From a virus: a stretch of 41,329 nucleotides of DNA. Made by a program: the position numbers and the translations under genes. Numbering within the stretch: position 1 is the first letter of the stretch; the number at the start of each line of letters is the position of its first letter. Shown piece by piece: positions 1-41,329 of this stretch. Below the pieces are notes generated by a model. It was not told the origin of the DNA. It saw only the letters and a list, made by a program, of their open reading frames with translations, and searched no databases. The stretch covers positions 12,936 to 54,264 of IMG/VR virus record IMGVR_UViG_3300030419_006644. The stretch is one strand, 5' to 3'.

Positions 1-3000
1 GACTCGTACCATTATTTAGATATATATTTTCTCCAGTAACTTTAGTATCGGACCCATTAGTTATAGAGGTATTATTCCCGGTTATGGATATTGCACTTGT
101 TTGCCCATATACAGTATTAGTGCCTCCAGTTATATTGAATTCTTGGCCCGTAAATATAGTATTTGCAGAATCATCAATATAGAAAGTTCCACCAGTTATA
201 TATCCAGTACTATAGTTAAAGTTAACAGTTGTTCCAGTTACATAATTAATACCATGAGTAACATTAGTATTATTTCCTGTTATGTTTGCTGTATGATATG
301 TGCCTTGGACAGTATTAGTTCCCCCTGTGATTGAGATTACCGAACCAGTAGCAACATTCGTCCCGTTTGTAATGTACAGCTTTTCACCTGTTGCAGAATT
401 TGTCCCGTTATTAATGGTAGCGACACCTGTAATATAGGAATTAGTGGGAGTATTAAGAGTATTTGTCCCTCCCGTAATATAAGCGTTTTCAGTTATTAGA
501 GAAGATACAGCCCCATCATTAACTGTAGCGGCGGTTCCAGTTACATAATTAGTACCCCCCGTTATGGTAATTGTATCAGCGCCAGAAATTGAATTAGTTC
601 CATTAGCAATATAACCAATTGTTCCGGTTGCATATACAGTTCCGCCAGTAATTTGAGCATCTCCAGTTATATTGACCGTAGATCCTGTGATGTAATTGGC
701 CCCGCCTGTAATTTCAAAATTAGAGCCTGTTAGATAATTAGTACCATCGTTTATATATGAATTTGCCCCAGTGACATAAGCTGTGCTGCTATGAATATTT
801 ATGCTTAGACCAGTAGCATAAACTTTATTCCCTGTGACATGTATATTGCCGCCAGTAGCGAATACGTCTCTGCCTGTTATATATGAATTGCCGCTAGTAA
901 CGAAAACATCTTCGACGGTATCGATTGTATTGATACCTCCAGTAACCGTAACGTAACTTCCAGTTATCCTATTTGTCCCGCCGTCAACGTATCCTTGTGG
1001 AGTGTCTATAGTGAGGACGGCTCCGGAGTTATTTGTTATACTAGAAGTTCCTCCAGTTATATTAACTGTAGTACCCGTAATACTATTGTTACCGCTATTT
1101 ATAACTAGGGTGTCTCCAGTAATGGAGTTACTTCCTCCGGTAACTATTAAACTATTTGTATTTAATGTATTATTTGCGCCGTTGTTAACATATACATTTT
1201 CCCCAGTAATTTTATGCCCAGAGCCATCATTTATAGTTGTCGTTCCTGTTACGACTATGGAAATCCCAGTGCTCCTAACGGTAAAGTTACTTGTTCCTCC
1301 CGAAACGTTAATTGTGCCTACAACATCATGCCCCGTTAATACATAATTAGTTCCGTTAGATATTTCTATTTTTTCTCCTGAAACGTAATTAGTCCCATTT
1401 GAAATGGCGTTTGTCCCACCCGAAACATTAACAGTGGAAGTATTTGCGTCTATTGTATTTGACCCCCCTGTCACAAAGAAATTTTGCCCCTGCTGAATAG
1501 TATTGGAACCTCCCGTGATATTGAAAGTTTCACCCGTAATTGTTGCGCTTCCGCCACTTATCGCAAACGAGTAGCCAGTTATGTAATTATTGCCGCCTGT
1601 TATGTATACAGATTCGTTGCCAGTGACGGTATTTGTCCCGTTTGTGATGTTTATGATATTACCAGTAACTGAATGAGCGCCATCCGTTAGAGTTAGGCTA
1701 ATTCCGGTAATTATAGCATTATCACCACTAATTACGGCAGTCCCACCTGTTATTTGTATTTTATCGCCCGTTGCATATACGGTTGCGTTATTTGTTATCG
1801 GAAAAGAATTTCCAGTGGCGTAAATATTGCCATTGTTTGTTATGGTGTTAGATCCAGAGGTTACTACAGCTGAAGCTCCAGCATTCAAGTTGACAGCGCT
1901 TACAGTTATTCCCTCTCCCACAAAAGAGGAGGCAGTTACTGAGCCGACACTTCCAGTTTTTATTGATACAGTGCCAGTTGCGTTTATAATAGTTCCAGTA
2001 CCGCCTGTAATATAAACATCATTTCCAGTTATAACTGTCCCCGAAGGATTGTTTATGTAATTTGAACCCCCATCAATAAATATCCTACCGCTTTCAATAG
2101 TGTTAATTGTGTTAGAAGCGATATTTACTTCATCCGCATTAAGAGTTGAATTATATATTGTGTTTTCATTACCAGTGAACGAGGTAATGGTAACTCCAGA
2201 TATAGTATTCTTGTCTCCTAAAACAAATACTTTCTCTCCTCCTGATATTTCTGTAGTAGTAGAATAGTTTACATATATGTTTTCCCCAGAATGGATAGTA
2301 TTGACTCCTTGGTTGATAGAAATATCATCTCCAGTGAAGTAGTTTATTCCGCCTGTAATATTCAAAGCGGAAATATGACTACCAGTAATCCAAACAGTAG
2401 GGCTGGCCCCAGAAAAAACTAAGTTTGATGGCGCACCAGTGATATTAAGCGTGTTGAGAAGACCAACCGCGTAAACATTATTGGACCCGCTGAAAATTTC
2501 AATTGAGCCATCCGAGGATTGATCAATAGAGTTAGTTCCGCCAGTAATGAAGACTCTTTCTCCAGTGCCAATTGTATTTGTACCTCCAGTTATTGATACC
2601 TCTGCTCCCTCTATAGTAACATTTGTTCCATTTATGTTTCCGCCGAAATTTTGTACGGTTATACCCGTTTCTGTAGATATATTTGTATTTCCGCTATACA
2701 AATTAAATACATGACCAGAAGCGCCAGATACTGATGAATTATGTATATTTACATTTTCCCCAGTAACTAAAACAGTGCCAGTGATATAATTATCGCCTCC
2801 GGTAATTGAAATTGACGATATGGAATTTCCAGTTATGGAATTAACTCCACCGGATGTATATAATTCATTTACATCAAAAGTCAAACTTGCCCCAGACTGA
2901 TTGGAAATTATATTTGTTCCGCTTGTTATGTTAACGGTTCCATCGTTAGTGAATGTGGTAGAGCCACCAGTAATCGACAAAGAAGTGATACTTACAGCGG

Positions 3001-6000
3001 AAATATTTCCAGAAGCGCCATTATTTATTTCTAAGCTAGATATGGTTTGGCCTGTAAGATTTACGTAATTTACTATTCCAGAGCCGGAGCCAGTAATAGA
3101 TATATTGACATTATTTCCTGTTATGGATTCAATATCAGAATTATAAATAGATACATTCTCACCCGTTATACTAACCGTATCTCCAGTTATATAATTTGAG
3201 CCATTCGTTATATTGGCAGACCCGCCTGTCCATACATTTATTCCTCCAGTAATGGAGACATTGGTCATCGTGCCAGAAAAGGTGTTGATTCCGCTATAAG
3301 AAGTAACGCTCTCTGGGGTTAATATTAACGTTCCAGAATTCGTTATATTGGTTGTTCCGCCAGTTATAGAAACAGCCCCTGTTGTTGAAACACTGGATGT
3401 CCCAGATATAATTGTTATGTCGTCCCCACTAAGACTGCTGACAATGCTATCTTCTATATTGACCGTAGCAGACGCTGCCGCGTCTATCTCATTAGATCCG
3501 CCGCTTATATTTACTAAGCTCGAATTTCTTATGAACCCAAAACCTATTTCATTAAAAGTTAAACTATTAATACCCCCGGTTATATCGTAATCCGCTTCTC
3601 CACCTGTTACATAAAGAGTGGAGTCATTGATAGAGTAAAAAGCCCCACTAGCATTAATAGTAGAAGCCCCGCCAGTGATATATATCCTATTGCCTGTTAC
3701 ATTGTTTACTCCGCTATAAACAGTAGCAGAGCCAGTAACGTTTATGTCGCCTTGTACCGTTGGGTACATGAACGTATTAGCTCCTCCTGATATTTCTAGC
3801 TTATTAAGACCATAAAACGTACTCGACCCTCCGGTTACATTGATAATTGCCCCGGAATTATTTTGCCCCGTTAGATAAAAACTTCCGCTAGTTACAACAA
3901 TATCATTATTACCCCCCGTAAGGTAAGTGTTACCATCGCTTATATTTAAAGTGATGCCAGTATGCAGTTGCCCCGTAAAATAATTCGACCCACCATTAAC
4001 TGTTAGTTTGTCTCCGGTTAAATAATTAGTTCCTCCAGAAACAATGGGCGAGCCAGTTATACTTACCGAAAGATTCGATCCAGTATCCGCACTTATTGTG
4101 GCCGTCCCGCCTGTTATATTTACATATCCAGTAGTATTACTAAATGTAACGTTTGCTGTTCCTGTATTTACTACTACGTCATTATCTCCAGATACTTGAA
4201 GCGTAGAGTCGCCTCCGAATATGCTAAATGCAGTTCCATAAGCTGTATTTTGCCCCCCAGTAATAATTACCGTAGTTCCGGTTATGCCTATTTTAGAATT
4301 ACTGGTTAAACTAAGATTATTAACTGAATGACCAGTAATAGTAGCGGCTCCACTGGTAAAGATCGTACTGGTTCCACCGCTTAAATTAATTGAAAATTCT
4401 GAATTAGCAGTTGCATCTGCTCCCCAAGCATGTGTTACGGCTGATGCTACGCCTCCAGAAATATAGTTTGTTCCATGATATATATTTACTGGCCCAGTCA
4501 TTATACCTGTAGCATGGGCTACAGCGTTGGATCCATAGGCGTCAGCGTATGCAGTACCTCCACTTATAAAGTTGTTGCCGCCAGAAATATTCATTGGCGA
4601 ACCAGTTATATAATTGGTTGTATTATCCCCTAAGAAATTAAAATTAGAATTATAAACATTAGGCATAGAATCCCCAGTGAGGGTGACTGTGCCGTCATTA
4701 ATTGTTATGCCAGTTCCAGTTACATTAACTGGGGTAGCTTTACTGTTGTATAGTTGATTAGTTCCGCTAAGAATATTTACAGTACCAGAATCTGGGTATA
4801 TGGTATTAAAACTGCTTCCAGTAATTGATACGTCTATATTAGACCCAGTGATATTGCTAGTACCATTAGTTAGAGAAATTGGAACAGTTGAATTTGCCGA
4901 AGTAAAACTTCTTATTTCCACTTCTTCCCCGGCGGCTGGAGCTTCAGCAAGATGGACATGGCTTCCGCTAAGTACATAGTCCTTGAATGGACTCATCAAA
5001 ACACCACCCACAGAAACAATTAGACTCTTTTCATTGGCGGGGGCTTTTCCAGAAATTAAATAGTCTCTACCAGCCGGGTTGTGTATGGAAGTATTAATGG
5101 ACTGATTGTCCGAAACGGTAGTTATGTAATTTGTGCTATCACTTGCTGAAAGACCAGTTGTGGTTAATCCAGTTATTGTTGACCCACTGATAGTTACGGA
5201 CCCTCCAGCAATAGACAATACGTTTCCAGAGGATATATACGCATTGCCCCCCGTAAAACTAGCCGTCCCCGTAACATTAATGTTCCCGCCTCCGCTAATA
5301 TTTGTCGCGGTTCCGGTTATATAAATATTTTGGCCGCTAATATTTGTTGCTGTGCCATCTATGTTTACGGTAGCACCTGTTAATGTATTAACACCTCCAG
5401 TTATCGTGGTCGTATTAGTGGAAGTTACATAATTTGTTCCACTTGTTATGTATATATTTTCTCCAGTTGTGTTGGTGATAATCGAGCAATTTTGCGCCGT
5501 ATCAATATTTCCAGAGAAATTTACAATTCCACCATTTACCGTAATACCAGTGCCAGTTACGCTAACGTTTCCACTATTTACTGTGACGTTATTTACTCCA
5601 CCCGTAAGATGAAGATTTTCCGAAGTTAATGTTATGTAGTTTCTTCCGCTTAATAGAGCAAACGTTCCGGGTTGGTATCCAGTTATATAATTTACTCCCC
5701 CAGTTACAACTATCTTCTGTCCGGTTATGTATCCAGTTCCATAATTTACGAAGGTAAAGTTTTCCCCAGTTAAATTTATTTCCCCAGTTGTATGTATCGT
5801 ATTGGTTCCCCCTGTAATATTTAGACCTCCACTTATAACCGAGGTGCTATATATGTTTCCACCAGTTACATTATAAGTCCCATTAGTATCAGTGACTGTT
5901 ACGCTAGAGTCCTTTATGGTATCTATGGTTGGGCTATCAATAGATAGAGTGCCATTATTTATGGCAACTGTTCCGCTATCCCCAACGGATAAATTCTTTA

Positions 6001-8941
6001 TTGAACCTATGCCTGAGTTATTGAATACGAAAAAGTTAACATCTGTTGCCGAAATAGAGTCTTTAACATTAGTTTTTTCTATGTTTATCGCTACCGTTTC
6101 ACTACCAGTAATATTTACTGTTCCCTGTAAATCGCCACTAATAACGGCTGCTAAAGATTGAGCAATATTTATTGTGCCTGTTTTAAATTCAGTTACCTCT
6201 ATCGCAGATGTCGAAACCAAGGTCCCTATATCGCCAGTCACACCAAGGGCAAAATCTCCGCTTATCCCCGTTACGAACATAGTCACAGAGGAGTCATTAA
6301 AGTTATTTACTACCCCACTGCCTTGATCAATCGTAGCTACCCCGCTATGTAAATTAACGGTGTTTCCAGAAACTGAAACCTGCAAGCCGCTATATAAATT
6401 AGCAACGCTATTATCATTTAAATAAAACACATGTTCGCCGCCAGTAATGGTGGCGGTTCCTGTTAAGTTGCCCCCATAAAAATACTGATTTTGTTGGGCT
6501 ATAGATCCATTATTAGTGATTTGCCCACCAGTAACATAAAAAGTAGATTCAGTACCTGATACCGAGAATGTCCCCCCTCTAGTATCATTAAATACGTTTA
6601 TACTTTCAGTAATATCAAACCCTGCCCCACTAGTGCCAGTAACAGAAATGTAGTCTGCTCCAGATATAGAAAATACTTGGCCTGTTATATAATGATTAGA
6701 TCCGCTACCAGTAATATAGATGTTAGAACCAGATACATATAGCTTTCCGCTCTCTTTGTTGTATATGTTTACATCGTTCGGAGAATTAAAATTGAAAATT
6801 CCAGTTGTGTTTATAACTGCGGTTCCCGAATTTACCGTTAGGCCACTTAATAAAGTGAAGCCATTTATATTAGTAACACCGCCCGTTATCATTACATTAC
6901 CGGAAATATCTCCAGTAAGGTTTACTACTCCGCTTTGAACCGTAAGGTTTTTCGGGGTAGGCAGATTTAATTGATCGTAGTCAGTCGCATCTAAAGTTAT
7001 TGAGGCCCCAGAGTTAACATCAATTGAATTTCCGCTGCCAGTTATAGAAATACTTGTTGAAGATCCAGCGTACATATTAAATGTACCCGAAACACTGTCA
7101 GAAAATGTTGAAGTTCCACCAGTAATGCTTATCTGGCCTCCAGTTATATAATTAATCCCGGAGCTAACAAAAATATTGTCACCAGTAACAAACCCTGTTG
7201 AAGCATATATGGTATTATTTACTCCAGTTAAATCTATAGAACCATCAGTTAAATTAATTGTTCCATAATTAGAAGAAAGTATATCCCCCGTAACGTTTAC
7301 CGTTCCCGAATTTATCGAAACATTAGAACCCGTTAAGTAAGCGCTTTGACCACTATTATTAAAATGGATTACATGATTGTCCCCTGTTATGCCAATAGTA
7401 TCCCCAGTAATATAATTAATCCCAGAATGAATACTTAAAGATGTGCCAACTCCAACTGTATTCGTCCCTCCAGTTAAGATAGCGCTACCAGATATATTTA
7501 CGTTCCCTACGTTTTGTATAGTTGATATTGCTACTCCCGTTCCGGTTATTAATACTGTTCCAGTATTGGTAACGCTACCACCACTAAGGTAAATAGCTTC
7601 CGACGAAGAGCTTGATATCTCAGAATTTACAAGGGTGAAAGAAGATTGCATCCCACCGCTGATGGTGATGCTAGACCCGCTATTAATTTCAACTTTACCA
7701 TGTATATTTGTTATGTCTGCCGAACCCGTTAAAGCAATGGAGTTAAAATTTACTATGTCTAAATTTTTAACCCCAGTTACATATGTATTGGCATTGGAAT
7801 TGATGATTATGTCGTCAGCCCTGACATCTACTGTAGAATTATCGATTGTATTAGTACCAGAATAAACATCTATGCCAGTACCATATAGATTTAACGCTCC
7901 AGAATTTATAACGGACCCGGTAATGCTTATATTTCCTGTTGCATATATGTTTCCACTATTTTGAATCGAAGCAAATGAAGTGTTAGTAAGGTAGATGTTA
8001 CCTGACTGATTATTCGTTATAGTGGAGTCGCCCGTAGAATTTAAGGTTGATTGATTTACAACTGAAGTATTAGCACCAGTAATATTTACGCTAGAGCTAT
8101 CCTTTAAAGTAAACGAATTGCCTTCGCCCGTCATTGACAAGCTATTAGCATTATATATATGAGCGGTAGGCTTATATACAAATGGATTCCCCCCAGTAAT
8201 GTTCAGAGTATCAATATCATTGTTGGATATTAGATCTACTGTAGAATTAATATTTATATTGGACGACTGAGTAACTGTAGTAACACCGCCATCAATTTGG
8301 AACGAATGACCAGTGGCAATAGTGTTTCCCGTAATATAAAACGTGCCACCCGTAATGGTTGCTCCGACTCCACCAGTAATTTCTATATTCTGCCCTGTTA
8401 CAACTGGATTAGTCGGATTAATTACCTGAGAATACATTCTGGAAACATCTCCAGTAATATGGGCGTTACCAGAGTAAATGTTGATGATGGAATCATCTAA
8501 ACCAGTTACATAAAGATCCCCTTCATTCAGAACACTGATCGTGGGGCTACCTCCAGTAATATTAAGATTTTGTCCGGTGGCGTTAACGGTCCCCCCGGTT
8601 ATTGAAAATCTTTCTCCAGTAGCGTAAACATTAGAGCCTGAAACAATATTTCCAGCGCCCGTTACAGAAACTGTATTAGTCGTTTCTACATGAGCAAACC
8701 CATTATCTCGAACATGAACCTGACCGTTGGTAGAGCCAGTTAAAGAGCCTCCTGAAGATACAATTACATCTCCAGTAATATGAGCATTCTGAGAGGTTAA
8801 GTGAGTTGTGCCTCCAGAAATATCTATCCTACTATTACCAGTGGTAATCAGCTGCCCAATAACACTATCTTTAACGGACACATTTACGCCAGTTATGTAG
8901 CCTGTGCTGTTATTTAGCTGTATGAGATCTACGTTGGTCAT
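1..8941 (-). CDS. Giant ITG-repeat beta-solenoid fibre protein, partial (C-terminus beyond left edge)
   Basis: Reading the minus strand from the ATG at 8941-8939 gives 2980 codons with no stop down to base 2, so the gene continues past the window edge. The protein opens MTNVDLIQLNNSTGYITG and is then almost entirely a degenerate repeat built on (I/V)-T-G-(G/N/D), for example FSITGGTVNATGQNLNITGG and YITGGTNTLNTPTNSYITG, with ITG tripeptides about 10-14 residues apart. It is dominated by Thr, Asn, Gly, Ser, Ile, Val and Tyr, with few charged residues. This composition fits a parallel beta-solenoid or fibre shaft; that fold is inference. A non-repeat island at about 4906-5045 has the pattern LIVSVGGVLMSPFKDYVLSG, matched by a module in the upstream gene. 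The start overlaps the upstream stop as ATGA, suggesting translational coupling. A virion fibre or adhesin is likely from position; no catalytic domain was seen. The alternating phase of codon use in every line supports real coding. Confidence 0.88.
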   Translation of the reverse strand, partial: MTNVDLIQLNNSTGYITGVNVSVKDSVIGQLITTGNSRIDISGGTTHLTSQNAHITGDVIVSSGGSLTGSTNGQVHVRDNGFAHVETTNTVSVTGAGNIVSGSNVYATGERFSITGGTVNATGQNLNITGGSPTISVLNEGDLYVTGLDDSIINIYSGNAHITGDVSRMYSQVINPTNPVVTGQNIEITGGVGATITGGTFYITGNTIATGHSFQIDGGVTTVTQSSNININSTVDLISNNDIDTLNITGGNPFVYKPTAHIYNANSLSMTGEGNSFTLKDSSSVNITGANTSVVNQSTLNSTGDSTITNNQSGNIYLTNTSFASIQNSGNIYATGNISITGSVINSGALNLYGTGIDVYSGTNTIDNSTVDVRADDIIINSNANTYVTGVKNLDIVNFNSIALTGSADITNIHGKVEINSGSSITISGGMQSSFTLVNSEISSSSSEAIYLSGGSVTNTGTVLITGTGVAISTIQNVGNVNISGSAILTGGTNTVGVGTSLSIHSGINYITGDTIGITGDNHVIHFNNSGQSAYLTGSNVSINSGTVNVTGDILSSNYGTINLTDGSIDLTGVNNTIYASTGFVTGDNIFVSSGINYITGGQISITGGTSTFSDSVSGTFNMYAGSSTSISITGSGNSIDVNSGASITLDATDYDQLNLPTPKNLTVQSGVVNLTGDISGNVMITGGVTNINGFTLLSGLTVNSGTAVINTTGIFNFNSPNDVNIYNKESGKLYVSGSNIYITGSGSNHYITGQVFSISGADYISVTGTSGAGFDITESINVFNDTRGGTFSVSGTESTFYVTGGQITNNGSIAQQNQYFYGGNLTGTATITGGEHVFYLNDNSVANLYSGLQVSVSGNTVNLHSGVATIDQGSGVVNNFNDSSVTMFVTGISGDFALGVTGDIGTLVSTSAIEVTEFKTGTINIAQSLAAVISGDLQGTVNITGSETVAINIEKTNVKDSISATDVNFFVFNNSGIGSIKNLSVGDSGTVAINNGTLSIDSPTIDTIKDSSVTVTDTNGTYNVTGGNIYSTSVISGGLNITGGTNTIHTTGEINLTGENFTFVNYGTGYITGQKIVVTGGVNYITGYQPGTFALLSGRNYITLTSENLHLTGGVNNVTVNSGNVSVTGTGITVNGGIVNFSGNIDTAQNCSIITNTTGENIYITSGTNYVTSTNTTTITGGVNTLTGATVNIDGTATNISGQNIYITGTATNISGGGNINVTGTASFTGGNAYISSGNVLSIAGGSVTISGSTITGLTTTGLSASDSTNYITTVSDNQSINTSIHNPAGRDYLISGKAPANEKSLIVSVGGVLMSPFKDYVLSGSHVHLAEAPAAGEEVEIRSFTSANSTVPISLTNGTSNITGSNIDVSITGSSFNTIYPDSGTVNILSGTNQLYNSKATPVNVTGTGITINDGTVTLTGDSMPNVYNSNFNFLGDNTTNYITGSPMNISGGNNFISGGTAYADAYGSNAVAHATGIMTGPVNIYHGTNYISGGVASAVTHAWGADATANSEFSINLSGGTSTIFTSGAATITGHSVNNLSLTSNSKIGITGTTVIITGGQNTAYGTAFSIFGGDSTLQVSGDNDVVVNTGTANVTFSNTTGYVNITGGTATISADTGSNLSVSITGSPIVSGGTNYLTGDKLTVNGGSNYFTGQLHTGITLNISDGNTYLTGGNNDIVVTSGSFYLTGQNNSGAIINVTGGSSTFYGLNKLEISGGANTFMYPTVQGDINVTGSATVYSGVNNVTGNRIYITGGASTINASGAFYSINDSTLYVTGGEADYDITGGINSLTFNEIGFGFIRNSSLVNISGGSNEIDAAASATVNIEDSIVSSLSGDDITIISGTSSVSTTGAVSITGGTTNITNSGTLILTPESVTSYSGINTFSGTMTNVSITGGINVWTGGSANITNGSNYITGDTVSITGENVSIYNSDIESITGNNVNISITGSGSGIVNYVNLTGQTISSLEINNGASGNISAVSITSLSITGGSTTFTNDGTVNITSGTNIISNQSGASLTFDVNELYTSGGVNSITGNSISSISITGGDNYITGTVLVTGENVNIHNSSVSGASGHVFNLYSGNTNISTETGITVQNFGGNINGTNVTIEGAEVSITGGTNTIGTGERVFITGGTNSIDQSSDGSIEIFSGSNNVYAVGLLNTLNITGAPSNLVFSGASPTVWITGSHISALNITGGINYFTGDDISINQGVNTIHSGENIYVNYSTTTEISGGEKVFVLGDKNTISGVTITSFTGNENTIYNSTLNADEVNIASNTINTIESGRIFIDGGSNYINNPSGTVITGNDVYITGGTGTIINATGTVSIKTGSVGSVTASSFVGEGITVSAVNLNAGASAVVTSGSNTITNNGNIYATGNSFPITNNATVYATGDKIQITGGTAVISGDNAIITGISLTLTDGAHSVTGNIINITNGTNTVTGNESVYITGGNNYITGYSFAISGGSATITGETFNITGGSNTIQQGQNFFVTGGSNTIDANTSTVNVSGGTNAISNGTNYVSGEKIEISNGTNYVLTGHDVVGTINVSGGTSNFTVRSTGISIVVTGTTTINDGSGHKITGENVYVNNGANNTLNTNSLIVTGGSNSITGDTLVINSGNNSITGTTVNITGGTSSITNNSGAVLTIDTPQGYVDGGTNRITGSYVTVTGGINTIDTVEDVFVTSGNSYITGRDVFATGGNIHVTGNKVYATGLSINIHSSTAYVTGANSYINDGTNYLTGSNFEITGGANYITGSTVNITGDAQITGGTVYATGTIGYIANGTNSISGADTITITGGTNYVTGTAATVNDGAVSSLITENAYITGGTNTLNTPTNSYITGVATINNGTNSATGEKLYITNGTNVATGSVISITGGTNTVQGTYHTANITGNNTNVTHGINYVTGTTVNFNYSTGYITGGTFYIDDSANTIFTGQEFNITGGTNTVYGQTSAISITGNNTSITNGSDTKVTGENIYLNNGTS

Positions 8942-10010
8942 GATCCGCCGATTGTCACTGTTGAGTAGTAAATGTAATAATTAGTACCTGTCGATTGTAC
9001 AGTATTCGCACCACTTATAATATTTGTCGAATTAGCATTTCCAGTAAAGCTAAGGTCTCCATTGTTTATGTCTATACTCGTTATTGGAGAGTTACCAGTT
9101 ACCCCAATATTTTGTATGGTATTCCCTGTTACGCTAAGGGTGGAGTTGTTAGCTGTTAAATGGTCAGTGCTTACATGTATGTCGGAACTGGAATTTATGG
9201 TCGCGTCATTACCAGTAATATCAAACCTAGTATTGCCATATCCCAGAGCGGTGAATCCAGCATTGGCTGTTATTGTCTGTCTTTGATCCCCGCTATTACC
9301 ACTAAAGGTATAGTTTGCGGTTCCAGCATTCTGATCTATGTCCAGTGTTGTATCGCTATTCCCACTTATATATGCCGTTGAGTTACCTTGTATAACTATT
9401 CCAGATCCAGAATAATTAACATTGTTCAAGGTGCTATCGTTAATCGTTATGGGGGAGCCAGATACTCCATCTATCCTACCTGAATTTACAACATTAACAG
9501 TTAAGCCCGTTATGTTGGCGTCTCCTGAATACGAATCAGTAAAATATACTGTATTACTGCCATCATAAATCGCTATTGTCGAATAGGCTCCACTTACCTC
9601 ATTCGTTCCTCCAGTAATGTGTATGTTACCAGTAGCGCCAACGTAACCGCTGTATACATTTACTTTACCTGCCCCTGTCTCCGCGTATATGTAAGCATTA
9701 CTATTATTAGTTATATCAGCATTTACCCCCTCATTTGCCACTACAACATTTGCATTAGTAGAAGACACCGTAGTAGTTGCACCCGGCTCAGTGTAAAGAT
9801 TTACCGCTGTAGCTGACGCATTATTGGTGATATCAACATCTATTCCACTGTATTCATTGTGGATGGTTTGACCTCCACCAGTAATATTTACGTTGCTATC
9901 GTAAATATTATAGTTATCAATATTTAGCCCTGATACATCTCCGGAAAAATTAATATTTGTCCCAGTGGAAAGATCACTGAAAGTAAGTGAGCCAGATCCC
10001 TTTAGGTCTA
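1..10010 (-). repeat. Degenerate ITG(G) coding repeat spanning two genes
   Basis: On the plus strand almost every 60-base line contains one or more copies of ccagtaat, ccagttat, cccgttat or close variants, always in the same codon phase; on the minus strand these read as (I/V)-T-G. The repeat fills the whole partial gene at the left and the last ~360 residues of the gene ending at 8938. Units vary in length and sequence, so this is an old, diverged protein repeat rather than a recent DNA satellite. Confidence 0.85.
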
Positions 10011-13000
10011 TGCTCATGTTATATACTGTAGGCTGAGTTACAACAGAGTTAGATATTTGCCTTATTAAAACCTCTTCTCCAATATTAGGGGCAGAAGCAA
10101 TTTTTACACCCGTGGTACTTAATAAACTGTAATCTTCGATTGGGGTAAGATCTATACCATCAAGGGATACAAATACTCTCTCAATGTCTCCTTCGGTATA
10201 CTCAAGCTGAAATGAATCTTGACCACCATCCCCAGTGTAGACTGCCGTTCCTATGATGGATCCTTCCCCGGTATTCGGGAAAAATTTAAATTCGGCATTA
10301 TTATCAACGCCGAAAGTCATATTGGCAGCACCGCTACCCTTATTGTAAGTGCCTACAGCATACAAACTTCTACGAGTTGCTACATCATCATCGGAATGCG
10401 TTGATCCGAGTTTTGCATATACGTCAAGGTTAAGCGGCGAATCACCATTGTGCGCTGATGGATAACCCTCCGTAACATAACTAGCCAGAATATTATCGCT
10501 CTCATTATTTGTCGTCTCTACTTGAGCGGTAGTAACGATTGGCCAGTTCATTAAATCACTGCCAATTTTAACTTTTACATCTTGTAAATTATCCGCTGTC
10601 TGTAAAAAAGTAGTAAAATGAACTTTAACATGCTCCCATACCGAAGAAGGAGGAAGATTTAAAGCTATGGATCCAACAAGTGTATCCGTAGAGGTTAAAG
10701 TGGTTGAAGTTCCGGTTCCCTGTGATCCAGTAAAGCCTAAGTGAGTGCCAAGACTTACATTCTCAAATCTAAAAGTGTCACTAGTTGGGTCAACTTCATT
10801 GCCGTTTAGATTGATCGACGCTCCATCCCCAGTAAGAATAATTTGATTATTTTCTATTGTTACAGATTTTGAAGGATCGTCTTTAGCTATGCTCTGTATA
10901 TTCCCACCGGAAACAACAAAGTTTCTGTCGTAAACATATATGTTGTTTGTTTCATCGAATATTTGATTTATTTCAGTGGAGTTTTTAGCCCCGCTGAACA
11001 TGTAAACCTCTTTCAGGTCTCCCTCAACGAATCTAGAAGTAGATGTATTAGTAAGTATATTTAAATTTTGATTTGTATAAGAAATCGTTTTTGCGCCGAC
11101 TGCATCAGAAGATACTTCAGTACCGCTAAGATAAATCTTATGGCTCGATCCATCCCAAGTAGAATGAACCATATGATACATGCCAGTGTTAACAGGACTG
11201 GTAAATATTGTAGAAGAAGAATTATCGGTAAATGTTAAAGTGGAATAAAACCTTCTAGTTGAGTCGTAAGCTATTTGATAACTTACAAGCTCTGTTGGGA
11301 TAAGGTTCGGAGCTTCAATTATCGGGGTAGCAATCGTACCTCCAACTTCATTAGGCCTAAATACAACCCCCAATGTAAAGCTTTGAGGCTTTAGATTCTC
11401 CGTCATTGGCAGGGTTGCGTATTGATCAACCCCGTTAAATTTAAGCTCGTTAGTATTAAACGTGGGAGAATTTACAAGCGTAGCGGTATTTTTATGTTTA
11501 GATATATCATTCCAATTTGTTGCCCCTGCCCCAGTATAACTAATTTTACTCGAAGCGCTCAGATGAAGAATTTTATTTTCCCTTGGGAGAGTATAAACAA
11601 ATGGATCATCAAGATTTAATGGAGCACCATCTAACAAGTAGTTACCAGATACGTCTATATCTCCATGTACAAATGCATCTCCTGAAGCAACAAGTCTATC
11701 TTTTACGTAAGCGCTTTGGTGTACCCTTAAGTCGCCATAAACATCCAAATCTCCTTGTACAATAGTATATTTACCAAGGCTACTTTGAAGAAGCGGAGAG
11801 TTTTTAGTGACCTCGAAATCAACTTCTTGAGGTAACGGATTAAAAACGTTTTCGTCAGGAGTAATGCCTGATATCCCCACTGATCCATCAACCAACCCAG
11901 TAAATCCCCACCCTGAAACACCAGCATCCGAAGAGTCTCTAGACTTCAACTGAAAGTCATCTATGTGCTCAAGATTATAACCCCCTAATACAAATTCAGT
12001 TTCTCCTGCTATGCCCCTTGCTGGAGAAAACCCAGTGATCTCCGGGGGTCTTATCACCTTTAAGTATCCACTTTCAAAATTAGAGCTTGAATTCTTACTA
12101 GTAAAGCTACTATGCACCGAAAGATACCCAGACTCTATTAGCGAATCCCCGTAAAATATCGTAGGGGGGATGAGTACATCTATTAGGGTATCACTTGTGT
12201 CTACTATGGTCGTCTCATAGGTCAATGTGCCAGCAAATGAATCTCCGCGAAGATGAAGCATTGCGCCCGTAACATTTGTCAGCCCACTACCCCTTATCGA
12301 AACCTTTTCGCTTCGGAAACCAGACAAAGGATTTATTCCGTTAAGCTCTATAATTTCCGGTAAAACTTCAAGAGTGTGTGTTTTGTATCTAACATCCTCC
12401 CACCTTTGCATGGTGTAACTACCAGTAAACCCAGAGTAAAACGCCCCCGAATTATGGTAATCGGTATCTTTTGTAGCTCCACTCCAAACAACATGATCGT
12501 GCTGAGTTACAATTCCATCACCATTAAAATCGTATTGGTTAAAAAATCTCCCTTCATATAATTTACCTTGATAGGTAAATGAATCAGGACCCGGAGTTAC
12601 TATATTTTGTCTATAATTTTTTAATAACTCCGGTTCATTTAAGAACGAGAAAACATGCCCAGTACCAACAAAATTAGGACCAATTTGAATAGGGAGGACA
12701 AAAACTCCCGTAACGTCACTATTGACCAAACCACTCCTAAAATAATGATTCCTTATATCTGCGTTATATTGAAACGCTTCGCCATCGCCTTTACTAACTA
12801 TTAAAGCTGGATCATTTGGAAGAAAGTAATCTCCAAGATTAAAGTAAGAGGCTTCCGAGTCGTCTGAGTAGTGATCAATTTTTGTATTATATTTACTTAG
12901 AAATTCTAGCTGTTTTAGATTTCCGGGGTCATGACTTGCCCCAAGTCCCGTACCTGATATACCTATAGCGTTTTCAAATGTATTAAACGCATTAATTCCA

Positions 13001-15387
13001 GTTACGTATAAAGTATCCCCAACCCTTATTTGATTATGGGAAATTCCTAGAATAGTTGGGAAAATAGTGAGCGCTTCAAATGCCGCTATTTTATAATCTT
13101 TTTGCTGCGGGGTAGAAACCCCTTGGCTTACTGCATATATACTAGCCTTATCCCCAAGTCCCCTAGGTATATCGAAGGTTACGTAATTAACACCTTCAGG
13201 ACTAACGAGGTATTGAACGTTATCGGGACTCTTATAATCAAGCGTTGGGGCAAAATTTAAAGAATTTTTACCACTATCAACTGGATTGCCCATGTCCAGC
13301 GTACCAGAAGTATAAGCCGGATACAGATAATAGTTTGAGCCATGTAAATCCTCACCGCTCATAGTAATCGTATCCCCATACAATCCTGATCCGGGATATA
13401 CAAATACATTAGTAGGAGCTAAGTCTATGCTAAAAATGTCCTCAGTCTCGCAAGAAGAATATTCTGTTTGTAAGCGTAATGCTCCGTCTCTAGCCCCAGC
13501 TGGAACCCTGATTCGAATTCCAGTTTTTGGAGTTTCCGTTCCCGTAGGTAATATACGAGAAATTGTCCCTCTATTATCGACCCTAACTGTGACTATTCCC
13601 GTGCTTAGGGGATCCCCTGAAAAATGAACACCCGTAACTAGTTCTACATTTCCCCCAGTGATGGTTATATAGTTACCCCTTTGCTCCGTTGACGGGTGAA
13701 AACCACTACATACAACGTCAGGGGGTATTACTAAAAATTTATTAGATGAATAAGCTGTCCCTTGTGAATTACTAACAGTAAATATTTCGTTCCTGTTTCT
13801 ATAAAAAGCATCTAAAGCTAGGTAATCTGACTTAGGGGGTATAGTAACCAATAATCCAGTCGGATTAGACTCATTAGAACTTACCCATGTATCTATGGCG
13901 ACTTGACCATGCTTTACTGATGTTATCCCCGCTAAAGACTCTCCCCCAAGTAAAACCTGACTCCCATGATTTCCAGATAGCGGGGTAAAACCTGTTATTT
14001 CCGGGGCCCCAACAAAACTGAACGAGTCGCTTGACTGGGTTCCTAACCCAACTCCATTGTCAACAATTACCTTGTAGGGGCAAGAACTCGACATTCCCGG
14101 ACAATGCACACTTATGATTTGCTGTTCTGAAGATGTCTCCAATGGATCACCTTCAATACCGCTTATAGGCGCTAATATTTTTTGATTTAAAAATGTATTG
14201 TTGGCATGAGCACCACTAAAGTAGACTTTTAAATCATCTGTAAAGTACCCACTACCAGTAATTCTGATTATAGAATTCAACTCTGCCGATGGAGGCCCAA
14301 ACCCACTAATAACTGGCTCGTATTTTGCAAAATAAGCCCCCTGCTTCCAGCCCGTTCCGTGAGCGGTTTTTACCACAAGGTCCATGTAACCAGTGCCACT
14401 GGGAGAAGAAATTGACAGAGCCCCATTAGTTAAGCTGGTATAAGATACGGTTAATGGATCGAGTAAATTATGGGTAGTGCTTATGTCAAAAGAATGGCCC
14501 TTCGGAAAAGTGTAAATGCCCTCGACATCAACAAGATCCCTGCCCGTTACGGTATAGTATGTTGGAGCCCTATTCCCAGCTGGAATACCAGACGCGGGAG
14601 ACAGTCCATCGATATAGGGGGAACTTACTCTCAAATAGAAGTCAACGCCTCCAGTATGGAGATTACCTGCTAAATCCACTAAGTTTACAGAGCCCGAATA
14701 TGCATCATTGGGAACGTAGCCAGTAATAACGTCCGCTCCGCTTAATCCAAATCCAGTAATGCCGCCAGCAAAACTTACATCAAATAAACCGTCATTATTA
14801 CTTACTGCGGAGGGGATAATGTTTTCACCAGAGAGTATAATCTGGTCCCCCACATAACCTGAAGCTGGAGTTATCCCAATTAATTTAGCCGATACTCCGA
14901 GCCCCCCTATTTCCCCCTCTACCCCAGATTGACCCACTAATTTTAACGAGCCAGATATATTGCCCGTAGGGACTAATATCGGCAAAGCCCTTATATCAGT
15001 CACAGACCCAGACAAGACCTCTCCAGAAATTGATTCACTCCCGAAAAAGGCCCCTGTAACACCAGAAAACGCATTACCGGACGCAGTTAATATTTCCCCC
15101 GGCAATGGTGAATACCTATCTAAGCTAGTTATCTGAGGCGCAGGGACAAATTCTTGTGGGCTCTCACCAGAGGTGTTCTGGTGAGTAGATTGTAAAGTTA
15201 TTTTTCCCCATTGAGCATTTTGAGGAACTGTAGCCTCTAAGAAATTTCGGTTTATTGCGTAAAACGAAGCGGAAGTATCGTAAGCGGGTTGCTGACCAAA
15301 GTAAACATGAGTGACGCGATCAAAACCGTCGCCAGATACCATTATCTGACCGCCTATAGAACCCGTCAATGTTTCGATTAGAGCCAT
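8938..15387 (-). CDS. Mosaic tail fibre/adhesin: TIG/IPT array, EF-hand loop, LamG-like domain, beta-solenoid tail
   Basis: A 2149-residue protein. Residues 1 to about 1180 contain roughly eleven immunoglobulin-like TIG/IPT domains, each opening like ITGFTPLSGNHGSQVLLGG or LIGITPASGYVGDQIILSG. A calcium-binding loop DFNGDGIVTQHD lies at residues 953-964 (dockerin/EF-hand spacing D-x-N-x-D-G-x-V-x-x-x-D). Residues about 1209-1260 read as short stacked strands (YGDLRVHQSAYVKDRL, HGDIDVSGNYLLDG), typical of a fibre shaft start. Residues about 1270-1480 look like a concanavalin/LamG jelly roll (LKFNGVDQYATLPM, HSTWDGSSHKIYLSG). Residues 1735-1780 hold a VFVSLDGIDLTPIEDYSLLS module, and from about 1790 to the end the protein becomes ITG-type repeat. 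It follows the tube-like gene by 3 bp and overlaps the next gene by ATGA. Likely a receptor- or glycan-binding fibre; the ligand cannot be read from sequence. Confidence 0.85.
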   Translation of the reverse strand: MALIETLTGSIGGQIMVSGDGFDRVTHVYFGQQPAYDTSASFYAINRNFLEATVPQNAQWGKITLQSTHQNTSGESPQEFVPAPQITSLDRYSPLPGEILTASGNAFSGVTGAFFGSESISGEVLSGSVTDIRALPILVPTGNISGSLKLVGQSGVEGEIGGLGVSAKLIGITPASGYVGDQIILSGENIIPSAVSNNDGLFDVSFAGGITGFGLSGADVITGYVPNDAYSGSVNLVDLAGNLHTGGVDFYLRVSSPYIDGLSPASGIPAGNRAPTYYTVTGRDLVDVEGIYTFPKGHSFDISTTHNLLDPLTVSYTSLTNGALSISSPSGTGYMDLVVKTAHGTGWKQGAYFAKYEPVISGFGPPSAELNSIIRITGSGYFTDDLKVYFSGAHANNTFLNQKILAPISGIEGDPLETSSEQQIISVHCPGMSSSCPYKVIVDNGVGLGTQSSDSFSFVGAPEITGFTPLSGNHGSQVLLGGESLAGITSVKHGQVAIDTWVSSNESNPTGLLVTIPPKSDYLALDAFYRNRNEIFTVSNSQGTAYSSNKFLVIPPDVVCSGFHPSTEQRGNYITITGGNVELVTGVHFSGDPLSTGIVTVRVDNRGTISRILPTGTETPKTGIRIRVPAGARDGALRLQTEYSSCETEDIFSIDLAPTNVFVYPGSGLYGDTITMSGEDLHGSNYYLYPAYTSGTLDMGNPVDSGKNSLNFAPTLDYKSPDNVQYLVSPEGVNYVTFDIPRGLGDKASIYAVSQGVSTPQQKDYKIAAFEALTIFPTILGISHNQIRVGDTLYVTGINAFNTFENAIGISGTGLGASHDPGNLKQLEFLSKYNTKIDHYSDDSEASYFNLGDYFLPNDPALIVSKGDGEAFQYNADIRNHYFRSGLVNSDVTGVFVLPIQIGPNFVGTGHVFSFLNEPELLKNYRQNIVTPGPDSFTYQGKLYEGRFFNQYDFNGDGIVTQHDHVVWSGATKDTDYHNSGAFYSGFTGSYTMQRWEDVRYKTHTLEVLPEIIELNGINPLSGFRSEKVSIRGSGLTNVTGAMLHLRGDSFAGTLTYETTIVDTSDTLIDVLIPPTIFYGDSLIESGYLSVHSSFTSKNSSSNFESGYLKVIRPPEITGFSPARGIAGETEFVLGGYNLEHIDDFQLKSRDSSDAGVSGWGFTGLVDGSVGISGITPDENVFNPLPQEVDFEVTKNSPLLQSSLGKYTIVQGDLDVYGDLRVHQSAYVKDRLVASGDAFVHGDIDVSGNYLLDGAPLNLDDPFVYTLPRENKILHLSASSKISYTGAGATNWNDISKHKNTATLVNSPTFNTNELKFNGVDQYATLPMTENLKPQSFTLGVVFRPNEVGGTIATPIIEAPNLIPTELVSYQIAYDSTRRFYSTLTFTDNSSSTIFTSPVNTGMYHMVHSTWDGSSHKIYLSGTEVSSDAVGAKTISYTNQNLNILTNTSTSRFVEGDLKEVYMFSGAKNSTEINQIFDETNNIYVYDRNFVVSGGNIQSIAKDDPSKSVTIENNQIILTGDGASINLNGNEVDPTSDTFRFENVSLGTHLGFTGSQGTGTSTTLTSTDTLVGSIALNLPPSSVWEHVKVHFTTFLQTADNLQDVKVKIGSDLMNWPIVTTAQVETTNNESDNILASYVTEGYPSAHNGDSPLNLDVYAKLGSTHSDDDVATRRSLYAVGTYNKGSGAANMTFGVDNNAEFKFFPNTGEGSIIGTAVYTGDGGQDSFQLEYTEGDIERVFVSLDGIDLTPIEDYSLLSTTGVKIASAPNIGEEVLIRQISNSVVTQPTVYNMSIDLKGSGSLTFSDLSTGTNINFSGDVSGLNIDNYNIYDSNVNITGGGQTIHNEYSGIDVDITNNASATAVNLYTEPGATTTVSSTNANVVVANEGVNADITNNSNAYIYAETGAGKVNVYSGYVGATGNIHITGGTNEVSGAYSTIAIYDGSNTVYFTDSYSGDANITGLTVNVVNSGRIDGVSGSPITINDSTLNNVNYSGSGIVIQGNSTAYISGNSDTTLDIDQNAGTANYTFSGNSGDQRQTITANAGFTALGYGNTRFDITGNDATINSSSDIHVSTDHLTANNSTLSVTGNTIQNIGVTGNSPITSIDINNGDLSFTGNANSTNIISGANTVQSTGTNYYIYYSTVTIGGS
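12496..12531 (-). other. EF-hand/dockerin-type calcium loop inside the fibre gene
   Basis: Encodes D-F-N-G-D-G-I-V-T-Q-H-D, with acidic or Asn ligands at loop positions 1, 3, 5 and 12 and the invariant Gly at 6. A single loop is visible, lying between TIG/IPT domains. Calcium binding is inferred from the motif and could stabilise the fibre in seawater. Confidence 0.7.
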
Positions 15388-15390
15388 CTT

Positions 15391-16473
15391 TTAGTCTTCG
15401 GTTCTATATATGCCCCCTACTGATATTGATGGCCTTATAACTATAAAGTTTTCGTCGCTTGCGTCCTCTATCTCACCGTGAGTTGAAACAGCGTCATTCC
15501 TTCTTGCGTTTATATTTCCAGTGGGAATTGTAATATCCGGAATCACAAACTGTACTGTTTGGTCATCTATATAAATAACTTGTATGTCGCAGTAATCGCC
15601 TATGCATATTGTTGGGTCATTTTGGAAATTTACCCCAGTAACAGTCACCACTTCTCCGGGCAATCCGGAAAGAGGCCAAAATGATTTGATGGATACCGTC
15701 TCGCTTGCAGATGTTTGCCTTATGGAGAAGGTATTGCCAAGAACGTCAGAGCCTACCCCAAGTTGCTTATTATGAACTTTCCCTCTCAGCGAATACTGGT
15801 CTTGAGGAACCCCATCCCTATTAGATAATGCATAGGTAACTCTACAATCTTCCCCGTAAATACTTAAATCCCCACTATAATTATCAAAGCCTATTTTTGA
15901 AGTAAGTTCTCTTTTCCCAAAGAGTATTCTATTTGGCCTTATGTTTGTTGTGGATTCGCCTGTGTATACCTCATAAGTCGCCTGAACATCATTCTTGTAA
16001 TTTAAACTTGCTGAACTAACGCTAGAAAGATTACCTAAACCAGTTCCATTTATGGATATGTCAGAAACGTTAAGTACGTTTTGGGAATCTAAAGTTTCTG
16101 TTTGAGGGGTAAACTGCCCAGAAAAATGATCAAAAAAGCTTACAGCAGCATTTACATATACTGGCTGATTTGGGGCGAAGTTTACAGAATAAGAAGTTAA
16201 ATAACCGCTTGAAAAATTTACTCCTCCGAACTCACCACTTATCCCGGAGCTTTCAAGGTATATATGCTTCTTAAGAGGGTCCGCCCCAGTTAAATAATAG
16301 CCTACATTAAAAGTCCCCCCTACTGGGTTAGAAGGAGAAGGTTTACCTTGAGCAAACTTTCTATTTAGATGGTAATTATCTTCTAACCTTCCCTCCACGG
16401 AAATACTAACTCGATCAGCGAGAATTCCACTTCCATTTAAAGTTATGATGCAATTTTTATAACTACTGTACAT
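15391..16473 (-). CDS. Tail-tube-like structural protein with C-terminal TIG/IPT domain (paralogue 3)
   Basis: 360 residues. The N-terminus (CIITLNGSGILADRVSISVE) aligns with that of the preceding gene product (CDIRINGTGLMAQRASIKSS), and GGVNFSSGYLTSYSVNF aligns with FNSGYLLSYSNSCSVG of the first paralogue, so the three proteins form one family. The middle part repeats the theme of a second beta-domain. Residues about 265-350 form an added TIG/IPT domain (IKSFWPLSGLPGEVVTVTGV), the same fold that dominates the fibre protein next door, which suggests a link between tube-like and fibre proteins. The start is supported by a strong AAGGAGG site 8 nt upstream; its ATG shares one base with the previous TAA stop. 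A tail-tube or tube-decoration role is inference from family pattern and position. Confidence 0.72.
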   Translation of the reverse strand: MYSSYKNCIITLNGSGILADRVSISVEGRLEDNYHLNRKFAQGKPSPSNPVGGTFNVGYYLTGADPLKKHIYLESSGISGEFGGVNFSSGYLTSYSVNFAPNQPVYVNAAVSFFDHFSGQFTPQTETLDSQNVLNVSDISINGTGLGNLSSVSSASLNYKNDVQATYEVYTGESTTNIRPNRILFGKRELTSKIGFDNYSGDLSIYGEDCRVTYALSNRDGVPQDQYSLRGKVHNKQLGVGSDVLGNTFSIRQTSASETVSIKSFWPLSGLPGEVVTVTGVNFQNDPTICIGDYCDIQVIYIDDQTVQFVIPDITIPTGNINARRNDAVSTHGEIEDASDENFIVIRPSISVGGIYRTED

Positions 16474-17303
16474 TAGTCTATCCTCCTTATCTCAAAAGTA
16501 GACTTAACATAGTCATTCGTATTTATTGAAACATTATTAGATACAATCCTATACCCAGACACATCAAAATCCATAGATTTATCTAAGCTCTCGTCACATA
16601 AATATCCCAACTTAAATATTCTAACTCTTGGGTTCTGTTCGCAAGCGTCAAATAAAGCGCATCCACTCTCACCATAGTGATTCATTTGCCTACTTTGATC
16701 TTTTTCAATCTTTATGACCTCTTCAGCATTAATATTCGCTACTTGAGCAGGAAGTTTGCTCCCTATTGCATATAAAGGTTTGATTGTATTGGCGAAGTTG
16801 TAATCAAAAGAAAAAACAGGTATGTCTAAATCACCTGCATCAGACTGTATGAAAGTAGTCCAAGAATGAGCTAATCCACTAAATCCGCTTTTAACTAAAT
16901 TTAAATCACTCGTTTTTTCTGTGACGTTTCCACTTAGCTCCCCGAAGCCCTTATAAGTGACATTGGCTAGAACAACATTATTTTGATTAACTCGAATGGA
17001 AAAATCGCTCATGTAAAAAGCGCCGGAAATTCCTGCTACTTCTATTACCTGAGAAGACGCTTGCTCAAAATCCGTAGAGTTTTTGATTCTTACTGTTTCT
17101 GGGTAACAAGGATCTCCGTCCAAATCTACATAATAAGTAGCCTGAAAGGTATTTTGAACTGTCCCATTTGGGGTAAGTTCTATGGCGTCTGCCCTTCCGA
17201 GGGGCGTCACCCTTTTCAATGAATTAGAGGATTTAATGGATGCCCTCTGGGCCATTAACCCAGTTCCATTTATCCTAATATCGCAATCATTAAAAAAAAC
17301 CAT
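16473..17303 (-). CDS. Tail-tube-like structural protein (paralogue 2)
   Basis: 276 residues, without signal peptide or membrane segment. It opens MVFFNDCDIRINGTGLMAQR, and its section AGISGAFYMSDFSIRVNQNN matches SSGISGEFGGVNFSSGYL in the downstream paralogue. A later section with IKPLYAIGSKLPAQV parallels the second half of the 17340-18248 product (YYKLGGRKPHTVKV), suggesting a two-domain beta fold. It contains several Cys (for example SGCALFDACEQNPR), unusual in this neighbourhood. The upstream leader has AAAAGG and AGGG before the ATG. Position between another tube-like gene and the fibre genes argues for a virion structural protein; the exact role is unknown. Confidence 0.65.
   Translation of the reverse strand: MVFFNDCDIRINGTGLMAQRASIKSSNSLKRVTPLGRADAIELTPNGTVQNTFQATYYVDLDGDPCYPETVRIKNSTDFEQASSQVIEVAGISGAFYMSDFSIRVNQNNVVLANVTYKGFGELSGNVTEKTSDLNLVKSGFSGLAHSWTTFIQSDAGDLDIPVFSFDYNFANTIKPLYAIGSKLPAQVANINAEEVIKIEKDQSRQMNHYGESGCALFDACEQNPRVRIFKLGYLCDESLDKSMDFDVSGYRIVSNNVSINTNDYVKSTFEIRRID
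16474..16488 (-). promoter_or_regulatory. Strong ribosome binding site for the 15391-16473 gene
   Basis: The minus strand reads AAGGAGG at 16488-16482, eight bases before the ATG at 16473-16471. It lies within the last codons of the preceding gene and fixes the start of the third tube-like paralogue. Confidence 0.75.
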
Positions 17304-17339
17304 CCCTAAACCTTTTTCCAGTTAGTTTTACACTAAAAT

Positions 17340-18248
17340 TCAATAGGTTTGAGTGATTAATTCCGGACCAATCAAATTATCATTTAGAGTGTTTAAATTC
17401 GATATATAGGTTTTGTAAGTTGCAGTTATCCTAGCGTTTTGGTCCGTGTCTGCTGAATAGTTTTCACTGACTAAAGTAGCTCCAGAAAACGCAAATTGAG
17501 TTATCAAATCTCTAGTCTTGTGATTCTTTAAGTTTATTTCGAAATTTTTAAGTTTTTGCTTACATGGATAGGAGCTTATTAAATTTCCGGAATAATCATT
17601 TATTTCTATTGTGAAATTAACTTGCGCGAGAATTGGGTAGTCTACTTTTACCGTATGCGGCTTCCTACCACCTAGTTTGTAGTAGTCTTTTCTAGGGATA
17701 TTTATCGAAATTTGGTAATTTTGAACTAAATTTGTTTTAAAATCATCTAAAGTGATTTCAATAGTAGAAGCAGTCGGAAACTTAAAAACGGGGTCAGTTT
17801 TTGTTGTGTTTTTTATATATTCTACCTCACCTTGAGCATCTGTAGCCATTTCGCCCGTTGGAATTCTGCCCATATCCCCTACAACCCTAAAATTAGCCTC
17901 CATAGTTGGAACTTGCCCAACTGAGCAAGAGTTAGAGTAGCTTAAAAGATAACCAGAATTAAATGCGTAATAGTGCTTACCAAAATCATTCTGATCCTTT
18001 AGGAAATAACCGTTAAAACTTTGATCTGATATGCACTGGATAAATGGATCTTTGTCTACAGACATGGCAGAAAGGGATACCTCGCCTACCTGAGAACTAG
18101 TAGGGATAGGGATAATCCTGTTTGACCCCACAACCTCCATAGGCTGCTCCGGCACTGTGTAGGAGGTGCTTACAGATTGAACACCAAAAACCTGACCAGA
18201 CCCTATAAAAACTTGATGATCTTCTCTGTTCAGAATGCTAAAAGCCAT
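17340..18248 (-). CDS. Tail-tube-like structural protein (paralogue 1)
   Basis: 302 residues, first gene of the minus-strand fibre operon. Sequence features include VFIGSGQVFGVQSVSTSYTV near the N-terminus, GEVSLSAMSVDKDPF, and the family signature FNSGYLLSYSNSCSVGQVPT followed by ANFRVVGDMGRIP. The second half (INIPRKDYYKLGGRKP, NFTIEINDYSG) is again beta-rich. The pattern resembles tube-forming or tube-decorating proteins of long-tailed phages, and the same signature recurs in weaker form in the next two genes, so I treat them as tandem duplicates. It could be the major tail tube protein, or a minor one if the true tube gene lies beyond the right edge. Starts 69 bp from the divergent M gene. 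Confidence 0.65.
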   Translation of the reverse strand: MAFSILNREDHQVFIGSGQVFGVQSVSTSYTVPEQPMEVVGSNRIIPIPTSSQVGEVSLSAMSVDKDPFIQCISDQSFNGYFLKDQNDFGKHYYAFNSGYLLSYSNSCSVGQVPTMEANFRVVGDMGRIPTGEMATDAQGEVEYIKNTTKTDPVFKFPTASTIEITLDDFKTNLVQNYQISINIPRKDYYKLGGRKPHTVKVDYPILAQVNFTIEINDYSGNLISSYPCKQKLKNFEINLKNHKTRDLITQFAFSGATLVSENYSADTDQNARITATYKTYISNLNTLNDNLIGPELITQTY

Positions 18249-18317
18249 ATATACTTATTACACTGACTTATTTCTTAATCAATAATGAAATACGTGTAAA
18301 TAAATTAGGAAAAAGGG
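18249..18317. promoter_or_regulatory. Divergent promoter region between the fibre operon and the M-J operon
   Basis: This 69-bp AT-rich gap is the only place where both operons can begin. On the plus strand TGTAAATA (18295-18302) differs by one base from the T4-type late promoter TATAAATA, followed by AGGAAAAAGGG just before the M start. On the minus strand TTGATT and TAATAA are 16 bp apart, a weak sigma70-like pair. None of these is decisive. Confidence 0.4.
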
Positions 18318-18851
18318 ATGTTTAATATTTACGATATAAAATCATGGTCAGGAACAACGACTTATAATCTCCACGATGTCGTTTTTCATGAAGGTTCCGA
18401 TGGTAAGAAAAGGTTTTGGTATTTCACAAAGGATAAGGCGACCTCTAGCGCTCCAGAAATAACAAACACTGAATGGAGAGGAGTAAAATATTTTTCGAAA
18501 TTAAACAAATTAAAGCCTGAACTTGTATGGAATCCTTCTTATCAATTTGAGGTAAATAGCTCTCCCACAATTCAGACAATAAAATTTGGAGATGGATACG
18601 AGCAAAGAATAATAAACAGTGTCCATAATAACCTAATAAGAGCAACGGTATCTTTTGAGGGGAAATCCAGAAATGAAGCCAGAGCAATTGCTCACTTCCT
18701 AGCGGCAAGAAGAGGGGCGGAATCATTTGTATACAAGCTACCCCCTCCATACTCTGTCGAAAAACTTTTCATTGTCAGAAATTGGACTACTAGCATGAAG
18801 TTTTTTGACAACTATCTTATCAAGGCATCTCTTGAAGAAGTTACGTTGTAA
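18318..18851 (+). CDS. M: Minor tail protein M homologue with N-terminal carbohydrate-binding-like module
   Basis: 177 residues against about 109 in lambda gpM. Residues from about 75 to the end match the family: a KFGDGYEQR motif, then a beta-rich stretch, A-R-A-I-A-H-F-L, a GAESFVYKLPPPYSVEK segment and a final strand pair. gpM homologues act at the tail tip, where they help connect the tape-measure/L complex to the tube. The extra N-terminal 60 residues have the aromatic and Gly spacing of a chitin-binding (CBM5/12-like) domain: W10, T15-Y16, D20-V21-V22, W34-Y35, A45-P46, W53. The preceding AGGAAAAAGGG is a good ribosome site. Its TAA stop overlaps the L start as TAATG. Confidence 0.85.
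   Translation: MFNIYDIKSWSGTTTYNLHDVVFHEGSDGKKRFWYFTKDKATSSAPEITNTEWRGVKYFSKLNKLKPELVWNPSYQFEVNSSPTIQTIKFGDGYEQRIINSVHNNLIRATVSFEGKSRNEARAIAHFLAARRGAESFVYKLPPPYSVEKLFIVRNWTTSMKFFDNYLIKASLEEVTL
18339..18485 (+). other. CBM5/12-like module fused to M
   Basis: Residues 8-56 show the pattern W-S-x-x-x-x-Y-x-x-x-D-x-V, then F-W-Y-F and a final A-P-x-x-x-x-x-x-W, as in small chitin-binding domains that present a line of aromatic residues. A similar module occurs in L. Binding to sugars is inferred, not shown. Confidence 0.55.
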
Positions 18852-20104
18852 TGAGCACAAAGAAAATAAACGATTTCCCAAGCCTTCCGGTATCTAAGAA
18901 CTTAGACTCCGGCAAGAAGGTCATAAGTGAGCTTCAAAGAGTAGCCCCCTCTCAAATAATCACCCTTTACGAAGTAGACGTAGAGGAACTGCTCATCGAC
19001 CAACTTGTCCCTTACGATGTAGTCAACAAATCTGACGCTATATTTAGATTCCACAATAGCTTAAAACTGACCCAGCAAGATATAATTTGGAAAGGCGAAA
19101 GGTATTCTGCTATGCCGGTTCGAGTGGAGGGGTATGAATTCACTACTAAAGGATCTGCGCCATCACCCAAAATGACGTTGGGCGCTAACGAAGATGAATT
19201 GTCGGAATTCAGGACATTTAAATTAGCATGTAGAAAACTAGGGGACCTAATTGGAGCTAAAGTAACAAGGATTAAAACTTTCGCAAAATATTTAGACGAA
19301 GCAAATTTTTACTTAAATTTCGGAGGATCCAGCAGGACCATAATAGGAGACACAAGTGAAGTCCCAGAAGGTTTCGAGCCAGATCCTAACGCAGAATTTC
19401 CGAGAGAAGTGTTTTTCATCGAAAGAAAAAGTGGCGAGACTGGAACCCTCCTAGAGTTTGAGCTTGCGTCTTTTGTGGATTTTGAAAACAAAAATTTACC
19501 CAATAGACTCATAATAACTAGAAGCTGCCAATTTAAATATCGAGGAGAAGGTTGTCTGTACGAATATTCTTCTAATTACTCTAGCGCGAATGACGCTACC
19601 TTAAGAGAAAAAGCTGAAGCCGCCTTTGGAAAAGACTCCTTAAAATCCCTGAACTTACCTACTAAAGCCCCATTAATAGCGGACAATCAGAGTACGCTAA
19701 TTAAAGATGCCGTACCTCAATACAATAGTCAGATAACCCCTTTAAAATATGACACTAACAAACGATACACTAAAGGAGACGCGGTATACATAGAGAAGAA
19801 TTCCATAAAATATTATTTTGTTTGCAAGTTGGACGCTCCATCAGCTGTGGCCGACGCACACGCTGCACCACCCAACAGAAACTATTGGATTCAAGATTCT
19901 TGCTCCAAAGACGTAAAAGGATGCCAATTGAGATGGTCTGACGCCTATAAAGACAAACAAGGAATAAATACTGCTGGAGAATATAGTGTCGGTAAAGCAA
20001 CCAGAAGCGCATATCATGCTCTTGGAGATGGTAAAACTCATGGAGGATGCTTACCATTTGGCGGATTTCCTGCGGTTAAGAAAATTGAAGATAAAGGTAA
20101 TTAA
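18851..20104 (+). CDS. L: Minor tail protein L homologue (iron-sulphur tail-tip protein) with inserted module
   Basis: 417 residues versus about 232 in lambda gpL. Conserved family parts: an early QIITLYEVDVE segment, IIWKGERYSAMPVRVEGYEF, then RLIITRSCQFKYRGEGC, and near the end GGCLPFGGFP. The four cysteines that hold a [4Fe-4S] cluster in lambda gpL appear to be kept with the same spacing: C226-x8-C235 and C351-x6-C358 (SCSKDVKGC). Between the two pairs sits an insert of more than 100 residues that includes a CBM5/12-like segment (YDTNKRYTKGDAVY to NYWIQD). The protein should sit at the tail tip with M, I and J. Translation is coupled to M by the TAATG overlap. Confidence 0.87.
   Translation: MSTKKINDFPSLPVSKNLDSGKKVISELQRVAPSQIITLYEVDVEELLIDQLVPYDVVNKSDAIFRFHNSLKLTQQDIIWKGERYSAMPVRVEGYEFTTKGSAPSPKMTLGANEDELSEFRTFKLACRKLGDLIGAKVTRIKTFAKYLDEANFYLNFGGSSRTIIGDTSEVPEGFEPDPNAEFPREVFFIERKSGETGTLLEFELASFVDFENKNLPNRLIITRSCQFKYRGEGCLYEYSSNYSSANDATLREKAEAAFGKDSLKSLNLPTKAPLIADNQSTLIKDAVPQYNSQITPLKYDTNKRYTKGDAVYIEKNSIKYYFVCKLDAPSAVADAHAAPPNRNYWIQDSCSKDVKGCQLRWSDAYKDKQGINTAGEYSVGKATRSAYHALGDGKTHGGCLPFGGFPAVKKIEDKGN
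19739..19891 (+). other. CBM5/12-like module inserted in L between cysteine pairs
   Basis: Residues about 297-347 read Y-D-x-N-x-x-Y-x-K-G-D-A-V-Y, then YYFVCKLDAPSA, then A-P-P-N-R-N-Y-W. This is the Y-x-x-G-D-x-V ... A-P ... W outline of small carbohydrate-binding domains. It lies immediately before the second iron-sulphur cysteine pair. Confidence 0.5.
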
Positions 20105-20116
20105 AGGTAAGGGCTG

Positions 20117-20824
20117 ATGAGCGTAAAAAGTAAAATTATAAAACATGCTAAACGCGAAATGCCAAATGAGTGTTGTGGGTTCATAGTGCAAAAAGAAAAA
20201 GAGCTAGACGTATTTGAATGTGTTAATGCTTCGGTTTCAAAAAATGAACATTTTAAAATCTCCCCAAAGGAATACCTAAAAGCGACAACCTTGGGGACAA
20301 TTACCTCCGTATATCATTCTCATACAAATGATAATCTGGAATTTTCCCATTTTGACAAAACTCAAAGCGAGGCCCAGAATATTAGGTATCTAATGTACCA
20401 CGTAGGGTCAAATTCTTTTGTTGAATATATACCCACGGGCAAAAAAGATGATCTTTTAGGTAGAAGTTATTCGGTAGGGGAAAGAGACTGCCTAACCTTA
20501 TTGAGAGACTACTACAGGACTAGACATGGGGTGAACATCAAAGATTATGAGAGAAATGAATCTTTCGATTACGGAGGAGAAGATCTTTTTAGGAGCAACT
20601 ATGAATCAGAAGGTTTTTTTGAAATAGAAAAATCTCAAATAAAAGAAGGAGATACGATCTTAATTAATAAATACGGAGAAAATTTTTTATCTCACGCTGC
20701 TATATACATGGGAAATGACACAATACTACATCATCCAGCAGGGGGATTTTCATGCATAGAAGAATATTCGAGAGCATTAAAAGAAAGAACTTTACTGGTT
20801 GTTAGGCATAATTTTTTAAGATGA
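20117..20824 (+). CDS. K: Tail protein K homologue: JAMM peptidase plus NlpC/P60 endopeptidase (copy 1)
   Basis: 235 residues, close to lambda gpK. The N-terminal JAB/MPN domain has an intact JAMM zinc motif: Glu18 in PNECCGF, then H67-S-H69-x7-S77-x2-D80 (YHSHTNDNLEFSHFD). The C-terminal NlpC/P60 domain has the nucleophile Cys125 in ERDCLTLLRDYY and the general-base His193 in LSHAAIYMG, with HHPAG after it. Family members cleave peptidoglycan cross-links or peptides during tail-tip assembly or DNA entry. The gene follows L by 12 bp with an AAGG-type site and overlaps the next gene by ATGA. Confidence 0.9.
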   Translation: MSVKSKIIKHAKREMPNECCGFIVQKEKELDVFECVNASVSKNEHFKISPKEYLKATTLGTITSVYHSHTNDNLEFSHFDKTQSEAQNIRYLMYHVGSNSFVEYIPTGKKDDLLGRSYSVGERDCLTLLRDYYRTRHGVNIKDYERNESFDYGGEDLFRSNYESEGFFEIEKSQIKEGDTILINKYGENFLSHAAIYMGNDTILHHPAGGFSCIEEYSRALKERTLLVVRHNFLR

Positions 20825-21657
20825 ATCTACCAAAGGAAATAAAAGACAAAATTATTTCTCACTCAAAAAGGGAATACCCAAATGAGTGCGGTGGGCTTAT
20901 TTTACGATCACAAGATGAAGACGTTGAGCTTGTTACACTTCAATTAAAAAACCTTTCGAGTAACCCCCAAGAAGAATTCGTGATTGGCAAAGAAGCAATA
21001 GATCTTTGTCGTAACGATATAGAATTCATATATCACTCGCATACCAAAGGGCAAAAGTCTTTTAGCGTAAGAGATAAAATGGTGAGTGAAAAATTAAACG
21101 TACCTTTGGTTTTATTTGATCATAAAAACAATAATTTTGATTTTTATCATCCAAATGGATTCATTGCCCCATTAATCGGAAGAACTTGGGGGGATACAAA
21201 TTCATGCAATAAGATAGGGTGTTTTTCTGTGGTGAGGGACTATTATAAAAAGGTTCTCAACATTGAAATGCCTGATTATGACAAAATAGAAATAGTGAAA
21301 GGGGTAAATCTCTCAGAGTCAGACATAACCACGATGCTCGCCGGAACAAAGTCTAATAAAAGATTTTCTGAGATGATAGAATCATATAGGTCAAATCAAT
21401 CATTCGACGAATATTTAAAACAGAGTGACTTTGTAGAAGTGAAGGATCTAAAAGAGAATGATGTAATAGGGATGAAAGGGACTGACAAAAAATTTGCAGA
21501 TAAACTAGGTATAGATTTTTCAATTCATTTTGCCATTTACCTTCGGGGAGGAAGTATATTGCATCAACCTTATATGAGGTCTTCTAAGGTAGAAAAATTA
21601 ACCAATAATTATAAATCATTAATCCATAAAATTTACAGGTATAAGGCTAAACTATGA
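20821..21657 (+). CDS. Second K-type JAMM plus NlpC/P60 protein (copy 2)
   Basis: 278 residues, clearly paralogous to the preceding gene. HSKREYPNECGGLIL parallels HAKREMPNECCGFIV, and the JAMM motif is complete: Glu22, H72-S-H74-x7-S82-x2-D85. The NlpC/P60 half keeps Cys134 (NKIGCFSVVRDYY) and His236 (FSIHFAIYL) followed by ILHQPY, but has about 40 extra residues between them, including a segment rich in Ser, Asn and Lys. Both active sites look intact, so this is not a decayed copy. It overlaps both neighbours by ATGA. The two enzymes may form a heteromer or have different peptide preferences; that is inference. Confidence 0.87.
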   Translation: MNLPKEIKDKIISHSKREYPNECGGLILRSQDEDVELVTLQLKNLSSNPQEEFVIGKEAIDLCRNDIEFIYHSHTKGQKSFSVRDKMVSEKLNVPLVLFDHKNNNFDFYHPNGFIAPLIGRTWGDTNSCNKIGCFSVVRDYYKKVLNIEMPDYDKIEIVKGVNLSESDITTMLAGTKSNKRFSEMIESYRSNQSFDEYLKQSDFVEVKDLKENDVIGMKGTDKKFADKLGIDFSIHFAIYLRGGSILHQPYMRSSKVEKLTNNYKSLIHKIYRYKAKL

Positions 21658-22316
21658 CTAAAGTAAAATTACATGGGTATTTAGCTGAGTCTCTTGATAA
21701 ATCAGAATGGGATCTTGTAGTGGACTCGCCTGACGAAGCCCTCAGAGCTATAAATATAAAAACTGATAATAAAGTCGCTAAACTGATGCTTGATTCATCT
21801 CGAAAGAATCAAAAATATGCGATCCTAATTGATGGTGAAGAACTAATGGTAGATGGAAAAATAAAGAATACAGAAGAGTCACTAGAAGAAGATTTCGAAG
21901 CGTTCAGTAATTCCAATTTCTTCTTAAAGAAAAATAAAATAAAAACAATAGACCTTATACCCGTTATTGAAGGGGCGGGAGGAGATGGGGGCATGTTTCA
22001 AACTATAGTAGGCGTAATACTCGTAGTAGCATCTTTTTGGGCGGGGCCAGCTGGGCCAGCTTTATTTGCGGCTGGTGTAGCATTGATCGCATCTGGAATA
22101 ACGGCAATGATGATGGATCCACCTGAATTTTCGGAAGTGAAAAAAATAGAGGGGGTGACTGCTGGGTCTTACTTATTTAATGGTCCAGTAAATATTGTTA
22201 GAGAAGGGGCTCCAGTTCCTATTATTTACGGAACTGTATTAGCGGGAAGTAATGTTGTCGCGGTATTCTCTGATATTGATGAAGTTGCAGCGACAGACGG
22301 ACAAGTAACCAACTAA
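21654..22316 (+). CDS. I: Tail assembly protein I homologue
   Basis: 220 residues. The N-terminal 100 residues look like the ubiquitin-like fold of the lambda gpI family (MTKVKLHGYLAESLDKSEWD, AILIDGEEL). Residues about 113-160 form a Gly/Ala-rich hydrophobic stretch (GVILVVASFWAGPAGPALFA) ending at MMMDPPEF, and the C-terminus has NIVREGAPVPIIYG, the signature found before J in lambdoid phages. In lambda, gpI helps build the tip complex with J and L and is thought not to stay in the virion as a major part. Coupled to the K-like gene by ATGA and 6 bp before J. Confidence 0.88.
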   Translation: MTKVKLHGYLAESLDKSEWDLVVDSPDEALRAINIKTDNKVAKLMLDSSRKNQKYAILIDGEELMVDGKIKNTEESLEEDFEAFSNSNFFLKKNKIKTIDLIPVIEGAGGDGGMFQTIVGVILVVASFWAGPAGPALFAAGVALIASGITAMMMDPPEFSEVKKIEGVTAGSYLFNGPVNIVREGAPVPIIYGTVLAGSNVVAVFSDIDEVAATDGQVTN

Positions 22317-22322
22317 CCTAAA

Positions 22323-25300
22323 ATGAAAAAGAAAAAGACAGAAAAAGTAGACTATGAAAGGTTAGATAGCCTGTCTTTTGCGGGAGGTGGACCACCGCCC
22401 CCTCCAGTTCCAAGAGATCCAATTGAAGAACCTGTTGGTATAAGTACAGATGAGTACCCAAGGCCTACCGATAGAAGCGAACAAGGTAAACCTCCGGGAG
22501 CATTATCTTTAACGGTTCAAGAAGTAATCGATCTAATCAGCGAAGGGGAAATAGATGGTCTTGTTTCTGGAGATTACGTTTACGAATCTGTAATAGGGGC
22601 GACTGGCTATGAAAGCTGCAAGTTTGAACCATTTGTGCCTGTTAGCGCGGGAAGTACTACGGCATCTCCAAAAAGCTACTTAAGATCTGTATATTATAAT
22701 AACCTAGAAGTGCTAAATACTCAGGGTAATTATAATTATCAAGGAGTAGACTTCTCTTTCACAGAGGGGAACCCACGAGGGGAAGCTATAATTTTAACAG
22801 ATGATGATCAAGAGGCGGGGTTTGAATCTTTGCAAGTTATAAGGCCAATTGGCGAAAAACTATACGGCCCAGAAACACAATACACCGATGACAGTTACGA
22901 ACCCACCAACATAGAACTTAAAGACGGCGAAGATTCATTGGGTAGAGACCAAGCAAAATTCTACAAAATCTTAAATGATAAGTGCGTAAAATTTAAGGTA
23001 ATCGTAAATATCCAATCACTACAAAAAAGAGAGCTAGATGGCCCATACAAATATCGAGAAGGGTCTGAAAAACCAAAGATAGGTAAAGGCGACCAAAAAG
23101 GCTACACTCTAGAATATAGAATAGATTACAGGCCTTACTTTTCTAAGGACCATAAAAACGAAGAATTTTTTACTAGGGATAGTGAAGACCAAATAACAAA
23201 TCAAAACGTAGAAAACGTAGTAAAAGAAACTGTATACGGTAGGGTAACAGCTGGATACCTAAGAGAAACCACGATCAACATAGATACAGATAAATACAGG
23301 CAGACTATAGATGACCCTGATTTTCTAGGCTGGCAAATTGCAGTATATAGATCCACGTTCGACTCATTTTCTAGCAGTATTCAAGCAGCTACTCAAATCG
23401 ACAGCATTATAGAAATATACGATGAGAAATATGCTTACCCAAATTCTGCATACATAAGAAGTAAATTCAGGGCGGATAACTTTTCGAAACTGCCAAAAAG
23501 GACTTTTAAAACAAGAGGAATAAAAGTACGAGTCCCTAACAACTACAATACACTCTTAAGAACCTATGGAGCCGCAAGGGGCGGGTCATCTATTACTGAC
23601 GGTGGGGATCCAGCCTTAAACACTCCATATGACGCAGATGGAAACGCAGGGGGAGCAACAACCGAAGACTGGAACGGCGATTGGAAAAGGAATAGTGATG
23701 GCACTATTAAATATGAATGGACCGATAATCCAGCTTGGGTATTTTACGATTTAATTACGAACCCAAGGTATGGACTTGGAGAAAAAATTCAGCCAAAAAA
23801 TGTAGATAAATGGGGCCTTTTTGAAATAGCTAAATATTGCGATGTATTAGTTCCTGATGGCAACGCTAACCCTGACGGATCGGGGGAATCCGGGGAGCCA
23901 AGGTTCTCTTGTAACGTAAGCATAACCACCAGAAGTGAAGCGATAGAAGTTATAAACTCTTTTGCTTCTATTTTTAGAGGATTAGCTTATTACAAGGGTG
24001 GAAAACTCCAAGTAACTTCAGATAAAAAAACTGCCCAATCTTACATTTTTAATAACTCAAACGTAGAAAATGGAGACTTCCATTATAGCAGTTCCGCAAG
24101 AAAAGCTAGGGCAACCGTAGCCTTGGTTAGATACAACGACAAAAATAACGACTATAAGCCCACAATAGAATACGTAGAAGATGCGGAAGCTATAAAAACG
24201 CTTGGAATTCAATTCAAAGAAGTAACAGCTTTTGGATGCACCTCTAAAACACAGGCTGAGAGATTCGGAAGATATATATTGTATACTGAGTCCCTAGAAA
24301 CTCAATCAATTCAATTCATAGCCGGACCAGAAGGCAACTATATTTCTCCGGGAATGGTCGTGGGCATTTCTGATAGGAATAGAGGCAACTACGGAGATTT
24401 TCTAAAAAATAGAAGAGGAGGAAAATCTACAAGGTTTGACATAACTTCAGGGGAAGGGGTAGGCGACGGCCACCTTCAAACAGGTTACTTCTATTTAGAC
24501 TCCTCTATATCTGGATATGTAAACAATAGCTTAGTAAAAACAAATGACGAATATGATTTCAAAATTTTAACTGCCCCTTCCTATATTGACCCGATAAGAA
24601 CCAATATCACTAGTAGTGAATCAGCAGATCAATATATTAAAAAACCAGCCCTACAAACTTTTAAAATTAAAAAAGCAGATGTAGTTGAAACTGGAGTTAC
24701 CTATAGCGGAATAGGTAATGACGATACAACTTCTGTGATTGTAATAAAAGGAAATGCTACTTCCGACACCAATGTAATAGATACGATAAACTATAATATA
24801 ACTGGGTTTACAGGGGTGCTATATGACCCCTATGGAAACAAAATTGCAAATACTGGATTTGTCGAAGATAAGCCCGATTCTTTTTCGTGGGCGATAGATT
24901 ATACAGGGGCTTCGTTAAATATAACTCCAGATCTAGAGAGTTACAGAGTCGTCGCTGTTAAAGAGAAACATAAAAATAAATTTTCCATAAGCGCAGTAGA
25001 ATATCACGAGCCTAAATATGACCTGATAGACTTCTCTACTCAAAACGTAGCGCCCGATGCTCTTGGGTTGCCCAACCACCCTTCGGACTTACTATTAATA
25101 GCTCAAAATGTTACGCCTAACGCTAAAAAAGTAAATTTCTCCTTCAGGGAGCCATCCAACAAAACAGCGCTAAACGGATATAAAATCTACGTCAAAAAGG
25201 GTTCTGATTTCTCATCTCCTACTGACTTCACAGACGATCCATATTCAGCCGTCCCAAACAATGAATATTTGGTCGATTTTCTTCCAAGGGGGAAAAGCTC

Positions 25301-27056
25301 GGATGATTATTTACCGTTTGAAGACGATACTTATTATTTTAGAGTATACGGCGTAAATAATCACGGAAGAGCAGAAGCAGCAGGTTTTGCATCTAAAAGC
25401 ATAGCCGTAAATGGCATAAATCTATTAATGGACTTAGAAATCAACTCTTTGTCTTTGGTTGATGATATTGCTCAAAGTAATGAAGCAGGGAAGCCAGACG
25501 GAGACAGTAGTTATACAAGCTCTTCCATAGAGCTAGGCTGGCAAGCTGGATTTACAAATCCTAATTTACAAGCCTTTGCAGTACCAACTGAATTTAAATT
25601 CAGAGTATCATATAGATACCCCGATAAATATAACCCAATACCAAGTAATCCAATCTATACCGAAACAACTGGAATTAGCGCAAGAAGATTCACTGAAGAC
25701 CTAACCATTAATGAAAATTTATCCATAAGTAGCTCTGCGCCATATAGAAGCATGGATATAGTTGTAGAAGCCGTCGATAGCGCAGGAAGAACTTCTGCTG
25801 GGGGGACAATAGCAAGAGACGGAGCGGGTAATGTTACTACAGACTCTACTTATTCGAATAGCAAAGGGTATGACATACTATACGTAAATAACCCAGCGCC
25901 ACCATCAATAAGAATTTCAGACAGAATGGGGACGAATGGAGCTACAGCAGAAAATTGCGACAACTCAATAAATGCAGATTTTTGCACGGACCAATGGCTA
26001 GAAGATGACGGAAGCTTAAACTTCATAATAGAAAAAGATAACAATGGCCTAATAACTGGAGTAAGTGATCTATCTCAAGCTATATTTATGGTATCAAAAA
26101 ACTATTTTGACCCAACTACCATAAACTCAAAAATAGACACTTTCATAAGTAGTCCAACGTCGCAAATAGCTCAAACTACAAAAATAGACGACTCGCCTAC
26201 GTATGCAATTGCTTCTCAAGGAGTTGGATCAAATGAAGATTACGTCTTTACCGTAAAGACTCCATTTACAAGTATAAAATCACCAGACGACATTATTGAT
26301 GATGATGCGATGGGCGCTGGATTAACTCATGTTTATTTAAATATTGGATTCATAGATCATTTTGCAAGTTCAGCAGTAGAGCAACAACCAACGAGAAAAT
26401 CTTTACTCAAGAAAGTAAACTGGTCCACTAATACAGTAAAAGTAGGACCAAGGAACGCATTTTTGCTAGGGTCATTAATGTATAGAGCTTGGGTAATAAT
26501 AGATGTAAATTGGGATGGCGACAGGGTGCTTGATTATCATTCAGCTAACATAGACGAAATAGGCTATGTGGACCATGCTGCAAATTACGTCGTAAGGCAG
26601 CAAAAAGTAACTCACGGAAAAGGCGGAAGTACTACGTACAGAAACTTTGACATACAAGCGAATAGAGCCGCTAGAAGCTTTACATTTAAAAGCCCATTAC
26701 CTTCTAGCAGATATGAAGTCGTAGTAATGTATTCCCCTAATACTAAGAGCGATCAACCTGTTTTCGGTGGTGCGGCAACACCGATATTAAAGGTGCTTTC
26801 TAAAAATAGATATGGATTTACACTAGGGAATACTTCAACTGGTGGATACGCCCAAGGCGGAAGACCCCTAAAAGGGTGCTACTTTATAGGAGTCGTGTTA
26901 GGAACAAATATAATAACAAATAATGCTGGATTTGGAAGTGTCAGCGCAGATGAAACGTGGCTCTCTGACGAATATCCTTATAATTTCGATAGGCCTGATG
27001 AAGCAAGGCCATATAATTTAGACACTGATATAGGGACGTACAATTTGAATTTCTAA
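22323..27056 (+). CDS. J: Tail-tip host-specificity protein J homologue
   Basis: 1577 residues, longer than lambda gpJ (1132). After a charged, Pro-rich start (GGGPPPPPVPRDP), residues about 59-83 carry the family opening SLTVQEVIDLISEGEIDGLV. NPAWVFYDLITNPRYGLG at about residue 466 is the hallmark of the J hub domain. Residues about 917-1022 resemble a fibronectin type III domain (NGYKIYVKKGSDF, YYFRVYGVNNHGRAEA), and a second FN3-like stretch follows. The C-terminal few hundred residues (PSSRYEVVVMYSPNTK, GCYFIGVVLGTN) would form the distal receptor-binding part. The 22323 ATG lacks a clear ribosome site, so coupling to I is likely. This protein closes the tip as a trimer and contacts the host. 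Confidence 0.92.
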   Translation: MKKKKTEKVDYERLDSLSFAGGGPPPPPVPRDPIEEPVGISTDEYPRPTDRSEQGKPPGALSLTVQEVIDLISEGEIDGLVSGDYVYESVIGATGYESCKFEPFVPVSAGSTTASPKSYLRSVYYNNLEVLNTQGNYNYQGVDFSFTEGNPRGEAIILTDDDQEAGFESLQVIRPIGEKLYGPETQYTDDSYEPTNIELKDGEDSLGRDQAKFYKILNDKCVKFKVIVNIQSLQKRELDGPYKYREGSEKPKIGKGDQKGYTLEYRIDYRPYFSKDHKNEEFFTRDSEDQITNQNVENVVKETVYGRVTAGYLRETTINIDTDKYRQTIDDPDFLGWQIAVYRSTFDSFSSSIQAATQIDSIIEIYDEKYAYPNSAYIRSKFRADNFSKLPKRTFKTRGIKVRVPNNYNTLLRTYGAARGGSSITDGGDPALNTPYDADGNAGGATTEDWNGDWKRNSDGTIKYEWTDNPAWVFYDLITNPRYGLGEKIQPKNVDKWGLFEIAKYCDVLVPDGNANPDGSGESGEPRFSCNVSITTRSEAIEVINSFASIFRGLAYYKGGKLQVTSDKKTAQSYIFNNSNVENGDFHYSSSARKARATVALVRYNDKNNDYKPTIEYVEDAEAIKTLGIQFKEVTAFGCTSKTQAERFGRYILYTESLETQSIQFIAGPEGNYISPGMVVGISDRNRGNYGDFLKNRRGGKSTRFDITSGEGVGDGHLQTGYFYLDSSISGYVNNSLVKTNDEYDFKILTAPSYIDPIRTNITSSESADQYIKKPALQTFKIKKADVVETGVTYSGIGNDDTTSVIVIKGNATSDTNVIDTINYNITGFTGVLYDPYGNKIANTGFVEDKPDSFSWAIDYTGASLNITPDLESYRVVAVKEKHKNKFSISAVEYHEPKYDLIDFSTQNVAPDALGLPNHPSDLLLIAQNVTPNAKKVNFSFREPSNKTALNGYKIYVKKGSDFSSPTDFTDDPYSAVPNNEYLVDFLPRGKSSDDYLPFEDDTYYFRVYGVNNHGRAEAAGFASKSIAVNGINLLMDLEINSLSLVDDIAQSNEAGKPDGDSSYTSSSIELGWQAGFTNPNLQAFAVPTEFKFRVSYRYPDKYNPIPSNPIYTETTGISARRFTEDLTINENLSISSSAPYRSMDIVVEAVDSAGRTSAGGTIARDGAGNVTTDSTYSNSKGYDILYVNNPAPPSIRISDRMGTNGATAENCDNSINADFCTDQWLEDDGSLNFIIEKDNNGLITGVSDLSQAIFMVSKNYFDPTTINSKIDTFISSPTSQIAQTTKIDDSPTYAIASQGVGSNEDYVFTVKTPFTSIKSPDDIIDDDAMGAGLTHVYLNIGFIDHFASSAVEQQPTRKSLLKKVNWSTNTVKVGPRNAFLLGSLMYRAWVIIDVNWDGDRVLDYHSANIDEIGYVDHAANYVVRQQKVTHGKGGSTTYRNFDIQANRAARSFTFKSPLPSSRYEVVVMYSPNTKSDQPVFGGAATPILKVLSKNRYGFTLGNTSTGGYAQGGRPLKGCYFIGVVLGTNIITNNAGFGSVSADETWLSDEYPYNFDRPDEARPYNLDTDIGTYNLNF

Positions 27057-27057
27057 A

Positions 27058-27936
27058 ATGAAAAAACTTTTAATAGTATTTTTTGATTCAAAAGGAGAAA
27101 CCAGATCTATCATCATGCCAATTGAGGATGGAAAAGATCTAAGATCATCCTTGAATAAACTCATGCTTTCTCTTGGCGTATCCCCGGAGCAAATAATTAA
27201 ATATTTCGCCATAAACACAAACAAGCATATTGTTCCGGAAAAATACTTATCCTGCTTCAAGCTAAAAGACGAAGAGCTAGTGTTCGACAACTCTCAAATA
27301 CTTTTCGAAAATTTTGACTTTTGGATGAATGAAAGACAAGATCTATTTAAAGAATTAGATGTGGAATTCTTAAAAGCCTTAGAGAATCAAGACCAAGAAT
27401 TAATATCAAAAACTAAAGACAAAAAAAGATTCCTAAGAGATTTACCTAATTTTGTACCACTAAAATTTGCGGAAGTAATGGGAATAGAAGACGCATACGC
27501 CGCAAGAGATGCAGATGGTAAAGCTGTGGGGGTAGTTGATAGCTATGATGCTTTATCTACGTCTCAACAAATATATTATCAAGGCCTTGTGAATGAAAGG
27601 TTTAAAATATCAGAGATTCTTAAGTATACTCCATTCCATAATATACTACATGTGGATGTAATAGATGAAGGATCCGGATACTTCATACCTCCAAAAATAA
27701 ACTTTGAGTGTGACTACGAAATGGCATTTCCTCCGCTTTGCAAAACAATTGTAGAAGGAGGAAAACTAAAAGAAGTTAAAGTTTTAGCAGCGGGATGCGG
27801 AATGGTTGGAAATGTCTTCGCGACAGTCTCTCCCCCAGAGCAGGAAGGCGGAAGAGTTGCCACGGTAAGCGCTGAAACATGTAATAAAACAGATATCAAC
27901 TATTTCTCTTTTGAAGCTCTTCCTCAAGAGAATTGA
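27058..27936 (+). CDS. Small tail protein after J; possible fibre-assembly chaperone-like
   Basis: 292 residues, starting one base after the J stop, so part of the same operon. Residues about 92-130 (ERQDLFKELDVEFLKALE, then KKRFLRDLP) resemble the Arg-x-x-Leu-Leu ... Asp ... Leu-Arg-Asp-(Leu/Ile)-Pro helical segment common in tail-fibre assembly chaperones; I rate this match as suggestive. From about residue 200 there is a Gly-Tyr-Pro module (VDVIDEGSGYFIPPKINF, CKTIVEGGKLKEVKVLAAGCG), like short beta repeats in marine phage structural proteins. The last 41 bp overlap the convergent gene on the minus strand. Function uncertain. Confidence 0.72.
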   Translation: MKKLLIVFFDSKGETRSIIMPIEDGKDLRSSLNKLMLSLGVSPEQIIKYFAINTNKHIVPEKYLSCFKLKDEELVFDNSQILFENFDFWMNERQDLFKELDVEFLKALENQDQELISKTKDKKRFLRDLPNFVPLKFAEVMGIEDAYAARDADGKAVGVVDSYDALSTSQQIYYQGLVNERFKISEILKYTPFHNILHVDVIDEGSGYFIPPKINFECDYEMAFPPLCKTIVEGGKLKEVKVLAAGCGMVGNVFATVSPPEQEGGRVATVSAETCNKTDINYFSFEALPQEN

Positions 27937-28804
27937 TCCTAGCTTCTTGCCTTTTTATCTGCTGGTCTAAAATAGTCATAGCTTTATTATACACTGAAGC
28001 AGTACTTAGACTGTTTTCAATCATATATGGTATCTTGTAATTCGTTGAAAAATCTTGAGATACGTTAAATGAATCTGAAAGCTTAGACTCTGACAGATAA
28101 GGCACTGATAGATGCAGGGCTTTTTTCTTGGCAGAAATTTTTCCTCCTTTCACCTGAATGGGAAAGGCTGAATCTAACCTAATATATGTATTGCCATTGT
28201 CCATTTCTCTTATATCAACAATACCTTTAGTCATAACGCTACGATTCGACACTTTAGAAAAGGTTAAATTAATTTCTAATCCTGAACCCGATAACCCTTT
28301 TGGGGGCCAAGCCAATAAAATTTCTCCCTCTGGAGGGTTGATGTAAATTCCATTATTAACCAAAGCGACTCCCTTTACAGAGCCGTCTTCATTTACAGAA
28401 GTAATTTTATATTTGGAGCACAGCTTTTGATTCGTAGATGCTTCTATTTTGGGATCTCCTTCTTCCACCTCAAAGATTTCCCCTTCTTTGTATCCTTTAC
28501 CCGATGAGACTATTTGGAAATTGTCGTTAATGACATACTCCTTGAATGATACATCTACAGAGTCTCCAATCACAAAATTTTTGGACTCCTTATCTTCAAT
28601 TTCTATTTGATCTGGAGCTATACTTGAAAAGTCGCATATTAAATAAATATCGTCAGTTTTAGCGATTTCATAGCTTTCCGAATCTGCGTTAAATTTAAAC
28701 ACTGTCCCCGGTTTAATGTAGTGAGGGTTAAAATTTGTATCTGATACTACCAAATTTGACCCCTTTGTTACAGAAGCTCTACAGTTTAAAAAGTTTTTCG
28801 GCAT
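27896..28804 (-). CDS. Uncharacterised tail-operon protein with C-terminal coiled coil
   Basis: 302 residues, last gene of the tape-measure operon. Mostly beta-rich (FIVIGDSVDVSF-like strands; SSGKGYKEGEIFEVEEGD; NNGIYINPPEGEILLAWPP), with a Gly-Tyr-Pro flavour similar to the end of the convergent gene. The C-terminus is a predicted coiled coil (TILDQQIKRQEARINSLEEE), which suggests trimerisation. AAGGATAA about 12 bases before the ATG is a plausible ribosome site. Its last 41 bp lie inside the 3' end of the plus-strand gene. I do not recognise the family; a small trimeric tail or fibre component fits best. Confidence 0.7.
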   Translation of the reverse strand: MPKNFLNCRASVTKGSNLVVSDTNFNPHYIKPGTVFKFNADSESYEIAKTDDIYLICDFSSIAPDQIEIEDKESKNFVIGDSVDVSFKEYVINDNFQIVSSGKGYKEGEIFEVEEGDPKIEASTNQKLCSKYKITSVNEDGSVKGVALVNNGIYINPPEGEILLAWPPKGLSGSGLEINLTFSKVSNRSVMTKGIVDIREMDNGNTYIRLDSAFPIQVKGGKISAKKKALHLSVPYLSESKLSDSFNVSQDFSTNYKIPYMIENSLSTASVYNKAMTILDQQIKRQEARINSLEEELQKRNS

Positions 28805-28843
28805 GGCTTATATTATCCTTGTTTTTAAGTTTTTTCAAATTAT

Positions 28844-31800
28844 CTATCTGGGTTCGTGTAAAAGGCCACCGGGTCTTTGCTCTTTTACTATAGTCTCTAA
28901 CACTACTCCTCTTAGCGAATCTGCAAGTTTCTCGTTTCTCTCAAGGTCTCCGGTATCCCCTTCGTTATCTTTTTCACCTGACCCTTCAGCGCCTCTTTCA
29001 CCGCTAGTCTCTACTTCCGCCGTTGGCTCACCGCCACCACGACCACCATTAACGGTGATGCTGATATTATTGATCATTCCGCCGCTACCAGCTGCTTTAT
29101 CGCCTTCTTGGCCAGTTGCTAGAGTTTCTCCCTCCTTCTCGGACTCCTTGGTGGAAGATTCTTCCATTAGCCTATTCATGTTCTCAGCTAAATCAACAAG
29201 TTGGCTTATCTTTTCTGGGTCCCCTCCAGCACTTCCAGCCGTATCAAATAATCCACCACCGGGAACCACTCCACCTTCATGGAACGTAGGTACTAAACCC
29301 TTGTTTAATCTATTTAAGAATTCCGTTCCGTAAGTTTGAGTCGCTTGCGGGTCAAGAACGAATTCCCCTGCCTGTAAAAGAGCAGGGACCTCTTTACCAC
29401 CTGTAACATTTCGGCCTCCGATACCAAAACGTTTTACGAAACCTCCCTTCGCAAAGGTTTTAGTTCTAGGTAATTGCCAACCAAAGTCAATAACACCCGT
29501 ATTTCTCGCATCTTGAAAAGTCATTTCGTTGAAACGTTGACTCATTAAAGCGGAAGTGCTATCAAATTGATCTCCAGTACCAACATACCCAACCTCTCTC
29601 CATCCTCCGGTATTTGGATTTGGGATATATGTGCGACCCTGATTATCAGTGATCGGAACATTTGGTGGGGCTCCTCCAGAGTCCATCGCCTTGGCTGCAC
29701 GATTTGCGTTTATCTCGCCCCTCCATTCTGCCGCCTTCTTCCCTACCTCAACCATAGCGGCTGATATAACAGCGTTTAGACGACCAGCCTTTAGCACATT
29801 ACTTCTTTGATCTTGGAAACTCTGCATGGCTTCATTACGACGATCAGCTTCCATCTTTAAGAAATCTTCGTAATCTAAAAACTTATCCTGCCTAGTTTTC
29901 CTAAATTGGCTCTGAACATTTGATTCATCTTGGAATAAGGCAAAGTTACTCAATCTTTTATCTACTTGATATTTTGCCCTTCCGGGTCTGTCAGGGTCAT
30001 TCATCAGATAAAAGTTATCAAGCTGTTGCTTAAATCCTCTATTCCTGCCCTGCTCCATAGAAGGCGGTACTCCACTACGCCCAGTGTAACTAGGAGCATC
30101 ATCCATATTTACCTCTGGGAACATTCTGCCCCCCTTAAGATCCAGTAAAGGTTTATTCTTCCCTAAAGATGCAGGTAATGTTCCCCCACTAGCTGCCATA
30201 GCCACATTCCCCTGATTAAGATCCTCCATGATGGATGACCCATATTTTTGAACTGCTGATTTACGCATGACAAATTCGCCACCCGCCATCATAGCTGGAA
30301 CATCATCCTTATATCCGCTTCCACCTGTTACCATGCCGCCTGTATTGAATCTTTGCGGGACTAATCCCCCTTTAGAAAAAGTGCTCCATCGCGAGCCAGC
30401 GTATCCACCCATTGCCCCAATCGAACCTGCAATAACATTCTCTATAACTCTCCCAACCGTTGCCCTAAACAATACTCTTTGCATGTCCATCGCAACAGCC
30501 TTAGCAAAAGATTTAAATGCATCTTTTCCGCTTTGTGAACCATCGATCCATGAATCCCAAGCGCTTTCGAAAGATGAAGTAATACTTTGGGAAAGTTGAG
30601 CGACATCATTCATCAGATCTTCTTTCCAATCTGTCTGACTCGCTTTGATCTTGTTTTGCATTTGTCTTTGCAAAGTTTCCCCAAAGTTCATTTCCCCCCG
30701 CCTGAAGGCAGACATATCTTGCGCGTTCCTTGCCCCAGCAAGCTGGCGTCCTGTGCCTGTTCCTAATGCGAGGCTTTGCTCCGCTCTTAATACATTCTGA
30801 TGTTCTGAGAGTCTTTGAGTCCTCAAAGATTGATCGAACCCTTCGCCCATTTGGTATTTGAGCCTCAAAAGATCCTTATTCGCTTCCTGTTCTCCAATGT
30901 CGCCTTGCAATTTAAATTGCCGAGTAAGTTCTCCCCGCTGGGCTGGGTCAAGCGCTATGTTTAACTCCTTCAAAGTATTGCTTAATCTTTCTGTTTCCTC
31001 TTTGAATTTGTCAATCGGTAACTCCTGTAACTTTTTCGTAAGGTCTTCTTTTGCTTTCTGGAGTTCCTCGGTCTTTGTACTGTCTTGCTCAAGTAGAGGA
31101 ATATTCTTCATCAACTCATCTATTTCTCGCGTTTTAATCGAGTTAAGCAGACCCTGTTTAGTGGTTCCTAAAGCTAGATGACCATTGCTTGCCTCTGTAA
31201 GAGAGGCGCGTTCTTTCATCTTTGTGATTTCGAGATTATAAGCTGCTTTTCTATTTGCCTCGACTTCAGCTGGGATACCCTTTCTTACGTCTTCCAGTGC
31301 TCCTAGCTGTTTCTGTCCAGCTTGAAAGGTGGATAGCGCTTTCTTCTGTTCAGGGGATAGAAGGTGGAATACTGCATCAGAAGCCTTCTGCTCACCTGTC
31401 CTTACCTTATCAATGGACGTTTGCGAGATGCCCATCTCCAACAAGCTTTTCTCTCTACTCTCCTGAGTCGTTTGGATTTTGCCCATAGCTTGACTTATAT
31501 GCGTAAGCCTCTCTTGAGCATCTTGACTCCTAATTTGTAGTGCTGAATCCCTAGGATCTCTCCCCATAGCCAATTCCATAGGTCTCCCCATAGCTATAGC
31601 TCTCTCCCTAGAAGCGGTCAAATTGGCAAAAGTTCTCTGATAGTACTTTTTCATTGCGTTTGGATCTCTCAGGTCATCTGTACCCTCTAAACCTTTCGGT
31701 AATTTTGTTAAGCTATCGATTATTGCGAGATCTCTGCTCATCTGACTTCCCGACGCCACAGCTTTTCTCGATGCGTCCTGCCCTACTTGTACCAAGCCCG

Positions 31801-34800
31801 ACACTTTTGGGCTCGTTGCGGTGTTAGGTTTACCACCCAACTCAAACAACCTTGTTTTCGGGTTCCATTTATACCCTGAAGGGGTTGTTCCGCCTCCCGG
31901 TGTTGCAATGGCTTGTGATGCAACATTCCAATTGCCGCCGCCAACTTGCCTCATTATATAGTTTCCCAAATCATTTTCTTGTTGCTGGAACATTCCTTTC
32001 GTGTCCGGCCTTTGATTCAGATCCCGTATGTGAGACAAATGACTTTGCAGGACTTGCACGTTTGTCTCAGGGCCAAATTGTTGAGAACCTCTAGTTCCAC
32101 CCTGCGTTAGTGTGTTTACTAATGTTCTAGCTTGAGTTTGAGCCTTTCGGACGCCTCCACTGAACGCCGGGTTTTTGGCTGGGGTCGCGCTCCACACAGA
32201 ACCCCCATAAGGATTATTGGGATCGATATATTTTGCTTCCTGTTGATAAATTTGCATTATCAACTTTTTCAAAGCCTCTTTCGATACTCCGACTTTTTGG
32301 AATCCTGCTTTATCACCCTCACCCTCCTTGTCGTACCACTTGGCAATAGCGTCATCAATATTGCCCTTTCTCATATCCTCCGAGGACATAAGTTCCCTAA
32401 AATCATGAAGCCAATTTTTCATAGGGTTACCAAAGGCTCCGTGCTTAGTGCGGTATTGAGCCTTCATTGCCGGAATCTGCACACCCGACACATCCATTGC
32501 TTGTTGAAGCATGGGGGACGCTTGATAAACCGCAGAATCTTCATGAAATCCCTTCTCGTCAGGATCGGCAGATAAGTACTGCATCCAACTTTGAGGGTTA
32601 GCAGCATCAACCGTGATCGTAGTCGGCTTTCCGTTCCTCATTATCTTCAATTGTTCTTTATAACCCGGAATCTTACCTTCTTGGATTTCGCGCTGTTTCC
32701 TCATTAGTCTACTAATAGGAAACGCAGTATCATACCCGCCCTTCGGCCCCGCGCCACCTGATCCTTGCCATGCTGGAGCAGCAACTGCCGAATACATACC
32801 CCGTGATCGCTGACCACCAGCCGATGAAAATGGACCGGGCTTTCTTAAAAAATGCTCTTCACCTGTACCCTTCTGATTCCAAACTCCGAAGTCAGAATTC
32901 TGGCTCCATGCAGCCATTCTACCGAATGTTTGGTGCATCGGTTCGCGAGCTAAGGGTAAGTTTCTATTTAGCCGGTCAGGATTGGCCAGTAAAGAGCCTA
33001 ACTGCGAACTCGCCCTTTCTCTATTTTGATTCAGGCTGTAGGCATTATTAATCTCTCTCATTTGCAAACTAAGCTGTTGTGGCAGAGTAGACATCGCATG
33101 TGTCAAAAGCCCGGAGGCATTGATTAATTCTACATTTGTGTTGATTAGTTGAGCAGTAATTTCGGTATTTGCGCCCATTGCCCGAACCAATTCAACTTGA
33201 AGATCGGATTGCCCTTTTCGGATTCTTGTCTCTGCGGCTTTTTTCTCCCTATCTATATCCCCCGACTTCATTGTTCTAAGGATTTGGTATGCTATATCCC
33301 CATGCTGGCTTATTGGCCGATCAGCCATTCTTGCATTGCCACCCATCGGGAAAGCTGCTTGACCATGTTGTCCGAAAATAGCACCACCTTCGCCTCTTAA
33401 GTAGGACTCAGCATCTTTGAGACTCATTTTTTGTATCGCGGATGAATGCTTACCCCCCAAAAGGAAATCAAGCATCTGACCGCCTCTTGCTGCAAATCTG
33501 TCTTTTTTCGTTTGCCTGAACGAATCTCCTAATCCGGACCTATTTAAATCAAATCCCATTCCTTCAAGGGCTCCCATTGCGGCAACCCTAGAATCTAACA
33601 TTTTCATTCCCTCAAAAGTAGCTGGATGGCCTGAACCCCCAGAAAAGCCTTCAGCAGCGGCGAAAAATGCTGCTGGGCCTTGACCACCAAAAGACGAAGC
33701 TTGCATTTTCATTCTGTGCTGGAAGTCTGCGTTACTTTTTGCAACTGTATTATTTATTTTTAATAAGTTATTTTGATGGTATGTAGCTACTGTATTGTTA
33801 TTTATTTGAGTAGCAAGCTTGTCCATTGCACTTCGAATCTCCGTTTTGCTCTTATCATCGACGGTAGGATCATTCAATATCTCCTTGTAAAGACCCATAT
33901 GATCACCGGGAGCACCTTGCATCATTAGCTTACCTAACAAAGCCTTTGCTTGTTGTCCCCTAGTGCCAGCGCCAGAGGTTATCCCTCGTGTACCTTGTGT
34001 CAATAATGAGCCACCAGCACGTTGATAGGCCGCAACGTTCTGCATGGACAAGGAAGCTAAGTTTCTCTGTTGCGCTTGGGCCATGCTTCGGTCCGACATA
34101 TCAGAATGACTGATATTATACAGTAATTTACCTATCGCCTCTTGATTTTTTATAGAAGATTTAAAATGCGTTTCCGATATTGTTATATATCCTTGCGATG
34201 CGTTTGCTGCATTAATAGCGGCTGTTTTTAATTTAATTACAGAACCGGCCAATTGATTGACGTCTTTCGAAGCTTCTTTAGAAACGTCCATTAACTTTTC
34301 CTCTGCTTCGACCATTGCCTCCAATTGCTCCCACGCAAATTCAACGTCTCTAAAGTTTTCAAATAAGGGGTCGCCTTTCAGTTCTTTCATTGCTTCCCCT
34401 TTACGCCCCCCTCCGTGAAGCGCTATGTTTCTGGCCATAGTTTTCATTTGGGAATATGAAAATCTCTCGTCTTTACCTATAGTAATAGCTTTATCAAAAA
34501 CTCCCCCTTCGCCTCTTATTTTTTTCTCGTCCAATGCTGCCATGCTTGCCTTTGCAAGTATGTCTTGCATTCCCGTCACATCACCTGTCGATGCAGCTGC
34601 CGCTAATTCCCTAATTCTGTTTGGATCGCCTAAGCCCTGAAGAGCTATTGCGCCTTTTTGCCGTAGTGCTGCAAGAGTGGTGGCTCCAGCGCCCGATTGC
34701 ATGGCATCTACGTATTCTTGTTGAGCTTTAACAAAGTCACCTGTGGCAGACGCTGCTTCTTGCTTAAGAGCAACTTCTGCCGCATAAACGTTCCTTAAAT

Positions 34801-37800
34801 CATCTAGAGTAGATTTAGATTGTTCAGCATAGTCTGTTATCCAACTATACGCCCCAACAGCAGCACCTAATGCAGCACCCACACCAAGACCCACGCCCGT
34901 ACCGACTCCCGGCACAACTGACCCCATTGTCGCGCCCATAGCTGCGAAACTTGCCACGGAGGACGCTCCACGCACATTGGACGCTGCCTGTCTTCCAGCT
35001 TTTGTATTTTGATTTATCCCCGCTGCCAGCGAATGACCAACCATTGGAGCAAAAAAGCCAATACCCATTCCTAATTGGCCCATCATACCAGCGTTTCTAG
35101 CAAACGCACCCCTCGATTTTTCTTGGGCTATTTGTTTTTTTAGCTCTCTCTTGTCCTTGTCGGCTGACTTTCTTATCTCCCTTTTTTCCTTTGCGGCTGC
35201 TGATTTTTCATTTCTTTTCTCTTTCAGCCTTTCTTGTTCCACTAAAACCGCTGGACTATGGTAAACTTGTCCTACTCGGCTCATCGCAGTTCCTGCCACT
35301 CCAGCAACTTGAGCCTGACGAGCAGCAATATTTCTCTCTGCTGTACCCTGATATGTATCGACTCTCAATAAGTTTTGTTTAGCTCTTTTTAATTCATTTA
35401 TATCTGCTGTTCGAGCGTCTGTTCCTTTCAGGCCTTCGAGCCTTTTGATTTCTGTATCTATGTTTGATATATTATAACTGGCTCCTGTTCCTGTAATAGC
35501 ACCAAGGGATTTCCCTTGTAATCCGGCTGATCTAAACATGCGTCTATTACTTAAAGCCTTATCTCGTGTAGCTTCAGCGGCGCTTATTCTGCGTTGATCT
35601 CTTGCATCTGCGGCTTCCCATCCCCCTCGGAATAAATTCCTTACTGTCTTGGAGCCTCCTTTACCCTCGATCATATTGGCTAATCTTTTTGCCGTATCAT
35701 CGACAACGGATTGCGTTAAAGTTACTTGTGTCCCTGCCCTTGGACCTGAAACCAATTCATACTGAGCTTGGCCAACAAACGACCCATAAGTTCTCTTAAA
35801 CTCATTGATAATCTTCATTTGATCAGCCTGAGTCTTTACTTGTCCTGTGCCGAGCTTATCCAAACCTTCAGAAACTTTACTAAGGTCCGTCATATTCTGC
35901 TGGTATTTTTTGTATGTCTCATGCGCCTTGGATGCCTCTTTACCTGCGGCATTTTGCACGGTCCTAGCATGTTTTACTTCTTCTGTCAGAGTAGCCATTT
36001 GCTTTTCCATGTCCCTCAAAGCGGCATCCCATCCCAATGCGTTCGCTCCATAACCCATAGCTCCCATTGCTAACGGATTAAAATTAGGAACAAATCCACC
36101 ACTCATACCTGCTCTTGCAGGATTTGGGTGATTCATAACAGCCTTTCTTAAAGAAGAATAAGTCGGCTCATCTCTCGTATTACCAACTACGGGGCCAGAG
36201 TAATTCGGAGTATCGACAGTAGTAGCGTAAATTTGAGATCTAGAAAGACCACTTGCTTTTTTCTCTCTCGCGAAAGCGGCTTGAATCGGGTCTACAAAAT
36301 TTGGAATATTGCCTCTGCTAAAAGTCCTACTAAAAGTCATCCACTCTTCATTACTCCATTCCTTATCGTGAGTCTTCTTTACATTCCATAATTTATCAAA
36401 GTTCGGCTGCTTTTTCTTAGCGTCGGCATAAGCCTTTCCCACGAAAGTTGAGGAAAATTCACCGTGAAGCCTCTTTACTCCGTGCTTTTTAAGCAATGAA
36501 ATAATTTTTTCGTTTGCCAATAAATCCGTAAGGACTTTACCCCCAACGACTTGCCCAGCGTTAATCGTTCTAATAGGGTCTCCTGCTGCTTTAGCATCCC
36601 TTAATTGTCTAAAGAGACTACGGAGACCCCCCTGACCCTTTATGTATTTTATGTCCCATGCACCCGTGTCGAAGTTTCTCCCTCCCATCTCAGACCAACT
36701 TGAACCCCCTCCGCGAGAGGCTGATGGACCTCGAACAATATCCGATAAGGGAGCAGCCACTGGCCCCGTTCTACGTAAACCGAAAGGGTTATTAAAGTTA
36801 GGGATAGACCCACCAGCAGCAGTAGTCCACCCCTTTGTTCCCATAAAGCTTCTCGCATTATCAAATGCCTGTCTAAATATTGGAGTTTTTAAACCTTGTA
36901 CTCCTGACCTAGCATTAAAAAAGTCATCTATAATTCGAAAATCATTAGAACTAAATTGCCCAAGTCCTTTTTGATTTTTCCATTGGGCTATTTCTTTAAC
37001 AACTCTGCGGTAATGTTCAGGGAATGACTGCATCGCTTTACCCCCAAGAGTTCCACGGGCATCAATAGTAGCCGTAGATTTTACATCCATAGGGAACCAT
37101 TTTCCTTGATGCCTTAATGCTCCCTCTACCGGATCCAATCCTCGCCCAACATTAGCCTCTGTTCCGCTAAACCTAGGACCAATACTAGGGTTCTTTGACG
37201 CAAAGAGTAAATCTTCATAAAATTTTCCCGAAGATTTAGAAGTCGGCTTTATTTTAGTGTTTAATCTTTGAAAAAACTCTTGGGTCGATACACCACTAGC
37301 TGCTGATTTTATAGCTGCTGCTTTGGCTGGATTAGCTTGAAGGAGAGCTTGAAAAGCCGACGAATTTACATTAACAGGACCAGACAAATAATTAGCCAAT
37401 GGGGCAGAACCACCCAAAATTCCACCGGGGCCAAGACTCATTCCCGGTTTATCAATACCAAGAGGCCCCTTCATATTAAATCCAGTTAAAACTTTACCTA
37501 TTAAACTATACGCCGCAGCTGTATTTTCCCCAAGTTGCCCAGCGCTTCCCCTAGACGGCTTAGAAAAAAGAGATGAACTTGCATATCGCGGATAAAGCCC
37601 ACTAGCACCCGGACCTCCAGAGGTCGGAGAAACTGGCCTTGCGCCATACAGGCTTGTGATAGGCATATTAAAAGATCCATACACTGGGCTCATTTTAGCG
37701 AAATTTGGAATATGACCACCACTTAGCCCTCCTCTAAGTTGATCCTTCAAATCTGCGTGGGTCATTCTGAGTTGAGGATTGGAAGTTCCATGACTTGCAG

Positions 37801-40042
37801 GGTCAATCACGAATTTCCTTTTATCAAAGTTTAAGCCAACTATGTCTTTAACCGCTATTTCTGACCAACCCGGATCACTTAGCTTCTTCTTAAACCGAAA
37901 ATATTTATAATCTCCAGATAAATCGAATTGCGAATGAGACTCTTTGCCTCCAATGCCAAAGTTTTCCCGACTAGCTTGCCTACCTCCTATAGTATGGACT
38001 TTCCCCCCCTTCATATACTGTATGCCAAATGGGCGAGCAGATTTCCCAGCGGTATTTCTAAGGAACGTAAGAACTTCCTGCATTCCCATTACTGGTTGTT
38101 TATGTATGGGGATTGCTGCAAAATTTGGAATAGAATAAGGATCTATCCCCAATTTTTTTATGGATTCTTTCTTATGTGCTTTTCCAGCGGAAGAACTTTG
38201 AGGAGGATTTATAAAAGGCTGTGCAAAACCCGGAACGTGTTTAATTTTTTCGGCTGTGTTATAAGTAACATTCCCAAGTCCAGCGATGTTAGTTTGCCTA
38301 ATTGCTCCGGGCATATACCCGCCGGAAATAGCACCTATAATTTCTGAGCCTCTTCTATTATAATTCGGAATATGACCTCTTGCCCTACCTCCGGGCCTAC
38401 CTCTTCCCGGATTAAAAGTACCAGCATCTCTCCCCCTGATTACAGGGCCACCGCCGCCGACCACAGCGCTCTTAGCGGTACTTGCGGAAAACATTGCGAT
38501 ATCTTTAGCTACCTGAGCTTGCTGCTGGAGAACTTGCAGGACGCTATTTTCCAATTGCCTCCTTGTCATTAAACCAGCTTGCACCGCCTTAAGATATCCG
38601 GGTTGCTTGGAGAGTTCTTGACTAATTAACTGCTCAGTCTTAGCTACCTTCATTGCGTGAGTTTGAAGGTTCATCATTTCTAACGCAGATTCAGAAATAA
38701 ATTTAAAAAGTTTTGCGCCTAATTTAGCACCTATAACGGCTACCAAAGCCAAGCCCGGACCAGCAAGAAAAGACCCAATTCCTTTTAGCATTCCCTTTGC
38801 CATTTTTACGCCAAGGGCTTCACCATCCATAGTCTTCCCTGACTCGAACATGGAATTTAATCCACTTACTATCTTTTGAGCGGAGGGGCCAAGAACAGCA
38901 CCCCCAAGGCCTTTGCCAGCTTGCATCAAATGAGCTTTTAATTTTATGATTTGAGCGTCTAGAGTTTTATTGAGTTCTTCATTTCTCTCTATGGCCTCAT
39001 TTGTGGCGCTGGCCGATGTTTGCACTGCTCTTGCATAGTTCGAATGACTCTTGCTAAGATCACTCAATAAGGCTCGCAAAGTATTCATTTGGAAAACACC
39101 AGCGACTGTTTCTGCCGTATGGGCTTGCTGCGCTCTTGTTAGCTGTGGGAATTTTTTAGCTAAATTACCCAAAACTGTCATAGCTGGAAGCATTTCCCCC
39201 TGAAGATTTCTTACGGCAACCCCAAGGCTCTCCAATTGATCTAAAGTGTCGGTTCTTTGTATTCTGGTAAAAATACTCTTAAGACCATTACCAATAACCG
39301 GACCACCACGAGCAGTCGTCTGTTGCAGAGAAGCTACCGCACCTAACAACTGATTAAAGTCTACTTGTACATCTTGCGCCGTACTACCAACTCGCTTCAT
39401 GGCTTCAGCAAGATCTTTGGTACTTACAGCAAATGCGGCATCAACATTTGCCATTTTATTTACTATTTGAGTAGAATTTAAAGCTGACCTATTAAATGTA
39501 TTGATTGCGGCAGTAAGCGAAGCGACTGCTGATTCTGCGTCCATCCCAGAAAGACGAGTTAGTATAAGCGCATCTCTAGTTCTTAGCAGGGTCTTTTCCA
39601 TCGATAAACCCTGACGAGAGAGTTCTTTTGCTGCTGTTGCTACGGTCTGAAAAGATTGACCAGTATTTCCTGCAACATTAAACAACTCTTTAGAAAAACC
39701 CTGAAGCTGTGTCTTATTAGCTCCTAAGATTACATTAATATCTTTTAACTCCTTCTCAACTTTTATCATGGAGTCGAGCAAATAAGAGAAAGCTCTTTGG
39801 AGGCCCATTATCGCACCAGCTGAAGCGCCAAAAGCTAAAACACGAGCATTAGAAGCGTCTAGAGATTTTGAAAACTCTGTAACTTGACCAGTGATTTCCC
39901 CTAAAGGCCTTTTATAAGCATTACCAAGAGCCCTAGCTGAACGACCATGCTGCTGGACGGCTTGCTCTACCCTTCTTAGCGATTTTGGGTCTAAATAAGC
40001 CTCTACGCTTAATCGTACCGATCCAACATTATCTATAGCCAT
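28844..40042 (-). CDS. Giant tape measure protein with embedded modules
   Basis: 3732 residues, among the larger tape measures. Residues about 1-380 match the TP901-type tape-measure core (AKELSRQGLSMEKTLLRTRD, QTTARGGPVIGNGLKSIFTR). A hydrophobic segment lies near 415-445. Residues 555-1320 are unusual: short segments separated by (G)-x-[IV]-P-N-[FY] motifs at about 559, 639, 779, 1080, 1245 and 1318, including an SH3-like insert and one with PD-(D/E)XK-type residues. From 1330 on, long charged helices and coiled coils alternate with a Gly/Ala zipper near 1690-1740 (GVGTGVGLGVGAALGAAVGA), a possible membrane segment for DNA delivery. The C-terminal part has two VPA(M/L)xxxGEFV motifs near 3255 and 3558 and ends in EQRPGGLLHEPR, a usual tape-measure ending. 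It sets tail length; about 1.5 angstrom per residue would give at most ~560 nm. Confidence 0.93.
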   Translation of the reverse strand: MAIDNVGSVRLSVEAYLDPKSLRRVEQAVQQHGRSARALGNAYKRPLGEITGQVTEFSKSLDASNARVLAFGASAGAIMGLQRAFSYLLDSMIKVEKELKDINVILGANKTQLQGFSKELFNVAGNTGQSFQTVATAAKELSRQGLSMEKTLLRTRDALILTRLSGMDAESAVASLTAAINTFNRSALNSTQIVNKMANVDAAFAVSTKDLAEAMKRVGSTAQDVQVDFNQLLGAVASLQQTTARGGPVIGNGLKSIFTRIQRTDTLDQLESLGVAVRNLQGEMLPAMTVLGNLAKKFPQLTRAQQAHTAETVAGVFQMNTLRALLSDLSKSHSNYARAVQTSASATNEAIERNEELNKTLDAQIIKLKAHLMQAGKGLGGAVLGPSAQKIVSGLNSMFESGKTMDGEALGVKMAKGMLKGIGSFLAGPGLALVAVIGAKLGAKLFKFISESALEMMNLQTHAMKVAKTEQLISQELSKQPGYLKAVQAGLMTRRQLENSVLQVLQQQAQVAKDIAMFSASTAKSAVVGGGGPVIRGRDAGTFNPGRGRPGGRARGHIPNYNRRGSEIIGAISGGYMPGAIRQTNIAGLGNVTYNTAEKIKHVPGFAQPFINPPQSSSAGKAHKKESIKKLGIDPYSIPNFAAIPIHKQPVMGMQEVLTFLRNTAGKSARPFGIQYMKGGKVHTIGGRQASRENFGIGGKESHSQFDLSGDYKYFRFKKKLSDPGWSEIAVKDIVGLNFDKRKFVIDPASHGTSNPQLRMTHADLKDQLRGGLSGGHIPNFAKMSPVYGSFNMPITSLYGARPVSPTSGGPGASGLYPRYASSSLFSKPSRGSAGQLGENTAAAYSLIGKVLTGFNMKGPLGIDKPGMSLGPGGILGGSAPLANYLSGPVNVNSSAFQALLQANPAKAAAIKSAASGVSTQEFFQRLNTKIKPTSKSSGKFYEDLLFASKNPSIGPRFSGTEANVGRGLDPVEGALRHQGKWFPMDVKSTATIDARGTLGGKAMQSFPEHYRRVVKEIAQWKNQKGLGQFSSNDFRIIDDFFNARSGVQGLKTPIFRQAFDNARSFMGTKGWTTAAGGSIPNFNNPFGLRRTGPVAAPLSDIVRGPSASRGGGSSWSEMGGRNFDTGAWDIKYIKGQGGLRSLFRQLRDAKAAGDPIRTINAGQVVGGKVLTDLLANEKIISLLKKHGVKRLHGEFSSTFVGKAYADAKKKQPNFDKLWNVKKTHDKEWSNEEWMTFSRTFSRGNIPNFVDPIQAAFAREKKASGLSRSQIYATTVDTPNYSGPVVGNTRDEPTYSSLRKAVMNHPNPARAGMSGGFVPNFNPLAMGAMGYGANALGWDAALRDMEKQMATLTEEVKHARTVQNAAGKEASKAHETYKKYQQNMTDLSKVSEGLDKLGTGQVKTQADQMKIINEFKRTYGSFVGQAQYELVSGPRAGTQVTLTQSVVDDTAKRLANMIEGKGGSKTVRNLFRGGWEAADARDQRRISAAEATRDKALSNRRMFRSAGLQGKSLGAITGTGASYNISNIDTEIKRLEGLKGTDARTADINELKRAKQNLLRVDTYQGTAERNIAARQAQVAGVAGTAMSRVGQVYHSPAVLVEQERLKEKRNEKSAAAKEKREIRKSADKDKRELKKQIAQEKSRGAFARNAGMMGQLGMGIGFFAPMVGHSLAAGINQNTKAGRQAASNVRGASSVASFAAMGATMGSVVPGVGTGVGLGVGAALGAAVGAYSWITDYAEQSKSTLDDLRNVYAAEVALKQEAASATGDFVKAQQEYVDAMQSGAGATTLAALRQKGAIALQGLGDPNRIRELAAAASTGDVTGMQDILAKASMAALDEKKIRGEGGVFDKAITIGKDERFSYSQMKTMARNIALHGGGRKGEAMKELKGDPLFENFRDVEFAWEQLEAMVEAEEKLMDVSKEASKDVNQLAGSVIKLKTAAINAANASQGYITISETHFKSSIKNQEAIGKLLYNISHSDMSDRSMAQAQQRNLASLSMQNVAAYQRAGGSLLTQGTRGITSGAGTRGQQAKALLGKLMMQGAPGDHMGLYKEILNDPTVDDKSKTEIRSAMDKLATQINNNTVATYHQNNLLKINNTVAKSNADFQHRMKMQASSFGGQGPAAFFAAAEGFSGGSGHPATFEGMKMLDSRVAAMGALEGMGFDLNRSGLGDSFRQTKKDRFAARGGQMLDFLLGGKHSSAIQKMSLKDAESYLRGEGGAIFGQHGQAAFPMGGNARMADRPISQHGDIAYQILRTMKSGDIDREKKAAETRIRKGQSDLQVELVRAMGANTEITAQLINTNVELINASGLLTHAMSTLPQQLSLQMREINNAYSLNQNRERASSQLGSLLANPDRLNRNLPLAREPMHQTFGRMAAWSQNSDFGVWNQKGTGEEHFLRKPGPFSSAGGQRSRGMYSAVAAPAWQGSGGAGPKGGYDTAFPISRLMRKQREIQEGKIPGYKEQLKIMRNGKPTTITVDAANPQSWMQYLSADPDEKGFHEDSAVYQASPMLQQAMDVSGVQIPAMKAQYRTKHGAFGNPMKNWLHDFRELMSSEDMRKGNIDDAIAKWYDKEGEGDKAGFQKVGVSKEALKKLIMQIYQQEAKYIDPNNPYGGSVWSATPAKNPAFSGGVRKAQTQARTLVNTLTQGGTRGSQQFGPETNVQVLQSHLSHIRDLNQRPDTKGMFQQQENDLGNYIMRQVGGGNWNVASQAIATPGGGTTPSGYKWNPKTRLFELGGKPNTATSPKVSGLVQVGQDASRKAVASGSQMSRDLAIIDSLTKLPKGLEGTDDLRDPNAMKKYYQRTFANLTASRERAIAMGRPMELAMGRDPRDSALQIRSQDAQERLTHISQAMGKIQTTQESREKSLLEMGISQTSIDKVRTGEQKASDAVFHLLSPEQKKALSTFQAGQKQLGALEDVRKGIPAEVEANRKAAYNLEITKMKERASLTEASNGHLALGTTKQGLLNSIKTREIDELMKNIPLLEQDSTKTEELQKAKEDLTKKLQELPIDKFKEETERLSNTLKELNIALDPAQRGELTRQFKLQGDIGEQEANKDLLRLKYQMGEGFDQSLRTQRLSEHQNVLRAEQSLALGTGTGRQLAGARNAQDMSAFRRGEMNFGETLQRQMQNKIKASQTDWKEDLMNDVAQLSQSITSSFESAWDSWIDGSQSGKDAFKSFAKAVAMDMQRVLFRATVGRVIENVIAGSIGAMGGYAGSRWSTFSKGGLVPQRFNTGGMVTGGSGYKDDVPAMMAGGEFVMRKSAVQKYGSSIMEDLNQGNVAMAASGGTLPASLGKNKPLLDLKGGRMFPEVNMDDAPSYTGRSGVPPSMEQGRNRGFKQQLDNFYLMNDPDRPGRAKYQVDKRLSNFALFQDESNVQSQFRKTRQDKFLDYEDFLKMEADRRNEAMQSFQDQRSNVLKAGRLNAVISAAMVEVGKKAAEWRGEINANRAAKAMDSGGAPPNVPITDNQGRTYIPNPNTGGWREVGYVGTGDQFDSTSALMSQRFNEMTFQDARNTGVIDFGWQLPRTKTFAKGGFVKRFGIGGRNVTGGKEVPALLQAGEFVLDPQATQTYGTEFLNRLNKGLVPTFHEGGVVPGGGLFDTAGSAGGDPEKISQLVDLAENMNRLMEESSTKESEKEGETLATGQEGDKAAGSGGMINNISITVNGGRGGGEPTAEVETSGERGAEGSGEKDNEGDTGDLERNEKLADSLRGVVLETIVKEQRPGGLLHEPR
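36833..37270 (-). other. PD-(D/E)XK nuclease-like insert in the tape measure
   Basis: Tape-measure residues about 925-1070. GKFYEDLLFASKN supplies a helix Glu (E943), LDPVEG an Asp (D970), and WFPMDVKST the D-x-K pair (D986, K988), giving the E ... D-x15-D-x-K order of the PD-(D/E)XK fold. Flanked by P-N-F motifs at 779 and 1080. Activity is not demonstrated. Confidence 0.42.
37802..38095 (-). other. SH3/WYL-like insert in the tape measure
   Basis: Tape-measure residues about 650-747, between the P-N-F motifs at 639 and 779. The pattern PFGIQYMKGGKVHTIGGR, then YKYFRFKK, then WSEIAVKDIVGLNFDKRKFVI resembles a small beta-barrel phage protein family that reads F-x-(V/I)-x-(F/Y)-x-K-x-G-x-x-R ... 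Y-R-x-I ... I ... Y-x-V. Recognised from memory, so moderate to low confidence. Confidence 0.4.
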
Positions 40043-40082
40043 AATTCCCTATTCCTTTATAGGAATTACACTAATTTTAGGG

Positions 40083-41099
40083 CTAAACACCGTGCAATTT
40101 CATGAGGTCTTGCATACTTAATTCCCCTCCCTTTTTATGTGCTTCTTTGGCTAAATTAACAAATTCCTCGTTTTGGTCAGCAGCCCCAAGAGATTGTAGC
40201 TCTTCCTTAGAGGCCCCCACTAAAGATGAGCCGCCAGTTTTGTCAGATCCTCCTGTTTTTTCCATAGCTTCTTGGGCATTCTGAGACTGCTCATACCATT
40301 CTATTAATTTGTCTGGATCATTTTTCATTTCTTCTGGAGGTTTATTCTTAGAGCGAGTCATTAAGCCTTTAAAATACCGACCATAACCATATAATTCCGA
40401 TTGAAAAAAGGTTAATTTTGCAACTGGCTTCCCAAAGAAAAAATAAGCGTTATCTTCTGAAAGATAAAAATGATTAAGAAAAAAAGAACTCAAAGAAATT
40501 TTCTTCAACGACTTCTCTTTAAACCTTGTCATTACCTCGTTATAATTGCCACACATTTCATTTAATTCCACATTAGACAACTCCTCAAAATCCTCGACAG
40601 TATAAAATGATTCGCGAAGGCTTCCATCCTTGAAAATAGAATTAAATACATAATACTCGTTTATCTTTTTTCCCGCGAAAACCTCACACGTAAGCCCTAA
40701 AAGTTCTTGTTTTTTATTCTCTAAATCGTAAAGCTCTTGTTCTGCCGAGCTAATTTCCTCGTTCATCTGATCTATTTCTTTTTTTATGAACAGTTTCCCT
40801 TTAGAATGTATCAGGTTTCTAATAAATCCAGTTAGCTCTATTATTTTAGCTTCTTCTTTGCTTGTCCATAATTCGTCTTTTTTTAATTGCTCTAGTTTAT
40901 CCTTTTCTCTTTCGAGTCCTTTGTCTTCGGCTTTGCCCTCGACTTTCTTTTTGTATGAGTCTATGTCGGCAGCATCATGGAGGGTGAGGTGTTTTACATA
41001 AACGGTATTGCCCCTGAAATTAAAAGTAGAATAGCCATTAAGGATATCTACTAAAATCATCCTTAGTTGACTTGTGCCTATTTCTTCCTCTTGAGACAT
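40083..41099 (-). CDS. Probable tail-assembly chaperone or adaptor upstream of the tape measure
   Basis: 338 residues. Opens MSQEEEIGTSQLRMILVDIL, followed by a short beta segment (NFRGNTVYVKHLTLHD), then long charged helices at residues about 50-130 (EREKDKLEQLKKDELW, NEEISSAEQELYDLENKK) with coiled-coil character. The C-terminal 60 residues are polar (GGSDKTGGSS) and end MQDLMKLHGV. I do not recognise a named family. The slot directly before the tape measure is where long-tailed phages encode the tail-assembly chaperone, so that role is inferred from context only. No frameshift signal was seen near the 3' end. The ATG has no convincing ribosome site and sits next to a terminator; a downstream Met14 with AAGG immediately before it is an alternative start but is too close. 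Confidence 0.7.
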   Translation of the reverse strand: MSQEEEIGTSQLRMILVDILNGYSTFNFRGNTVYVKHLTLHDAADIDSYKKKVEGKAEDKGLEREKDKLEQLKKDELWTSKEEAKIIELTGFIRNLIHSKGKLFIKKEIDQMNEEISSAEQELYDLENKKQELLGLTCEVFAGKKINEYYVFNSIFKDGSLRESFYTVEDFEELSNVELNEMCGNYNEVMTRFKEKSLKKISLSSFFLNHFYLSEDNAYFFFGKPVAKLTFFQSELYGYGRYFKGLMTRSKNKPPEEMKNDPDKLIEWYEQSQNAQEAMEKTGGSDKTGGSSLVGASKEELQSLGAADQNEEFVNLAKEAHKKGGELSMQDLMKLHGV

Positions 41100-41102
41100 A
41101 TT

Positions 41103-41127
41103 AAAAAAGCCCCCAATTAAGGGGGCT
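41103..41127 (-). terminator. Rho-independent terminator
   Basis: On the minus strand AGCCCCC, loop TTAATT, GGGGGCT is followed by TTTTT. The 7-bp GC-rich stem and U-run are a textbook terminator for the acidic-tail gene that stops at 41169. The U-run ends only a few bases before the next ATG at 41099, so transcription of the tape-measure operon needs read-through or a promoter that I cannot see. Confidence 0.85.
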
Positions 41128-41168
41128 AACTCGATGGCTAGAGTTTTATTTTAAAATTTCCCCGCAAA

Positions 41169-41329
41169 TTACTCTGGTTTTTGATTGTCATTGCCTTCGG
41201 GGGATTCTTTTTCAGGCTCTGGTTCGGGCTCAGGCTCAGGCTCTTCTTCTGGCTCAGGCTCAGGCTCTGGTTCAGGCTCTGGTTCTTCTTCTGGCTCTGG
41301 TTCTGGTTCTTCTTCGGGTTCTGAATTTT
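41169..41329 (-). CDS. Acidic Glu-Pro C-terminal tail of an upstream protein, partial
   Basis: The minus-strand frame open at the right edge ends at TAA (41171-41169). Its last 52 residues are an alternating Glu-Pro/Glu-Glu-Glu-Pro tract (EPEEEPEPEPEEEPEPEP) closing KESPEGNDNQKPE. The main domain lies outside the window. Position upstream of the chaperone-slot gene would suit a tail tube or other head-tail structural protein, but the visible part carries no fold information. The tail is highly acidic and probably extended. Confidence 0.75.
   Translation of the reverse strand, partial: NSEPEEEPEPEPEEEPEPEPEPEPEPEEEPEPEPEPEPEKESPEGNDNQKPE
41214..41321 (-). repeat. Hexanucleotide-type Glu-Pro coding repeat
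   Basis: Imperfect GGCTCA/GGCTCT/GGTTCT/TCTTCT units run in tandem on the plus strand; on the minus strand they encode EP dipeptides with EEE interruptions. Such near-identical short units can change length by slippage. Confidence 0.8.

Follow-up and report, generated by a model that had tools for sequence, protein, structure and literature searches.

Genes and features of the locus

The viral DNA analysed here (the window: the whole stretch of 41,329 nucleotides, bases 12,936–54,264 of the 54,264-base IMG/VR record IMGVR_UViG_3300030419_006644) carries a minus-strand operon that opens with genes for proteins of 302, 276, 360 and 2,149 aa, in that order, and ends with the gene of a giant repeat protein. 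Divergent from it lie lambda-like tail-tip genes, among them that of the central fibre J (phrog_31, E 2.8e-114). The repeat gene is encoded within this tail morphogenesis module, and as the divergent genes are of the M/L/K/I/J type and a tape measure gene is nearby, the virus is a phage with a long tail whose tip is lambda-like. The features are the following.

1..8941, minus strand: repeat protein, residues 1–2980 of about 3,590; last gene of the operon, interrupted by a scaffold gap at the edge of the window
1532..1774, minus strand: most regular stretch of the repeat protein, matching the beta-roll family PF21300 LbR_Ice_bind (42.6 bits, cut-off 30)
4874..5140, minus strand: non-repeat insert in the repeat protein (residues ~1268–1356), a highly conserved block that by eye resembles the Phage_T7_tail-like stretch of the upstream protein
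8938..15387, minus strand: upstream protein, 2,149 aa, with a TIG-like N-terminal half (by eye), LamG, a T7-fibre-like stretch and a C-terminal repeat
8941..10005, minus strand: C-terminal stretch of the upstream protein (last ~350 residues), same repeat as the repeat protein
10045..10248, minus strand: Phage_T7_tail-like stretch of the upstream protein (PF03906, 20.6 bits, cut-off 25.2)
10966..11433, minus strand: Laminin_G_3 lectin-like domain of the upstream protein (PF13385, 50.4 bits)
15391..16473, minus strand: operon protein of 360 aa carrying a TIG domain at its C-terminus (PF01833, 27.5 bits, cut-off 20.9)
16473..17303, minus strand: operon protein of 276 aa, kept in relatives, without a family
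17340..18248, minus strand: operon protein of 302 aa, first of the operon, kept in relatives, without a family
18318..27056, plus strand: divergent lambda-like tail-tip genes (minor tail proteins, NlpC/P60-JAB, assembly protein, central fibre J)
28844..40042, minus strand: tape measure protein, 3,732 aa (PF10145, 98.4 bits, E 6.7e-28)

The frame of the repeat gene was recounted as 2,980 codons with no stop between the ATG at 8941 and base 2, just as the original prediction had it. Over the same interval the other frames contain 276 and 276 stops on the minus strand and 120, 107 and 341 on the plus strand, and with bases drawn independently at this composition, such a stop-free run has a log10 P of −93. 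The product (2,980 aa) is rich in T (15.7%), G (14.7%), N (12.0%), S (12.0%) and I (10.8%), and the near absence of Lys, Arg, Trp and Cys that had been noticed is borne out by the measured values (K 1.0%, R 0.5%, W 0.1%, C 0.0%). A repeat is indeed present; it is not "near-pure", as had also been claimed, since [IV]TG occurs at 137 usable sites over 3,589 letters (X at the gap) and since the insert at residues ~1268–1356 falls outside the repeat.

The frame leaves the window because the window begins beside a scaffold gap, a run of 10 Ns at contig positions 12,926–12,935 immediately to its left. When the gene is followed leftwards past this gap, the same repeat resumes in another register for 605 further residues and is closed by a stop, which is preceded by a non-repeat tail with the motifs YDENYLYIK and GWRR. 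The frame thus runs off the left edge as predicted, but not without limit. If the 10 Ns are read letter by letter, a TAA appears after 2,990 codons; we regard this as an artefact of the number of Ns, since the repeat resumes in a different register and the relatives described below are uninterrupted there, and the change of register is what is expected from a gap of wrong nominal size. The 605 residues and stop past the gap, together with ungapped relatives of 3,549 and 3,546 aa and a third of 3,774 aa, put the length of the gene at about 3,590 codons.

The stop codon of the upstream gene overlaps the start of the repeat gene in the sequence ATGA, and translational coupling through this overlap may ensure that both chains are made in step. 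A programmed frameshift joining the two genes was considered and rejected, as no X XXY YYZ slippery heptamer occurs in frame in the upstream gene's final 200 nt; stop and ATG adjoin each other in the relatives, which makes two coupled genes the simpler arrangement. The likeness to PF03906 was seen in two upstream proteins (20.6 and 17.2 bits, residues 1714–1781 and 1709–1772), in both cases below the cut-off of 25.2; it is located mid-protein, and not at the N-terminus as in a T7-type tail fibre. The 276-aa and 302-aa operon proteins gave nothing significant against the PDB.

Some further observations were made in the window. Two adjoining genes at 20117–21657 resemble, by eye, paralogues of the K-type tail protein, and the first has NlpC/P60 and JAB domains. 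The tape measure protein carries six [IVM]PN[FY] motifs within residues 557–1321 (four are found in that of the relative G008). At 41138–41329 a frame end of low complexity, with abundant K, N, Q, S and L, is cut by the right edge.

Orthologues with split and fused genes

A viral-contig scan with the upstream protein yielded six loci, and scans with the 302-aa and 276-aa operon proteins yielded seven loci each and added one record. The 605-residue piece matches three of the six records, strongly in G001 (E 1.4e-156) and G006 (E 8.4e-154), both of which contain the entire gene (3,549 and 3,546 aa) with no gap and no Ns. At ~53% identity the two are colinear with the window part, the gap and the 605 residues, so the gap conceals only a few residues. 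A third complete gene, of 3,774 aa, is found in G010, and the start codon is kept in the complete orthologues. Pairwise identities among the four repeat proteins (window, G001, G006, G010) are 52.7, 52.7, 44.3, 96.0, 47.0 and 47.1%. The gene is under purifying selection: dN/dS is 0.184 for the G001–G006 pair (3,546 aligned residues, with a single length difference of 3 aa) and 0.188 for the window–G001 pair, in which dS is saturated (2.2), and the upstream gene gives 0.19 in both pairs. The near-constant length at 53% identity suggests that length itself is selected.

Relatives were also sought with the pattern [IV]TGGTNx[IV]TG, which gave 18 stretches: four in records already found (L039, L043, L049, L051), six in four further records (G007–G010), and eight single chance matches. 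All four further records carry giant repeat frames; three of them (G010, G008, G009) match the upstream protein and two (G010, G007) the C-terminal profile. Such peptide-pattern scans are not exhaustive, as a viral-contig scan with the C-terminal query returned no relative though relatives exist. The scan of bacterial genome contigs yielded no relative that would point to a host, and none of the seven stretches scanned for tRNAs (stretches rather than entire genomes) contained one.

The window, G001, G006 and G010 encode the two proteins side by side as separate chains. In G008 a single frame of 3,676 aa holds both parts instead: it matches the upstream protein up to residue 2,142, continues as the repeat and is still open where the contig ends. 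G009 has another fused-looking frame (3,482 aa), likewise open at the contig end. The record of G007 starts within a repeat frame of 5,267 aa that ends in the tip. Residues 2,743–3,676 of the G008 frame and 1–975 of the G007 frame are 82.4% identical, end against start. Should both frames represent one and the same gene in two related phages, a gene of this type would have ~2,742 + 5,267 = 8,009 codons, a length that spans two records and is contained in no single one, and for which repeats could displace the overlap. The split and fused versions suggest how a two-chain fibre may become one.

G008 encodes a tape measure protein of 6,037 aa (L069:847–18957, contig ~72,847–90,957) with PhageMin_Tail at its N-terminus and LysM in its second half, from which a tail near 0.9 µm is predicted; at the same assumed 0.15 nm per residue, the tape measure in the window predicts a tail of ~560 nm. 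Outsized tail proteins in long-tailed phages are also known from the Thermus phages P23-45 and P74-26, for which a tape measure of 5,002 residues, shorter than that of G008, and a tail near 1 µm are reported (PMC10770324, PMC10034513). In P23-45/P74-26 the giant is the tape measure, whereas here both the fibre and the tape measure would be giants (3,732 aa for the latter in the window, 6,037 aa in G008).

Some neighbouring genes in the related loci also deserve mention. L002:1–3381 encodes a second large adhesin candidate of at least 1,127 aa with weak GP38/tail-fibre matches; it is 32–39% identical over part of its length in G001/G006, far less conserved than its neighbours. A glycosyltransferase-like gene at L002:7261–9186 (Glycos_transf_1, 25.8 bits, cut-off 26.4) is >80% identical in relatives, and L020 ~900–6239 (G006) holds what by eye are successive genes of sugar-nucleotide metabolism types (kinase, epimerase or dehydratase).

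The repeat, its predicted fold and the tip

Glycine recurs in the repeat protein with a period of 7/14 residues: its autocorrelation is 0.165 at lag 7, where 1,000 residue shuffles reach at most 0.064, and 0.152 at lag 14, where they reach at most 0.067. Around the [IV]TG sites the preference is (T/N)-(V/I/N)-x-[IV]-T-G-(G/S/T/D/N), with a second site seven residues away. The only Pfam family found at E≤0.01 with the whole 2,980 aa was PF21300, at 18.6 bits below its cut-off of 30; it reached 17.7 bits, again below cut-off, on the whole protein in G008, and was not listed for the whole G001 or G010 protein. Of 20 tiles of 149 aa, one exceeded the PF21300 cut-off (42.6 bits), a second reached 17.6 bits, and two further tiles had sub-threshold matches to other Pfam families. 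A 140-residue slice round the best stretch, picked after the fact, scored 42.9 bits, and none of four shuffles of it matched anything. A profile of the repeat protein (A1) had a single match at E≤1 among PDB sequences, namely 3ULT (E 0.0026), the grass ice-recrystallisation-inhibition beta-roll that PF21300 describes. The two are alike in a short N/T-x-(I/V)-x-G strand repeat; they differ in that the grass chain in the PDB has 133 residues, whereas the phage protein is ~27 times longer and more degenerate. Pfam contains a model of the YadA head, which matched none of the 20 tiles at E≤0.01.

An AF2 model of 601 residues, made with three aligned sequences, is all-beta and solenoid-like, with a mean pLDDT of 55.9 and ~70 in the most regular blocks; that of the C-terminal 605 aa had a mean pLDDT of 45.5 and was left unused. 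Foldseek gave no match to the former model in the PDB at E≤0.001. With a best Z of 12.5 for this model of pLDDT 55.9, VIA-align ranked first an S-layer protein, at an rmsd of 22.4 with 481 aligned, and a PL6 lyase, at an rmsd of 3.8 with 235 aligned. As its rows, which begin with the S-layer protein and beta-helices, mix beta-helices with leucine-rich repeats, we take from them no more than "solenoid-like". The single BFVD match at E≤0.001, an uncharacterised S-CAM7 protein with TM-scores of at most 0.20, was set aside. It is a fair inference from period, profile and model, at low to middling prediction confidence, that the repeat forms a beta-solenoid, probably of the roll type.

For the C-terminal 91 residues, 81 matching phage records were found at E≤0.1, the majority of them from Synechococcus phages and the best with E 9e-5; the tip match is 37.9% over ~66 residues. 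In both cyanophage proteins examined, S-CAM8 AOV60027.1 (annotated as "YadA domain-containing structural protein"; E 2e-3) and ACG-2014b AIX17313.1 (E 9e-5), the region matched is the C-terminus of a large structural protein encoded beside neck genes. By annotation these counterparts are large phage virion proteins too, but the S-CAM8 protein (1,694 aa) has another body that is not an ITG repeat, and the cyanophage genes lie in a T4-like neighbourhood with the neck genes gp13/gp14.

In the searches made here, no family of Pfam (for the whole protein), of PHROGs or of isolated phages covers the repeat protein. Neither giant protein matched any PHROGs family at E≤0.01. Among 50,697 phage records (INPHARED), the 2,980 aa found only Salmonella phage Sasha, weakly (two records, E 8e-4, 4% covered), and the upstream protein found four Flavobacterium phage records, over 10%. 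The degeneracy and low complexity of the repeat are the reason why general family libraries miss these proteins. No description of this repeat was found in the literature by title or start of abstract. Giant phage fibres are known as a kind, and the proteins described here add a giant repeat family to it, whose complete members have 3,546–3,774 residues and whose incomplete members go beyond 5,200.

Place in the virion

That the long frame is an artefact of assembly or annotation, with repeats collapsed or two proteins wrongly joined, has in its favour the 10-N gap inside the gene. The original prediction had itself named an in-frame stop and collapsed repeats as the points on which it could fail. 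The relatives have no stop at the gap position, and ungapped orthologues are present in G001, G006 and G010. In the window part there is no exact direct repeat longer than 18 nt and no repeated 25-mer, so that collapse of long repeats is unlikely, and TRF found one weak 1.9-copy array in 15.4 kb. With the dN/dS of 0.18 added, an artefact is scarcely credible, and we reject collapsed or misassembled repeats on the strength of the orthologues, TRF and the exact-repeat search; the gene is real, conserved, giant and whole in relatives. (Repeats of up to 68 nt occur in G007, the longest, and make its assembly less certain.) The match of the most regular stretch to PF21300 (42.6–42.9 bits) and 3ULT as the sole PDB sequence match of the profile at E≤1 could also be read as a sign that the repeat binds ice, like the grass antifreeze protein behind its nearest Pfam model. 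Yet a single tile in 20 exceeds the cut-off, a common roll architecture with Thr/Asn-rich strands is no proof of ice binding, and nothing ties the phage to ice; we consider this very improbable, if a shade less so than an artefact.

A more serious alternative, though still an unlikely one, is that the protein runs along the tail or capsid like a whisker, as an adhesin or decoration of the virion, and is not a host-recognition fibre at the tail tip. It would suit the opening of the operon, with three small conserved proteins of unassigned place, the 276-aa family's tail-tube match (non-significant, E 0.55), and the neck genes gp13/gp14 adjoining the cyanophage tip relatives. Against it, lambda-like tail-tip genes neighbour the repeat gene, and LamG and a fibre-type tip fit recognition. 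Gene order alone does not decide between the two placements.

We favor the tail fibre, a role predicted from sequence for which the repeat protein is a probable candidate, given that the M/L/K/I/J-type genes and the tape measure adjoin its gene. Counted against it are the weak fold models and the empty Foldseek search of the PDB at E≤0.001, the one tile in 20 over the PF21300 cut-off with whole-protein scores below it, and the tip match of 37.9% over ~66 residues. It is likely, in our judgement, that the upstream gene (8,938–15,387) and the repeat gene (1–8,941) encode two chains that follow one another in a single, very long tail fibre; what speaks most strongly for placing them end to end is the fusion in G008. 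The 2,149-aa chain, with its TIG-like domains, LamG and repeat, would be the tail-proximal part, and the chain of ~3,590 residues the shaft, a putative beta-solenoid of ~250 turns with ~14 residues per turn. At 14 residues and an assumed 0.48 nm per turn, the shaft would be ~120 nm long (123 nm for 3,587 residues), and the small C-terminal tip at its end may contact the host surface. The original prediction of an undescribed solenoid fibre of very large size holds up as an inference, given the tail operon, the 7/14 beta repeat, the fibre-type tip, the complete orthologues and the lack of a covering family; it is qualified by the PF21300 match of the most regular part, by the tip shared with cyanophage structural proteins, and by giant phage fibres being a known kind.

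More doubtfully, an uncultured lineage of long-tailed phages may build single-chain beta-roll fibres of >100 nm, and in its G008/G007 branch anchor, shaft and tip could be fused into ~8,000 residues, beside the 6,037-residue tape measure. Such a fused form would raise the interest of the finding: if this tentative reading is true, these would be among the longest fibres and the longest tails of any virus, both growing together. If the roll is real, the protein would offer a natural, very long and almost Lys/Arg/Cys-free solenoid for materials, and a route to asking how phages reach their hosts at a distance.

Follow-up and report, generated by a model that had tools for sequence, protein, structure and literature searches.

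The window, a stretch of 41,329 nucleotides from a 54,264-base IMG/VR virus record (IMGVR_UViG_3300030419_006644), contains an ORF of 3,732 aa on its minus strand (28844-40042) without an internal stop. Tape measure proteins (TMPs) set the length of the tail. The ORF was recognized as a siphophage TMP from the TMP family domains it carries and from being a very long ORF adjoining tail genes. Every PHROG match with E <1e-6 was annotated as 'tail length tape measure protein'. Besides an N-terminal PhageMin_Tail domain, there was a match to Tape_meas_lam_C slightly under the cut-off. The lambda-type tail genes M, L, K-like and J were found in the same record. These tail-tip genes implied that the host of the phage was probably Gram-negative. 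The TMP lies on the strand opposite to the M-L-K-J genes. Two adjacent genes on the plus strand, 20117-20824 and 20821-21657, both matched the K-type minor tail protein family (phrog_30), and the latter has JAB and NlpC/P60 domains. Two giant ORFs on the minus strand, 2-8941 (at least 2,980 aa) and 8938-15387 (2,149 aa, with a Laminin_G_3 domain), probably encode tail fibres or adhesins. The features of the TMP region are listed below; related loci are numbered with L.

40083..41099 (-), conserved gene just ahead of the TMP; related loci have 42-45% identical homologues, which lie upstream of their TMP wherever this was checked
28844..40042 (-), tape measure protein, 3,732 aa, from PhageMin_Tail and PHROG matches
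39098..39673 (-), conserved N-terminal tape domain (PhageMin_Tail, aa 124-315; Pfam E 7e-28); N-terminus 38-65% identical to relatives
38360..38374 (-), motif 1, HIPNY (aa 557-561), from the motif scan
38135..38359 (-), constant first module, GGYxPG...GxVTYNxxExVK...QPxIxPPxxSxAG (aa 562-636), 38-64% identical to six relatives
38120..38134 (-), motif 2, SIPNF (aa 637-641); N-terminal homology to most relatives stops here or within ~60 aa
37715..38119 (-), cargo module 1 (aa 642-776), beta-rich; homologue in L016 only; beta strands of pLDDT ~70-84 in an otherwise poor model
37700..37714 (-), motif 3, HIPNF (aa 777-781), from the motif scan
36809..37699 (-), cargo module 2 (aa 782-1078), tentatively PD-(D/E)xK-like, E943...D970/E973...D986-x-K988, weak, from the L016 alignment
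36794..36808 (-), motif 4, SIPNF (aa 1079-1083); L016 homology breaks off here
36311..36793 (-), cargo module 3 (aa 1084-1244), 'AGxVVGpRI' class, in seven TMPs and in differing slots
36296..36310 (-), motif 5, NIPNF (aa 1245-1249); homology to L016, L227, L228 and L267 picks up again here
36095..36295 (-), constant last module with VxNxrDEP (aa 1250-1316), in 196 ORFs among the loci examined
36080..36094 (-), motif 6, FVPNF (aa 1317-1321), from the motif scan
30455..30649 (-), Tape_meas_lam_C-like stretch (aa 3132-3196; Pfam E 1.2e-4, slightly under cut-off)

The gene upstream of the TMP had no match in a family search; judging by its position, it is possibly a tail assembly chaperone. In Lactococcus phage 949 (L307:4194-5186) and Bacillus phage FADO (L309:6095-7081), a site-specific recombinase/integrase lies just upstream of the TMP. 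A 949-type recombinase was considered for the window gene and rejected, as the window gene has no similarity to the gene upstream of the 949 TMP. Near the C-terminus, two DDVPAMLxxGE[FY]V...LNxG elements (about 29290-30290; TMP aa 3255 and 3559) were present in every relative looked at. They bear a faint likeness to junction modules of one clade (L003).

All six [IV]PN[FY] motifs of the window TMP fall within aa 557-1321 (window 36080-38374) and are separated by segments of 75, 135, 297, 161 and 67 aa. Composition-preserving shuffles of the protein gave an expectation of 0.02-0.03 motifs. Elsewhere in the long open frames of the window, the single other [IVL]PN[FY] was an LPNF at 27442 (+). 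The string of six P-N-F motifs noticed in a preliminary description of this DNA is thus real. That description also placed Gly-rich linkers before most of the motifs. A glycine stands two residues ahead of the I/V in five of the six, but motif 2 (DPYSIPNF) has none.

A degenerate DNA search of the viral collection for GGHIPNFA returned 15 stretches, nearly all within ORFs with 2-8 motifs, and two further motif patterns returned at least 120 and 89 stretches. Loci with an ORF carrying at least two motifs numbered at least 183, the window's own included. To avoid circularity, relatives were also recruited independently of the motif, with the N-terminal tape domain as the sole query; 578 relatives were confirmed and 80 loci were kept. 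All 71 TMPs of at least 1,150 aa in this set carried motifs, between 2 and 9 each (median 4), and the motif thus recurs in relatives. The consensus in this set was G-[FYH]-[IV]-P-N-[FY]-[AS], with the glycine present in 94% of 270 distinct copies. The motif was confined almost to one region: there was none in 38,400 residues N-terminal of it, 299 in the 88,652 residues inside it and 10 in the 56,254 residues after it.

The motif was absent from the best-matching cultured-phage TMPs among those read, three in number (Lactococcus 949, Bacillus Stahl and Bacillus FADO); the best N-terminal identity to cultured-phage TMPs was ~25-28%. Thirteen matches to GGH[IV]PNFA were found in bacterial and archaeal genome contigs. 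We took them as chance because none lay in an ORF with at least two motifs. A search of 50,697 phage records, from which records close to the window may be missing, with the window insert, the inserts of two relatives and two last-module queries revealed no real relative, and a scan of viral contigs with the window insert alone gave no match.

We aligned many TMPs around the motif and compared the content of their segments, as the preliminary description had proposed. In BLAST alignments between TMP pairs of <75% identity, 81% of the ends and 56% of the starts were within 15 aa of a motif, compared with 24% for random positions. Homology between the window TMP and L016 extends over aa 1-1083 (motif 4) and picks up at aa 1244 (motif 5), with ~935 aa of other sequence in L016 in place of the 161 aa in the window. 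L227 and L228 resemble the window TMP in the N-terminus (53%) and the last module (53-59%), and their cargo between these two parts differs from that of the window. Among 51 TMP pairs with 90-100% N-terminal identity, 12 had cargo without BLAST similarity at E 1e-3; pairs with fully identical N-termini were counted apart, and some contigs were duplicated, which means fewer independent contigs than the number of pairs suggests. TMPs that were 93-98% identical N-terminally could have cargo without BLAST similarity, with a two-sided switch at the motif. Between L250 and L254, for instance, the identity was about 0.9 up to a GFIPNF, at chance level in the cargo and about 1.0 from the next GFIPNF onwards; the DNA identities before, within and after the cargo were 0.93, 0.23 and 0.93. 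The motif is therefore a regular module border, and the content between the borders varies among relatives.

These abrupt DNA-level steps between near-identical tapes are best read as recombinational exchange, which is also the simpler reading. In three of the four swapped pairs that were read closely, however, the two cargos were both of the NUC-A class at the profile level. Because some swapped pairs share a class in this way, fast divergence within a class contributes alongside exchange.

The 333 inter-motif segments fell into 106 BLAST clusters. Profiles for 18 cargo classes and the last module gave at least 45 domain strings, some of them from contigs that end early. The cargo is combinatorial in domain order; the class of the window's cargo module 3, with seven members, occurs in different slots. 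Except for two single-motif fragments, the profile matches were confined to multi-motif ORFs, which says little about copies elsewhere because the loci were centred on TMPs.

NUC-A was the commonest cargo class and was present in 49 of the 71 TMPs recruited without the motif. It is hypervariable, with a median top-residue frequency per column of only 0.25. Against this background, Asp172, Glu/Asp192 and Lys194 were found in all 71 modules and Glu150 in 69 of them, and Gly146 was invariant. The module thus has the conserved acidic, acidic and (D/E)xK residues of a PD-(D/E)xK active site. This conservation shows that selection on NUC-A is strong at an E-D-(E/D)xK site, of the type usual for PD-(D/E)xK nucleases. 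An AF2 model (L156:4630-5313) was a confident alpha/beta globule (pLDDT 86.7), with the Glu in a helix, the Asp by a short bridge, the E/D-x-K in a strand and a further helix; the core with which it was compared is alpha-beta-beta-beta-alpha-beta. Foldseek searches of the model against PDB and BFVD gave no significant match, and a search of PDB sequences with the NUC-A profile gave no plausible relative. As the confident model matches nothing significantly in these two databases, its identity as a nuclease is likely rather than proven. The model may represent an undescribed variant of a nuclease fold.

Other enzyme families were recognized in the cargo at different levels of support. Staphylococcal nuclease (SNase) was above the Pfam cut-off (1.8e-9), GHKL/HATPase and GNAT (best E 7e-5) were slightly under it, and one module gave a polynucleotide kinase-like match (PHROG E 5e-6). 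Kinase-, ART-, HAD-, ParB- and zinc-peptidase-like modules are suggested by motifs; in Pfam, their support was weak or absent. Modules with an HExxH-like motif were seen by eye only in L016, L065 and L291-L293, with weak Pfam support, and a search of PDB sequences with one HAD-like module gave no plausible relative. In L293 (11797-12864 and the flanking modules), nuclease-like, GHKL/HSP90-type ATPase, HEAAH peptidase-like and GNAT-like modules stand in a row. A cargo module at L281:8798-9115 has a ParB_N-like stretch (DGNHRFELAQLAGIKNIPAQY; Pfam E 0.005).

The E...D/E...DxK pattern of cargo module 2 is partly common to L016 in the alignment, and hhalign showed no profile link between this module and NUC-A, the main nuclease-like class. 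The three cargo modules were modelled together with low confidence (pLDDT 48), apart from the beta-rich stretch, and Foldseek gave no significant match for this model. Because of the low confidence of the model, the activities of the three modules are uncertain; we claim no definite function for the window TMP, and the case made below rests on the TMP family. The earlier impression that the segments do not look like coiled-coil tape was supported by the enzyme signatures of several modules and by the NUC-A model. We also compared the constant first and last modules (hhalign probability 93%, E 4e-7). As this similarity rests mainly on the shared flanking motifs, we do not claim a common origin for them.

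The codons of the motif bear on what it is. At Gly, Asn and Phe, synonymous codons were used much as in the background; I/V and Pro showed a moderate bias, and the 308 motif copies were encoded by 169 different 18-mers. Because the Gly, Asn and Phe codons are near background, the constraint appears to act mainly on the peptide, and a pure DNA signal was rejected. A peptide-level constraint of this kind would suit a processing site as well as an element for docking or folding. PNF codons were common to copies within one protein more often than expected (0.31 versus 0.17), and recombination between copies has left a trace as well. Most likely, the motif is a short linker of hydrophobic character or an element for docking or folding, by which the modules stay separate inside the tail. 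This we favour over the main alternative, a processing site, which the preliminary description had offered beside folding punctuation. Cutting of each G-x-IPNF by a virion or host protease, which would free the modules before or after ejection, could account for the regular border, the flexible Gly-rich lead-in and the strict P-N-F core. For polyvalent proteins, in which a metallopeptidase domain is frequent though not universal, processing by zincin-like peptidases has been proposed (PMC5512222), and an HExxH-like module occurs in a few relatives, such as L016 and L291. However, such peptidase-like modules are found in few members only, no protease was seen among the genes scanned, and cuts at every border, those of the constant modules included, would sever the tape. 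We consider proteolysis rather unlikely. It is more doubtful still that the motif serves mainly as a homology stretch for cassette recombination, without a protein role of its own. The coincidence of breakpoints with the motif and the excess of shared PNF codons within proteins both agree with that view, but the background codon use and the diversity of 18-mers point to selection mainly on the peptide, and P-N-[FY] is strict across very divergent TMPs.

On the whole, we interpret the motif-bordered region as a cargo bay inside a siphophage TMP, with modules that are probably enzymatic and would be delivered; we give this reading a probability of about 0.62. The N-terminal tape domain and the constant first module are followed by 1 to ~7 modules and then by the constant DEP module and the rest of the tape, with a G-[FYH]-[IV]-P-N-[FY]-[AS] element at each module border. 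Inside the tail lumen, the modules would be carried along within the TMP, and they would enter the host envelope or cytoplasm as the TMP leaves the tail before the DNA. There, the modules might be enzymes for early takeover or counter-defence that target host DNA, proteins or defence, and arms-race selection may drive the swapping of modules. The lambda TMP touches the inner-membrane ManYZ during injection (PMC13190303), and from such TMP biology we infer the delivery of modules into the host. CIS proteins related to TMPs carry functional effectors (PMC11126660, PMC13277306), which shows that TMP-like proteins can carry functional domains. In its part on interchangeable cargo, the proposal that the segments are cargo delivered with the TMP is supported comparatively, by the homology breaks, the enzyme signatures and the NUC-A model.

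Two other views of the segments were weighed against the cargo bay. They might be variable surface or decoy regions that evade TMP-sensing defences such as SNIPE, rather than delivered enzymes. SNIPE recognises the TMP as its target and escape mutations map to the TMP (PMC13190303), and the segments are hypervariable. However, active-site-like residues are invariant within the otherwise hypervariable modules and recognisable enzyme families recur; we regard this view as very improbable. Ordinary fast-evolving tape, in which the motif and borders arise by chance or as alignment artefacts, is hardly credible. TMPs can look mosaic through unequal rates and coiled coils (PMC10684548), but the shuffles and the density of the motif in the family, the alpha/beta model and the Pfam domains all speak against it, and several pairs of near-identical TMPs with two-sided DNA-level breaks contradict it, unless every one of those contigs were mis-assembled.

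The cargo bay has likenesses to several known systems. Polyvalent proteins, described from phages and conjugative elements by Iyer et al. 2017 (PMC5512222), are likewise single polypeptides with several enzymatic domains unrelated to each other and are presumed to enter the host along with the DNA, and the repertoires overlap (nucleases, ART-like, metallopeptidase-like and P-loop domains). Two or more domains of disparate predicted activity occur in one polypeptide in relatives such as L293; the window's own modules were modelled at pLDDT 48. The carrier here differs in being a tape measure in which a border motif repeats and the end modules are constant, and tape measures are not mentioned in that paper. 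As in polymorphic toxins, including the phage MuF toxins (PMC5576092), effector modules that vary greatly and can be exchanged sit on a carrier that stays constant. The modules here, however, are multiple and internal (about aa 640-1245 of 3,732) instead of lying at a C-terminal tip, and the carrier is a tail tape measure. For these reasons, the TMPs work like polyvalent proteins and polymorphic toxins but are a standard member of neither. The CIS effectors Tme, which carries an endonuclease, and Sle1 (PMC11126660, PMC13277306) likewise are TMP-like proteins with a diversifying functional domain in a phage-tail-like tube. Their domain is C-terminal and belongs to bacterial contractile injection systems, whereas the present proteins are genuine phage TMPs with internal, motif-bordered cassettes. 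The window comes from a virus contig with a DNA polymerase and lambda-type tail-tip genes, not from a CIS cluster, and no sheath or CIS domain was seen among the genes scanned in its record. PhageMin_Tail, the lambda_C-like region and the lambda-type M, L, K-like and J genes resemble those of siphophages with TMPs of the lambda gpH type, but the best-matching cultured ones among those read (Lactococcus 949, Bacillus Stahl and FADO) lack the motif array. The motif, or motif-bordered arrays in TMPs, was not described in the literature searched, which covers few subscription journals and no preprints. Motif-bordered cassettes inside a genuine TMP thus appear to be undescribed.

A survey of phage protein mosaicism found a mosaic signal in TMPs, but did not confirm genuine recent cases (PMC10684548). 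The TMP family described here, in contrast, provides clear cases of recent tape measure mosaicism. Tape measures that are nearly the same except for one insert between motifs amount to a natural experiment. As interchangeable, probably enzymatic modules lie within the tape measure in a large group of uncultured tailed phages, the protein payload that the tail may deliver along with the DNA would be a changeable one. The family suggests that uncultured phages have a large stock of probable early-infection enzymes without annotation. More tentatively, G-x-[IV]-P-N-[FY] could be a general loading or docking (or release) signal in the tails of this phage group, such that the tail lumen could take up and deliver any domain flanked by it. 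If so, these phages would maintain, within the tape measure, a library of injected effectors that is fed by recombination. This would be a natural plug-in system for protein delivery that differs from both head-packaged proteins and CIS effectors, and a portable signal of this kind would show how a tail can carry foreign domains.
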